The notes below the pieces were generated by a model that worked only from the letters and a program-made list of their open reading frames with translations, was not told where the DNA came from and ran no database searches. From Myxacorys almedinensis A (GTDB taxonomy: Bacteria > Cyanobacteriota > Cyanobacteriia > Leptolyngbyales > Leptolyngbyaceae), in contig NZ_WVIE01000032.1 of assembly GCF_010091945.1 (NCBI RefSeq), forward strand, positions 1 through 52,260: a stretch of 52,260 nucleotides of DNA, given 5' to 3'. Made by a program: the position numbers and the translations under genes. Below, piece by piece: positions 1 through 52,260 of the stretch (its first letter is position 1; every line of letters begins with the position of its first letter).

Positions 1-12
1 GGGTAATTTCAG

Positions 13-549
13 ATGGATGAGAAGTTAGCACTTTCACCCTATCTGTTTTGCCCCTTCCTTATCCCGAACTCAGGTTACTTAGACGAAATTGTACCCGTTA
101 CGACGGAGGAAGGGCTTAAATCACTTGAAGCTAATCGCGATCAGACCGTGTGGAAGTTAGCTACAAAAGTCTACAGCCAGAGCGGGCATAAAGTTGATTT
201 ATACACGATACGAGATCTAGTTGATTTTAGAATTGAAGTCATGAAATATCAGGTAGCTGCTGATAAAGAGCGTTTGGCTGAGAAAGCTCGTCGTAGGGAT
301 GCACTCAAAGCGGACATTCCTGCAAGAGTTCAGAAAATAGTCATTGAGCAGTTGCAGGTAGATAAGAATAGAGTTGATTTGGACAGCAGCTTAGCGAATG
401 ATCTAGGTATGGACGAATTAGACCGGGTAGAACTTTTGATGGCACTGGAAGAAGAGTTTGATATTGAGATACCGGACGATGTAGCAGAGGATGGGTGGGA
501 CACTGTTAAGGATCTCGTGAATCTTGTTCAGGAGAGACTCTTGGACTAA
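13..549 (+). CDS. Acyl-carrier-like protein lacking the phosphopantetheine serine
   Basis: 178 residues. An in-frame TAA at 4-6 means this ATG is the first possible start. The C-terminal ~75 residues look like an acyl carrier domain: helix I, the 'DLG' turn, then '[18 protein letters not shown]' and 'IEIPDD'. In true carriers the motif is D-S-L and the serine carries 4'-phosphopantetheine; here the serine position is Glu135 (D134-E135-L136), so it should not accept the cofactor. The N-terminal ~100 residues are not recognised; residues 75-100 are charged and probably helical. The fold call rests on the helix II pattern and is fairly secure; a role in acyl transfer is not supported. It may be a scaffold or regulatory homologue. 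The upstream neighbour is outside the window. Confidence 0.75.
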
Positions 550-684
550 AGCGGTATTTGTTGTGAATAAAATTGCTTATTGAAAGAAAACCTGCTAGAT
601 CTGCCGAACCCGAACTCGCCCTGATAAAGGCTGCTCGGCAGTCTTGCTAAAATCCTACGTATCTCTTACTTTTCACTATCGCTT

Positions 685-948
685 ATGGAAACGACAACAT
701 TATCTAGCGACGGTCAAGTAACCATTCCTCAAGTACTGCGCGAGATACATCAATGGGAGGTAGGACAAGAATTTGTCGCGATCGATACTGGAGACGGGAT
801 TCTCCTCAAACCTAAAACGCCATTTGCAGAAACGGCTTTAGATGCTGTCGCGGGGTGTCTCAAGCACAATGGAACGCCTGTCAGTTTAGAGGAAATGGAA
901 GATGCAATCCGTCGCGGAGTAGAGGAGACGTGGCATGATCGCCGTTGA
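685..948 (+). CDS. AbrB/MazE-family antitoxin (VapB-like)
   Basis: 87 residues. The N-terminal ~45 residues form a SpoVT/AbrB swapped-hairpin DNA-binding domain: 'LSSDGQVTIPQVLRE', then 'VGQEFVAI' and 'GILLKPK'. The C-terminal half ('PVSLEEMEDAIRRGVEE') resembles the toxin-wrapping tail of VapB/MazE antitoxins. Such proteins autorepress their operon and neutralise a PIN-domain RNase made from the next gene. Here the next frame starts inside this gene (935, a 14-base overlap typical of vapBC), but the toxin is broken after about 14 codons. This is therefore an antitoxin without its toxin in cis. The family call is good; the VapB assignment follows from the neighbouring remnant. Confidence 0.8.
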   Translation: METTTLSSDGQVTIPQVLREIHQWEVGQEFVAIDTGDGILLKPKTPFAETALDAVAGCLKHNGTPVSLEEMEDAIRRGVEETWHDRR

Positions 949-979
949 CACTAACATCGCGATTCGAGTCCTATTTGCG
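935..979 (+). pseudogene. VapC (PIN-domain toxin) 5' remnant
   Basis: The frame opens with 'MIAVDTNIAIRVL', the first strand of PIN-domain RNases including the first catalytic Asp (D5), and overlaps the antitoxin stop as in intact vapBC pairs. After about residue 14 the similarity stops; the frame runs on to 1126 with no PIN features (normal length is about 130 residues). The break lies just before a dispersed 29-bp repeat (991-1019) and inside the 3' end of the convergent hydrolase gene, so a rearrangement probably removed the rest. Confidence 0.65.
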
Positions 980-1981
980 CTCAAAACTTGCGATTCCTTC
1001 GGAGTTGCGCCTGGCGCTAATCGCGACATCATCAGAGGTGAGCCGTTGATGCAGCGCTTCCATCGCTCCAGTTTGGTGACGAACATGAGCATCAATAAAC
1101 AAACAAACCGCTTCTGCCACGACTGACCGAGTTTGCTCTGCGGGTTGAGCGGCGGCAAAATCTAGAAAAGCTCGACCTGTTGTAGCATCAAACGGATCGA
1201 CAACCGAGAAATGATTGGCTCCTTCGAGCAAAACTAAGTAGCTGTCCCCTCGCCCTCCCGCGATCGCTTCTCGAAACGTTCGCAAGACCGGAGTGATTGG
1301 GGTCTCCCAAACCATGCCATAGCGATCGCCACTATTGGCAATTACCCCGTCGCAAGTGCCTCCCATCAGCAGTAACGGTAAGGCATCCGGTAAAGGTAAA
1401 ATCGTGCCTGCATCATAGCCAATCTGCACCGGAGCGGCACTATGAGCGGCGTAAGCAAATGAGGCGACCACTTGCGGGAAAAATTCCGGATTGGCGTTTT
1501 CGATCGCCACTCTTCCTCCGGCAGAATGACCGCCTAAAATAATCCGCTGTAAGTCTAGCAATCCTGCAAGAGTGCCGTTTGCCTGCAACGCTTCTAACTT
1601 GGCAAGCAGCGCTGGTAGGGCAGAAGCGGTGGGCGCTGTGCCGTAAACCCCTGGAAACCACTTGTGAATGTCAACCCCAGGAGTTAGGGCAACCACGCCC
1701 GGAAGGTTTTCGGCAACCCACGTAAAGATCACCACCACCAGTCCCCGTTCTGCAAGCTTGACGGCAAGCCATTGATAGCCATCGGCTGCACAGTTGACTC
1801 CGTTAAACAAAATCACGATCGCAAAGGGAGCCAGTTGTGGGTCTGCGGGCACCTCTCCCATGTCTTGTTCGCGATCGCTGCCCGACAGGTGGGCTGGGTA
1901 AAACACTTTCAGATGAAGAGTGTCATAAGGAGGGTTGACTCCTTCGACGTTGGCGGCTTGAAACAAGGCTCGAACCATCAT
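971..1981 (-). CDS. Alpha/beta hydrolase (chlorophyllase/dienelactone hydrolase-like)
   Basis: 336 residues. The nucleophile elbow is 'GGHSAGGRVAIE'; an Asp in 'GGTCDGV' and a His in 'EGANHFSV' complete a plausible catalytic triad in the right order. Upstream, 'VILFNGVNCAADGYQWLA' is the usual oxyanion and lid region, and 'GLVVVIF' a core strand. The organisation is that of PAF-acetylhydrolase/chlorophyllase-like esterases; the substrate cannot be told from sequence. The last ~15 residues, including the ten encoded by a dispersed repeat, look like an added tail and end over the vapC remnant. No signal peptide is evident, so it is probably cytosolic. It stands alone as a convergent gene to the antitoxin. 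Confidence 0.8.
   Translation of the reverse strand: MMVRALFQAANVEGVNPPYDTLHLKVFYPAHLSGSDREQDMGEVPADPQLAPFAIVILFNGVNCAADGYQWLAVKLAERGLVVVIFTWVAENLPGVVALTPGVDIHKWFPGVYGTAPTASALPALLAKLEALQANGTLAGLLDLQRIILGGHSAGGRVAIENANPEFFPQVVASFAYAAHSAAPVQIGYDAGTILPLPDALPLLLMGGTCDGVIANSGDRYGMVWETPITPVLRTFREAIAGGRGDSYLVLLEGANHFSVVDPFDATTGRAFLDFAAAQPAEQTRSVVAEAVCLFIDAHVRHQTGAMEALHQRLTSDDVAISARRNSEGIASFERK
991..1019 (-). repeat. Dispersed 29-bp repeat, copy 1
   Basis: On the minus strand it reads approximately TAGCGCC-AGGCGCAACTCC-GAAGGAATCG. Related copies are at 17072-17100, 21987-22026, 35184-35210 and, more diverged, 35375-35403. This copy encodes the S-A-R-R-N-S-E-G-I-A stretch at the C-terminus of the hydrolase and lies at the breakpoint of the vapC remnant. 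Confidence 0.7.
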
Positions 1982-2133
1982 CAGATAACGCCTCCGACTG
2001 ATTGGATTGGGTTGTTACCGATTTTAGTAAGTAAATCGCCCTGAAAAATAGCATTCCCTTCAAACCTACGTAAAAAAGTCAGAGATTTGTATCCCTGACC
2101 GTAAAGCAATCTGAACTGTGGAACCAAGAGACG

Positions 2134-2391
2134 CTACAGCACGCCTATATTTGACAGACCCAGAATCACACCTGCTCCTAAAACGTGACCAAAGGACGTG
2201 CTAGCAAGGATAGCAGGCAAGCCAAACCCACCAAATAGATTCCCCGCTGGAATTTGGGGTTCTGCACTCGGATTCTTCATTGTGTATTTGGCAAACGCGA
2301 TCGCGACAACATTACAGAGAATCATGATGATGCCAACAGTCGGAGTCCATTCAAAGGCTCTGGGTGTAACAGTGAGCAACGTAGTAATCAA
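2134..2391 (-). CDS. psaK: Photosystem I reaction center subunit PsaK
   Basis: PsaK is a peripheral photosystem I subunit with two membrane helices. 'EWTPTVGIIMILCNVVAIAF' is the first helix with its conserved entry; the Gly-rich 'GNLFGGFGLPAILASTSFGH' and 'VLGAGVILGL' give the loop and second helix. The longest frame reaches an ATG at 2460, but I choose TTG at 2389-2391: an AGGAG lies 8 bases upstream, and the product (85 residues) matches the usual PsaK length. The extra N-terminal residues from the longer frame ('MQPHHSLVKNHLNRF') have no PsaK character. It is monocistronic, with a long AT-rich region upstream that should hold the promoter. Confidence 0.9.
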   Translation of the reverse strand: MITTLLTVTPRAFEWTPTVGIIMILCNVVAIAFAKYTMKNPSAEPQIPAGNLFGGFGLPAILASTSFGHVLGAGVILGLSNIGVL

Positions 2392-3447
2392 TGGAGTTTC
2401 TCCTCTGAAATATAAAAATCTGTTTAAATGATTTTTTACCAAGGAATGGTGAGGCTGCAATAGCGATCGCAGTAATAGTTAATCTTTCTCAGCAATTTGA
2501 TACAAAGTTTTGTAATTAAGACTGACATTTGAGGAGTTGATGTCAACTCGCCTCCGCTTAAAACTCTTCAGTTCTTGTATTAAATATTACTTCTAATAAG
2601 CGACTACAATAGGGTAGCTTTTATTACCACTAAGTACTGAGAAAATAAATGTAAAAAATACAACATGTTATAAAAATATGCGCGGTTTGGGTGAGCCAAC
2701 TGGTCGCTTCTACTTATTATTAATTGCTTTTTTAATTGCTGCGATCGTAAGTTCTCTATCGAGGCTAAAACCCCTAAAAAGTCTCTCTGGTTTGGCTTAT
2801 GCCAAGATCTCGCCTTAGCAAAACGCAAGTTTTTAGTATCTTTCGGCACATTAAGCTTACAATTCTAGTTCCAGAGCTTGTTATTTGAGGTAGTAAACAG
2901 TAATCTAGTGGTGATTCTCAGTACTGACAGTGTTTAACTGTTGATAAATCAAAAAACTGCAATTTTGATATCCTGCTTGTTGCATTGCTACTGAACTACT
3001 GATGCGATGATCAATACCTTAAGTTTCATCCCTGTTGCCCCTCTCTCTCATCCAGGCGTCTCATGATCACCGAGGAGGTATGGTTCATCAAACTCAAATA
3101 GCTGAAGTGGTCTCCCCAGCATTGGTTTGTGTGGAGCTAATTGGCTGACCTATGCTTGCTAAAACGGGGAGAAAAAGTAGGTTATAGCGAAAACTATTTT
3201 TTAGTTGAAAATAGTTATTTTTCGTCCGTTTTTTTAAACTTCTCTTATGATAAAGAGCACCTTTTTGTTCATCAAGTTTCTATCAAGTTCACTCTGTTTT
3301 TCGCATTACTGGTAATCTGCAAGAAGTCTTGTTTGTCAGGGTTCTTGTCGGTCATCTGCTGAAAATAGATGGGAGCAAGCCTCTATTTATAAATGCGAAG
3401 ATTGCTTGCATTAGGTTTCAAGAGTTTCTCAATCGATACTGTTCTTT
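2392..3447. other. AT-rich gene-poor stretch upstream of psaK and the taxis operon
   Basis: About 1 kb between the divergent psaK and the PATAN regulator. It must carry both promoters. Apart from one possible 22-codon frame at 3080-3148, only weak AT-rich reading frames with no recognisable domains are seen (minus 2604-2849 and plus 3141-3362). No clear RNA gene or repeat was recognised. Confidence 0.6.
3080..3148 (+). CDS. Possible 22-residue peptide
   Basis: ATG at 3080 is preceded by GAGGAGG, though the Shine-Dalgarno core lies almost against the start. The short product begins MVHQTQIAEVV and ends in a hydrophobic stretch. Nothing identifies it; it may be a leader or chance. Confidence 0.2.
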   Translation: MVHQTQIAEVVSPALVCVELIG

Positions 3448-4425
3448 ATGGTTAGTCATCGACCGTTTCAACGACTCCAGCCCCTGAGTTTGTTGGCTCA
3501 ACTGATCAGCCGTCAAGTAGATGGCTGTTTGCAGGTGGTAAGCGAGTCAGCATCATGGTTGCTCTACCTCGATCGGGGCAAACTCGCGTATGCGACCAAC
3601 TCGATCGCGCCGTTTGATCGGCTCTACCAACACCTGACTCAGTTGAGCAACCAAGCTCCAGCCTTAAGCCGGCTCGACTACGCCCAACTGCGGCGGCAGT
3701 TTGAGAGCCAGCCCACTTCGCCAGCGTCTAGTAGTGCTGACTATCAGGCGATTTGCTGGTTAATAGAGCAGCATTATTTGACCCCTCCTCAGGCGACAGG
3801 GTTGATCGATGCGATCGCAAAAGATGCCCTGCAACCCTTCTTAACCATTACAGAGGGCATGTACGAACTGACGGCAAAAACCGCGATCGCTCACTACCCA
3901 AACCTATGCCAGCTAGATTTGCGCCAAATCGTCGAACATTGTCATACCCGTGCCCCTCGCGCCTCATCGCGACCGGAGCCGAGGGGCGCGACGATGCCTC
4001 GCCCAGCCGTTCCTACTGGGGCAGGAGCGCCAACCGAACCCAAATCCCGCCATACGATCGCCTGCATCGACGACAGCCCAACCATCTTGCAAGCCATCAG
4101 CAGCTTTCTCAATGATTCCGGCGTCGCTGTTGTGATGATCAATGATCCTGTCAAAGCCTTGATGCAAATCATGCGGACAAAACCAGACATCATTCTGCTA
4201 GATGTCGGGATGCCAAATCTCGACGGATACGAGCTATGTTCGCTGCTGCGTCGGCATCCCAGTTTCAAGCAAACACCCATCGTCATGGTGACAGGGCATA
4301 CGGGATTTATCGATCGGGCGAAAGCCAAGTTAGTGGGTGCATCCGGCTACTTAACCAAACCTTTCACGCAGCCAGAGTTGGTAAGCACCGTGTTTAAGTT
4401 CTTAGGGATCAAAGACGAATCTTAA
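3448..4425 (+). CDS. PATAN-domain response regulator (PilG/PixG-type)
   Basis: 325 residues. The N-terminal ~170 residues have the PATAN pattern of PatA, PixG and PilG: 'QLISRQVDGCLQV', 'WLLYLDRGKLAYATN', and a later 'AICWLIEQHYLTPPQA'. A Pro/Ala-rich linker (about 172-200) leads to a CheY-like receiver with acidic pair D208-D209, phospho-acceptor D252 ('ILLDVGMPNLDG') and K304 ('YLTKPF'), all intact. In cyanobacteria these regulators sit at the head of chemosensory operons controlling type IV pilus motility or phototaxis and act as outputs of the hybrid CheA. It is the first gene of a plus-strand run reaching 14.7 kb. Gene order matches both the pil and pix loci, so no firm symbol is assigned. 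Confidence 0.85.
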   Translation: MVSHRPFQRLQPLSLLAQLISRQVDGCLQVVSESASWLLYLDRGKLAYATNSIAPFDRLYQHLTQLSNQAPALSRLDYAQLRRQFESQPTSPASSSADYQAICWLIEQHYLTPPQATGLIDAIAKDALQPFLTITEGMYELTAKTAIAHYPNLCQLDLRQIVEHCHTRAPRASSRPEPRGATMPRPAVPTGAGAPTEPKSRHTIACIDDSPTILQAISSFLNDSGVAVVMINDPVKALMQIMRTKPDIILLDVGMPNLDGYELCSLLRRHPSFKQTPIVMVTGHTGFIDRAKAKLVGASGYLTKPFTQPELVSTVFKFLGIKDES

Positions 4426-4497
4426 TTCTGCTCCATTGCTGGTTTGACCATGCTCTGACCCGTCCTATTCCACCGTTAGCTAAACGCCTGAAAAATC

Positions 4498-4875
4498 ATG
4501 AGCTTAACCTTGATGGGAACCGTTTTGGTTGTCGAAGACACCCCTTCAGAAATGGAACTACTCAGCCATTATCTTCGAGAAGGAGGGTACAGCGTGATCG
4601 GTGCAGTAACCGCGAAAGAAGCGCTGAATAAAGCCATCGAGCTAAAACCCGATGTTATTGTTACGGATGTCGTCATGCCCGGAATGAGCGGGTTTGAGCT
4701 ATGTCGCAATCTCAAGAAAAATCCTGAAACCCAGAAAGTCCCCATTATTATCTGTACATCCAAAGGGCAAGACATCGATCGCTTGTGGGGAATGCGCCAA
4801 GGCGCAGATGCCTACATTACGAAGCCGTTTACCCGCGAGAAATTGATTCGTACCGTTCAATCGGTGGGAGGTTGA
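4498..4875 (+). CDS. CheY-like response regulator (PilH/PixH-type)
   Basis: 125 residues, a single receiver domain. Acidic pair E13-D14, phospho-acceptor D57 ('VIVTDVVMPGMSG'), T87 and K109 ('YITKPF') are all present, so it should be phosphorylated by the CheA encoded at 8553. In the Synechocystis pil/pix operons the matching gene follows the PATAN regulator, as here. It ends one base before the start of the CheW gene, indicating translational coupling. It has no output domain and so acts by binding another protein or as a phosphate sink. Confidence 0.88.
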   Translation: MSLTLMGTVLVVEDTPSEMELLSHYLREGGYSVIGAVTAKEALNKAIELKPDVIVTDVVMPGMSGFELCRNLKKNPETQKVPIIICTSKGQDIDRLWGMRQGADAYITKPFTREKLIRTVQSVGG

Positions 4876-4876
4876 G

Positions 4877-5386
4877 GTGGTTAAGTCTTCAGCCCTGAGC
4901 GTGACAACAGACCAGACTCGCAAGAATTTAGGTGAGGCGTATCTCAAATTTGAAGTCAGTCTTGGCGTGCAGGCAGGACTGATTATGAAACAGGTACAAG
5001 AAGTGCTGGTTTTGCCTACGTCTCAGCTAACCCCAATTCCCAATTTACCGGTGGGCATTCTCGGACTGATGCATCGTCGCAGCCGAGTTTTGTGGGTGGT
5101 AGATTTGGCGCTTTTGCTTGGAGTGGGCGTCCTCGACTACAGCCCCCAGCAGTACGACATTGTGATTGTTCGCACGGGGGGATCAGCGATCGCTCTGGCA
5201 GTTCGCCAAGTTGGCACTATCTCTTGGGTGCAGCCCGCCCATGTCCAACCTTTACCCAGCGACGTAATCAAGGGGCTAATTCCCTATGCGCGAGGCTGTA
5301 TGCTTCAGTCTCAAGACATTGTTTTTTTGCTAGATGGAGAAGCGATTTTACAAGCTCCAATTTTGCAGGCTAATGCCGATGAATAA
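4877..5386 (+). CDS. CheW-like adaptor (PilI/PixI-type)
   Basis: 169 residues, starting at GTG 4877 after GGGAGG, one base past the previous stop. It carries a CheW fold: 'LPVGILGLMHRRSRVLWVVDLA' corresponds to the CheW 'G..NLRG.V.PVIDL' core (with His-Arg in place of Arg-Gly), followed by 'DIVIVRTGGSAIALAV' and 'VFLLDGEAIL'. CheW proteins bridge the receptor array to CheA. Its place between the CheY and MCP genes fits. It is a diverged member, as usual for cyanobacterial PixI/PilI. A 144-base spacer separates it from the MCP gene. Confidence 0.82.
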   Translation: MVKSSALSVTTDQTRKNLGEAYLKFEVSLGVQAGLIMKQVQEVLVLPTSQLTPIPNLPVGILGLMHRRSRVLWVVDLALLLGVGVLDYSPQQYDIVIVRTGGSAIALAVRQVGTISWVQPAHVQPLPSDVIKGLIPYARGCMLQSQDIVFLLDGEAILQAPILQANADE

Positions 5387-5530
5387 GAGCTTGTATAAAT
5401 CATGAATTCATCATTCATAAAAATCTAATAGTTGATTGCTCTAATCATTCAATTTGCTCATCAGGCTTGATGCATTTCTGCTGTCTTACGCATTCTACTC
5501 TTAGCTCCCGTCCTATCACTTTACAATCCC

Positions 5531-8377
5531 ATGGTCGATCAATTTGACAAAACCCAGAGTGGCTATGCTGCTGAGAATGGTGCTGTTCCACCAATTTCTG
5601 ACGCGGTTGAGGTTGACAACATGACTCCCCCGAAAAGCGAGATGGCTCGCCCTGCCCTAATTGCGGCTAATCGCGATCTGCCCCATCCAGCACCGACTGT
5701 GTTTCAGCGTATCAAACGGCTTGGGTTTCGGACGAAAGCAACCGCCCTTGCCATTGCGATCGCGACACTCCCGGTGCTAGGGATCGGCGCGATCGCTTAC
5801 CGATTAGCCAATCGATCCATCACCTTACAAATCAGAGAAACTAAAGAAAACAGTGCCCTAACGCTCAGCCAAAAGTTGGCATCGTTTATGGCAGAACGGC
5901 ATGGAGACATCCAGGTGCTGTCGAGCTTGCCGATCTTGACCAATCCCATTCTGCGGGATGCCACCTCATCCACCGAGAAGGAAGCGGTTTTAGAACGCTT
6001 TGTTGAAGCGTACAAGGCATACGACAATATTACCGTGTTTGATCTAAAGGGCAATGCCACGCTGCAAAGCGATCAACAAACGATTCTGAGTCAATCAGAG
6101 CAGGCCTACTTTAAAGCCGCGATCGACGCTAACAAAGTTCTGATTAGCCGCCCAGTCCGCGCCAATCTAACGGGGCCGTATGTGATTTATCTGACTGCCC
6201 CAATCAGAGAGTCTGGCGGGGGCAGAAAGCTCGGCATCGTTCGGGCGGTGCTGCCGGTTCGCAGTTTAACTGAGCAGTTGCGCGACTATACCAGATCCAA
6301 TTCAGAATTTAGCGTGCTTGACGGCAGTAATCAAATCTTCCTCTCCTCCCAAGAGGCACTGATCGGGCAGCCTGCCTCTTCGGTGTACAGCCAGTTTTCG
6401 GCGATTCAGTCTCGTCGCAGCATTAGCACTCGCGTGCTTGAGCGCCGCATCCAAACCGAGCAAGAACAGTTGTTTGCCAGCTACGTGCCGTGGGCAGGAA
6501 ACGACACCGTTCCAGACCTCAATTGGGGTACGGTGTTGGGAACGCCGACAGAGGTTGCCTTTGCCCCCCAGCGACAGCTATTGCTCACCTTTGTGTTGGG
6601 AACGGGTGCTGTCATGGTGCTGACTGGGCTATTGGCGGCGTGGCTAGCCAACCGTGCTACTCGCCCGATTTTGGCGGCGACCACGGCGGTGCAAGATTTG
6701 GGATCAGGCAAGCTCGATACTCGTCTCACGGTCAGAGGTAGCGATGAGTTGGCGAGTTTGGGCAACCACATTAATGGCATGGCTGACCAGTTGCAGGTGC
6801 TGTTGCACAATCAGGCCCAGAGCGTCCAGCGATCGCAGTTTCTCAGCGAGGTGATCACCAAAATTCGGCGATCGCTCACCGTTGACGATATCTTCCAAAC
6901 CACCGTTAATGATGTCCGTGGCTTTCTCAAAACCGAACGGGTCGTTATCTATACCTTCAATCCTGACTATCTCAGCGGCACGATCGTTGCAGAATCGATC
7001 GCCCCAGGCTGGATCAGAGGATTGGGCAAAATTATCGACGATCCGCTAGAGCCAGGAGCCATCGATCGCTACAAAGATGGGCGCGTTTGGTCAGTTGAAG
7101 ACGTTCAAAGCGCCAAGCTAAGTCACTGTCACTGCCAAATTTTAGAGCGCTTGCAGGTGCAAGCCAATATCGTGGCTCCCATTTTGCAAAACAAAGAGGT
7201 GGTCGGGTTGCTCTGCGCTCACCAATGTTCATCTACGCGGCACTGGACGCCCGAAGAACTCGAATTGTTTGGGCAGCTAGCGGCCCAGATCGGCTATGCC
7301 ATAGACGAAGCCCACTTGCTAAGCCAAGCCGAGGCTGCCCGCCACGTCGCAGAAACGCTATCGGATGAACAACGGCAGCAAAAAGAAGATCTGCAAATGC
7401 AGTTGATCCAACTTTTAGGAGAAGTCGAAGGGGCAGTATCTGGAGATCTCACCGTTCGTGCGGATGTGACGGCAGATGAAATCGGTACAGTTGCCGACTT
7501 CTTTAACTCGATCGTAGAGAGCTTGCGGCAGATTGTCACTCAAGTGAAAGAGGCGGCAGGTCAGGTCAATGCTTCGTTGGGCGATGATGAACAGTCGGTT
7601 CGTCAACTGTCAGAAACCGCCATGCAGCAAGCCGAAGAAACAAATCGGACGCTAAATTCGGTGCAGCAGATGGTGCAGTCAATTCAAGCTGTATCTTCTA
7701 GCGCCAGACAAGCGGCTGCGGTTGCCAAATCTGCTTTCTCAACCGCAGAAGCAGGCGGTGTAGCCATGGAGCTTACCGTGCAAAATATTTTAGGATTACG
7801 CGAAACGATCGGCGAAACGGCGAAAAAAGTAAAACGGTTGGGCGAGTCGTCTCAGCAGATCTCTAAAGTGGTGTCGCTGATCAATCAAATTGCGGTGCAA
7901 ACCAACCTCCTCGCCATCAACGCTGGGATCGAGGCGGCACGAGCCGGGGAAGACAGTCAGGGGTTTGCAGTGGTCGCCGAAGAAGTGGGTGAACTGGCAG
8001 CGCGATCGGCGGCGGCGACCCGCGATATTGAACAAATTGTGGCAACGATTCAGCGCGAAACCTCGGAGGTGGTAGAAGCGATGGAACAGGGAACCACTCA
8101 GGTGGTAGAGGGAACGCGCTTGGTGGATAACGCCAAATTTAGCTTAGAGCAGATCCTCACGGTCTCTCAGGAAATTGACCAACTGGTTGGCTCGATCTCA
8201 AACGCGACGGTCTCTCAGGTCGAAACGTCTCAAGCGGTGACTACCCTCATGCAAGACATTGTGCGATCGGCAGGACGAACGTCCGAATCAACCATGCAGG
8301 TTTCTCAATCGATCCGGCAAACGGTAGAAATTGCGCGAGAGCTTCAAGAATCGGTCGGCACCTTCAAGGTGAGCTAG
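5531..8377 (+). CDS. Methyl-accepting taxis receptor with cyanobacteriochrome-like GAF
   Basis: 948 residues. Order: short cytosolic N-terminus; membrane helix ~75-97; extracytoplasmic Cache-like sensor ~98-345; membrane helix ~350-374; HAMP ~375-430; GAF ~450-600; a second HAMP-like segment ~640-690; then the MA signalling domain with hairpin tip '[18 protein letters not shown]'. The GAF has '[17 protein letters not shown]', 'APGW' and '[19 protein letters not shown]', the pattern of bilin-binding GAFs, with Cys533-His534 at the canonical chromophore position. The DXCF motif of PixJ is not kept: the aligned site reads D504-P-L506-E. It has one GAF, whereas Synechocystis PixJ1 has two. Bilin binding is likely from motif, not proven. 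It probably signals through the CheW and CheA of this operon to pili. Confidence 0.85.
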
Positions 8378-8552
8378 CAACTGAAAGCCTTGCCCTTATT
8401 GAGCCGATTGTTCCGTTATGCCCGCACTATTCCCGTGTTATGCCCGTAAATTTGGTAGCTCTGCTCCTGTCAGTTTCTTCCCCTCCGAAAAGGAGTAGGG
8501 CAGCTATCCTTCTCCTTGTCATACCGTTCCAACCGTCACCCAAATCATCACA

Positions 8553-11500
8553 ATGTCACAGGACAAAGAGCTTGAAATTCGTCGTCAATTTCTAGATGAA
8601 GCCCAAGAATATCTAGATACGCTAGACCGCACAATTTTAGGACTTGCTGATCACCACGTTGATGCTCAGAAAATGAACGCTGCCCTGCGTGCTGCCCACT
8701 CGATCAAAGGCGGCGCAGGCATGATGGGGTTTGAGGTGCTGAGTGCCCTAGCCCATCGTCTGGAAGATTTTCTGAAGGTGCTGAAAGTAGACAAAACCTT
8801 TAGCGCTGCCCACAACTCTGCTGGTGCTGCGCCTCCTGTTCAGCTTGAAAATTTGCTGCTCTCAGCGCTCACGGGCTTACGTCAGGTGATTGAGCGCGAT
8901 CGCACCTTTCTTGCCCACCCCCATGCCCGCCCTCCAGCGATCCATCCCGCTTGGTTAGCGGCTGAGGTGACGCCCATTTTCGATCAGTTGCACGAGCAGT
9001 TAGGCGATCCCCAAGATGAGAATGCTGGCTCAATTCTCTCTCCGGAAGATGGACAGGAGATCATTCCGCTCTTGTTTGAAACCGAAGTAGAAGGCTGTTT
9101 GCAACGCTTGGAAGCGGTCGTTGCAACCCCGATGCAGCCTTGTTTGCGAGAGGAGCTTGCTATTCTCGCGCAAGAATTAGGAGGATTAGGAGAAATGCTG
9201 CAATTGTCAGCCTTTACTCAGTTGTGTGAATCGGTGACGCAACGCTTAGAGAATGACATTGATAACATCGGTGCCTTTGCTCAGCAAACGCTACAAGCTT
9301 GGCGACACGCTCAGACCAGTGTTCTGTCGGGGCGTTATGATCAAATCCCCACTGATATTGAGGGTGAGACGTTTGTCTATGCCATCGATTCGCGCCTAGA
9401 CCCGATCGCAGGCTACTTTACCGACGAACCCATCCTTGACGTTGCGATCAACCCCGCAGAAGCTGTCCCTGCTGAGAACGACTCGATCTGTTCTCCCGTT
9501 GGCGAATCGGTAGATTGGTATACCGATATTTTATCGACCGAAACGGTAGCCGTGAGCGACGATGGCTATACCGACTATCAGCCGACTTCTGACGCAATTC
9601 CATTCTTTGGCGAATCCCAAGTTTCAGATTTCAAAGTTTTAGAAGCGGATGCCGGAGCCGACGACGATCAAGATATTACGGTTCGCGTTCCGGCTCGCCA
9701 ACTCAACCTGTTGAATGATCTGTTTGGTGAACTCACCATCGATCGCAACGGCATTGATCTGTATCTCAAGCAGTTGAGAACGTTGGCGCAGGGCTTGCGC
9801 GATCGCATTCAAACCCTGGATGCGGTGAACGCCAAACTGCGGACAGCGTACGACAAAATTTCGATTTCAGGGCTGAGCCAGCGTGTCGCCATCACTGAAA
9901 CGAGTTCGAGCTTGGTCGTGCGAAATGGTCATTCGCGATCGGGCTTTGACCTCCTAGAGCTAGATCAATACACCGATCTCAATCTCCAGTCTCAGCAGGT
10001 GATGGAAACGATCGTGCAGTTGCAAGAAGTTGCCGAGGATATTGAACTGAGCCTTGACGACAGCGAACAAGCCTATCGGGGGTTAACGAAAACGGCAAAG
10101 CAGATGCAAGCCGGGTTGACACAACTGAGAATGCGTCCGCTTTCTGATGTCGCTGATCGCTTTCCCCGCGCCGTTCGAGAATGGTCGTTGCAGTATGGTA
10201 AACAGGTCAGGCTCAATATTATCGGTGGGGGCACCCTTATCGATCGCAACATTCTCGAAACGCTCAACGATCCCCTGATGCATCTGCTCCGTAATGCGTT
10301 TGATCACGGGATTGAAACGCCAACCGTTCGCCAAGCGCAAGGCAAATTGCCGGAAGGTGTGATCGAAATTGAGGCATCTCAGCAGGGAAACCGCACCGTG
10401 ATTACCGTTCGAGATGATGGAGAAGGCATTCCCCTCGATCGGATTCGCGATCGCGCTCAGCACATGGGGCTAGATCCGGTTCTGTTGGCGGGTGCCCGTC
10501 AAGAAGAGCTACTATCGCTGATCTTTGAACCAGGATTTAGCACGCGAGAGCAAGTCAGTTCGATGTCGGGGCGCGGGGTTGGTATGGATGTTGTCCGCAG
10601 CAACCTCAAGCAAATTCGCGGCGAGATTGCCGTCAATACTGAAGCAGGACGGGGCACAACCTTCACGCTGTCGGTGCCCTTTACGCTGTCAACCGTTCGC
10701 GTGTTGCTCGTGGAGAGTGCGGGAATGTTACTCGCGTTTCCCACAGACGTGGTGACTGAAATGTTTCTGCTAAAGCCAGAGGCGATCATCACCACCGCAG
10801 GCAGCGAGGTGATCAACTGGCAAGGCACGATGGTGCAAGTGGTGCGGCTCCACAAATGGCTGCACTTTAACTGCCCGCGATCGCCCCACGGCTACGAGAC
10901 GCCGCCTAGCATTTCGTCAACCAGCATGATGCTGATTCGGCAAGGCGATCAGCTATTTGGGATTCCTATCGATCGCTGCTGGGGAGAGCAAGAAGCCACC
11001 AATCGCCGGGTCGAGGGCAATCTTGCTCTACCCTATGGCTTTGGTGGCTGCACCATTTTAGGAAACGGTCGCGTTGTGCCGCTAATCAACGCATCAGAAT
11101 TGTTGCGCTGGATCAGCAATTGTGAGCGCTCTAGCGAAAACGCGCTTGATCCGCTTGGGTCTTACCGATCCGCCGGGGTGCAGCGTCTAAGTCTACCCCA
11201 GAGTTCTACGCCAACCGTTTTAGTGGTCGATGATTCGATTAATGTGCGTCGGTTCTTGGCATTGACGCTAGAACGCGCTGGTTACCGGGTTGAGCAAGCT
11301 AAAGATGGGCAAGATGCCCTAGAACGATTGGAAGATGGCTTATCGGTGCAAGCGGTGGTGTGTGATATTGAGATGCCTCGGTTAGACGGGTTCGGATTTT
11401 TGGCAAAAGCTAAGGTCAATCCGACGTTTACTCAAGTTCCCATTGTGATGCTCACCTCGCGTACTGGAGAGAAACATCGCAAATTAGCAGAAAGCTTGGG

Positions 11501-11576
11501 CGCAACGGCTTATTTCTCAAAACCCTATAATGAGCAAGAATTATTACAAACGCTAGGGCAAACGGTCAGCGCATAG
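8553..11576 (+). CDS. Hybrid CheA histidine kinase with receiver (PilL/PixL-type)
   Basis: 1007 residues. HPt domain 1-~110 with phospho-acceptor His49 in 'AAHSIKGGAGMMGF'; a long acidic linker; P3 helices ~385-540; HATPase_c with N box 'HLLRNAFDHGIETP', G1 'DDGEGIPL' and G2 'GRGVGMDVV'; a CheW-like domain ~700-840; and a C-terminal receiver with 'VLVVDDSINVRR', acceptor Asp in 'VVCDIEMPRLDG' and Lys in 'YFSKPY'. All catalytic boxes are intact. It should autophosphorylate under receptor control and pass phosphate to its own receiver and to the CheY-like and PATAN regulators upstream. Unlike some Pil-type CheA proteins it has one HPt only, as in cyanobacterial PixL/PilL. Confidence 0.9.
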   Translation: MSQDKELEIRRQFLDEAQEYLDTLDRTILGLADHHVDAQKMNAALRAAHSIKGGAGMMGFEVLSALAHRLEDFLKVLKVDKTFSAAHNSAGAAPPVQLENLLLSALTGLRQVIERDRTFLAHPHARPPAIHPAWLAAEVTPIFDQLHEQLGDPQDENAGSILSPEDGQEIIPLLFETEVEGCLQRLEAVVATPMQPCLREELAILAQELGGLGEMLQLSAFTQLCESVTQRLENDIDNIGAFAQQTLQAWRHAQTSVLSGRYDQIPTDIEGETFVYAIDSRLDPIAGYFTDEPILDVAINPAEAVPAENDSICSPVGESVDWYTDILSTETVAVSDDGYTDYQPTSDAIPFFGESQVSDFKVLEADAGADDDQDITVRVPARQLNLLNDLFGELTIDRNGIDLYLKQLRTLAQGLRDRIQTLDAVNAKLRTAYDKISISGLSQRVAITETSSSLVVRNGHSRSGFDLLELDQYTDLNLQSQQVMETIVQLQEVAEDIELSLDDSEQAYRGLTKTAKQMQAGLTQLRMRPLSDVADRFPRAVREWSLQYGKQVRLNIIGGGTLIDRNILETLNDPLMHLLRNAFDHGIETPTVRQAQGKLPEGVIEIEASQQGNRTVITVRDDGEGIPLDRIRDRAQHMGLDPVLLAGARQEELLSLIFEPGFSTREQVSSMSGRGVGMDVVRSNLKQIRGEIAVNTEAGRGTTFTLSVPFTLSTVRVLLVESAGMLLAFPTDVVTEMFLLKPEAIITTAGSEVINWQGTMVQVVRLHKWLHFNCPRSPHGYETPPSISSTSMMLIRQGDQLFGIPIDRCWGEQEATNRRVEGNLALPYGFGGCTILGNGRVVPLINASELLRWISNCERSSENALDPLGSYRSAGVQRLSLPQSSTPTVLVVDDSINVRRFLALTLERAGYRVEQAKDGQDALERLEDGLSVQAVVCDIEMPRLDGFGFLAKAKVNPTFTQVPIVMLTSRTGEKHRKLAESLGATAYFSKPYNEQELLQTLGQTVSA

Positions 11577-11870
11577 ATTTTACTTGCTTCTTTAGAATGC
11601 TAGCTAGACAGTTAGAGGACAGCTAATTGATCAGCATTAGCACGAAAAATTTATATGCAGTGCTATATCATGTAAACTGAATCTGGTGTAGATTTTGGTC
11701 ACAAAGTCTACAGGCAGGGTGTGGTTGGCTGACAAAACTCTTCCGTTTTTTAGAGTGCAACTTTAGACTGCAACAGTGCCGATCCACTGCTTGTTCTCTC
11801 TCCTGCAAAAAGGGTGAGGGTGAGTTGGGCGAGCCGCTTCAAACAATCGCAGCAATCATCCCGCAACATT

Positions 11871-14741
11871 ATGACACTAAATCCCGGTACGTTCTTCTCT
11901 CAGAAAACCTCCGATTGGCTAACCTGGTTTCGTACCTTGCCGCTTGGGCGTAAGCAAATTGCTGCCCTAATTGTGTGTGAGCTAATTCCAATTTTAGGCT
12001 TGGGCGTTGGGTCTATCGTGGTGCTGACCAGTAGTTTGCGATCGCAGCTTCGGTCTCAAGCGGCTGCCGAAGTGGCGGTTGCCGAGACAAACTACAACCT
12101 CAAAATTAATCAGATGGGCTTTGGGTCGCGGGGTCAATCAGACAACCGGGCAATCATCGACGTGGCAACGCTGCATCAGCGCAAAAGCGCGGTGCCAACC
12201 GAGTTGCAAGATCAGGTCAAGCAAATTCTCAAAAATGAAGTCAAGGCGCGACGGATCGAATATGCCACGCTGGTTGGACAAGATTTGCAAATCATTGTCA
12301 ATGCCAACAACAATCGAGCGAAAGAACCGATCAGAACTGAAAACCTGGTGAATTTGATCCAAGCTGCGATCGCGAGCAATCGCCAGATCAAAGCAAGCGA
12401 AACGGTCTCGTGGGAAGAACTCCAAAAAGAAGGTGCCCCCCTGCCCGATGGGGTGACCGACCAAGAGGCGCTGATTCGATATGTGGTGACGCCGGTTAAG
12501 AAGCGAGACAGCCAAGAGGTGATTGGGGCGCTGGTGTTTGGCGATATTGTCAACGGTAAGCCTGCGATCGTAGCCGCGACGCAAACTGCCTTTTCCGGCG
12601 GCTATAGTGGCGTTTATCTGCGCCGCGCTAATGGAGAATTTGCCCTAGTCACCTCCCAAGCTCAGGGGGAGCAAGGTCAACTGCAAGTGGGCATCCCCCT
12701 CTCTGATGCGGCAATTTTGGCTCAGGCTGCCACGACCAAGGGTGAAACCGTGACTCAGCGTGTCTCGATCGGCGATCAAACCCATACGATCGCGGCGCGG
12801 GCAATGCCTAACCAAGTGGTTGAAACGCTAGAAGGGGCAACTGCCGTTGTGACCAATACGCCCACGGCGATTTTGGTGCGAGGCACGCCAGAAACCAGCC
12901 TCAATCGTTTGCTAAGAACAAGTTTGCAGCAAGAATTGGTGGTGTTGCTGGCGTCGCTGGCAGCGATCTTGGGATGGAGCGTCCTCTACCGCCGCACGGT
13001 GATAAACCCCCTTGAGGATCTCAAGTCTGCAACCGAACAGTTTGCCCAAGGCGATCGCACGGCGCGCGCGGAGATCTCATCTGGCGATGAAGTCGGTCAA
13101 CTTGCGATCGCGTTTAATCAGATGGCAGACAGCATTCGTGGCTCTGAAACCACGCTGGCTAATGAAGCATACCAACAAGAACGCTACGCCAAAGACGCGC
13201 AAGCTGTGAGCGATATCACGATGCAAATCCGGCGATCGCTCAATACTGACGACATTATCCAATCTACCCTAGAGGAAGTTCGCAAATTTCTCGTTGTCGA
13301 TCGCACAATGTTCTATCAGTTCGATCATGGTTCTGTCAATGGAACGATTATCGCTGAGTCGATCACGGATACCGTCGATAGCATCCTTTATAAATCTGTT
13401 ACGGATTGGTTGGGGTTAAGCCAGATTGAACATTATCAAAAACGTACTCTCTGGTCGATTGAGAATGCGAAGGCAGATCACATCAGCGATCGCTACCGTG
13501 AAAACTTGCGAAATCTAAATATCAATGCCGAAATTGCTGTACCAATCCGCCGAAATGGTCAACTGGTGGGGTTGCTGTGCGCCCAAACCTTGCTCAGCCA
13601 AAATGCGCCTACTCCTCGGATATGGCAGCCTTCAGACCTGAGATTTTTGTCTCAACTCGCGCTGCAACTCGGCTATGCTCTAGATCAGGCGCAGGTGTTG
13701 CGAGAGCGCCAAGAGGCACTGCAAGCTTCAGAATTGCTAAAAGAAACCTTGCAACAGCAAATTATTCAGCTATTAGGCGAAGTGCAAGGGGTGGCACGAG
13801 GGGATCTAACGGTTCGTGCTAGCATTGGTTCTGGTGATATTGGAACCGTTGCAAATTCTTTTAATACCATTGTTGAAAGTTTGCGTCAAATTGTGCTCAA
13901 AGCCCAGCACTCTGCAACTCAGGTAAATCACCTCTTGAGTGAAAATGAAGCGTCTGTCCGCCAGCTTGCAGATGAATCGCTGCACCAAACCCACGAAACC
14001 ACTCGGATTTTAGAATCGGTCGAGCAGATGACCGAATCGGTGGAGGCGGTCACCGAACGGGCGCGCCAAGCCGCGATCGTGGCTCAATCTGCCTCGGCGG
14101 CGGCGCACACGGGGGAAACCGCGATGGAGTCGAGTGTTCAAAGTATCATGACCCTGCGATCGACGATTGAAGGAGCCACCAAAACCGTGAAACAGTTGGG
14201 AGACTCTTCTCAACAGATTGCGCGAATTGTGTCGCTGATCCACGAATTGGCCGCGCAAACGGATGTGTTAGCCATCAATGCCAGTTTGGAAGCCTCTCGT
14301 GCCGGAGAACAAGGGCGGGGCTTTGCGATCGTAGCTTCTGAAATTGGAGAGTTGGCGGCGCGATCGACAGCCGCAACGCGCGACGTTGAGAAAATTGTGG
14401 AAGCGGTGCAACACCAAACGCAGGAAGTGGTCACCGTCATGGGGCAGACGGCGGTTCAGGTGGTCGAGAGTGCCCATTCCCTCAAAAACTCCAGACAGAG
14501 CCTGGTGCATATGGTGCATTTATCGAATCAAATTGATGACCTGGTGCGATCGCTCTTAGATGCGATGACTGCCCAAACCCAGACCACCGATGCGGTCACC
14601 GCATTGGTAAAAGATGTGGCTCACGTCTCGACGCGCACCTCTGGGTCATCGCGGCAGGTGTCGAAAGCATTACGCCAAACCGTGGATGTGGCAGAAGAGT
14701 TGCAGCGCTCGGTGGAAACCTTCAGGGTTGAGCGCAACTGA
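11871..14741 (+). CDS. Second GAF-containing methyl-accepting taxis receptor
   Basis: 956 residues from the chosen ATG; a longer frame opens at GTG 11814, but the added 19 residues (rich in R, S, Q) look untranslated and neither start has a strong ribosome site. Membrane helix ~27-50, extracytoplasmic sensor ~51-360, membrane helix ~365-385, HAMP, GAF (~430-585), second HAMP-like segment, then MA domain with tip 'AQTDVLAINASLEASRAGEQ'. Its GAF aligns with that of the first receptor but has Arg-Tyr ('ISDRYRENL') where the bilin Cys-His would be, so it should not bind a bilin covalently. The C-terminal half is closely similar to the first MCP, suggesting duplication. Its last 20 bases overlap the convergent methyltransferase gene. 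Confidence 0.85.
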   Translation: MTLNPGTFFSQKTSDWLTWFRTLPLGRKQIAALIVCELIPILGLGVGSIVVLTSSLRSQLRSQAAAEVAVAETNYNLKINQMGFGSRGQSDNRAIIDVATLHQRKSAVPTELQDQVKQILKNEVKARRIEYATLVGQDLQIIVNANNNRAKEPIRTENLVNLIQAAIASNRQIKASETVSWEELQKEGAPLPDGVTDQEALIRYVVTPVKKRDSQEVIGALVFGDIVNGKPAIVAATQTAFSGGYSGVYLRRANGEFALVTSQAQGEQGQLQVGIPLSDAAILAQAATTKGETVTQRVSIGDQTHTIAARAMPNQVVETLEGATAVVTNTPTAILVRGTPETSLNRLLRTSLQQELVVLLASLAAILGWSVLYRRTVINPLEDLKSATEQFAQGDRTARAEISSGDEVGQLAIAFNQMADSIRGSETTLANEAYQQERYAKDAQAVSDITMQIRRSLNTDDIIQSTLEEVRKFLVVDRTMFYQFDHGSVNGTIIAESITDTVDSILYKSVTDWLGLSQIEHYQKRTLWSIENAKADHISDRYRENLRNLNINAEIAVPIRRNGQLVGLLCAQTLLSQNAPTPRIWQPSDLRFLSQLALQLGYALDQAQVLRERQEALQASELLKETLQQQIIQLLGEVQGVARGDLTVRASIGSGDIGTVANSFNTIVESLRQIVLKAQHSATQVNHLLSENEASVRQLADESLHQTHETTRILESVEQMTESVEAVTERARQAAIVAQSASAAAHTGETAMESSVQSIMTLRSTIEGATKTVKQLGDSSQQIARIVSLIHELAAQTDVLAINASLEASRAGEQGRGFAIVASEIGELAARSTAATRDVEKIVEAVQHQTQEVVTVMGQTAVQVVESAHSLKNSRQSLVHMVHLSNQIDDLVRSLLDAMTAQTQTTDAVTALVKDVAHVSTRTSGSSRQVSKALRQTVDVAEELQRSVETFRVERN

Positions 14742-15426
14742 TGATTTTGATCATTTCGTTCCCGCCTCTCTGAAATTCGTAGGGCACCGCGCAAATCTCG
14801 ACCCGGTGACCCTGCGATCGCACTGCCTCGATCACGGGCGATACAAACGGCGATCGCTCTCCCGTCATGTTGATCAACAGCGGAAAAATCCTCACCTCAC
14901 CCGCAACGCGGCACAGTTCTAAAACTGATACCCGATGAAATTCTAGAGACAACTGATCGGAATACGTAAACAGCAAATGGGAACTCAACGCTAAATCAAA
15001 CTGCTGAACCTCGAAGGGCAAATGGGGAAGCGCGTCTGCCCAATACCGCTGTTGCTGCAACCCTGTCGGAAAATCATCTAAAAATTGGCGCATCGCTGCC
15101 ATGCGAGTGGCAACCAACTGTTCTGGCGATCGCACCCCCGCCCACACAAACTGATCCCGCGAGGTCTCAAGCTTCTCAATAATGACGGGTGAGGTTTCCT
15201 CGATTCGCCTGCCAATTTCTGCTGCCGAAAACTGATAAATTGGATCACAAGAAATCACAGAACGCCCTTGCCCTGCCATCTCTGCATTAAAGCTGGCAGG
15301 ACCGCCCGCTACATCCAAAATTGTGCGCTCTAAGTCATCCATCGTCAGATCAAACATTTGGCAATATTCAGCCCACGATCTCCCCCAAGGAACAACCTGC
15401 TCTAGTCGCAAACCCATGATTGGCAC
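14722..15426 (-). CDS. SAM-dependent methyltransferase-like protein
   Basis: 234 residues. Motif I is 'TILDVAGGPASFNAEMAG', followed by an acidic strand end in 'SVISCDPIYQF', a typical class I Rossmann methyltransferase opening. 'VQQFDLALSSHLLF' is the motif IV region and 'FHRVSVLELCRVAGEVRIFP' the later strand, as in cyanobacterial methyltransferase-like proteins of unknown substrate. No metal motif or second domain is seen. Two starts (M1, M4) are close together; the first is given. It is convergent with and overlaps the second MCP by 20 bases, so it is not part of the taxis operon. Confidence 0.75.
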   Translation of the reverse strand: MPIMGLRLEQVVPWGRSWAEYCQMFDLTMDDLERTILDVAGGPASFNAEMAGQGRSVISCDPIYQFSAAEIGRRIEETSPVIIEKLETSRDQFVWAGVRSPEQLVATRMAAMRQFLDDFPTGLQQQRYWADALPHLPFEVQQFDLALSSHLLFTYSDQLSLEFHRVSVLELCRVAGEVRIFPLLINMTGERSPFVSPVIEAVRSQGHRVEICAVPYEFQRGGNEMIKIISCAQP

Positions 15427-15773
15427 CCTATACTCAGAGAATGTTTAAGGTGAGGATCTCTAAAATGTTGCCAGTCCACGCCTTTTGTCTTTGGCAATGC
15501 ACTATACAATTTAATAGGTAATTTAATGAATTGTTAATTTAATCGTTAATGTAACTTAATGGTTATAGCCGTTTAAGAGGCATCAACGCCCCTGTCTTTG
15601 TTCACCGTCTCCTAAGACATTCAGCATTTTCCATGCCGCCCTTAACTCTCCCGCACGAGAGAAAAACCAGAGATCCAACTCTCCTCCTGGGGCAGAAAGG
15701 ATGGGGAGGGGGTTGTGTTTAACAGTTGCGTTAGCTCTTTTCTCCATTTCATTCTTTATTCCTTATTCTTTTT
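15427..15773. other. Intergenic region with AT-rich TTAAT-repeat block
   Basis: A divergent promoter region. Bases ~15508-15562 are very AT-rich with several TTAAT/TTAATG words about 11 bases apart on one helix face, which could be a regulator site; the match to a Pho box is poor. No gene seen. Confidence 0.35.
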
Positions 15774-16226
15774 ATGTCTGACTGGCTGGAACATACAGTG
15801 CAAGTTGAAGTTGAAGTGCCGATCGATGATGTTTGGGGTCTGTGGTCAGACTTGGAACAGATGCCGAAATGGATGCAGTGGATCGAATCAGTGACCATCT
15901 TAGAAGACAATCCAGATTTGTCGCGCTGGAAATTGGCAACGGGTGGGCTGGAATTTAGCTGGAAATCGCGGATTGAGAAGAAAATTCAAAATCAGATTAT
16001 TCAGTGGGAATCGGTGGATGGATTGCCCAATCGGGGAGCCATTCGGTTCTACGATCGCGGCGAGCAGGGCAGTGTTGTCAAGATGACCGTTGCCTACGCG
16101 ATTCCGGGCTTTCTCGGTCAGCTAATGGATAATTTGTTCCTCGGTCGCATTGTTGAATCGTCGCTCAAAGCCGATTTGGCTCGATTTCGAGAGTACGCCC
16201 TCAAGGCGCAAAACTCGCCCCGCTAG
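15774..16226 (+). CDS. SRPBCC-family (cyclase/dehydrase-like) protein
   Basis: 150 residues. The START/Bet v 1-like fold is suggested by 'VQVEVEVPIDDVWGLWSD', then 'MPKWMQWIESVTIL', 'QNQIIQWESVDGLPNRGAIRF' split over the central strands, and the long C-terminal helix 'SSLKADLARFREYALKA'. These proteins enclose a hydrophobic pocket; the cyanobacterial family is annotated as cyclase/dehydrase without a known ligand. No signal peptide. Spacing to neighbours suggests a single-gene unit. Its stop codon overlaps the outer end of a candidate miniature element beginning at 16222. Confidence 0.78.
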   Translation: MSDWLEHTVQVEVEVPIDDVWGLWSDLEQMPKWMQWIESVTILEDNPDLSRWKLATGGLEFSWKSRIEKKIQNQIIQWESVDGLPNRGAIRFYDRGEQGSVVKMTVAYAIPGFLGQLMDNLFLGRIVESSLKADLARFREYALKAQNSPR

Positions 16227-16338
16227 TAGATTGTCAACTTCGAGTTGATGGGTGGAGGGGTGGATGGTTCCGATTATTAGACTCCCGCTCTCCCCCTCTC
16301 CTCCTAGTCCCCCATTTCAATCTTGACAGCCCACTAGT
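16222..16338. repeat. Candidate miniature inverted-repeat element
   Basis: Starts with GCTAGTAGATTGTCAA (16222-16237) and ends with a diverged inverted copy, TTGACAGCCCACTAGT (16323-16338; 12 of 16 positions match). The first 42 bases recur almost exactly, inverted, at 28651-28692. No target duplication was found. The interior is C/T-rich. Confidence 0.5.
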
Positions 16339-16350
16339 CTACAACCGGTC

Positions 16351-16377
16351 TATTGAGCCTATTGAGCCTATTGAGCT
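16351..16377. repeat. Three tandem copies of a 9-base unit at a gene's stop codon
   Basis: TATTGAGCC is repeated three times with one change. On the minus strand each unit presents a TAG in frame with the M23 peptidase, so the gene has three successive in-frame stops six bases apart. Confidence 0.6.
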
Positions 16378-17432
16378 TCGGGAACCTGCGCCACCTGAAG
16401 CGATTTTGTCAAGTCTGCCAGGGCAGTTTCGAGGGCAAATCCTGCATCCATCGCGACCCAACCTTCGGTGGTCTCTTGGCGAAACTCAAAATGGAGGTGT
16501 GGCCCGGTGGAGGCTCCGGTGCTTCCAACTCGCCCGATCGCGGCTCCTTGCTTGATCACCTCTCCCGGCTTGACAAAGATTTCAGACAAGTGAGCGTAGA
16601 GGGTTTGCTGACTGCCCTGCCCGTGCTCTAACGCGATCGCAAGCCCATACCCCCCAAAAAAGTCTGCCATAATCACACGACCTGTTAAGGCAGCTAAAAC
16701 GGGTGCTCCTAAGGGCGCACCGAGATCGGTTCCGGCATGAAAGCGAGGATTTCCCGTGATCGGATGAATGCGCCAGCCAAATAAAGAGGTAATCGACACC
16801 GGCAACGATAGCGGAAACAGCAGCTTGATGTCCCCGTTTCCTACCTGCCCGATGGGTCGTGCAGTGCGATTGTAGTAAGCTTTCACCGTGCTGTAGGCTT
16901 GCCCTACCCCAGTGGCAGGCGGCTCGACTTGGGGCGTAGATCCAGCGTTCCAGCTAATTCCCCCTGCCGATAGGCTAACACCACCGACTTGGACGGGGGC
17001 AACACTCACAGCATCTCTAGACGACCATTGCGGGGCGTTAGCTTCTGGGGCGGAGATGCCCGGCTGAGCTACGGTTGCTTCGGAGTTGCGCCCAGCGCTA
17101 AGCTCAGGAACTTCATAGCGCTGGGTTGCGCCTAAACTATAGTCGGTGCGATCGACAAAGGCATCAGCGTCTCCCCCTGCGTTGAGACTCGGCGATACCT
17201 CAGACGGCGCGATCGCAGCGGGTGGTTCTACCGAGGCAGGAGCCGCTTGCACAGCTAGATCAGGCGGGACGGCGGGAAGTTGGTCGATCGCCTCTTGTGC
17301 CAAAGCGCCACTGCTCCCCACCACACTTAGCCCGACGACCCACCCTACACCGTGCAGCCGGAGGGATGGGCGTTGCCAAGTGCCCTGCGATCGCGCACTC
17401 AACCAATCGGGAACAATCAGGCGAAGAGACAT
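16368..17432 (-). CDS. M23 (LytM-type) metallopeptidase, secreted
   Basis: 354 residues. The N-terminus has a basic stretch, then a hydrophobic segment ending 'SSGALAQEA', a plausible signal peptide with an A-x-A cleavage site. Residues ~50-190 form a low-complexity Pro/Ala/Ser linker. The C-terminal ~140 residues are a LytM domain: 'GWRIHPITGNPRFHAGTDLG' (first His and Asp ligands), 'YAHLSEI', and 'STGASTGPHLHFEF' with the H-x-H ligands. All zinc ligands are present, so it may cut peptidoglycan peptides; it is not an obviously degenerate divisome activator. A dispersed repeat encodes part of the linker (S-A-G-R-N-S-E-A-T-V). It faces away from the tolC gene, 362 bases further on. Confidence 0.88.
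   Translation of the reverse strand: MSLRLIVPDWLSARSQGTWQRPSLRLHGVGWVVGLSVVGSSGALAQEAIDQLPAVPPDLAVQAAPASVEPPAAIAPSEVSPSLNAGGDADAFVDRTDYSLGATQRYEVPELSAGRNSEATVAQPGISAPEANAPQWSSRDAVSVAPVQVGGVSLSAGGISWNAGSTPQVEPPATGVGQAYSTVKAYYNRTARPIGQVGNGDIKLLFPLSLPVSITSLFGWRIHPITGNPRFHAGTDLGAPLGAPVLAALTGRVIMADFFGGYGLAIALEHGQGSQQTLYAHLSEIFVKPGEVIKQGAAIGRVGSTGASTGPHLHFEFRQETTEGWVAMDAGFALETALADLTKSLQVAQVPEAQ
17072..17100 (-). repeat. Dispersed 29-bp repeat, copy 2
   Basis: Reads TAGCGCTGGGCGCAACTCC followed by GAAGCAACCG on the minus strand. It sits in frame in the linker of the M23 peptidase and encodes S-A-G-R-N-S-E-A-T-V. Confidence 0.7.
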
Positions 17433-17794
17433 GGGGTAAAGTCCTTTAAGTCAGAAAACCAAGTCAACAAACAAGAAAGCGAAGGTCTAGAAGCATCAAA
17501 GGTCTAGAAGTATCATCGTTGCGATCCCTCAAAGCTTTGCCGAGAAAACCGCACCTTAACTGATGCACGCTGGCGCAGCGGGTTATGTCAAATGCGATCG
17601 CTCAAGAAGCTCAGCCCCAAAAACCTAATAGAATCCATTTTGCCCTACCTTGCAGAAAGATGGCGTTAATTCTCCTAAACCAACGTGTTAGAGCTATTTG
17701 AGGTGCGATCGCTACCCCTAAGATCTCTGATGAGATTTGCCAAGTCTAGAACTTCGACACTTGAACGGTTCAGCAAACAACTCCAACGCCTAAA
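17433..17794. other. Intergenic region between M23 peptidase and tolC
   Basis: Promoter region of the M23 gene and 3' end of tolC. It has two HIP1 octamers and a short direct repeat of GGTCTAGAAG-C/T-ATC (~17482-17515). No gene or RNA seen. Confidence 0.5.
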
Positions 17795-19633
17795 CTACCG
17801 AGCCAGATTGCTGACAGAACGGCGCAGTTGAGCTAGAGAACGGTTGTAGCCAATGATCGCGCTGACCCGATTCCCACGGGCGCGAGTGAGATCGGTTTCA
17901 GCGTTGATCCGTTCGGTTTGGGTGCCAACTCCCGCTTGCAATCGTAGGACTGCCAAGCGCAAGGCTTCTAGCGCCTGAGTCACCGCTTGCTCGGTCGTTG
18001 CAATGTTGACTAAATTTGCCTGAAGATTGGTGTAAGCCTGCTCAACCTGAAATCGAACGCTATTGCGATTTTGAGCAAATCGGCTTTGAGCAATTTGTTT
18101 ATTTTTCTCCTGCTGTCTTGCCCGTGCGATCGTTGCGCCGCCATCAAACAGATTCCACTGCGCTTGCAGAGCAAAGGCATAGTTATCGCTGATCGAGGCA
18201 TTGCCGCCCAACCCCTGAGAAAACCCATAGTCTGCCGAAACGCTGAGCGTCGGTCCATTAGCCGCCAAGACGGCTCGACGCTGCTGTTCGCTAATGTCGA
18301 TTTGTACGAGTTGTTCTTCCAACTCTGAGCGATTTTTGTAAGCCAAAATAATGCTCTCTTCTAGCGAAGGCGTCCAGCTTCCTGCCACTTCTACCGAGTC
18401 TGCCGCTTGCACGGTCGCATATTCAGGCAAGCTCAGCCGTTGCGCCAACTGCCGCCGCCGCACAACCTGATTGGCTTGGGCGTTTGTCAATTGTTGTTGA
18501 GCGTTGGCAAGGTTGACTTGCGCTCTCAATACGTCAAACCGGGTTCCAAGCCCCGCACTTTCTTGCGCGATCGAATCATTCAAGTTTGCCTGAGCATTAG
18601 CAACAGCGGCTTGGTTAATTCGAGACTGTTCATCGGCGTCTTGCAAGTCGTAGTAGTCGCCCGTTGTGTCGAGGCGTAGCTGTTCGCGAATGCGTTCTAG
18701 CGCTAGTTCTGCGGCTCGAACTTGCCGCTCTGATGCTCGTAAGTTAGCGTTTCGCAACCCAGACGTGTATAAATCATAGCTGAGCCGCAACGAACTCGAT
18801 AGTGAGGTTGAAACGGAACTATCGTTGTCGTCGTCAGACGGCTGCCCAGTCAGAGATTCCAACAATTGTGATAGCTGGCGGGAACTGCCTTGTCCGCCGC
18901 CTACGTTACTGCCAGAACGGCTCAGACCTGCCGACAATCCTAACGTGGGTAAATTGGCTGCCCGTGCTTCTCGTAAGGCAGCTTGAGCGCGTTCTAGTTC
19001 TAACTGCGAAATTTCTACATCTCGGTTGTTGCGCTCAGCTAGTTCTAGGGCTTGCAGCAGCGTGATCGATTCACTCGCCTGAATTTGAACTTCGCTAGGC
19101 TGGGTTGGAAATTGCAGGGGATTGGCGGACGGATTGAGCCTTTGCGGAGCGGGAACAGATCGGCTAGGTGTTGGCACAGAGGGGGTAAGCGTAGGCGCGA
19201 TCGCAGGGACATCGTTAGACGGCGTGGGCGTTGGGCTACCGGCGGGCGGACGAGGAGTCGTTTGTGCCAGAGGCGACGTTTGGATCACAGTTTGGCTCAC
19301 AACGGCAGGGGGCACCAGCGTCGTTTGGTGTGGCAAAGCCGATGGCGATGAAATCAACGTCTGGGCACTGGTCGAAATGGGAACGAGCCTTGAAGTCTGA
19401 AGTGGGCGATTGGGGGGTGGCTCAACATGAGACACACCGGACGTCTGAGGCAGGGGGTTAGGTTTCTTGAGGAGGGGAGTCAGGGAGGGAATGGGCGGTT
19501 CGGGATCGCTCTGGGAGGTGCGGCTAGAAGCAGGCTTTGCATTACTACTGTCTGTGTGCCCTAAGAGAATTAGCGCTCCCACACCCACTGCAAGAAAATG
19601 AAGACACGGTTTCATACAAGTTCGATTAGCCAT
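17795..19633 (-). CDS. TolC-family outer membrane efflux protein
   Basis: 612 residues. A short basic start and hydrophobic core ('LAVGVGALILLGH') give a signal peptide. Residues ~30-185 are a Pro/Ser/Thr-rich region common in cyanobacterial TolC proteins. From ~190 come the two outer membrane efflux repeats: 'ITLLQALELAERNNRDVEIS' opens the first, with coiled-coil Gln/Ala-rich helices, 'YDLYTSGLRNANLRASERQV', and the second repeat with 'QWNLFDGGATIARARQQEKN'. TolC trimers form the outer-membrane duct for type I secretion and drug efflux. It is not adjacent to an adaptor; a functional partner could be the HlyD/ABC pair at 29.4-32.9 kb, but that is inference. Confidence 0.9.
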   Translation of the reverse strand: MANRTCMKPCLHFLAVGVGALILLGHTDSSNAKPASSRTSQSDPEPPIPSLTPLLKKPNPLPQTSGVSHVEPPPNRPLQTSRLVPISTSAQTLISSPSALPHQTTLVPPAVVSQTVIQTSPLAQTTPRPPAGSPTPTPSNDVPAIAPTLTPSVPTPSRSVPAPQRLNPSANPLQFPTQPSEVQIQASESITLLQALELAERNNRDVEISQLELERAQAALREARAANLPTLGLSAGLSRSGSNVGGGQGSSRQLSQLLESLTGQPSDDDNDSSVSTSLSSSLRLSYDLYTSGLRNANLRASERQVRAAELALERIREQLRLDTTGDYYDLQDADEQSRINQAAVANAQANLNDSIAQESAGLGTRFDVLRAQVNLANAQQQLTNAQANQVVRRRQLAQRLSLPEYATVQAADSVEVAGSWTPSLEESIILAYKNRSELEEQLVQIDISEQQRRAVLAANGPTLSVSADYGFSQGLGGNASISDNYAFALQAQWNLFDGGATIARARQQEKNKQIAQSRFAQNRNSVRFQVEQAYTNLQANLVNIATTEQAVTQALEALRLAVLRLQAGVGTQTERINAETDLTRARGNRVSAIIGYNRSLAQLRRSVSNLAR

Positions 19634-20284
19634 AGTGAAACTTCTAGACGGAACTAGAGCTTAGACGAGGGCTAAGGCAGTAGAGGTTCAAGATTAAATG
19701 CTAACCGTTTACTGCTAACCCTCACCTCTCCAGTCCACAGGTTTAAACTTTAGACTCAAACGGCAGCAACCGCCTTAAGCAGAATACCGGTTATGACGAG
19801 AAATCGGTAAAGCTTTTTAGAGGCTTGATTTCAGAGCAAGATTAATCTCTGTCATGAATTGTTTAGCATAAGAAAGATTCTTTTGTCTAACACTGGGCTG
19901 TGTGTAAAACGGGTTAGTGCGGATGACCAAACGCGCGATCGCGCTTCTCGGTAGAGCCAATATCTCAATATCCACCCCATCTCAGCCGTATCCTGTAAAA
20001 AAGCGCCTGCGAGAAAAATAGACCTCTTGCAGATTAGTTTTCTGTGTGGGTTGCCAAGGCTAGCAAAATGAGAAAAATTCCGAGAAACAGTTGCAGAACT
20101 CGCAGCCCTGATTCAATAGCAAGCCAATCCGAACCTGAAAGAGCGGTTGCAAACGTTATCGCAATCAGCGACGACGCTTTGGCTGGCGCTGTAATCTCAT
20201 TGCTGCTTTGTACACCGATGAGCAATCCCAATCCGCTTCATTCGAGTTAATGTGCAAGAGATCTACTGATTAAACTTTTCACAT
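19634..20284. other. Intergenic region between tolC and tRNA-Leu
   Basis: The tolC promoter should lie in the first 200 bases. One HIP1 site is present. A 65-codon minus-strand frame (20034-20231, TTG start, hydrophobic C-terminus) is the only candidate gene and lacks a ribosome site; it is not called. Confidence 0.4.
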
Positions 20285-20334
20285 AAAAAGACGGCTGCCT
20301 ATAAGTAGAACCTTAACAGTTCTTAAGGAAGCCG
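20285..20334 (-). terminator. Rho-independent terminator of tRNA-Leu
   Basis: CGGCT-g-CCT (20292-20300) pairs with AGG-a-AGCCG (20326-20334); an inner AGAAC/GTTCT stem extends it. On the minus strand the hairpin is followed by C then five T (20285-20289), directly downstream of the tRNA. Confidence 0.75.
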
Positions 20335-20373
20335 CCCCATTTTTAGCTGGTCATTCAGAGATCAACTCTTAGA

Positions 20374-20457
20374 TGCGGAACCCGGGACTTGAACCCGGAA
20401 GTCCTTGCGAACACTAGAACCTGAATCTAGCGCGTCTACCAATTCCGCCAGTCCCGC
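20374..20457 (-). tRNA. tRNA-Leu (anticodon CAG)
   Basis: 84 bases. Acceptor strands GCGGGAC and GTTCCGC pair over 7 bp with one G-T. The D region is TGGCGGAATTGGTAGAC, the anticodon stem CTAGA/TCTAG encloses loop TTCAGGT with CAG at 20421-20423, a long variable arm follows (class II, as for Leu), and the T arm holds GGTTCAAGTCC. CCA is not encoded. Decodes CUG. Confidence 0.95.
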
Positions 20458-20652
20458 ATGAACATTTTGCGTGTCACAATCTCCTATTTTGCCCCATGTA
20501 GCATAATTTGTCAATCCCCTGCTCTTTGAATTTCTGAGACGACTTCTGGCACCTAAAAAAGTTTGTTGAGTGGCTATCAACTGATAGTCTGGACATCTGC
20601 CAAGTTTCCGGTAGAATCAAAACCAAATTTGAAGTTTTTGTAAAAATTAACT

Positions 20653-20670
20653 GAGGAGGACGGACCTATT
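20653..20670 (+). promoter_or_regulatory. Strong ribosome site ahead of an in-frame ATT, probable murA start
   Basis: GAGGAGG at 20653-20659 is followed, 8 bases later, by ATT (20668-20670) in frame with murA and with no stop before the GTG at 20725. No ATG, GTG or TTG sits at a suitable distance. It suggests an ATT start adding 19 residues. Confidence 0.5.
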
Positions 20671-20724
20671 ACTTCGGCGCTCAGCTTATCTCATTCTCAT
20701 TCTTCACCTGAAGAAGATAGTCCT

Positions 20725-22092
20725 GTGCTGCAAATCTGGGGGAAGACGCCTCTCAAGGGGCATGTCACCATCAGTGGCGCAAAGAACTCGGCACTTGTGT
20801 TATTGGCAGGGTCTCTTCTTTGCTCTGGTAGCTGTCGGTTGCGAAACGTTCCTTCTCTCGTAGATGTGTCTTTGATCTGCGAAATTTTGGTGGCGTTGGG
20901 TGTAAAAGTGGCTCGTCAAGGCGACGCGCTCGTTCTAGATGCGTCTGATTTAACAAGCTCTAAAGCGCCTTACGAGTTGGTTAGCCAATTACGGGCGAGC
21001 TTCTTTGTTACAGGACCATTGCTGGCGCGTTTGGGTGTGGCACGGGTGCCGTTACCCGGCGGATGCTCGATCGGCGATCGCCCCGTTGATCTCCATGTTA
21101 AGGGTCTGCAAGCTCTGGGGGCAGACGTTCAAATCGAGCATGGCATGGTCAATGCCTACATTCGCGGCGGACGCAAGCGCCTCACCGGCGCACGCATCTA
21201 TCTTGATTTTCCCAGCGTAGGGGCAACTGAAAATATCATGATGGCGGCAACCCTGGCAGAGGGTGAGACCCTGATTGAGAATGCAGCACAAGAACCCGAA
21301 GTTGTGGATCTGGCAAACTTTTGTCGGGCAATGGGTGCAAGAATTCGAGGGGATGGCACAAATCGGATTGTGATTGATGGTGTTCCGGCTCTCCACGAAG
21401 CCGACTACATGGTGGTGCCCGATCGCATCGAAGCAGGCACATTTTTAATTGCTGGGGCAATCACGCGATCGGAGATTATGCTGTCTCCTGTGGTTCCCGA
21501 CCACCTGACGGCCGTGATCGCCAAGCTGAAGGAAAGTGGCATCAGCGTTGTCTCAGATGCACCAAACCAACTGCGAGTCATTCCGGCTTCGTCTTATCGA
21601 GGAACCGATATTGAAACGCTGCCATTTCCTGGGTTTCCCACCGACATGCAAGCACCGTTTATGTCGTTGCTGACTGTGGCAGAGGGCAACTCGATGATAT
21701 CGGAAACACTGTTTGAGAACCGCCTCCAGCATGTGGCAGAACTCAACCGCATGGGAGCCGATATCAAGCTCAAAGGGAACATTGCTGTTGTTCGGGGTGT
21801 GCCCAAGCTTTCGGGTGCGCCTGTTTTGGCAACAGATCTGCGGGCTTCGGCGGCGCTGGTTGTGGCAGGGTTGGCGGCAGAAGGGATGACCACGATTCAA
21901 GGCTTGCACCACCTCGATCGCGGTTATGAACACTTAGAAGATAAGCTGCGAGGCTTGGGAGCCAAACTGCAACGGGTTCATGAAAGTACGGCGCTAAGCG
22001 CACCGGGCAACTCCGAAGAAACCGTACCTTCACCCCTTGCAGAGTGCGCTTCAGAAAACACGCCATCTGATCCGCTTAGTGCGTTAATCTGA
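20725..22092 (+). CDS. murA: UDP-N-acetylglucosamine 1-carboxyvinyltransferase MurA
   Basis: 455 residues from GTG 20725. MurA transfers enolpyruvate from PEP to UDP-GlcNAc, the first committed step of peptidoglycan synthesis in the cytosol. Seen: '[17 protein letters not shown]' with the substrate Lys-Asn, Arg-rich '[18 protein letters not shown]', active-site Cys114 in '[16 protein letters not shown]', and '[17 protein letters not shown]' near the end. The EPSP-synthase fold is complete; the loop reads GGCSIG rather than the commoner GGCAIG. An ATT at 20668 with an ideal ribosome site is probably the true start (19 extra residues). The C-terminal ~40 residues beyond the fold are an unusual extension that includes a dispersed-repeat insert. 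Confidence 0.95.
21987..22026 (+). repeat. Dispersed repeat, copy 3, with palindromic ends
   Basis: Contains AGCGCACCGGGCAACTCC then GAAGAAACCG, flanked by TACGG and CCGTA inverted ends. It encodes [10 protein letters not shown] in the C-terminal extension of MurA. Confidence 0.6.
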
Positions 22093-22188
22093 CACTCAGC
22101 CAGAAGCGGCACTGTTGATTGGGGTGCCGCTTCCGCTAGTTGGCTTGCTTCTCGCTATACTGGGCGTTAAGGTTGTCTACGGTTGAGT

Positions 22189-23061
22189 ATGTCTTTTTCA
22201 AAGTCGCTTCTCATTGGTTTAAAGGCGGATCAGTTTCGGCATCCCTTAGATTTAGAGGCAACAAACTCGCTCAAACAGTTGCCCGGATTGGATCTAATCA
22301 TCCGAAATCTACTGGGACCTGTAGCCGAGCAGTTTTTCTATCTAGAAAACATTGCCGCTAGTATTTTGGTTGGAGAGCAACAACTTCCTTGGCTCTACAA
22401 GCTCTTGATCGAAGCGTGCCGAGTGCTGGACTTAGAACCGCCGCAGCTATACGTTCGTCAGCATCCGGTTCCCAATGCGTATACCTTTGCCATGCGAGGC
22501 AAGCGACCGTTTATTGTGATGCACACGTCGCTGATCGAACTGCTGACACCTGAAGAAGTTCAAGCCGTGATCGCCCATGAGTTGGGACATTTGAAATGTG
22601 ACCACGGCGTTTATCTCACCTTGGCGAATCTTCTTGTGTTGGCAGCAGGTCAGTTTCCGGGCGGAACGCTGATCACTCAAGGATTGCAAGCTCAGATCAT
22701 GACGTGGGTTCGGTGCGCCGAGTTTACCTGCGATCGCGCGGCGCTTTTGGCAACCCAAGATCCCACCATCATGATGTCGGTGTTGATGAAGCTCACGGGC
22801 GGTTCCCCGTCGTTGGTGGGGCAACTGAACTTAGATGCCTTTATTGCCCAAGCCCGTGCTTATGATGATGTCAGCAAGACCGAAATTGGGGATCTACTCA
22901 AGCAACTGCAAACCGCACAACTGAGCCATCCGGTTCCGGTGCTTAGAGCTAAAGAGATCGATGATTGGGCGCGATCTCAAAATTATCAAGCTCTGCTTGA
23001 AAGTCGGAAAATAGGCTATGATAGTAAAGCGCAATCTAAGGGCGGATGGCGAAACTGGTAG
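22189..23061 (+). CDS. M48-family zinc metallopeptidase (HtpX-like)
   Basis: 290 residues from ATG 22189 (a TTG two codons earlier is possible). The metallopeptidase core has 'PVPNAYTFAMRGKRPFIVMH', then H130-E-L-G-H134 in 'VIAHELGHLKCDHG', and the third zinc ligand in 'AEFTCDRAALL' (E-x-x-x-D). Hydrophobic stretch ~143-165 may be membrane-associated. Members include HtpX and Oma1-like proteases of membrane quality control; this cyanobacterial form is otherwise uncharacterised. Its last 22 bases lie inside the tRNA-Leu(CAA) gene, and its stop codon is the TAG of the tRNA D loop. Confidence 0.88.
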   Translation: MSFSKSLLIGLKADQFRHPLDLEATNSLKQLPGLDLIIRNLLGPVAEQFFYLENIAASILVGEQQLPWLYKLLIEACRVLDLEPPQLYVRQHPVPNAYTFAMRGKRPFIVMHTSLIELLTPEEVQAVIAHELGHLKCDHGVYLTLANLLVLAAGQFPGGTLITQGLQAQIMTWVRCAEFTCDRAALLATQDPTIMMSVLMKLTGGSPSLVGQLNLDAFIAQARAYDDVSKTEIGDLLKQLQTAQLSHPVPVLRAKEIDDWARSQNYQALLESRKIGYDSKAQSKGGWRNW

Positions 23062-23121
23062 ACGCACCACACTCAAAATGTGGCACCGAAAGGTATGGGA
23101 GTTCGATTCTCCCTCCGCCCA
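23040..23121 (+). tRNA. tRNA-Leu (anticodon CAA)
   Basis: 82 bases. Acceptor GGGCGGA pairs fully with TCCGCCC; the D region is TGGCGAAACTGGTAGAC; anticodon stem CCACA/TGTGG with loop CTCAAAA gives CAA; a variable arm and the T arm 'GAGTTCGATTCTC' follow. CCA is not encoded. Decodes UUG. It overlaps the 3' end of the M48 gene. Confidence 0.95.
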
Positions 23122-23273
23122 TACTGCTGATGTACAAAGCTTTCAACGTTTTTAGAATGACTTCTAACACTGGTATCTGCGGCTTGAAATTGTTGGTCGG
23201 AGAGGAAGGCGGGTGTAATCAGAACGTTCTGAACTAGCCAGAGGTGGGCGATCGCGGCTGCGGTTCGCTCGTT

Positions 23274-23384
23274 GGTAGTGGTATTTCATAAAGGGTAGAG
23301 AATAATTGGCATTTTTAGAGGACTCACTGCATAAGGCTCCCAGAATTAGTCCTTTTTCTCTGCCCTTTACGTAAGTGCACTACC
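23274..23384. mobile_element. 111-bp MITE with terminal inverted repeats and 8-bp target duplication
   Basis: Left end GGTAGTG (23274) and right end CACTACC (23384) begin 29-bp inverted repeats (23274-23302 and 23356-23384) that match at 23 of 29 positions, including TAAAGGG-N-AGAGAA. Inside, AGGACT/AGTCCT (23319-23324, 23348-23353) pair again. The element is flanked on both sides by the exact octamer CGCTCGTT (23266-23273 and 23385-23392). It has no coding capacity. The GGT ends and 8-bp duplication suggest an IS1-type transposase in trans; that family call is inference. Confidence 0.8.
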
Positions 23385-23410
23385 CGCTCGTTTTCTGTCT
23401 AGGGATCAAC

Positions 23411-23429
23411 GGTTTTATAAAGCACTACC
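23411..23429 (-). repeat. Solo transposon-like end near the MITE
   Basis: On the minus strand it begins GGTAGTGCTTTATAAAACC, sharing the GGTAGTGC start of the adjacent MITE's right end. It could be the remnant of a related, larger element. Confidence 0.45.
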
Positions 23430-23605
23430 AATACGTCAATATCGGAGTCTCCCCTTAATGCGCCCCAGTCAGCCGATCTTATTTCTCGTTCGGTGACTCA
23501 GTAATATCCGACCTTGTGATAGTGACATCTAAACCGATAGGATAATTATGCAAATCATAGGAGCTTAATCCTGGCTTGCCAATGCTCACTTTAGGAGAAT
23601 AAATT

Positions 23606-23830
23606 ATGGCTCAACGGCTAAAGCGGTGGGAATCTCCTCGCCGTGAAGGACGAAATGATAAAGGTCGTGGCGGTGCTGCTCGGCAACGGCAACTCAAAAA
23701 ACGCACTCAGGCACTCCGCAAAAAACTCCAAGACGGCTCTGCGCCGGATCACCAGGGGAAAGAGAATTTAGCTCTTTCCCTATTTTTTTGGCTGCATCAG
23801 CGAACAATCGTCAGATTCACGTTACAGTGA
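23606..23830 (+). CDS. Small basic hypothetical protein, frame runs through a terminator
   Basis: 74 residues. ATG at 23606 follows TAGGAG at 8 bases, so translation is likely. The first ~50 residues are very basic ('RLKRWESPRREGRNDKGRGG', 'RQRQLKKRTQALRKKL') and could bind nucleic acid; no family is recognised. Codon 51 is CAG, and immediately after it a strong terminator hairpin with a T run begins, so the last ~24 codons would lie at or beyond the transcript end. A single C-to-T change would make codon 51 a TAG stop. The natural product may therefore be about 50 residues in relatives, with the stop lost here. Confidence 0.55.
   Translation: MAQRLKRWESPRREGRNDKGRGGAARQRQLKKRTQALRKKLQDGSAPDHQGKENLALSLFFWLHQRTIVRFTLQ
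23756..23789 (+). terminator. Rho-independent terminator
   Basis: Perfect 9-bp stem GGGAAAGAG (23756-23764) / CTCTTTCCC (23772-23780), 7-base loop, then seven T at 23783-23789. It lies inside the 3' part of the small basic reading frame. Confidence 0.85.
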
Positions 23831-23860
23831 TTCAGTTAACATTCTTAAAATGACCCCGTT

Positions 23861-24202
23861 GTGGATTACGAAACCGCCTGTCGCTTACTGATCGACCAAA
23901 GCGACGAAACTAATTCAAACGCTGAAACGTTTCTGGCTCGGTTGGGTCAAGGCAAGCCTCCGGTTCCCGGTCAGGTGACATCGATTTTGCTGGCGTTGAG
24001 AGTGGTATCTGAAGGGTTGAAAGGGCAAACTACCCTCGATCGCTCTCTTGCCAACGCCTTGTTTTTGATCTCAAGCGAAGGCAGACGCTTGTTTGATGCA
24101 GAACTCCGCAGAAGCTTGGAGTGTCCGCCGTTGTTGAATGAAGATTTAGAACGAATTGCGATCGCGGTTAAGGCGATTTTTTCGGGTTCTTCATCCTCGT
24201 AA
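23861..24202 (+). CDS. Conserved-looking hypothetical protein
   Basis: 113 residues from GTG 23861. A mostly helical, leucine-rich protein: 'DYETACRLLIDQSDE', 'GQVTSILLALRVVSEGLK', 'LDRSLANALFLISSEGRRLF' and 'LNEDLERIAIAVKAIF'. No signal peptide, membrane segment or catalytic motif is seen, and no family is recognised. Base composition and HIP1 content match the neighbours, so it looks resident. It lies after the terminator at 23756-23789 and is therefore probably a separate unit, convergent with the YggT-like gene 20 bases downstream. Confidence 0.6.
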   Translation: MDYETACRLLIDQSDETNSNAETFLARLGQGKPPVPGQVTSILLALRVVSEGLKGQTTLDRSLANALFLISSEGRRLFDAELRRSLECPPLLNEDLERIAIAVKAIFSGSSSS

Positions 24203-24222
24203 ATCAAGCAACATTAGTTCTA

Positions 24223-24633
24223 CTATCGACCTTGTAGAAATCTCAGCAGTGCGATCGCAATCCAGCCCAAGACGGCGTACACCACGATCGCGATCAGGAC
24301 ATTCACATCAAAAATGTTGGTGGCACCGCTCGATGTTGGGCTAACAAATAAGGTTGAGAACGGCGCAACAAAGGGATCAGATAGATCATAGATAAACCGA
24401 GCAACCGCATTGTCTGGGTTTGCGCCAGATACGCGCAGCAAAAAGCGTAGACCCAGCAAAATTTCCAGCAATCCAATCAGTAACAGAACCCCATTGATAA
24501 TCCAGGCTAACGAAGAATTGCGTCTAGCCATGTCCAATCGCTGCTCTTCTTGTTGCAGCCGAAACGCCTCTTCTTCACGCTGAATCTCTCTGCGACGCTC
24601 AATATTATCAGAATCGTAGGGATCGCGGCTCAT
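24223..24633 (-). CDS. YggT-family membrane protein
   Basis: 136 residues. The N-terminal ~40 residues are charged, rich in Glu, Gln and Arg, and probably a cytosolic coiled coil. Two membrane helices follow: 'LAWIINGVLLLIGLLEILLG' and 'IFDVNVLIAIVVYAVLGWIA'. Between them, 'LRFLLRVSGANPDNAVARFI' and 'LSDPFVAPFSTLF' match the YggT signature (R-x-x-L...N/D-P-x-x-P-x-x-R/T). YggT proteins are linked to osmotic tolerance in bacteria and thylakoid nucleoid organisation in plastids and cyanobacteria. This is the one-repeat form with an extra charged N-terminus. Confidence 0.8.
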   Translation of the reverse strand: MSRDPYDSDNIERRREIQREEEAFRLQQEEQRLDMARRNSSLAWIINGVLLLIGLLEILLGLRFLLRVSGANPDNAVARFIYDLSDPFVAPFSTLFVSPTSSGATNIFDVNVLIAIVVYAVLGWIAIALLRFLQGR

Positions 24634-24788
24634 AAATAGTTCTCCCCTTTAAGTGAGTTTAGAGTTAACTGAGTTTAGATAGAAATGGCGTTTTTGGGGT
24701 GATGCAGCGCTGAATCTTTTTATTACATATCTCTACGGATATCCGAAAAGGCACGACTTTGCCAATCGCTCTCTGGGAGGAGTCCGTT

Positions 24789-25361
24789 TCAGTAAAGTTC
24801 TATTAACCGATCTAGCCCATCTTCTAACGATGGAGGTGCGCCTGACAGTCGGCGGTTCATTCGCAAAATCACGGCTTCTGGCACAACGCGGCTGGCTCCA
24901 CCAAGCGGCATCGATGGTCTAGATTTGCGCTGCTGATTGCGCTCTAAACAAACGGCAAGCGGTGTATTCACCCAAATTCCGATGATGTGAGTGAATCCGG
25001 TTTTTCGAGCTAGCGCGATCGCGGCTCTTCGGTGCTTTCTCACAGCATTCGTTGCATCGTAAATGGCAAAGCCTACCTTTCCCTGGGAGGTCTGCCCAGC
25101 CGCCGCTTGAAACTGACGGCGAACTTCTAGCCAGATTGGTAGCCATGAACCTTGAATAGCTTCGTCACCGAACAATTGAGCACGGATCGCATCGGTTGAG
25201 ATTAACACCGCGTCAGGATGATTGCAGAGGAGCGATCGATTTCGCCATGCTTCAACCATAGAGCGCGCCAAGGTTGACTTACCGCTACCGGGAAGCCCAA
25301 TCAAAACAATAAGAGATGAAGCAAGACTGGACGGTTTTCCCTGCACAGCTTCATCCCTCAT
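24789..25361 (-). CDS. P-loop kinase-like ATP-binding protein
   Basis: 190 residues. Walker A 'VLIGLPGSGKSTLARSM' at ~20-36, the 'LISTDAIRAQLFGDEAIQGS' segment with the Asp used for substrate or metal, then 'AIYDATNAVRKHRRAAI' and 'GIWVNTPLAVCLERNQQR' with a lid arginine region. This arrangement is that of polynucleotide-kinase/zeta-toxin-like small kinases (AAA_33). Which substrate it phosphorylates cannot be told. No toxin or antitoxin partner is adjacent, so a zeta toxin is unlikely. It is on the same strand as glgC, 35 bases downstream of it, and may be co-transcribed. Confidence 0.8.
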   Translation of the reverse strand: MRDEAVQGKPSSLASSLIVLIGLPGSGKSTLARSMVEAWRNRSLLCNHPDAVLISTDAIRAQLFGDEAIQGSWLPIWLEVRRQFQAAAGQTSQGKVGFAIYDATNAVRKHRRAAIALARKTGFTHIIGIWVNTPLAVCLERNQQRKSRPSMPLGGASRVVPEAVILRMNRRLSGAPPSLEDGLDRLIELY

Positions 25362-25396
25362 CCTGCCTTGGCTGGTGTGTTCTAGAGCAATGGGGT

Positions 25397-26692
25397 CTAA
25401 ATCACGGTTCCATCATAAATCGTGGCGTTTTTCACCACAACTACAATGCCACTCCGGATGATGAATCCTTGCTCTTCACGATTGGCTTCTTCAACTCGAT
25501 CTTTATTGATAATCTGCACATTACAGCCAATCCGGGCATTTTTATCTACGATCGCACGGCGAATTGTTGTATCTGCGCCGATTCCTAAAGCGACTTGGGA
25601 GTCATCACACTCTGCCCCCGAAGGTCGCTCTGCTTGACCTTCATAAAAGTCAGCCCCCATAATCAACGAATCTTCGATGGTTACCCCAGCTTCGATCCGT
25701 GCTCTCACCCCTAATACCGAGTGATGAATCCGGCAGTTCTTGAGAATACAACCCTCGCCCACGATCGATTCTGTAATGTGAGAATTGAGATACTTGCTGG
25801 GCGGCAAGAAGCGATGGCGAGTATAGATTGGCGCGCGCTCTTCGTAGAAGCTAAAGGGCGGTTGCGGCTGTTGGGTTAGGGCAAGGTTAGCTTCATAAAA
25901 CGATTCGATCGTTCCAATATCTTCCCAGTAGTCGTTGAATAGGTACGCCTGGAGGTTGTGAGTAACCGACGACTGAGGAATGATCTCTTTGCCAAAATCC
26001 GTCCGATCGGTCTTCTCTTTTAGCAGCTTAATCAAGACATCTTTGTTGAACACATAAATCCCCATCGACGCAATGTAAGGGCTGTGTTTTGCCTCTTCGG
26101 GCGACAACCCTAGCACGGTCGTATCCACTTGCATTTGCTTCAGGGCATCCCCTTTGGGCTTTTCACTAAAATCGATCACTCGCCCTGAGCCGTCAATTTT
26201 CATCAGACCGAAATCGGAAGCTCGCTTTTCATCGATCGGCACAACCGAAAGCGTAATATCCGCCCCTGTTTCCCGATGGCGCTCGATAAAGTGGCGATAG
26301 TCCATCCGATATAAATGATCGCCAGAGAGAATGAGGCACTGATCGACATCCCATTCTTCGAGCAACCAAATATATTGCCGGACTGCATCCGCCGTTCCTT
26401 GAAACCAGTTCGGGTTTTCGGGCGTTTGCTGAGCGGCTAGCACTTCTACAAATCCGTCATTAAATCCGGGGAAACTAAATGCTCTGGCAATGTGGCGGTT
26501 GAGTGAGGCAGAGTTGAACTGAGTTAGAACGTAAATTTTAAAGATTTCCGAGTTAATGCAATTGCTAACGGGAATATCAATCAAGCGATATTTTCCTGCT
26601 AGGGGAACCGCAGGCTTTGCCCGTTGCTTTGTCAGAGGATACAGACGGGTTCCTGCTCCGCCGCCTAAAATAATCGATAAGACTCGTTTCAC
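25397..26692 (-). CDS. glgC: Glucose-1-phosphate adenylyltransferase GlgC
   Basis: 431 residues from GTG 26692. It makes ADP-glucose from glucose-1-phosphate and ATP, the regulated step of glycogen synthesis. '[20 protein letters not shown]' is the nucleotide-binding and allosteric start, '[14 protein letters not shown]' follows, '[11 protein letters not shown]' holds the catalytic Asp, and 'FSEKPKG' the glucose-1-P site. The C-terminal half is a left-handed beta-helix ending '[20 protein letters not shown]', as in cyanobacterial 3-phosphoglycerate-activated enzymes. Length and motifs are complete. The upstream region is shared with the divergent gcvT. Confidence 0.95.
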
Positions 26693-26861
26693 AAAAAAAC
26701 CTCGCAGCTTCCACTTCGACTCCCATCATTAAGTGTGAGTTGCGATGGTCTTATTGGCAAGTGGGTTTGGCAAGAAGATTTAGCAGACTAAGATCAACCT
26801 GTGGCAGAGTCAGGGATCTGGCAATTGATAATTTGTCAGGCTTGGTGTGTCATTGTTATAT

Positions 26862-26935
26862 AGACTACGTTATGTAGATTACATTGCCCAGATTACGTTG
26901 TGCAGACTACTTATGCAGATTGTGCAGAATTATGC
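26862..26935. repeat. Degenerate ~14-base tandem repeats upstream of gcvT
   Basis: Six shrinking units start AGACTAC/AGATTAC and end in TATGT, GCCC or TGTGC/TATGC (e.g. AGATTACGTTGTGC at 26890-26903). They end 50 bases before the gcvT start, in the glgC-gcvT divergent region. Possibly a regulator-binding array. Confidence 0.55.
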
Positions 26936-26985
26936 AGCGCATTATTTTCTGATCAGAACAGTAATAATTTGATCAGCCGACAAGA

Positions 26986-28119
26986 ATGAATAGTGTGAGG
27001 ACGATCGCTGTGGCTAACAATACTTTGCTAAGAACTCCGCTCTATGACGTTGCGATCGCGCTAAATGCCAGAATGGTCGGATTTTCCGGATGGGAAATGC
27101 CGGTGCAGTTTGCAGGCATTGGGCAAGAACATCATGCCGTTCGCACCGATGCAGGCATGTTTGACATTTCGCACATGGGCAAGTTTTCGCTGCACGGTCG
27201 CGATGTGTTGACTCAGATTCAGCGCCTGGTGCCCTCAGATTTGAGCCGATTGCAGCCCGGACAAGCGCAGTACACCATTTTGTTAAACCCTGAAGGTGGC
27301 ATTATTGACGACCTGATTTTTTACTACCAGGGGCGAGATGACACCGATCAGCAGCGCTGGGTTGTGATTGTCAATGCAGCAACGACGCAAAAAGATAAAG
27401 CTTGGATGCTCGAACATCTTGATACGAGCCAACTGATGTTTCACGATCATTCCCTTGAAAAGGCACTCATCGCGCTGCAAGGACCCAAAGCCATGGAGCA
27501 GTTGCAAGCCATCACCTCAGACGATCTTTCTCCAATCAAACCTTTTGAACATTTAGAAGGAACCGTTCTCGGAAGACCTGCTTTCATCGCCCGCACTGGC
27601 TACACCGGCGAAGATGGCTTTGAGGTCATGGTCGATCCGGGCGTTGGCGTAGAACTGTGGCGATCGCTGCTCAATAGGGGTGTCGTGCCCTGCGGATTGG
27701 GAGCGCGGGACACCTTGCGGCTTGAAGCGGCAATGGCGCTTTACGGACAGGATATCAACGAGTCGATTAGCCCGTTAGAGGCGGGATTAGGCTGGGTGGT
27801 GCATCTCGATCGCAAAGGAGATTTTATCGGGCGATCGGTGCTAGAGCAGCAGAAAAAAGAGGGCGTCACCCGGCGGTTGGTTGGCTTGCAGATGCAGGGG
27901 CGAAACATTGCGCGCCATGGCTACCCGGTTGTGGTGGATGGGCAAGCGGTCGGGGTTGTCACGAGTGGAACCCTGGCACCAACTGTGGGGAGCGCGATCG
28001 CGCTTGCCTATGTCCCCGTTGCGTTTGCCCAACCCGGGCAGCCAGTAGAGGTCAGCATTCGCGGCAAATTGTGTCCTGCGATCGTCGTCAAGCGCCCATT
28101 TTACCGAGCCAAGAAGTAG
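26986..28119 (+). CDS. gcvT: Glycine cleavage T protein (aminomethyltransferase)
   Basis: 377 residues. It takes the aminomethyl group from lipoylated GcvH and gives methylene-tetrahydrofolate and ammonia. '[20 protein letters not shown]' and '[12 protein letters not shown]' form the folate-binding opening, '[12 protein letters not shown]' and '[19 protein letters not shown]' the core, with the catalytic Asp in 'GLGARD'. The C-terminal beta-barrel is complete. ATG 26986 is used; a GTG at codon 9 would remove only eight residues. It is followed 31 bases later by gcvH. The matching P protein lies 11.5 kb downstream, beyond the accessory island. Confidence 0.95.
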
Positions 28120-28150
28120 AATTAGTTCGTCTTCATCTCGTCAAATCATC

Positions 28151-28540
28151 ATGGCATTCGAGTATCCCGACCATCTAAAATACACCGACACCCACGAATA
28201 TACGCAGCTTGAGGGCGACGTTGCGATCGTGGGGATTACAGCATTTGCGATCGATCAATTGGGCGATATTGTGTTTTTAGAAGTGCCTGAAGTGGGCACA
28301 GAAGTCACGAAAGGCAAAAGCTTTGGCACGATCGAATCGGTAAAAGCTGTAGAAGATCTCAAGTCTCCCGTGACTGGAACTGTGGTGCAATCTAACACCG
28401 AGATGGCAGATGCGCCAGAGAATTTAGCCAACGATCCCTATAGCGCCGGTTGGCTGATCAAAGTTAAAGTGAGCGATCCGAGTGAGGTTGACAATGGCAT
28501 GTCGGCAGAGCAATATCGCGGATTGGTGGAGGGGAGTTGA
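28151..28540 (+). CDS. gcvH: Glycine cleavage H protein
   Basis: 129 residues. GcvH carries lipoate as a swinging arm between the P, T and L proteins. The lipoyl lysine is K65 in '[19 protein letters not shown]'; '[15 protein letters not shown]' is the preceding strand and '[17 protein letters not shown]' the conserved C-terminal part. Length is normal. It is co-directional with gcvT and probably in one operon. After its stop the sequence becomes pyrimidine-rich with a dispersed 42-bp block, marking the left edge of the accessory island. Confidence 0.95.
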
Positions 28541-28877
28541 GAAGAGGAGTGTGGGGTGTTGAGCGCTCCCTTGCAAAATTTTCTACGCAAGAGAGCCAGA
28601 GTGTGGTTCACTTTCTCCTGGGGAACATCTCCCTCTACCCCTCTACCCTCTCACCCCTCCACCCATTAACTCAAAGTTGACAATCTACTAGCAGCTAGAT
28701 CTGTCACCCACGATCGCTGAGAGCATTATCAGAAATTTGGCTTTCAATAAAAAGTTAAACCTCAAAAAGTGAGCAAAAAGTGAGCAGCTTTTGACCTGGA
28801 AGCCAGCAATAAAACCAGGCAAACTGTAAACAGTTGGAAGTTACACACCAACAAACACATTCAACGAGGTACATACC
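28541..28877. other. Left boundary of the accessory island
   Basis: No gene. It holds a C/T-rich stretch and, at 28651-28692, the inverted copy of the 42-bp block found at 16222-16263. The last 100 bases are A/T-rich with the ribosome site (ACGAGG) of the first leader-peptide gene and presumably its promoter. Confidence 0.5.
28651..28692 (-). repeat. 42-bp block shared with 16222-16263
   Basis: Its reverse complement starts GCTAGTAGATTGTCAACTT and continues through GGGTGGAGGGGTG; only two or three of 42 positions differ from the copy after the SRPBCC gene. No partner inverted end was seen here. Confidence 0.7.
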
Positions 28878-29147
28878 GTGAACCGTTTAACCGTACAATC
28901 TGAACTGTTGATGGAACTGTCTGACGAACAACAAGAAATCGTCTCAGGTGGCATCAGCTTGATGGACATGATTAGTACTGATTTTGATTTCTCGAAGGAA
29001 TCCCTTGCCTTTAAAGCAGAAGCAACGTCAGGACCGATGGGTAGCAACGTCAGCCAATTGGTTGCTGCTGACAAGGCTGACCTCTTCACGAGCGCTTCTA
29101 AAGACTTCTCGCTCAATTTCAACCCAGGCGACTTCATCAAATTCTAA
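28878..29147 (+). CDS. Double-glycine leader peptide precursor (bacteriocin-like), first
   Basis: 89 residues from GTG 28878 after an AACGAGG ribosome site. The leader 'LLMELSDEQQEIVSGG' has the L-S-x-E-Q-Q-E-x-V-x-G-G consensus of cyanobacterial peptides exported by C39-peptidase ABC transporters; cleavage is expected after G24-G25. The 64-residue core has no cysteine and is acidic, with Ser, Phe and Asp, ending 'NFNPGDFIKF', so lanthionine or disulfide chemistry is excluded. No modifying enzyme is encoded nearby. The core matches nothing I recognise; it could be a bacteriocin, a signal or a matrix peptide. HlyD and PCAT genes follow on the same strand. Confidence 0.8.
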   Translation: MNRLTVQSELLMELSDEQQEIVSGGISLMDMISTDFDFSKESLAFKAEATSGPMGSNVSQLVAADKADLFTSASKDFSLNFNPGDFIKF

Positions 29148-29178
29148 GTCGCCTCTTTAATGCTAGGAAGCAATTGTG

Positions 29179-29316
29179 AAAGATTCCAGAGCATGTCTAT
29201 CATGTTCATCTTGATGGATCTTGCGTTCTCTATTGACTGATAACTTGATTGTGATGTAACGCAATCTATTTATTAGCCAGCCAATTAAGAGATGCGATCG
29301 CTGCTCTGGAATCTTT
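29179..29316 (+). other. Nested inverted-repeat element between leader peptide and HlyD
   Basis: A perfect 15-bp inverted repeat, 29179-29193 and 29302-29316, encloses a second one, TTGCGTT/AACGCAA (29221-29227, 29258-29264). The right arm ends in T-rich sequence (TTTTCTT). In RNA it would fold as a long branched hairpin and may act as a partial terminator or processing site setting the ratio of peptide to exporter. A defective insertion element is an alternative. Confidence 0.6.
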
Positions 29317-29409
29317 TCTTACCCACAATATTCTAATCTGATTGCAAAAGCTGTGTCTTTCATGAAGCAATCATAGCGCATTTACTGTTCATTCATTGGT
29401 TGCAATCCT

Positions 29410-30702
29410 ATGGAGAACACACCGAGTCAACTCCCAACCATCAGCAGTAACGAACTCCTCCCCCGGCTTAGCCCTTGGGCGATCGCAGGGGGCGGCGTCT
29501 TGGTCATTATCTTTGGAACTGCTGTGCTGCTTTCTACGGTGCTAAAGTACAACGTGACGGTTAAGGCACCCGCCACTATCCGACCTGCTGGCGATCTGCG
29601 CCTCGTGCAAACCGCGATCGAGGGCACCGTAGAACAAATTGTCGTGAAAGAGAATCAAACCGTCAAGGCTGGGGATGTGATTGCGCGAATCGATGACTCC
29701 CGCTTTGCAACCACCCAAAGCCAGCTAGAGGGGGATATCCGGCAGGGAAGACTGCAACTTGCTCAGGTGACGGCTCAAACTCAAGCCCTCGACAGTCAAA
29801 TTGCAGCGCAGTCTAACTTGGCGCAGCGCAGCACTCAAGCCGCAGAAGCGCAGTTAAGAAGCCAACAACGGGTGTTTCAAGACCAACAACAAATATCTCA
29901 ATCCAACGTTCAAGAAGCAACTGCCGCGCTCAATTTAGCCCAAGAGCAACTGACTCGATTTCGCCAGCTTGCTGAGGCAGGTGCAGTCGCAACTCTAGTT
30001 TTAAAAGAAAAAGAGGCGGCGGTTGCTGTTGCCCAAGCTCAAGTTAATCGCGCCAGTTCTGGGTTAAATCCGACAGATGCAGAAATTGCCAGGGCAGAAG
30101 AGCAAATTGCTCAAACCCAAGCTCAAGGAGCCTCGACGTTAGCCACGTTGCAGCAACAGCGAGAACAACTCGTGCAAAATCAGATCGAATTACAGCGTCA
30201 ACTCGATCGCACCCAAAAAGAACTGCAACAAGCTGAGCGCAATTTTAGCCAAAGCACGATCCGCGCCCCTATTTCTGGAACCTTGCTCCAACTCAATCTT
30301 CGCAATCCATCCCAAGTGGTGCAGTCTGGAGAAGCGATCGCGCTGATTGCACCTCAGAACGCGCCATTCGTGATTAAAGCGCAAGTTTCGGCTCAAGACA
30401 TTGATAAGGTCAAGCCCGAACAACAGGTGCAAATGCGGGTTTCGGCATGTCCGTATCCTGATTATGGCACCCTCAATGGCACGGTCAAAACCGTAGCACC
30501 TGATGCGCGACCTGCAAGTGATGGACAAAATGTCCCCGCTACTTACGAAATCACAATGCAACCGGAAAACGCGTTTGTTGGCGATGAGCGCCGCCAGTGC
30601 CAACTGCAAGCTGGAATGGTAGGAAGTGCAGATATTATTTCACGTCAAGAAACTGTTGTGCAATTTATTCTCAGAAAGACAAGGTTGATCTCAAATTTGT
30701 AA
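29410..30702 (+). CDS. HlyD-family periplasmic adaptor
   Basis: 430 residues. One membrane helix near the N-terminus ('WAIAGGGVLVIIFGTAVLLS') is followed by a split biotinyl-lipoyl domain ('AIEGTVEQIVVKENQTVKAG'...'IRAPISGTLLQLNLRNPSQV') around a long Gln/Ala-rich coiled coil (~105-285), then the beta-barrel 'DKVKPEQQVQMRVSACPYPD'. Such adaptors connect an inner-membrane ABC exporter to a TolC duct. Order leader peptide - HlyD - PCAT - leader peptide marks it as the adaptor for the exporter at 30755. The TolC partner is probably encoded elsewhere. Confidence 0.9.
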   Translation: MENTPSQLPTISSNELLPRLSPWAIAGGGVLVIIFGTAVLLSTVLKYNVTVKAPATIRPAGDLRLVQTAIEGTVEQIVVKENQTVKAGDVIARIDDSRFATTQSQLEGDIRQGRLQLAQVTAQTQALDSQIAAQSNLAQRSTQAAEAQLRSQQRVFQDQQQISQSNVQEATAALNLAQEQLTRFRQLAEAGAVATLVLKEKEAAVAVAQAQVNRASSGLNPTDAEIARAEEQIAQTQAQGASTLATLQQQREQLVQNQIELQRQLDRTQKELQQAERNFSQSTIRAPISGTLLQLNLRNPSQVVQSGEAIALIAPQNAPFVIKAQVSAQDIDKVKPEQQVQMRVSACPYPDYGTLNGTVKTVAPDARPASDGQNVPATYEITMQPENAFVGDERRQCQLQAGMVGSADIISRQETVVQFILRKTRLISNL

Positions 30703-30754
30703 TTTGTTATTCGTGTAATTTGTCAGTTGTATGACGCAGGTTTAAGGTTTGGCT

Positions 30755-32917
30755 ATGGTTGCTTCATCAAGACACGGCTATCAATGTGTGTCACAACTGA
30801 GTGAGGAAGATTGTGGAGCAGCCTGTCTCGCCTCGATTAGCAAACACTATGGACAGGTTTTGAGTATTGCTCGCTGTCGAGAAGCGGTGGGAACAGGTCA
30901 ACTTGGAACGACTCTATTAGGGCTGCGACGAGGATTTGAACGGTTGGGGTTTAAGACGCGATCGGTCAAAGTGTCTGGGGAAATTCTCGATCGACTGGGC
31001 GAACTGCCGCTTCCCGGTGTGATCCACTGGAAGGGCTATCACTGGGTTGTTTTGTATGGCAAGCGGGGGCGAAACTTCATCGTTGCCGATCCCGCTTTGG
31101 GACTTCGTTATGTCAAGCGTCAGGAGCTAATGACCGCCTGGAACGGCATTATGCTACTGCTAGAACCCGATCCAGAGGCATTTTTGCCTGCCGCTCAAGC
31201 CGAAACCAAAGAGGGGTTTGGACGCTTTTTGCAACGAGTTTCCCCCTATCGATCGCTGCTATTGGGGGCGCTCTTCATCAACTTAGTGTTGGGGCTGCTC
31301 TCTCTGGCAAGTCCGCTCTTGATGCAGATTCTTACCGATGATGTATTAGTACGACAAGATGCTCAACTGTTGACGGTCGTGATTGTGAGTGTCGTCGTGT
31401 TGAGTTTATTTAGCGGCAGCCTGCAACTGTTGCAGTCCACCTTGATTGCTCACTTTAGTCAACGGGTTCAGTTGGGATTTGTACTGGACTTTGGGCGCAA
31501 GATTCTTCATTTGCCCCTCAGTTACTATGAGACTCGTCGTAGTGGTGAAATTGTGAGCCGACTGCGGGATATCAACGAGATCAATCAATTGCTGGGTCAT
31601 GTTGTGATCGGATTACCCAGCCAATTCTTCATCGCATTGGTTTCTTTATGTTTTATGCTATTTTATAGCTGGAAACTTACTGTAGCCGTTCTTTTTATTG
31701 GTCTGTTAATGACGGTATCCGTAGTACCGTTTCTACCAGCGTTGCGACGAGCGACTCGAAATCTATTAGTTTTATCGTCCGAAAACCAAGGCGTGTTAGT
31801 TGAAACCTTTAAAGGAGCCTTGGTGATGAAATCGACGAATGCGGCTCCGCAGTTTTGGGAAGAGTTGCAGAGTCGGTTTGGTCGTCTTGCGAATTTAACC
31901 TTTAGTACGACTCAAATTGGCATCATCACAGGCACGTTTACGCAACAGGTGAGCCGCATTGGAACGGTTGTGCTACTCGGGTTGGGTAGCTTTTTGGTGA
32001 TCAATAAAGAACTCAGCATTGGTCAGCTATTAGCGTTCAATGGTATGCAGGGCAATGTGTTAGCCTTTATGACTGCCATTTTGAGCTTGGTAGATGAATA
32101 TTTTCGGTCTCAAACGGCGGTCGATCGGGTGTCGGAAGTGATTGATGCGACGCCAGAAGTGAGCGGCAATACCCAAAAGCCCTTTGCTCCGCTTTCGGCA
32201 GATGCTGACGTGATCTGTCACCGCCTCAATTTTCACCATGCGGGCAGAGTGGATTTGATGGAAAATTTTTCCATCACGCTTCCGGGTGGAAAAGCGATCG
32301 CGCTGATCGGCACATCGGGGTGCGGAAAAAGCACCCTCGCTAAACTCATTGCTGGATTGTATGAACCCAATTCGGGCAATGTCCGGATTGGCTATTACAA
32401 CATGCAAGATTTATCCCTCGATTGTTTGCGCCAACAGGTGATTTATGTGCCGCAAGATGCCCACTTTTGGAGCCGCACGATCGTTGAAAATTTTCGCCTC
32501 GGAACGCCCTACATTTCGTTTGAGCAGATTGTGAAAGCGTGCCAGATTGCAGGTGCAGATGACTTTATCAGTCAGTTGCCCAATCAATATCAAACGGTGT
32601 TAGGCGAATTTGGTGCGAATCTATCGGGTGGACAACGGCAGCGCCTCGCGATCGCACGGGGCATTGTCACCGATCCTCCGGTACTCATCCTCGACGAATC
32701 GACGGCTGGTCTCGATCCGGTGAGTGAAGCGCAGGTACTCGATCGGTTGCTGGCGACTCGCCGCAATAAAACGACGATCATGATTACTCATCGTCCGAGT
32801 GTCATCGATCGCGCCGATTGGATTGTGTTGCTCGATAAGGGTGAAGTGAAGATACAAGGTTCGCCGAGCGAGTTGGGTGCATTGCCCGGAGACCATTTGA
32901 AGTTTTTGTCGTATTGA
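30755..32917 (+). CDS. Peptidase-containing ABC exporter (PCAT, C39 + permease + ATPase)
   Basis: 720 residues from ATG 30755 (TTG two codons earlier also possible). The C39 peptidase (~8-145) has the catalytic Cys20 in 'SEEDCGAACLASI', His in 'GYHWVVLYG' and Asp in 'IVADPALG'. Six membrane helices span ~165-440. The ATPase has Walker A 'GTSGCGKST', signature 'NLSGGQRQRLAIARG' and Walker B 'PVLILDES', followed by 'TAGLDP' rather than the usual TSALD. It cleaves leaders after Gly-Gly and exports the core across the inner membrane; the two flanking precursors are its obvious substrates. Confidence 0.92.
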   Translation: MVASSRHGYQCVSQLSEEDCGAACLASISKHYGQVLSIARCREAVGTGQLGTTLLGLRRGFERLGFKTRSVKVSGEILDRLGELPLPGVIHWKGYHWVVLYGKRGRNFIVADPALGLRYVKRQELMTAWNGIMLLLEPDPEAFLPAAQAETKEGFGRFLQRVSPYRSLLLGALFINLVLGLLSLASPLLMQILTDDVLVRQDAQLLTVVIVSVVVLSLFSGSLQLLQSTLIAHFSQRVQLGFVLDFGRKILHLPLSYYETRRSGEIVSRLRDINEINQLLGHVVIGLPSQFFIALVSLCFMLFYSWKLTVAVLFIGLLMTVSVVPFLPALRRATRNLLVLSSENQGVLVETFKGALVMKSTNAAPQFWEELQSRFGRLANLTFSTTQIGIITGTFTQQVSRIGTVVLLGLGSFLVINKELSIGQLLAFNGMQGNVLAFMTAILSLVDEYFRSQTAVDRVSEVIDATPEVSGNTQKPFAPLSADADVICHRLNFHHAGRVDLMENFSITLPGGKAIALIGTSGCGKSTLAKLIAGLYEPNSGNVRIGYYNMQDLSLDCLRQQVIYVPQDAHFWSRTIVENFRLGTPYISFEQIVKACQIAGADDFISQLPNQYQTVLGEFGANLSGGQRQRLAIARGIVTDPPVLILDESTAGLDPVSEAQVLDRLLATRRNKTTIMITHRPSVIDRADWIVLLDKGEVKIQGSPSELGALPGDHLKFLSY

Positions 32918-32936
32918 AAATAACGAGGTTATTACT

Positions 32937-33218
32937 ATGTCTGAACTCGATCAATCTTTTACCGAACTGTCTGCGACCCAAGAGGAGAGCGTTGCGGGTG
33001 GGTGTGACATGGCTCCCTCTCTCTTTTTTCAAGAAACCGCGATCGATACTTTCGGAGAAAGTCAAATGAGTGTTGGGAATCAAGACGGTTTGAGCGCCTC
33101 ATCCTCAACTCGAACTGGATACAGTTTTCGACAAACTACATTCGCCATTTTTGGTGGAGACAATTTTCAAGCGAGTTCGTTTTTGAGAATCCTTGATTTG
33201 TTTAGGAGGTTCTTTTGA
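32937..33218 (+). CDS. Double-glycine leader peptide precursor (bacteriocin-like), second
   Basis: 93 residues, 19 bases after the exporter stop, with the same AACGAGG ribosome site as the first precursor. Leader 'FTELSATQEESVAGG' ends at G21-G22. The 71-residue core begins with its only cysteine, is rich in Ser, Thr, Gly, Phe and Gln, and ends in a cationic amphipathic stretch 'SSFLRILDLFRRFF' that resembles a membrane-active helix. It shares no core similarity with the first precursor, suggesting two-peptide action or a diversified cargo set. Leader homology is clear; activity is inference. Confidence 0.75.
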   Translation: MSELDQSFTELSATQEESVAGGCDMAPSLFFQETAIDTFGESQMSVGNQDGLSASSSTRTGYSFRQTTFAIFGGDNFQASSFLRILDLFRRFF

Positions 33219-33317
33219 TGCGGTTTTTTAGGATATGTTTGTCAACGTTTTGCTACGTTGCTGTCTCGCCCTGAAACAAATATTACTTTGCAGAGCCTTC
33301 GGCTATGGGCTAATAGA

Positions 33318-33383
33318 GGAAAGTCTGTTAAAACGGGCGAAAGAGAGTAAACTGCTCTTCCAGTTCACTTTGGTAGACTTTCC
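33318..33383. other. Nested inverted-repeat element after the second precursor
   Basis: GGAAAGTCT/AGACTTTCC (33318-33326, 33375-33383) encloses AGTAAACTG/CAGTTCACT (33346-33354, 33361-33369; one mismatch) with loop CTCTTC. A two-tier hairpin without a T run. It occupies the 283-base gap before the GTPase-like gene and could be a processing site or small RNA. Confidence 0.5.
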
Positions 33384-33501
33384 CTATCCGGTTTACTTGA
33401 GCGTCTTTTGAGCGATCGCTCATTTGTTGTCAATTTTTTGTTGCGCAATGTGTGAGTCATTATCTGCCTTTTTTCTCATCTCTTACCCCAGATGACTATA
33501 G

Positions 33502-34458
33502 ATGATTATGCGGCTATTCTCTAAACCGTCTCCTAAAACATTCAGCCTCCTGAGTATTGGTCAGCGTGGAGTCGGTAAGACTGTTTTTCTAGCAGGTAGC
33601 TACGCTGAATTGCAGGGCGATGACAGGTCAGATCATCCTCAGTCCTCTTGGTTTGAGTGCCAAGACAGCGAGGTGCAGAGCAACTTGGACAAAATTCTGT
33701 ATCATGTTCAACAAACGGGCTTATATCCCCCCGCCACTATCAAAATTACTAACTTCAACTTTAGTTTGAAGCACCACGCCTTGCGGGGCATCAAAACGCT
33801 CTGCAATTTCCGTTGGTGGGATATTCCAGGCGAGTCTTGTAATCTTCGCAATCCCGATTTTCAAGAACTCGTTTTAAACTCGCACGGCTGCTGTGTGTTT
33901 ATCAACGCTCAAGCTCTCGTTCACGATTCAGACTATGCCCATACGTTGGAGGACATCTTCAACCAAGTGATTGCTATTGCCTCGCTGATCGGTCAACATC
34001 GGTTGAACTATGCGTTTGCTCTCATTCTGACCAAGTGTGATGCGTTAGCGTCTGGACCTGCCACCCAGCTTCAGCTTGAACAAAACCTTCAACCGCTCAC
34101 AATGCGTCTTGATGCGCTCAACGCCAATTACAAATATTTCTACTCTGCAATCCCAATTGTTTCCATCAGTGGCACTTCTATGCTCAATGCCAGAGGTGCC
34201 GCAGATCCGTTGCTGTGGCTATTATCAGAATTAAACAAACATCACCGATTTCAACCCGATCGCACTCTCGCCAGTAGCTTGACTCAGACTGTTTTCGCGC
34301 CGCCACTCTTTCCACCTCATGTACAGCGATCGCTCCTGACGCTAACATTGATCACACTCGGTCTTCTGGGAGTTGTCATGTTATTCTTATTCGCGATCGG
34401 ATACTCGATAACAAATCCCATTCAAGTTCCCAGCCAAGAGCAACCCTCCCGTTTGTAA
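33502..34458 (+). CDS. Membrane-anchored GTPase-like P-loop protein
   Basis: 318 residues. Walker A/G1 'SIGQRGVGKTVFL' (K26), G3 'WWDIPGE' (D107-x-x-G110) and G4 'ILTKCDAL' (T-K-x-D, D180) make a TRAFAC-type GTPase likely. The G3 'D-x-P-G-E' form recalls the GTPases of bacterial conflict systems described with double-GTPase modules. Near the C-terminus a single membrane helix, 'LTLTLITLGLLGVVMLFLFA', would tether the domain to the inner membrane with the nucleotide site in the cytosol. The WD40 protein follows 87 bases downstream in the same direction, so the two probably work together. An ATG two codons later is an alternative start. Family assignment is from motifs only. Confidence 0.7.
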   Translation: MIMRLFSKPSPKTFSLLSIGQRGVGKTVFLAGSYAELQGDDRSDHPQSSWFECQDSEVQSNLDKILYHVQQTGLYPPATIKITNFNFSLKHHALRGIKTLCNFRWWDIPGESCNLRNPDFQELVLNSHGCCVFINAQALVHDSDYAHTLEDIFNQVIAIASLIGQHRLNYAFALILTKCDALASGPATQLQLEQNLQPLTMRLDALNANYKYFYSAIPIVSISGTSMLNARGAADPLLWLLSELNKHHRFQPDRTLASSLTQTVFAPPLFPPHVQRSLLTLTLITLGLLGVVMLFLFAIGYSITNPIQVPSQEQPSRL

Positions 34459-34459
34459 T

Positions 34460-34532
34460 TCGTAATTCGCAGTGATCGAGAGGATTGAGTTTTCTGAGCG
34501 CCAAAGCAATCAACGCTGATCACGAATTACGA
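34460..34532. repeat. Inverted repeat between the GTPase and WD40 genes
   Basis: TCGTAATTCG-CAG-TGATC (34460-34477) pairs with GATCACGAATTACGA (34518-34532) apart from a three-base bulge. It could form an attenuating hairpin, or be a dispersed AATTCGTAATTCG-type repeat. Confidence 0.6.
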
Positions 34533-34545
34533 TTGAAGCTTGCCC

Positions 34546-36441
34546 ATGTCTCTGCTGTTAGGTCAACTTATCTACACCAGTCTTGCCAAGGTGGGATTTC
34601 AAGCACTCACAAGTGCAGAGGTTCCGCCTGAAATTTGCCAGCAATTTATTGAACAAATTGTTTACCAATACTGGGATTCCTACAACCCTCCCAGTGCTGA
34701 CTATCGAGCCGCTTATCTTCATCAACTATCTGCCAATCAAACGTTGTTTGGCTGGGTCTACAACGATGGCGCAGACGATCTGGGTCGGAGTCATATTCCC
34801 TATTTTATCTGCTATTGTTTCGCTGGGTTGCTACAACCTATTCACCTCGAATCTATTTTTACGTGTCTCTCGACCGGGCCGATTGAGCAGATTGATCGGC
34901 ACTGTCTACCAATTCATTTAGAAAGTATTCTCCTCCCAGAGGATGGGCGTTATCAACCTGCCCGTCTTGGCGTTGCGATCGCGGCTCCCATCCAAGAACG
35001 CAGCTACCTAACCTTGCAACAGGGAAAATTATTGAAGCTGTTTGCGCCAGAAGCATACAAAGCACAGAGTCTTGGCTTGGAAGGGTCGATCGTCACTCAA
35101 CCGCTTTTAGAAGAACTGACTTCACCCGACGCTCTGGTTAGCACAATGGGTGGAAAACAACTTAACAGCAATTCTGCGATTGACGCAGGGCGCAACTCTG
35201 AAGGAACCGTAGATGGAATTGAATCGATTGCAGCAAATGAATCGCTGGAGCAATTGAGTTCAGAAACCTATCAGCAACTGCTTCTAGCAAAAGTAAGACC
35301 TGATGCATCTCCAAGACAGGCTTTTAGACTTTGGCACTGGAGGCGGGGTGCAAGCCGTCGAAGCTTGGCAACGCCGTTTTCTCGGAAGTTGCGCTTGGCG
35401 CTAATCGCCGCGATCGCACTGATGGCGCTGGCGATCGGCGGTTTCTATGGTTTCCGGCTCTTTCCAGTGGCAACGCTCACACCAACTTCAACGTCTGCCT
35501 CAAACCAAGATTCTGACAACCAAGATTCTGACAACAGGCGTTCAGAAAATCTGACCCTTGCTAAAACATTGACAGAGCATTTAGATCCCGTTTGGTCGCT
35601 CGTCTTGGGTTCGGATGGAAAAACGTTGATCAGTGGTAGCGATGATCAAACCATTAAAATTTGGAATGTTGAGACGGGGACTGTACTCAACACCCTCTCT
35701 GGGCACACAGATGTGGTGCGATCGCTAGCTCTTACACCCGATGGCAGAACGCTGGTCAGTGGCAGTGGCGATCGCACGATCAAAATTTGGGATTTACAAA
35801 GCAACCAACCGATCCAAACGCTCGAACAGGACAATCCCGTTTGGTCAGTTGCCATCAGTTCGGATGCACAAACGTTGGTTAGTGGCAGTGAAGACGGACT
35901 CCTCAAAATTTGGGATCTCCCGACCGGAGAACTTCTAAACACTATTCCAGCCCATGACAGCCGCGTTTTCTCTGTCACAATCAGCCCAGATGGGAAAACT
36001 GTTGCGACTGCCAGCCTCGATCAAACCCTTAAAATTTGGGATCTCGAAACGGGTGAACGGCTCAGAACCATGCCTTCAGAGATGAGCGCAGGGCATTCTG
36101 CGGCGGTTCGTGCCCTTGCGTTTAGTCCCGATGGGCAAACCCTTGCTAGTGCAAGCTGGGATAACAGCCTCATCCTTTGGAATTGGCGAACCGGGGAAGC
36201 GCTCCGCACCTTTGTTGGGCACACCTCGCGAGTGGTTGCTGTCGTATTTAGCACAGATGGACAACTGCTAATTAGTGGCAGCGTTGATAACACCATCAAC
36301 CTATGGTCTGCCCAAACTGGAACATTGCTTCGGACGCTTTCTGACCACACAGATTGGATCTTAGCGCTAGCGATCGATTCTCAACGTCTTGTGAGTGCTA
36401 GTAAAGATCAGACCATCCGGGTGTGGCAGTTTCAGCAATAG
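34546..36441 (+). CDS. WD40-repeat membrane protein with GTPase-associated-like N-terminal domain
   Basis: 631 residues from ATG 34546 (TTG two codons earlier). Residues 1-~180: 'LLGQLIYTSLAKVGFQALTS', 'IVYQYWDSYNPPSADYRAAY' and 'FGWVYNDGADDLGRSHIPYF', a domain seen at the N-terminus of cyanobacterial WD40 and kinase proteins; it resembles the GAP1-type N-terminal domains that accompany GTPases in conflict systems (my inference). A variable linker (180-280), a membrane helix 'LRLALIAAIALMALAIGG', a short 'NQDSDNQDSDN' duplication, then seven WD40 blades ('GKTLISGSDDQTIKIWNVET' is the first), enough for one closed propeller. By topology the propeller would be on the far side of the membrane from the N-terminal domain. 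Two dispersed repeats lie in the linker and anchor. Confidence 0.8.
   Translation: MSLLLGQLIYTSLAKVGFQALTSAEVPPEICQQFIEQIVYQYWDSYNPPSADYRAAYLHQLSANQTLFGWVYNDGADDLGRSHIPYFICYCFAGLLQPIHLESIFTCLSTGPIEQIDRHCLPIHLESILLPEDGRYQPARLGVAIAAPIQERSYLTLQQGKLLKLFAPEAYKAQSLGLEGSIVTQPLLEELTSPDALVSTMGGKQLNSNSAIDAGRNSEGTVDGIESIAANESLEQLSSETYQQLLLAKVRPDASPRQAFRLWHWRRGASRRSLATPFSRKLRLALIAAIALMALAIGGFYGFRLFPVATLTPTSTSASNQDSDNQDSDNRRSENLTLAKTLTEHLDPVWSLVLGSDGKTLISGSDDQTIKIWNVETGTVLNTLSGHTDVVRSLALTPDGRTLVSGSGDRTIKIWDLQSNQPIQTLEQDNPVWSVAISSDAQTLVSGSEDGLLKIWDLPTGELLNTIPAHDSRVFSVTISPDGKTVATASLDQTLKIWDLETGERLRTMPSEMSAGHSAAVRALAFSPDGQTLASASWDNSLILWNWRTGEALRTFVGHTSRVVAVVFSTDGQLLISGSVDNTINLWSAQTGTLLRTLSDHTDWILALAIDSQRLVSASKDQTIRVWQFQQ
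35184..35210 (+). repeat. Dispersed repeat, copy 4
   Basis: GACGCAGGGCGCAACTCTG then AAGGAACCGT. Read in frame in the WD40 protein linker as D-A-G-R-N-S-E-G-T-V, the same frame as in the MurA, M23 and hydrolase copies. Confidence 0.65.
35375..35403 (-). repeat. Dispersed repeat, copy 5 (diverged, opposite orientation)
   Basis: Minus strand reads TAGCGCCAAGCGCAACTTCC then GAGAAAACG, about 22 of 29 positions matching copy 1. It is inverted relative to the gene and encodes the start of the membrane helix of the WD40 protein. Confidence 0.4.
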
Positions 36442-37176
36442 ACCGTTCCGAAACGAGCGATGAGCCTGCTGCAAGACTTACATTGACGTGAATTGGGATT
36501 AGACGGGGTGTGGCACAGAGGGCTGGGTGGCGTTGCCACTGTTCGGGGGACTTTCCCCCGCGCCCCCGTTTGTCAGGAGACGGAAGCCGTCCCCCGACAC
36601 CCCCTCGCTAAGGGAAATGAGAACGACGGGTGGAGCGGCGAGAGCGATGGGTAGCGTTCTTGGCGGTTTAGGGCTGAACTTGAACTGACGTTGATTACAT
36701 CTGTCTGCCAATATTTATCTGCTAATCTGCTTCAACGATTTTTGCAAGGCATGGAATGAGTGATCTAATGGGCGATCGCTTTTATACCTTCACCCTGCGT
36801 CGGTCGTGGTTTCTCGCCGCTTACATTGATTCAACACATTGCTTTCGACACATGAGTGCATGTGCATCGTTCTAGCGTTGCTACTCCCATATGCAGATAT
36901 GTCATTTTTTTGATTGCAATTTGTTAAAAATGCGAATCTAGTTCAACAATGGCTTCGTACTCAAACTACAAACAACAATTATCTGCATTTCTTGATTACA
37001 GGTTGTAACTTCTGAATCAACAGACAATAATTATTTGCATTTCCTGGCTATAGGAAGAAGTCAAGAAGTCGTAATCCCTGAATTGATGGACTGTCTGAGT
37101 GATGGTCTGAACTTAAACAGTTTCTTTAACAAACATCTACCTCTTTAACATAAATGTCTATCGTAGGAGAGATACT
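36442..37176. other. Long intergenic region with GC-rich hairpin block
   Basis: 735 bases without a convincing gene. Bases ~36500-36690 are GC-rich with several stems (GTGGC-gtt-GCCAC, GGGGGA/TTCCCCC, GACGG-aag-CCGTC), the look of a multicopy intergenic repeat; the minus-strand frame across it (36499-36711) is low-complexity and not called. The remainder is AT-rich and holds a direct repeat upstream of the STAND gene. Confidence 0.5.
36971..37054. repeat. Pair of ~32-base direct repeats upstream of the STAND gene
   Basis: ACAATTATCTGCATTTC... (36971-37002) and ACAATAATTATTTGCATTTC... (37021-37054), each running on to a TACAGG/TATAGG end, about 50 bases apart. They lie 120-205 bases before the start and could be operator sites. 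Confidence 0.45.
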
Positions 37177-39333
37177 ATGCCCCTGCTTTTGCTAGAACGA
37201 CTAAATGCAGAACGGCAACGTTATTTCACTGGACGACAACACGAGTGCGATCGCTTTAAAGCCGCGATTGATGCCGCAAAACTCCCATTTTCGGTTCTTC
37301 ACCTGTCTGGCGTGGGTGGGGTTGGCAAGACCATGCTGCTGCGAGAATGGATGCGAATCTGTCAGTCGTCGCAAATCCCAGTCGCTTACCTAGATGCCCG
37401 CAACTTTGACCCGTTGCCAGATGCATTTCTCAGTGCACTCCGGGCGGCGATGCATCTCGCTCCAACCGATGCCCCCACCCCTATTTTGGCAGCCCAAAGC
37501 GATCGCTATGTGCTCCTAATTAATAACTATGAACTGTTGACTCCGTTGGATGGTTGGCTGCGTGAAGTGTTTTTGCCTCAGTTGTCAGAACACATTTTAG
37601 TCGTGCTAGCGGGGCGGTGTGCCCTGTCTTCGGTGTGGCAAACTGACCCAGGCTGGCAGACATTGCTACAGTCGATCGCGCTGCAAAATCTGACTCCAGA
37701 CGAAAGCCGATTGTATCTGACGAAGCGAGCTATTCCAGTCGCCCAGCAACGAACCATTATTGAGTTTACGTCTGGTCATCCGTTAGCGCTGTCTCTGGTT
37801 GTGGATGCCTTGGCGCAGGGGCAAGAGATTCAGCTTCAATCGAAAGCCAGCCCCAATGTGATTAAGACGCTGCTCGAAAAGTTTTTAGAAGAAGTTCCCA
37901 GTGCTGCTCACCGCAAGACGCTAGAAGCCTGTGCAACCGTGCGCCTTATGACAGAGGCATTACTCGCTGAAATGTTGGATGAAGCAACCGTCCATGAGAT
38001 CGAGTTGCACGGGTTAGATGTGCATGAACTATTTGAATGGTTGTGTGGGCTATCGTTTATTGAGGTTGGGGCATCAGGAGTATTTCCTCATCGGTTGGCG
38101 CGAGATATTTTAGTCACAGACTTGCGTTGGCGCAATCCTAACTGGTACGCCACCCTGCAAGCGCGGGCTTACGCCTATTATTCAGCCCGTCTAGGCTTGA
38201 CTCAAGGGCATAAACAACAGCAGATTTTGCTCGACTGTCTGTTTCTCCATCGTCACAACGTGGTGATTAAGTCCCGGTTCACCTGGCAAGAAGAGTGCCA
38301 TTTGCAAACCGATGGATTTCAAGAGCGCGATCCTTCGGAGCTTGGCAGAGCCAATCGCACTGCCTTGCTTAAGACGGTGACCCAGTACGAAGGAGAAGCC
38401 TCGGCACGTCTGGCAGCGCATTGGTTGGCGCGGCAGCCGCAAAATGTGTTGGTGATTCGCGATGCCGATCAGCGCTTTACCGGGTTTGTCATGACGATCG
38501 CCCTGCACCAAGCCAGTCTAGACGATCTCGACGCTGACCCCGCGACCCGGGCGGCTTGGCAGTATCTCCAGCAATACGCGCCCTTGCGATCGGGCGAAGG
38601 TGCCATTTTATATCGCTTCTGGATGGCGCAGCACACCTATCAAGGGGTTTCCCCGACGCAACGGCAGATCTTTACCAGTGTCGTGCAGCAGCATCGCAAC
38701 ACACCGGGAATCGCGTTTACATTCATTCCTTGTGCTGAGCCAGCCATGTGGGCAAATTTGTTTAGCTATGCTGATTTAGCGCGAATTCCGGAAGCAGATT
38801 TTGAGGTGGGCAAGCGACGCTATGGAGTCTACGGACATGACTGGCGGGTGGTCTCTCCGGCGGCATGGCAAGAACGGTTAGTGCAACGAGAAATTGCACC
38901 GTCTGCTCCGATGCTCGCCTTGTCTGATGCGGCTGACTCTCCGTTAGTGTTAAGTCAGCCAGAATTTGCTAGCGCTGTGCAGGAAGCGTTGCGTCATTTT
39001 GTGCGTCCGGATATGTTGCACGACAATCGGTTGCTGCGATCGCGCCTCGTCTTAGAACACGCGGCAACCCATGACAGCGCAAAGCGAATTGCCGTTCTGC
39101 AATCTTGGGTGCGAGACGCGACGGAATTGTTGAAGGTCTCTCCCCGCGACGAAAAACTCTACCGGGCGTTATACCAAACCTATTTGTCTCCTGCGCCAAC
39201 TCAAGAACAAGCGGCGGAAGCGCTAGATTTGCCCTTTAGTACCTATCGTCGTCATCTTAAAGCAGGCGTGACCAGAGTTGCAGATATTTTATGGCAGCGA
39301 GAAATTCAGGGATATGTTCCAAAAACGAGTTGA
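37177..39333 (+). CDS. STAND-like ATPase with C-terminal helix-turn-helix
   Basis: 718 residues, good ribosome site (AGGAG) 8 bases before ATG. Residues ~15-350: P-loop 'LSGVGGVGKTMLLREW' (K51), sensor-like 'LVVLAGRCALSS', and 'TPDESRLYLTKRAI' as in NB-ARC/AAA STAND proteins. The Walker B segment reads 'YVLLINNYELL': N116-N117 replace the acidic pair, so hydrolysis may be slow or lost. Residues ~420-600 ('VLVIRDADQRFTGFVMTIAL', 'EGAILYRFWMAQHTYQGVSP') have a weak acetyltransferase-like look (inference). The end, 'PTQEQAAEALDLPFSTYRRH', is a sigma-4/LuxR-like helix-turn-helix, which suggests transcription control. It is the last gene of the island. Confidence 0.75.
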   Translation: MPLLLLERLNAERQRYFTGRQHECDRFKAAIDAAKLPFSVLHLSGVGGVGKTMLLREWMRICQSSQIPVAYLDARNFDPLPDAFLSALRAAMHLAPTDAPTPILAAQSDRYVLLINNYELLTPLDGWLREVFLPQLSEHILVVLAGRCALSSVWQTDPGWQTLLQSIALQNLTPDESRLYLTKRAIPVAQQRTIIEFTSGHPLALSLVVDALAQGQEIQLQSKASPNVIKTLLEKFLEEVPSAAHRKTLEACATVRLMTEALLAEMLDEATVHEIELHGLDVHELFEWLCGLSFIEVGASGVFPHRLARDILVTDLRWRNPNWYATLQARAYAYYSARLGLTQGHKQQQILLDCLFLHRHNVVIKSRFTWQEECHLQTDGFQERDPSELGRANRTALLKTVTQYEGEASARLAAHWLARQPQNVLVIRDADQRFTGFVMTIALHQASLDDLDADPATRAAWQYLQQYAPLRSGEGAILYRFWMAQHTYQGVSPTQRQIFTSVVQQHRNTPGIAFTFIPCAEPAMWANLFSYADLARIPEADFEVGKRRYGVYGHDWRVVSPAAWQERLVQREIAPSAPMLALSDAADSPLVLSQPEFASAVQEALRHFVRPDMLHDNRLLRSRLVLEHAATHDSAKRIAVLQSWVRDATELLKVSPRDEKLYRALYQTYLSPAPTQEQAAEALDLPFSTYRRHLKAGVTRVADILWQREIQGYVPKTS

Positions 39334-39470
39334 GGACAAACCATTCTAGGCATTGCAAAAAGGCAGTCTGCGAGAATGTTTGAATAGTCTGGTAGGTCTC
39401 CTTTGCTTCGGTTCTGTCCCCCTCTCCGTATTTCCCGTAAATCTACACCGCAACTTCATTATTCCTTCAC

Positions 39471-39493
39471 ACCCGCTTACATCTGTAGCGGGT
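39471..39493 (+). terminator. Probable terminator at the right edge of the island
   Basis: ACCCGCT-t-ACA (39471-39481) pairs with TGT-AGCGGGT (39484-39493), followed by a weak T-rich tail (TTATTGTTG). It lies in the 309-base gap between the STAND gene and gcvP; the rest of that gap shows only the expected gcvP promoter region. Confidence 0.55.
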
Positions 39494-39642
39494 TTATTGT
39501 TGCAAAATGTGAATAACAGACTCTAAGATAAACCTTCCCCTCCCTCAACCGATCCGTTTGTGAGGAACGGTTAAACTCTAATTCCATCGGCATCATTTGT
39601 CTACACTGATTGTCCTAGTCCACCTCATCCGTACCATTGTCT

Positions 39643-42588
39643 ATGTCTGAGCCTGTCACTCAACTTCAATCCACGGCTGATCTGAATCGTTTTAGCGAGA
39701 CGGCGATTTCCGAGAGCACTGCGCCTTCAAAGGCTGGATCGAGCCATGCTAGTCAGTCTGCGGATTTGGCTTACCCAGATCGGTTTGTCGATCGCCATTT
39801 AGGACCTCGCAAGACTGAGATGCAGCACATGCTTGGTGTGTTGGGGATGAAGTCACTCGAAGATCTCATTGCCAAGGCAGTCCCGCAGGGGATTCGGCTG
39901 CGGCGTCCGCTTCAGATCGATAAAGCTCGGAGTGAGTATGAGGCGCTGGCAGACCTCAAAGCGATCGCAGGGCAAAATCAGATTTTCCGCTCGTTTATTG
40001 GCATGGGCTACTCCAATTGCATCACGCCTCCGGTGATCCAGCGCAACATTCTGGAAAATCCCGGTTGGTATACGCAATACACTCCCTATCAGCCAGAGAT
40101 TGCCCAAGGTCGTTTGGAAGCGCTGCTCAACTTCCAAACGATGATCATTGATCTCACCGGCTTGGAAATCGCCAACGCCTCGCTCTTAGATGAAGGCACC
40201 GCTAGTGCAGAAGCAATGGCGATGAGTTATGGCTTAGTTAAACATAACGCGAATGCGTTTTGGGTCTCCCAAGCGTGCCATCCTCAAACTATTGATGTCA
40301 TTCGCACTCGCGCCATGCCGCTAGGGATTGACGTGATCGTTGGTGATCACAAAACGTTTGCGTTTGATATCCCAATCTTTGGTGCGTTGTTGCAATATCC
40401 TGCCACCGATGGTGCGATTTATGACTATACAGAGTTCTGCGATCGCGCTCACCAAGCTGGGGCACTCGTCACCGTTGCCGCCGATCTGCTCAGCCTTACC
40501 CTGCTCAAGCCACCGGGCGAATTTGGGGCAGACATCGCCGTTGGCAACACTCAGCGATTTGGCGTTCCCCTCGGCTATGGCGGACCTCACGCCGCCTACT
40601 TTGCCACCAAAGACGCCTACAAGCGACAAATTCCCGGACGGCTGGTTGGCGTTTCTAAAGATAAAAATGGTCATCCAGCGTTGCGCTTAGCATTGCAAAC
40701 CCGTGAACAACACATTCGCCGAGACAAAGCCACTAGTAATATTTGTACGGCACAAGTTCTATTAGCGGTGATTGCTGGAATGTATGCGGTTTACCATGGC
40801 GCAACCGGTCTTAAGCGCATTGCAGAACGGGTTCACCAGATGACGGCGCTGTTGGCAGGTGGCTTGCAGAAAGCAGGCTATACGCTAAGCCCCGACCCCT
40901 TTTTTGATACGCTGCGAATCGACCTACCAGGGCGGGCAGATGAGATGGTGCAACGGGCGTTGGCGCGTCGGATCAACCTTCGCAAACTGAGCGAAGATGC
41001 GATCGCCCTGTCCCTAGACGAAACCACCTCTGATCTGCTCGATCTCCTGTCCATTTTCGACGCCTCCCCCGAATTGCTGCCTGCTCCCTGGCAAATTTCC
41101 CCATCTTTCGCCCGTACCTCGGCATATCTGACCCATCCCGTGTTCAGCCAATATCACTCTGAAACAGAACTGCTGCGCTACCTGTATCGCTTGCAATCCA
41201 AAGATCTGTCGCTCACCTCGGCTATGATTCCGTTGGGTTCTTGCACCATGAAACTCAATGCCACCGCAGAAATGATGCCGATTACGTGGGCAGAATTTGG
41301 GCAGATCCATCCCTTTGCACCGATCGAGCAGACGAAGGGTTATCAAATCCTATTTCAGCAACTCGAACGCTGGTTGGCTGAAATTACCGGGTTTGCTGGG
41401 ATCTCGCTGCAACCCAATGCTGGCTCTCAGGGCGAATACGCCGGGCTACTGGTGATTCGGCAATATCATCAGAGCCGAGGGCAAGGGCATCGGCATGTCT
41501 GCTTGATTCCGCAGTCAGCCCATGGCACAAATCCTGCTAGTGCGGTGATGGCAGGCATGAAAGTCGTTGCGATCGCGTGTGATCCCGATGGCAACATCGA
41601 CATCGCCGATCTCAACGCCAAAGCCGAACAGCATCGCGAGCACCTTTCTGCCCTAATGGTGACCTATCCCTCCACCCACGGCGTCTTTGAGGAAGGCATC
41701 CAGCAGATTTGTGACATCGTTCACGCCCATGGTGGGCAGGTCTACATGGATGGCGCAAACATGAATGCTCAAGTTGGCTTGTGTCGCCCTGGCGATTTTG
41801 GAGCCGATGTCTGCCACTTGAATTTACACAAAACCTTCTGTATTCCCCACGGCGGGGGCGGACCCGGCATGGGACCGATCGGCGTAGCATCTCATCTTGT
41901 GCCGTTTTTGCCCCAACATTCGGTGATCAGCGTGGGTAGCACGCGGGGCATCGGTGCGGTGTCGGCGGCTCCTTGGGGCAGCGCCAGCATTTTGCCCATT
42001 TCCTGGATGTACATTGCCCTGATGGGCAGTAATGGATTGACTCAGGCGACAGAAGTTGCCATTCTCAATGCCAACTACATTGCTAAGCGGCTAGAAGGAT
42101 ATTACTCCGTCCTCTACACGGGTAAGAATGGGTTGGTTGCCCACGAGTGCATTCTCGATTTGCGGGAGTTTAAAAAAAGCGCAGACATCGAAGTGGATGA
42201 CATTGCCAAGCGCTTGATTGATTATGGTTTCCATCCGCCTACTGTGTCTTGGCCTGTGGCTGGCACGGTGATGGTGGAGCCAACTGAGAGTGAATCGCAA
42301 GCCGAGTTAGATCGATTCTGCGATGCAATGATTGCCATTCGCGAAGAGATTCGCGAGATTGAGAATGGAACGCGCGATCGCAGCAACAATCCGCTTAAAC
42401 ATGCGCCTCACACGGTTGCTGATCTCACGTCTGATTGGCAGCGCTCCTACACTCGCGAAACGGCGATCTTCCCGACCGCCTGGACTCGCGAACACAAGTT
42501 CTATCCCCCCGTCGGGCGGGTGGATAATGCCTATGGCGATCGCAACTTGATCTGTTCTTGCTTGCCCATGGAGGCTTACGAAAGCTAA
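39643..42588 (+). CDS. gcvP: Glycine dehydrogenase (decarboxylating), P protein
   Basis: 981 residues from ATG 39643 (a TTG two codons earlier also opens the frame). The PLP enzyme decarboxylates glycine and passes the aminomethyl group to GcvH. Two homologous halves are fused: '[20 protein letters not shown]' and '[20 protein letters not shown]' in the first; '[20 protein letters not shown]', '[17 protein letters not shown]' and the PLP lysine in '[19 protein letters not shown]' in the second. Length is normal for a homodimeric P protein. It belongs with gcvT-gcvH but is 11 kb away across the secretion island. Confidence 0.95.
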
Positions 42589-42701
42589 GGTCGCTCGTCT
42601 ATTGCGGCGCTTCTGTGCTGGTTTGGGATTATCCAGTCTTCCTTCCCTTCGCTACAATAGACAGTAAAGCGCCAGTATTAAAGATTTAAAGAGGCATTTT
42701 G

Positions 42702-44174
42702 ATGCAAGCACCGACCCTACTAATCTCTAAGGAATTGCCGAGCCTTAACTACACTTACGCCCCCGATCGCTTTGATGAAACCTGGGAAGCACCGCTTTCT
42801 ACGCTGTTGGGGTTAGGACGAGCAGCAGGCGCAGATTTAATTGAATTCTTTTTAGAACGGGTAAATTACATTAGCTGTATGGCAGAAGATGACGCCATCA
42901 CCAGCATTTCACCGCGTCTCTCAACCGGAGCCGGGGTGCGCGTATTTCGGGGCAAGGCAGATTGCTATGTCAGCACCAACGACCTATCGTTTAATGGGTT
43001 AAAAGCGGCTCTAGAAAAGGGCTTGTCCATCATGGGCTTGCAACTTCCGTCTGCGAATGCGTTTATTCCTGAGATCCATCTTGAGTTGCTACGAGACTAT
43101 GCCACCAAGAAAAGCAAAGAGGCGTGGCTTGGCAACTGTAGCTCTATGCGCGAAATGGGCGATGTGTTGCTGTCTGCCAATGGTCAATTGGCGCAGCAGG
43201 CAACCCACGTTCAATCTCGGCGGGCGGTTTATTTTCGCGATTGGCAAGAGGTCTTGGTGGCGTCGAGCGATGGCACGTTTGCCCGCGATATTCGCCTTAC
43301 CCAGTCTGTGGGATACAGTTTGCTGTGTGCAGATGGCGAAAATCGCTCGTCGATCAACAAACGAGTCGGCAGCACGAGTGATCCAAACTTCTTGAGAACC
43401 TGGAAGTACAGCACCGATGCTAGGGAAGTGGCAGAATCGGCGGCGAAGATGTTGTATGCCGAATATGTCGAGTCGGGTAGCTACCCAATCGTCATGGCAA
43501 ATGAGTTTGGCGGCGTGATTTTCCATGAGGCGTGTGGGCATTTGCTAGAGACCACTCAGATCGAGCGTAAGACGACCCCATTTGCGGAGAAAAAGGGCGA
43601 AAAGATCGCCCACGAAAATCTCACGGCGTGGGATGAAGGAATTACGTCTGATGCCTTTGGCACAATTGATATGGATGATGAAGGAATGCCTGCACAGCGC
43701 ACATTGCTGATTGAAAATGGCATTTTGAAGAATTTCATCAGCGATCGCGCAGGCTCTATGCGAACCGGGCACCCCCGAACCGGAAGCGGTCGCCGTCAAG
43801 GATTTACATTTGCGGCTGCCAGCCGGATGCGAAACACCTACATCGCGCCTGGCACGTTTTCGATCGATGAGTTGTTTAACTCAATTGAAAAAGGCATCTA
43901 CTGCAAAAAGATGGGTGGCGGTAGCGTTGGTCCCACCGGACAGTTTAACTTTGCCGTAGACGAAGCATATCTGATCGAGAACGGCAAAATCACGAAGCCC
44001 CTCAAGGGGGCAACACTGATCGGCGAAGCTACGGAAATCATGGATAAGATTTCGATGTGTTCTAACGATCTAGGCTTAGCAGCCGGATTCTGCGGTTCGG
44101 TGAGCGGCAGCGTGTATGTTACGGTCGGGCAACCCCACATCAAGGTTGATTCCATCACCGTGGGCGGGCGCTAA
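42702..44174 (+). CDS. tldD: TldD-type metalloprotease subunit
   Basis: 490 residues from ATG 42702 (TTG just before). The zinc motif H-E-A-C-G-H in '[18 protein letters not shown]' and the third ligand region '[20 protein letters not shown]' identify the catalytic TldD partner. In E. coli the TldD-TldE complex removes the microcin B17 leader and degrades CcdA; the cyanobacterial substrates are unknown. It is followed 93 bases later by its partner gene. Given the two leader peptides 10 kb upstream, a role in peptide processing is possible but speculative. Confidence 0.92.
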
Positions 44175-44267
44175 CCAAGTCAGCCTATTAGGCGTAGAGA
44201 GGGGCTGTGCCGTATCTCTACGCTGTCATCCCTCAAGCCTTATTCTTAAAATTCAACCAAAAGTTCC

Positions 44268-45617
44268 ATGTCAAATATCACCGAAATTGCCTCCTACGCC
44301 CAATCTACCGCACAGAAATTGGGTATCAAAAAATTTGACATCTACGGCTCGACAGTCGATGAAACGAGTGTGCAGGTCGATCAGGGCGAACCCCAACAGA
44401 TGAAGGCGTCCAATCGATCTGGCGTTACCGTTCGCGTGTGGAATGGTGATCATTTAGTTGGTGTCACATCTACTACCGATGTTGATCCGATCGGCTTAGA
44501 GCTAGCGCTGAAAACGGCTCAGGAAGCGAGTGCGTTTGGCGTTAAAGACAATGTGCCAGACTTTAGCCCTGAAGCAACGGCAACGATCGCGCCTACCCAT
44601 GGCGGCGCATCCGATCGCATTCCCCAAGCGGACGTTTCTAAGCTACTCGAAACCCTGGTTGACGCAGAAAAGCAGTTGCTAGCGGCTCATCCCGCGATCG
44701 CAGGTGTTCCCTACAATGGGCTGGCACAACGAGCGATTGATCGGTTCTACCTCAACAGTGATGGCGCGATGCGTCATGAAGCCCATTCCTACGCTTCGCT
44801 TTATCTCTACACAAAGACCGAAGAAGAAGGCAGAAAACCGCGCAGTGCCGGGGCTTTTCGGGTTGGGACGGGTTTAGAAAAGCTAGACATTGATGGATGT
44901 CTCAAAGAAGCGGCTGAGAAGACGATTAGTCACCTCAACTATGAGAAGGTGAAAACCGGAAAATATCGGGTGGTTTTCTCGCCGGAAGCGTTCTTAAGTT
45001 TGCTAGGGGCGTTTTCCAATCTTTACAACGCGCAGAGCATCCTCGATAAGCAGAGCCTTTCAACTCCTGACTCGCTCAACTGTGCGATCGCGTCGCCTTT
45101 GTTATCTGTTTGTGATGATGCATTGCACCCAGACAACGTTGGGGCAGAAACGTTTGATGGCGAAGGAACGCCAACTCGCCGAGTGCCTCTCATTACCAAC
45201 GGCATCTTAACGAGCTTTCTGCACAGTGCTGGAACGGCAAAACGCATGAATACCGAGCCAACTGGAAACGCCAGCATGGGCGCAAAAGTCACCGTTAGCC
45301 CAAATTTCTTTCATGTGTTTCCGGGAGAAGCGGCGACGGAAGACTACAGCTTGGATACGGCAGACAATGTAATTTTGATTGATGATCTCAGCGCACTTCA
45401 TGCTGGGGTGCAGGCGTTGCAAGGATCGTTTTCGCTCCCGTTTGATGGCTGGCTGATCAAAGATGGAAAGCGAATTAGTATCGAATCGGCAACAGTTGCA
45501 GGCGATATTCGCGAGGTGCTCAATTCGATCATTTACGTGGAGAAGGAGTTGGAATTTACCGGGTCTGGTGTTGCGCCTAGAGTTTGGGTCAACGAGTTGT
45601 CGGTGACGGGTGAATAG
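44268..45617 (+). CDS. pmbA: PmbA/TldE protease partner subunit
   Basis: 449 residues. TldE/PmbA is the non-catalytic partner of TldD and lacks the HExxxH motif, as here. Recognisable stretches are 'SNRSGVTVRVWNGDHLVGVT', 'KYRVVFSPEAFLSLLGAF', 'TFDGEGTPTRRVPLITNGIL' and the end 'SVTGE'. It forms the heterodimer that encloses the substrate channel. Same strand and probable operon with tldD. A perfect hairpin after its stop is shared with the convergent rimM. Confidence 0.9.
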   Translation: MSNITEIASYAQSTAQKLGIKKFDIYGSTVDETSVQVDQGEPQQMKASNRSGVTVRVWNGDHLVGVTSTTDVDPIGLELALKTAQEASAFGVKDNVPDFSPEATATIAPTHGGASDRIPQADVSKLLETLVDAEKQLLAAHPAIAGVPYNGLAQRAIDRFYLNSDGAMRHEAHSYASLYLYTKTEEEGRKPRSAGAFRVGTGLEKLDIDGCLKEAAEKTISHLNYEKVKTGKYRVVFSPEAFLSLLGAFSNLYNAQSILDKQSLSTPDSLNCAIASPLLSVCDDALHPDNVGAETFDGEGTPTRRVPLITNGILTSFLHSAGTAKRMNTEPTGNASMGAKVTVSPNFFHVFPGEAATEDYSLDTADNVILIDDLSALHAGVQALQGSFSLPFDGWLIKDGKRISIESATVAGDIREVLNSIIYVEKELEFTGSGVAPRVWVNELSVTGE

Positions 45618-45682
45618 ATTGTTGGCACCAAGATTTCTAGGGAACATCAATGATTTGTAGGGAACATCAATCAGGCTGCCGC

Positions 45683-45715
45683 AAAAACCAGGGTTGCTTA
45701 AGAATCCTGGTTTTT
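45683..45715. terminator. Bidirectional rho-independent terminator
   Basis: Perfect 10-bp stem AAAAACCAGG (45683-45692) / CCTGGTTTTT (45706-45715). A/T runs at both ends let it terminate pmbA on the plus strand and rimM on the minus strand. Just upstream, TAGGGAACATCAAT occurs twice, 20 bases apart. Confidence 0.85.
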
Positions 45716-45732
45716 ATTTAGACACCAGAAAT

Positions 45733-46260
45733 CTACTCGATCAATCCTCCTGGAGGGGTGATTTCGATGCGCCGATTGCTGAGATCAACCACCGGAACGA
45801 TCGCTTCAACAAACGGAATTAGCATCACCTTGCCCGGCGGTGATTTAACCTCCAACACATCATGTCCGGCAGACATCACGTTGGTTACAGTTCCGACAAG
45901 CTCTTGGGTGATTTGATGGTAAACGGGCAAACCAACCAGATCCGCAACATGAAATTCGCCATCTTCAAGTTCTAAGCGATCGCTTGCCAAAACATACAAT
46001 AGACAACCTCGAAGGGCTTCAGCACTCCTGCGATCGCTAACCCCTTCCAACTGCACAACATACAATCCTTTCCCCTCCAAATAGCGACCCTGAACTAACC
46101 CAATCGGCTCAGGATCGATCTGCTGAGGGCGCAACAGCCACCGTTGCCCTGGCACTTCAAAGCGCTCTGGAAAATCGGAATTTGGATAGACACGAACCTC
46201 TCCATGGAGTCCTTGAGCCGCCACAATTTTGCCAATCTCCAGAAAATCAGAAAGCGCCAT
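45733..46260 (-). CDS. rimM: Ribosome maturation factor RimM
   Basis: 175 residues. RimM binds S19 and helps 16S rRNA 3' domain folding. N-terminal barrel: 'EIGKIVAAQGLHGEVRVYP' and 'VVQLEGVSDRRSAEALRGCL'; C-terminal PRC-barrel: 'EFHVADLVGLPVYHQ', 'DVLEVKSPPGKVMLIPFVEA' and 'VVDLSNRRIEITPPGGLIE'. All standard elements and length are present. It is alone here; the usual trmD/rpsP neighbours are not adjacent, which is common in cyanobacteria. Confidence 0.93.
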   Translation of the reverse strand: MALSDFLEIGKIVAAQGLHGEVRVYPNSDFPERFEVPGQRWLLRPQQIDPEPIGLVQGRYLEGKGLYVVQLEGVSDRRSAEALRGCLLYVLASDRLELEDGEFHVADLVGLPVYHQITQELVGTVTNVMSAGHDVLEVKSPPGKVMLIPFVEAIVPVVDLSNRRIEITPPGGLIE

Positions 46261-46366
46261 AGTTTCACCACAAACGAGCGAACCGTGCTCACTGTATCAC
46301 AGGAGAAGTTTGCGTGATTCAACAGGTTGAACAGCGACGGCTTTGCGCTTGGTTTTCGTTTGGAAC

Positions 46367-46753
46367 CTACTCTTGTGGGTCAAATCGATAGCGCAGCTTC
46401 ATACCAGCGTTATACTCCGCCGGAATCTGCGGAAACACGCTAGACGGATTGGCTCTCAGATCGAGACCGCCGCCACCAATTTCTAAACTGCCAAGCGGAC
46501 TTTTGCCCTGAGATGGGCTGCCGACAGCAGGCAGCGTAAACGTAGCGGGAGATGGCAGGGAAGTGTCTTCTAGCGATCGCGTCCGCAACCCATTCAGAGA
46601 AGCGGCTGATCCGAAAGGGGTGACAGGAGCATTTGTGGGCTGGACTCGCACGCCGCCTTGGGGCATTGGGAAAAATTGGGGTGACTGAGCAACAGCAGGA
46701 TAAGTGAAACTCACTACCACGACGGTAGTGAATACGGCAACAGCTTTGTTCAT
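46367..46753 (-). CDS. Secreted hypothetical protein
   Basis: 128 residues. 'MNKAVAVFTTVVVVSFTYPAVAQ' (split over a basic start, hydrophobic core and A-V-A-Q) is a clear signal peptide. The mature part is rich in Pro, Gly and Ser, includes 'LGSLEIGGGGLDLRANPS', and ends 'GMKLRYRFDPQE'. No family is recognised. A small periplasmic or outer-membrane-associated protein is likely. It lies upstream of and on the same strand as rimM, about 100 bases away. Confidence 0.65.
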   Translation of the reverse strand: MNKAVAVFTTVVVVSFTYPAVAQSPQFFPMPQGGVRVQPTNAPVTPFGSAASLNGLRTRSLEDTSLPSPATFTLPAVGSPSQGKSPLGSLEIGGGGLDLRANPSSVFPQIPAEYNAGMKLRYRFDPQE

Positions 46754-47111
46754 AGCACTGGCTCAAGCTAAAGTTGGCTGAACGTTGATCATAATTTACA
46801 GCCAGAATGCCTGGATGAAACAAAATAATGGCTACAAGCAAAAAAACTAGATGGGAACGACGAAGGCAACACTAGAGCAATGAGACAAAGAATGTTTTTA
46901 ATAACGAACATAAAAAGAAAAGATTATCAGCGATCGCATGAAGAGGTATCGCCTACAGTCTACGCAAAATACGTGCAGAACACGTTGGATCGTACAACAG
47001 GACAACGATTGGGTTAGATATGCTGAGTCATAATTCCAATCTGTCTAACCCATCAAAAGGTGTTTGCCAAGTTCAAAGACAAGTTCAAAGACAAGTTCAA
47101 AAGGGCAACAT
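46754..47111. other. Intergenic region
   Basis: Contains three near-tandem copies of CAAGTTCAAAGA (~47068-47100) and one HIP1 octamer. The short plus-strand frame across the repeats (47020-47202) is not convincing. Confidence 0.4.
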
Positions 47112-47705
47112 TTACTCGCAGCCATCCGCACTTTGTCTGCGGCACTGTTGCTCTCCTAAAATAAGACCATTGAGGTTTTCCAGAGAGATTACCCTAAAGT
47201 GATAAAACCACTGTCCGTCAGTCGGTTGCTTAAACGACACAGTGGAATAACCAAATCGCTTTCCTTGAAAAAATCGCAAATCTACGTAATTAAATTCAAC
47301 TCGCGCCACGTATTTCGACTTTTGAAAATCATTTGTAAGCGACTGATCATAAATGCGTTGAACTATCCCTAATCCTTCTGAATTTGTTCTGGTAAAGATT
47401 GTGTTACCCGCATTGCTTTGAGTCTGATACGCGATTATTTCTTCACCAACGATCTTATCTGTTCGATCTGTTGGGTTCATAGCAAATACAACAGTGCCGT
47501 TCTCCACTTTTGCTTGGCTATTGTAAAATGGCAATCCGCTTAGTTCCCCTATGCCGCGCTCAAACGGAGACAGCAGAGCATGGTTTTGCACCCACCGCAT
47601 TACAGTCTGCACGTTTTGTCCAGGAAGAGCTTGAGCCGATGAGACTGTCCCTAAATACAATGCTAGAGTCAGTCCAAAAACGGAAGTACCTTTGTGGTGA
47701 ATCAT
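47112..47705 (-). CDS. Secreted hypothetical protein, cyanobacterial type
   Basis: 197 residues. The signal peptide runs 'GTSVFGLTLALYLGTVSSAQ' to A-L-P. The mature domain has alternating strands ('VENGTVVFAMNP', 'KYVARVEFNYVDLRFFQGKR', 'GYSTVSFKQPTDGQWFYHF') suggesting a small beta-sandwich, with a cysteine pair near the C-terminus ('EQQCRRQSADGCE'). No family name is given. The start is ATG 47705; there is no operon partner. Confidence 0.65.
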   Translation of the reverse strand: MIHHKGTSVFGLTLALYLGTVSSAQALPGQNVQTVMRWVQNHALLSPFERGIGELSGLPFYNSQAKVENGTVVFAMNPTDRTDKIVGEEIIAYQTQSNAGNTIFTRTNSEGLGIVQRIYDQSLTNDFQKSKYVARVEFNYVDLRFFQGKRFGYSTVSFKQPTDGQWFYHFRVISLENLNGLILGEQQCRRQSADGCE

Positions 47706-47978
47706 GGTTAAAAGATTAGTAACTGATAGAGCAATACAATGCTAAATTTTATGATTCCCGAATCAGTAGATAAATTAATCAAGGTAACACTCGAACTCGT
47801 TTAGCCAAGTTACAACAAGTGCAATCGAAACTAGGATGGAGTTAAAGAAAGAACAATAGAAACGGGTTGACTCATAAAGGTCTTCAGAATTTTCTGTTGA
47901 TCTGATTTTGATAAGGATTAGTCTTACCGGGTGGAGCGGTTTGTATGATACTTGAAGCAACTGCATCAGGAAATTGAA

Positions 47979-49214
47979 ATGCCGCTACTGTATCTTGCCA
48001 AACAACTGTTTCGCGTAAGCCTCATCGTTTTACTTGCAGGTGGAGCTTTTCAGCCCTTCTATCAAGCCCCAGCTTTTGCCATGTCTAACAATCAAGCGAT
48101 TTCTCCCCAAGCTGCCTTAGAACGGCTCGTCACCGCCGATTCTATTTCTCCGGATTGGTTTGCACCAAACTTTTTAGCCCAAGTTTCGCCACTACAAGTT
48201 CAAAGTATTTTGACAAGTTTAGCAACCGAATTGGGAACCTATCAGCGAGTTGAGCCAAGCGGCAGCGACTATCAGGTTATCTACGAAAAAGGTAGCATTC
48301 CAGCCAAGATCATGCTGAATGCAAAAGGGCAAATTGCAGGATTGCTATTTCAATCTGCTCGCGTATCACTAAAAAGCTTGGAAGATGCGATCGCGCAATT
48401 TAAACAGCTTCCAGGAAAAGTCAGCGTACTAATTCAAGAAAACAATGGCAATAAGAACACCAAGAAGATCGGCTTAAACGAAACATCACCCTTGGCAGTT
48501 GGCTCTGCCTTTAAGCTAGCAGTCTTGGCAGCACTAAAGGCTCAAATTCAAGCTGGGCAACATCGCTGGGAAGACATCATTGCCATAAGCGAAACCCAAA
48601 AAAGCCTTCCTTCTGGTTTCTTGCATCAGTGGGCAGAGGGTTCTCTACTCACTGTGCAGTCGTTGGCAGCGCTAATGATTTCGCAAAGTGATAACACTGC
48701 AACCGATCATTTAATTCATTTTGTTGGACGAGAAGCGATCGAGCAACTGACGCCTCGCAATCGTCCGTTTTTGACCACTCGTGAAGCATTTACTTTAAAG
48801 GCGCAACCCAACCTTGACGTTCTGCAACAATATCGCGCTGCTAATCTAGCCAATCGTCGCGCCCTGTTAGACAAGGTTGCTCAACTACCCCTACCGGGCG
48901 TAGAAGAATTTACCTCTGACCCAACCGCGATCGACATTGAATGGTTTTTTACGCCTGATGAACTTTGTTCTCTCATGAACACTGTCAAGGATCTGCCACT
49001 TATGAGCATTAATCCAGGAATTTCAGACTCAAAGGGCTGGGAACGAGTAATATTCAAAGGCGGCTCGGAACCGGGCGTCTTAAATCTCACAACCGGCTTG
49101 CAGGCGAAAGATGGGACTCAATATTGCGTTGTTGCAACGTGGAATCATGACCAGATTTTAGACGATAAACGATTTGTCTCGCTCTATGAAAGTATGATTG
49201 ATTTGCTTAAATAA
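47979..49214 (+). CDS. Class A beta-lactamase-like serine hydrolase, secreted
   Basis: 411 residues from ATG 47979, chosen over TTG 47952 because it begins a proper signal peptide ('LFRVSLIVLLAGGAF', cleavage near 'APAFA'). An N-terminal ~110-residue domain resembles those of cyanobacterial Cpn-type proteins. The catalytic core has S176-x-x-K179 in 'AVGSAFKLAVLAAL', the S-D-N loop in 'ISQSDNTATDHLI', and the K-G-G strand in 'IFKGGSEPGVLNL'. All three class A motifs are present, so acyl-enzyme chemistry is possible, on beta-lactams or on peptidoglycan peptides. The long insert between S-D-N and K-G-G and the N-terminal domain argue for a non-standard role. Confidence 0.82.
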   Translation: MPLLYLAKQLFRVSLIVLLAGGAFQPFYQAPAFAMSNNQAISPQAALERLVTADSISPDWFAPNFLAQVSPLQVQSILTSLATELGTYQRVEPSGSDYQVIYEKGSIPAKIMLNAKGQIAGLLFQSARVSLKSLEDAIAQFKQLPGKVSVLIQENNGNKNTKKIGLNETSPLAVGSAFKLAVLAALKAQIQAGQHRWEDIIAISETQKSLPSGFLHQWAEGSLLTVQSLAALMISQSDNTATDHLIHFVGREAIEQLTPRNRPFLTTREAFTLKAQPNLDVLQQYRAANLANRRALLDKVAQLPLPGVEEFTSDPTAIDIEWFFTPDELCSLMNTVKDLPLMSINPGISDSKGWERVIFKGGSEPGVLNLTTGLQAKDGTQYCVVATWNHDQILDDKRFVSLYESMIDLLK

Positions 49215-49308
49215 CCTTGCATTCAACGGCGTATTCACCTGAGTGATTAGTTCGAGTGTATTATGGTGAGTACACCCTTCAGGCTCCATAAAAGCAGCTT
49301 TAGACTTG

Positions 49309-49797
49309 ATGCTAGATTTGCGAGGCAAAATAATTTTAGGCATTGATCCCGCGATCGCAACTATCGGTTACGGCGCAATCTACGATGCAAAAGCGCTCGA
49401 CTATGGGGTGATCGTTACGCCCGCAAAAGCACCAATTTATGACCGTCTCAAGCAAATTTATGACGATATCCGCGAACTGTGCCAGGCTTTAAAGCCCGAT
49501 GTTGTAGCATTAGAAATGCCGTTCTTTACCCGAGAGAATACAAACGCTAACAAAGTACTCCGGGCACTCGGTGTGATTGAGCTAGCCTTAGGAGAATGCG
49601 GGTTAGACGAACCCATTTTCTTGCACCAATCTCAAGTTAAAGCGGCAGTTGCCAAATATGGAGCCGCGAAATCTGAAATTCAACAGTCGGTAATGCTACT
49701 TTTTGGGCTATCAGAACTGCCCAAACCGGATGATGCCTCTGATGCCCTTGCGATCGCTTACGCTGCCCAGACGGGTGCCCGTGCCAATGTGAAATAG
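49309..49797 (+). CDS. ruvC: Crossover junction endodeoxyribonuclease RuvC
   Basis: 162 residues from ATG 49309. RuvC resolves Holliday junctions. Catalytic acids are D13 in 'ILGIDPAIATIGYG', Glu in 'VVALEMPFF', and two Asp in 'PDDASDALAIAY'; the basic segment 'LHQSQVKAAVAKYGAAK' is also kept. The usual Gly after 'IDP' is Ala here. Length is normal. It stands alone, without ruvA or ruvB, as is usual in cyanobacteria. Confidence 0.92.
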   Translation: MLDLRGKIILGIDPAIATIGYGAIYDAKALDYGVIVTPAKAPIYDRLKQIYDDIRELCQALKPDVVALEMPFFTRENTNANKVLRALGVIELALGECGLDEPIFLHQSQVKAAVAKYGAAKSEIQQSVMLLFGLSELPKPDDASDALAIAYAAQTGARANVK

Positions 49798-49812
49798 GCG
49801 ATTGTGCGGTGA

Positions 49813-49980
49813 TCAAGAACCGAAAGCGTTAACAAATTTCTTCTTGATGGTTTCAAGGGCTTCTTGTTTTGTCCGACCTTGGCTGACACACCTTGGAATA
49901 CTGAACCACTCCACAACCCAAATTCCATCTTCATCACAATCAAGCGCGATTAGTCTAATACCAGTTTGGATGACAAACAT
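49813..49980 (-). CDS. Orphan HicB-like antitoxin fragment/mini-protein
   Basis: 55 residues: starts 'MFVIQTGIRLIALDCDEDG', continues 'IWVVEWFSIPRCVSQGRTK' and ends 'QEALETIKKKFVNAFGS'. The D-E-D-G-x-W/Y-V and P-R/G-C-V-S-Q-G-x-T-x-x-E-A pattern is that of the HicB partial RNase H fold. HicB antitoxins usually carry a C-terminal DNA-binding part and follow a hicA toxin; neither is present in the 200 bases on either side. It may be a solo HicB-like protein of the short type, or a remnant. Confidence 0.65.
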   Translation of the reverse strand: MFVIQTGIRLIALDCDEDGIWVVEWFSIPRCVSQGRTKQEALETIKKKFVNAFGS

Positions 49981-50185
49981 GACAGATCAACGACGGGGTG
50001 CCACCCTCAGTCTGTAATTGGTATAAAAATTCCGTTTAGGAGCCAAAAAACTCCCGCTAGGAGCCAAAACAGTCTGATGCAGTGGTAGGCTTCACGCTAC
50101 GCTACTGGATGGACGTTATCGTTCTTCTGAGGGGCAACGATTTGAACCCATTAGAAAGCAGATCCTGAGCCAATGATGTTGCCCT

Positions 50186-51976
50186 ATGCAAATTCCTTTC
50201 AAGCAATACGGATCACTTCTGGCAGACTACCTTAAACCACAACGGGGGCGCGTCATCGGGCTAGCGATCGCGCTGCTGAGCAGCATTGTCCTGCAAATCA
50301 TCAACCCTCAAATTCTGGGTTACTTTATCGACACGGCAGTTGAAGGTGGATCGCAGCAGAGTTTACTAGGAGCCGCGATCGCATTTACCGCGATCGCACT
50401 GCTCACTCAGGTCTTTTCGGTTGCTGCCACCTATCTGGGTGAAACCGTTGCTTGGAGTGCGACCAATGCGCTTCGGGTTGACTTAGCCGCCCACTGCCTG
50501 CGGCTAGATTTATCTTTCCATAAAGCTCACACGCCCGGAGAGTTGCTAGAACGAGTGGATGGCGATGTCAATGCCCTCTCTCGCTTTTTCTCTCAATTGG
50601 TGATTCATGTGTTGGGCAACGGCATTCTTTTGGCTGGTATTCTTACCGTGCTCTGCTTCGAGAACCGCTTAGCAGGGCTTAGCCTGTCTGCGTTTGCTGT
50701 GGTTGCCCTATCGCTACTGTTAGGGCTGCGATCGCTAGCGATCTCACCTTGGGCAGACTATCGCCAGATCAGCGCCGAGTTTTATGGCTTTATTGGCGAG
50801 CATGTTGCTGGTCGAGAAGACATTCGTGCGAATGGAGCGGTTCACTATGTCCTGCGGCGCTTTTACGAACTCTTGCAGCGCTGGCTTCCGGTTTACCAAA
50901 GAGCTAGGTTTGCCAGCACTGTGCTGTGGGCAACGAGCGTGGGACTGTTTACAATTGGCAATGCGATCGCGCTTGCCGTTTCTGCTTATCTCTGGAGCCA
51001 AAACGCCATCACCCTTGGCACCGCTTACCTGATCTTTCACTACACCAATTTACTTGCACAACCAATCGAACGCATTCGAGAAGAATTAGAACAACTGCAA
51101 CAGGTTGAAGCCAGCATTCATCGCGTTCGTGAGGTGCTGAATGTGCAATCAATGCTGAGCAACCAGGGGCATTGTTCTCTACCCATGGGTGCGTTACCCG
51201 TCTCGTTCAAACAAATCTGGTTTAGTTACGAGACCAGCAAGCATCAAAACCCTGAACGAGCAAAGTTTCCCGCTCCCCAAAATTGGACTCTCCAGGATCT
51301 CTCTTTCTACCTTCCAGCCGGTCAAGTGTTAGGTCTACTAGGGCGAACAGGTAGTGGCAAAAGCACCATCGCCCGATTGCTCCTACGGTTGTATGACATT
51401 CAATCGGGTCAGATTCACTTAGGCGGAGGTGCGATCGCTCAAGTTCCTCTCTCAGAATTACGCCAGCGCGTGGGATTGGTCACTCAAGATGTTCAGCTAT
51501 TTCAAGCCACTGTGCGGGACAATCTCACGTTTTTTGATCCTCAAATCCCTGATGACACTATCCTACAAACGCTGGAAGATTTGGGTTTAGCACCGTGGCT
51601 GCGATCGCTTCCTAATGGACTTAACACTCACCTTGGCTCAGACAGTAGTGGGCTTTCCGCAGGGCAAGCACAATTGTTGGCATTGGTGCGCGTGTTTCTC
51701 AAAAATCCTGGCTTGGTGATCTTGGATGAAGCCTCTTCCCGCCTCGATCCTCAAACAGAAGCGTTAATTGAACAGGCGATCAACAAACTTTTAAAAGATC
51801 GCACAGGCATCATCATTGCCCATCGGTTGCAAACCGTGCATCGGGCGGATCAAATTCTGATCTTAGAGCAGGGGCAAGTGCTGGAATATGGCGATCGTTC
51901 CACCCTCGCCAATCAGCCCCATTCTCGCTTTGCTCAACTGCTCAAAACCGGGATAGGGGTCGGTGAGGGTGGGTAA
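50186..51976 (+). CDS. ABC transporter, fused permease and ATPase (exporter type)
   Basis: 596 residues. Six membrane helices in ~20-310 ('VIGLAIALLSSIVLQIINPQ' is the first), then an ATPase with Walker A 'LLGRTGSGKSTIARLLLRLY', Q loop 'GLVTQDVQLFQ', signature 'GLSAGQAQLLALVRVF' (variant of LSGGQ), Walker B 'GLVILDEASSRLDP' and switch His in 'IIIAHRL'. It is a homodimer or heterodimer half of the MsbA/LmrA type; the substrate is unknown. It has no C39 domain and is not linked to the peptide island. Confidence 0.88.
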   Translation: MQIPFKQYGSLLADYLKPQRGRVIGLAIALLSSIVLQIINPQILGYFIDTAVEGGSQQSLLGAAIAFTAIALLTQVFSVAATYLGETVAWSATNALRVDLAAHCLRLDLSFHKAHTPGELLERVDGDVNALSRFFSQLVIHVLGNGILLAGILTVLCFENRLAGLSLSAFAVVALSLLLGLRSLAISPWADYRQISAEFYGFIGEHVAGREDIRANGAVHYVLRRFYELLQRWLPVYQRARFASTVLWATSVGLFTIGNAIALAVSAYLWSQNAITLGTAYLIFHYTNLLAQPIERIREELEQLQQVEASIHRVREVLNVQSMLSNQGHCSLPMGALPVSFKQIWFSYETSKHQNPERAKFPAPQNWTLQDLSFYLPAGQVLGLLGRTGSGKSTIARLLLRLYDIQSGQIHLGGGAIAQVPLSELRQRVGLVTQDVQLFQATVRDNLTFFDPQIPDDTILQTLEDLGLAPWLRSLPNGLNTHLGSDSSGLSAGQAQLLALVRVFLKNPGLVILDEASSRLDPQTEALIEQAINKLLKDRTGIIIAHRLQTVHRADQILILEQGQVLEYGDRSTLANQPHSRFAQLLKTGIGVGEGG

Positions 51977-52078
51977 GGCGCGGGTCGTCTGCCAATGCCC
52001 ACCTTAAATGAAGCGTAAAATTCTCAATATCTGAAACCTACTCATAGATAGTGTCTTTGGAATAATATTACCTTTACC

Positions 52079-52129
52079 TCACCATCTCATCTGCCTCACC
52101 ATCTCATCTGCCTCACCATCTCATCTGCC
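52079..52129. repeat. Three perfect tandem copies of a 17-base unit
   Basis: TCACCATCTCATCTGCC occurs three times head to tail between the ABC gene and the promoter at the window end. Nothing else is seen in 51977-52185. Confidence 0.8.
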
Positions 52130-52185
52130 TCATCTATGTCAGCGGGGAGTATGCAAAGAAGGGAGGAAAGTTTTAGGCAAAAAGC

Positions 52186-52215
52186 TTGACAGGATAGAAA
52201 AGCAAGGGCTATATT
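52186..52215 (+). promoter_or_regulatory. Strong sigma-70-type promoter leaving the window
   Basis: TTGACA (52186-52191) and TATATT (52210-52215) are separated by 18 bases. No reading frame starts in the 45 bases left; the downstream GC-rich sequence (GCGGGTGAGGGAGCC...) looks like the leader of a stable RNA, possibly an rRNA operon. The identity is inference. Confidence 0.6.
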
Positions 52216-52260
52216 AGTCAAGCGGGTGAGGGAGCCAAGCGAAAGCGGGGGTTCTGAGCC

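Follow-up and report, generated by a model that had tools for sequence, protein, structure and literature searches.

The closest described relatives of the present locus are the DO-GTPase systems, which were predicted from sequence in 2020 and whose GTPase family belongs to NTP-dependent conflict systems (Kaur et al. 2020, PMC7159879). In that account two paralogous GTPases per locus are optional, occurring in 38% of the published systems. No experimental paper on DO-GTPase systems was found in the literature searched. Here the analysis covered a window of 52,260 nucleotides from Myxacorys almedinensis A (contig NZ_WVIE01000032.1), in which a gene for a membrane-anchored GTPase is followed by one for a WD40 protein (Table 1). 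Both ORFs lie where the initial annotation had placed them. The G1, G3 and G4 motifs and C-terminal anchor described for the first protein were all found in the 318-aa ORF, and the second has a single anchor and a seven-bladed propeller, as proposed, with seven W-D type strand ends. Translation of the partner most likely begins at the ATG at 34546 rather than at the TTG at 34540.

Table 1. Features of the inserted cassette, with positions in the window.
Feature	Position	Strand	Basis or remark
Whole inserted cassette, gcvH-gcvP interval	28546..39443	+	blastn junction against G001
P1, double-glycine-leader peptide precursor, 89 aa, GTG start	28878..29147	+	NF038167
HlyD-family adaptor, 430 aa	29410..30702	+	Pfam HlyD_3, E 2.2e-19
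C39-peptidase ABC exporter, 722 aa, TTG start as listed	30749..32917	+	Peptidase_C39 E 3.5e-32, ABC_membrane, ABC_tran
P2, double-glycine-leader peptide precursor, 93 aa	32937..33218	+	homologues in 5 further cassettes
Membrane-anchored GTPase, 318 aa	33502..34458	+	Pfam DO-GTPase2, PF19993
G1 GQRGVGKT, GTPase residue 20	33559	+	motif
G3 DIPGE, GTPase residue 107	33820	+	motif; conserved Walker B/G3 glutamate
G4 TKCD, GTPase residue 177	34030	+	motif
GTPase C-terminal anchor, one hydrophobic segment, ~residue 281	about 34342-34398	+	hydropathy
WD40 partner ORF, 633 aa	34540-36441	+	ORF list
N-terminal partner domain, ~178 aa	34546..35079	+	alignment A1, n=30; no Pfam match
Invariant arginine codon, partner N-domain	34786-34788	+	R81 from ATG, R83 from upstream TTG
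Single membrane anchor of WD40 protein, ~residue 284	35389..35445	+	hydropathy scan
Seven-bladed WD40 propeller	35557..36438	+	PF00400 E 1.5e-75, seven stretches
AAA/NACHT-like NTPase, 718 aa	37177..39333	+	AAA_16 E 2.8e-6, below cut-off

The pair lies within an insertion. In a blastn comparison with a genome of the same genus (G001), the alignment stopped and resumed at the two cassette ends given in Table 1, with 155 bases of G001's own in between and its gcvH and gcvP matches 363 nt apart. P1, the exporter, P2, the GTPase-WD40 pair and the NTPase are thus all absent from that interval in G001, giving an insert of about 11 kilobases. A transposon origin was considered and set aside, as the Pfam search revealed no transposase among the five plus-strand cassette ORFs of at least 120 aa and there was no outstanding repeat at the two ends. 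In different genomes the cassette sits at different genomic places. The NTPase is encoded inside the insertion, downstream of the pair, and its homologues also adjoin the cassette in G006 and G033; it is unlikely to be a core part, since G060 and G054 have close homologues that are not located near the pair.

The GTPase scored narrowly above the cut-off of the DO-GTPase2 family (27.8 bits against 27) and 25 of 27 aligned GTPases matched the family at E≤1 (best 7e-8), so that the proposed resemblance to conflict-system GTPases was borne out by profile search; weak matches to other P-loop families were also obtained (AAA_7 in 13/27, best 4e-5). Among solved structures, sequence searches matched the GTPase to one of Rab type (4e-4) and to dynein light intermediate chain (1e-3). 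A predicted structure (mean pLDDT 59) gave EngB- and Rag-type small GTPases as the top Foldseek matches (E ~4e-4 to 9e-4), and with low TM-scores and unrelated glycosidases further down the list the model does no more than agree with the sequence result. Each of the 26 distinct paired GTPases had G1 and D-x-P-G-E, and 25 of them showed the G4 pattern. The genome of the window contained one DO-GTPase match, a second paralogous GTPase being absent.

The GTPase-WD40 pair is real, beyond chance. Twenty-six distinct loci carry the two genes side by side (in L052, L068 and L069 the ORFs overlap by 1 nt), contrary to the outcome against which the initial annotation had staked its proposal, namely genes found apart in most genomes and no profile similarity. 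Both families occurred together in 9 of 386 cyanobacterial genomes (N-domain in 13, close GTPase in 10; hypergeometric 1.5e-14). Among 144 nearer relatives they did so in 12 (16 and 13 for the families taken singly; hypergeometric 2.2e-13). Because the genomes are related, both values overstate the significance. The distribution of the families across genomes is patchy.

The initial annotation had compared the WD40 protein's N-terminal domain with GAP1-type domains. The GAP1-N1 and GAP1-N2 profiles gave no match at E≤10 to any of 30 N-domains (most matches with E above 0.1 are removed by the filters of HMMER), and an HMM of alignment A1 failed to recover the Rhodococcus GAP1-N2 (E≤10). An hhalign comparison with one GAP1-N2 sequence aligned the two start to start with P 0.0065-0.0097 (reversed controls 0.42 and 0.64), a score that is not significant because P fell to 0.0008 in a further control, in which family b was aligned with its own reversal. 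Membership of GAP1 is therefore unproven. Sequence searches of the N-domain against solved structures gave no match below E 0.14, its predicted structure (nine sequences, mean pLDDT 50) was too poor, and one scan found no viral copies. Among the Pfam matches listed for the five cassette proteins (for the WD40 protein, the best 25 of 66 families) there was no FNIII, a domain that GAP1 systems may have. What stands of the GAP1 comparison is functional equivalence, which is supported by the adjoining DO-GTPase, a D-x-x-[GN]-R motif in common and the link between the arginine of that motif and the presence of the GTPase. Downstream of other cyanobacterial DO-GTPases, either immediately or within a few genes, come proteins from three further N-domain families (a, b and c). 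In these, D-x-x-[GN]-R falls within residues 61-115 in 14/14, 4/6 and 2/3 members, respectively; the corresponding figure for other ORFs of at least 250 aa is 24/521. WD40 repeats were found in 6 of the 13 family a proteins scanned. No GAP1 model was among the Pfam families listed for families a, b and c (the best 25 of 87 and 25 of 36), and hhalign of family a against b gave P 0.002-0.004 at the motif, other family comparisons being weaker.

Judged by its sequence, the N-domain appears to behave as a GTPase partner, and the D-x-x-G-R arginine seems tied to the GTPase. All 37 N-domain copies from genomes that encode a family GTPase had this residue, against 2/7 from genomes that do not. It ranked first of 28 conserved columns for GTPase association (Fisher 1.9e-5), having been chosen for the test after inspection; at genus level the association had a p of 0.0037 in a hand-tallied table. 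F20 and Y48 of the N-domain were also GTPase-associated (p about 0.001). Within genus g93, the arginine was kept in three species with an intact GTPase and was Pro or Ser in two with a decayed GTPase; of 26 near-invariant positions, it alone was lost in both of the latter and kept in all three of the former. Since these two species are sisters, with N-domains 94.8% identical, the two losses are probably one event. The remaining three losses were in divergent unpaired copies. In G099 the arginine was present in two copies and the GTPase was not found, but it may have been missed in this incomplete assembly (94% complete, ~350 contigs). What these data demonstrate is that the arginine depends on the GTPase, not that it is catalytic.

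It had also been suggested that the anchors place the GTPase and N-domain on one side of the membrane and the propeller on the other. In the window partner, flank charges of +5 before and +1 after the hydrophobic segment fit an N-terminus inside and a propeller outside. Across the 21 distinct anchored partners, the N-side flank was the more positive in 12, equal in three and opposite in six, so that overall this predicted topology is weakly supported. One anchor was found in 21/26 partners, and a clear anchor was missing in 5/26 partners and 9/26 GTPases, from which it follows that the pair does not strictly require the membrane.

Two small double-glycine peptide genes, P1 and P2, had gone unmentioned in the initial annotation. 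By Pfam matches, the C39 peptidase-ABC fusion together with the HlyD adaptor identifies a C39 peptide exporter. P1 scored as a CTB family bacteriocin (NF038167, 54.6 bits against a cut-off of 32), and P1-like genes lie 5' of hlyD in L068 (one), L069 (one), L138 (two) and L139 (six). P2 fell below the same cut-off (22.7 against 32) and has a conserved core of Q.TAI..F.E and RTGY..RQ.T.A. P2-like matches occurred in 30/386 genomes (E≤0.01), with the five strongest copies in G000, G229 (two), G410 and G076, and on this ground P2 cannot be regarded as strictly tied to the pair. The order C39 exporter, double-glycine peptide, GTPase, WD40 was found in 6/26 pair loci, from two families, with hlyD preceding the block in five and past the contig end in the sixth; the peptide-GTPase gap is 5-6 nt in L052, L068 and L069, against 283 nt after P2 in the window. 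The suspected association with a C39 exporter is thus real in these six loci and not obligatory, strict coupling being rejected: the peptide/exporter set was not seen in the other 20 (some contigs are short), and L192 and L193 have the same exporter with both peptide kinds and no pair nearby. On the GTPase tree, three label changes are needed to account for exporter linkage, a number consistent with one gain plus two losses.

At a rough probability of 55%, we read the pair as a two-protein transmembrane GTPase switch. The GTPase would be of the DO-GTPase2 type, with Glu at the position of the Ras catalytic Gln; it and the N-domain of the WD40 protein would both be cytoplasmic and act on each other. 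The D-x-x-G-R arginine would serve the GTPase, in the simplest case as an arginine finger or a switch contact. The propeller, behind one transmembrane helix, would face the periplasm (or lumen) and sense a protein or peptide cue. In the window cassette the exported peptides or the exporter would be the most likely cue or controlled process, since the dyad there is joined to a C39 export operon with two peptides. GTPase activation, topology, cue and output of the switch are what we infer.

A different reading, which we consider unlikely, is that the dyad is a DO-GTPase conflict system (anti-phage or abortive), triggered by envelope damage or phage and merely parked by the exporter. It would accord with the place of the GTPase family in published conflict systems (PMC7159879), the patchy distribution and the differing genomic places of the cassette. 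However, no known effector domain was among the Pfam matches listed for the five cassette proteins (for the WD40 protein, the best 25 of 66 families), and PADLOC gave no match for the GTPase, one for the WD40 protein, located inside the repeats, and a weak one for the NTPase (E 0.017). GAP1-M (PF20014) was found in 0/144 genomes of relatives, including G000 (1/14 control genomes was positive), and exporter and peptide adjoin the dyad in six loci. That last arrangement, with the short peptide-GTPase spacing and the bacteriocin score of P1, would speak instead for an immunity or export-control unit that shields the producing cell or controls passage through the C39 exporter; this is less likely still, as the 20 loci without the set and the two cassettes without the pair argue against an obligatory role of this kind.

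WD40 propellers are commonly scaffolds, and the two proteins could form a structural or assembly scaffold with no signalling, the arginine being a binding hot spot only. Dependence of the arginine on the GTPase, rather than catalysis, is compatible with this, but the conservation of G1, D-x-P-G-E and G4 in paired GTPases argues for nucleotide cycling, and we rank the scaffold last of all the readings given here. A broader version of the transmembrane switch, itself quite improbable, would make the D-x-x-G-R domain a bacterial superfamily of arginine-finger GTPase-activating partners for DO-GTPases, with GAP1-N2 and cyanobacterial families a to d as branches. In the present case a transmembrane helix would connect it to a WD40 receptor in the periplasm, whose ligand would be a double-glycine peptide that the cell itself exports. 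If true, this would be an outside-in GTPase-based peptide-signalling circuit, like a minimal G-protein receptor system. As a putative switch, the dyad would represent a compact two-gene DO-GTPase version and link DO-GTPase-type switches to secreted peptides in cyanobacteria; the natural experiment points to one arginine tying partner to GTPase, which makes the switch mechanism directly testable.

Compared with known systems, the dyad shares with the DO-GTPase/GAP1-N2 systems described in PMC7159879 a PF19993 GTPase, the G3 glutamate, an adjoining cognate partner gene and membrane segments, and D-x-x-G-R also occurs in one Rhodococcus GAP1-N2 sequence (L134). Unlike those systems, the window partner has an N-domain unmatched by GAP1-N1/N2 and a C-terminal WD40 region, relatives lack GAP1-M (as above), the window genome has a single GTPase, and a subset of loci carries a C39 exporter with peptides. 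Dyads of families a-c also have a DO-GTPase near a protein with D-x-x-[GN]-R in the first 115 residues (most members), with WD40 in part of family a; HMMER and hhalign did not link the N-domains with confidence. The MglA/MglB and Rup modules (PMC4316618) likewise join a prokaryotic small GTPase to an adjacent partner, perhaps its GAP, but are described with TVPGQ/GTPGQ where the window has a DO-GTPase2 Pfam family member with DxPGE and a WD40 partner. The cyanobacterial C39/HlyD bacteriocin clusters share HlyD, a C39 ABC exporter and double-glycine precursors with the cassette; the main text of their description (Wang et al. 2011, PMC3140520) nowhere mentions GTPase or WD40, whereas the gene row of the window includes the GTPase-WD40 dyad.

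The GTPase and the WD40 protein of the pair are encoded by consecutive plus-strand genes in a host genome of 4.96 Mb and 85 contigs, the window being one entire contig of 52,260 bases. Of the features initially assigned to the two proteins, the G1, G3 (D-x-P-G-E type) and G4 motifs, the anchors and seven WD40 stretches were found. The GTPase motifs read GQRGVGKT, DIPGE and TKCD, with a single hydrophobic segment at the C-terminus; the WD40 protein begins with a conserved domain (N-domain) of about 178 residues and contains one hydrophobic segment. The similarity proposed to conflict-system GTPases was recovered with Pfam DO-GTPase2 (27.8 bits, cut-off 27, E 2.4e-6); the GTPase had no match in NCBIfam or PADLOC.

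Coordinates of features in the window and, where a locus is named, in other genomes
Feature	Position	Remark
Block missing from G001 (same genus)	28546-39443	gcvH and gcvP matches 363 nt apart in G001
Peptide precursor P1	28878-29147	above NCBIfam CTB family bacteriocin cut-off
Peptide precursor P2	32937-33218	below NCBIfam CTB family bacteriocin cut-off
GTPase of pair	33502-34458	plus strand
WD40 protein of pair	34540-36441	plus strand; likely start ATG 34546
N-domain arginine codon	34786-34788	D-x-x-G-R motif
NTPase	37177-39333	within insertion; weak AAA_16/NACHT similarity
L058, extended GTPase	136-1545	469 aa
L059, extended GTPase	2005-3423	472 aa
L070 (G038), second partner protein	6690-8642	no adjacent GTPase; upstream of complete pair
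L132 (Geminocystis plasmid pGM01), GTPase array	5992-11722	three GTPases of DO-GTPase kind alternating with two proteins whose N-domain belongs to another family
L139, P1-type peptide array	14215-16013	six tandem double-glycine copies upstream of one cassette
Family a loci (L114, L176-L178, L180-L184, L186-L188, L191)		DO-GTPases nearby; uncharacterised N-domain

Using profiles built from 30 N-domains and 27 GTPases, the N-domain was detected in 13 of 386 phylum-wide genomes (14 copies) and close GTPases (E 1.5e-60 or better; next best match E 7e-21) in 10 (14 copies), the matches beyond these 10 among the 41 genomes reached at E<=0.001 being more distant GTPases. Both families occurred together in nine genomes (hypergeometric probability 1.5e-14, overstated as the genomes are related). 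Eight of the 14 N-domain copies adjoined an intact GTPase, two a decayed one and four lay apart; eight of the 14 close GTPases were paired and six apart. Of 144 nearer relatives, 13 have the GTPase, 16 have the N-domain and 12 have both, relatedness again making probabilities overstated. Removal of repeats L071, L150 and L151 from 29 fetched loci left 26 distinct pair loci, some being close orthologues from sister species. The G1 pattern and D-x-PGE were present in all 26 GTPases and a clear anchor behind the GTPase domain in 17, with an anchor in 21 partners; a crude pattern search counted at least four WD-type matches in 21 partners as well. The GTPase/WD40 pair is conserved, and the two genes do belong together as initially proposed. 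The GTPases of L058 and L059 extend far past the anchor and may themselves carry an extracytoplasmic portion.

The N-domain behaves like a GTPase partner, and the arginine of its D-x-x-G-R motif follows the GTPase. This arginine was present in 26/26 paired versus 11/16 unpaired copies (Fisher 0.005), and was kept in 35/35 copies from genomes with an intact family GTPase (37/37 on adding two species of one genus) and in 2/7 copies from genomes without one; when the latter genomes were checked for a GTPase with the GTPase profile, all that came up were the decayed remnants of G223 and G225 and, in G076 and G223, short stretches of weak similarity. Among 28 columns with 90% or greater conservation in the copies whose genome has a GTPase, the arginine showed the strongest association (p 1.9e-5), followed by F20 (9e-4) and Y48 (0.001). 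The N-domain fold is probably intact in copies without GTPase, since F36, W45, G71, W72, Y92, G113 and G144 were kept in 7/7. Within one genus (g93), the N-domain occurs in 5 of 12 species, with Arg (CGT) in the three having an intact adjoining GTPase and Pro (CCT) or Ser (TCC) in the two having a decayed one; of 26 near-invariant positions, the arginine, chosen post hoc, was alone in being lost in both decayed-GTPase species, which are sister species, and kept in the other three. At L148 (G225) and L149 (G223) short, stop-containing remnants are all that is left of the GTPase gene, and the adjoining partner gene is open. In a table compiled by hand, with 10 and 5 groups and the named genomes left out, the genus-level p value was only 0.0037; a further caveat is G099, which keeps the arginine with no GTPase detected. 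A trans-acting arginine is described in PMC4316618 as the classical GAP finger of GTPase biology, and by analogy the N-domain arginine may be catalytic.

Proteins with N-domains of three other families (a, b and c) were found, among the matches listed, directly or a few genes behind other cyanobacterial DO-GTPases. D-x-x-[GN]-R falls within residues 61-115 in 14/14, 4/6 and 2/3 of these, respectively, and in 25/30 members of the window's N-domain family, against 24/521 other ORFs at least 250 aa long, a set that includes chance ORFs. Family a follows the pattern FLVSRNQ.LDYRTVVAPDF...DSFGREIY, includes WD40 in 6 of 13 scanned proteins and has no N-domain model among the best 25 of 87 Pfam families listed. 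In L132, two GTPases score above the Pfam cut-off and one below; upstream of the array, this region also encodes an annotated anti-phage dCTP deaminase as well as a deoxyguanosinetriphosphate triphosphohydrolase.

In the window, the small double-glycine precursors P1 and P2 flank the exporter region of a cassette between gcvH and gcvP. Matches to gcvH and gcvP lie within 363 nt in five of nine genomes inspected (G001, G003, G004, G010 and G038), 4.5 kb apart in G033 and are not neighbours in G006, G012 and G014; in G006 and G033 the cassette is far from gcvH. NTPase homologues match only in the first and last parts in G006 and are similarly short (437 aa) in G033. Like the window, L068, L069 and two sites in G229 (another family) have hlyD followed by the C39 exporter, P2, GTPase and WD40 genes; the L052 contig begins at the exporter and has the same order from there on. 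P1-type genes precede hlyD in L068, L069, L138 (two) and L139 (six). In L052, L068 and L069, P2 and the GTPase are 5-6 nt apart and the GTPase and WD40 genes overlap by 1 nt. P2 has 21 invariant columns across six cassettes, a conserved core unlike that of cyanobacterial bacteriocin precursors at large, for which PMC3140520 describes very little core conservation.

The reading we favour is a two-protein GTPase switch at the membrane, in which the GTPase and N-domain would lie inside and the propeller outside, the N-domain arginine would act on the GTPase and the cue, in this cassette, would be peptide- or exporter-related. The proposed placement of propeller and N-domain on opposite sides is weakly supported, flank charge agreeing with an inside N-domain in 12 of 21 partners. 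The suggested link to a C39 exporter holds in part: exporter, P2 and pair stand in this order in 6 of 26 pair loci, window included, and the three label changes on the unrooted GTPase tree would fit one early gain and two losses of linkage, but P1, hlyD, C39, P2 cassettes also occur with no pair nearby (L192, L193). The pair is found without the exporter, and the exporter without the pair, which makes it less likely that the pair serves generally in immunity or in controlling the exporter. That the pair is a conflict system is possible, GTPase family membership being the one point in its favour.

Literature searches found no published description of the dyad or cassette. DO-GTPases are treated in PMC7159879 and mentioned once in PMC11237479; in the main text of the former, beta-propellers occur in MoxR-vWA systems, WD40 appears once, for APAF-1, and a C39 or peptide exporter does not appear. 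The likeness of the N-domain to GAP1-N was not sustained: neither Pfam GAP1-N1 nor GAP1-N2 matched any of 30 members at E<=10, HMMER gave no link to the GAP1-N2 of a Rhodococcus plasmid (L134), and homology is not demonstrated. An hhalign comparison placed the first strand there (FGELTYTSF) against LGQLIYTSL of the N-domain at P 0.0065-0.0097, with 0.42 and 0.64 for its own reversed controls and 0.0008 for another reversed control. GAP1-M was found in none of the 144 relatives, including the window's genome (control: 1 of 14 genomes positive). The canonical L134 system combines GAP1-N2 (Pfam E 2e-18) with GAP1-M (7e-8) at a locus that also holds a DO-GTPase2.
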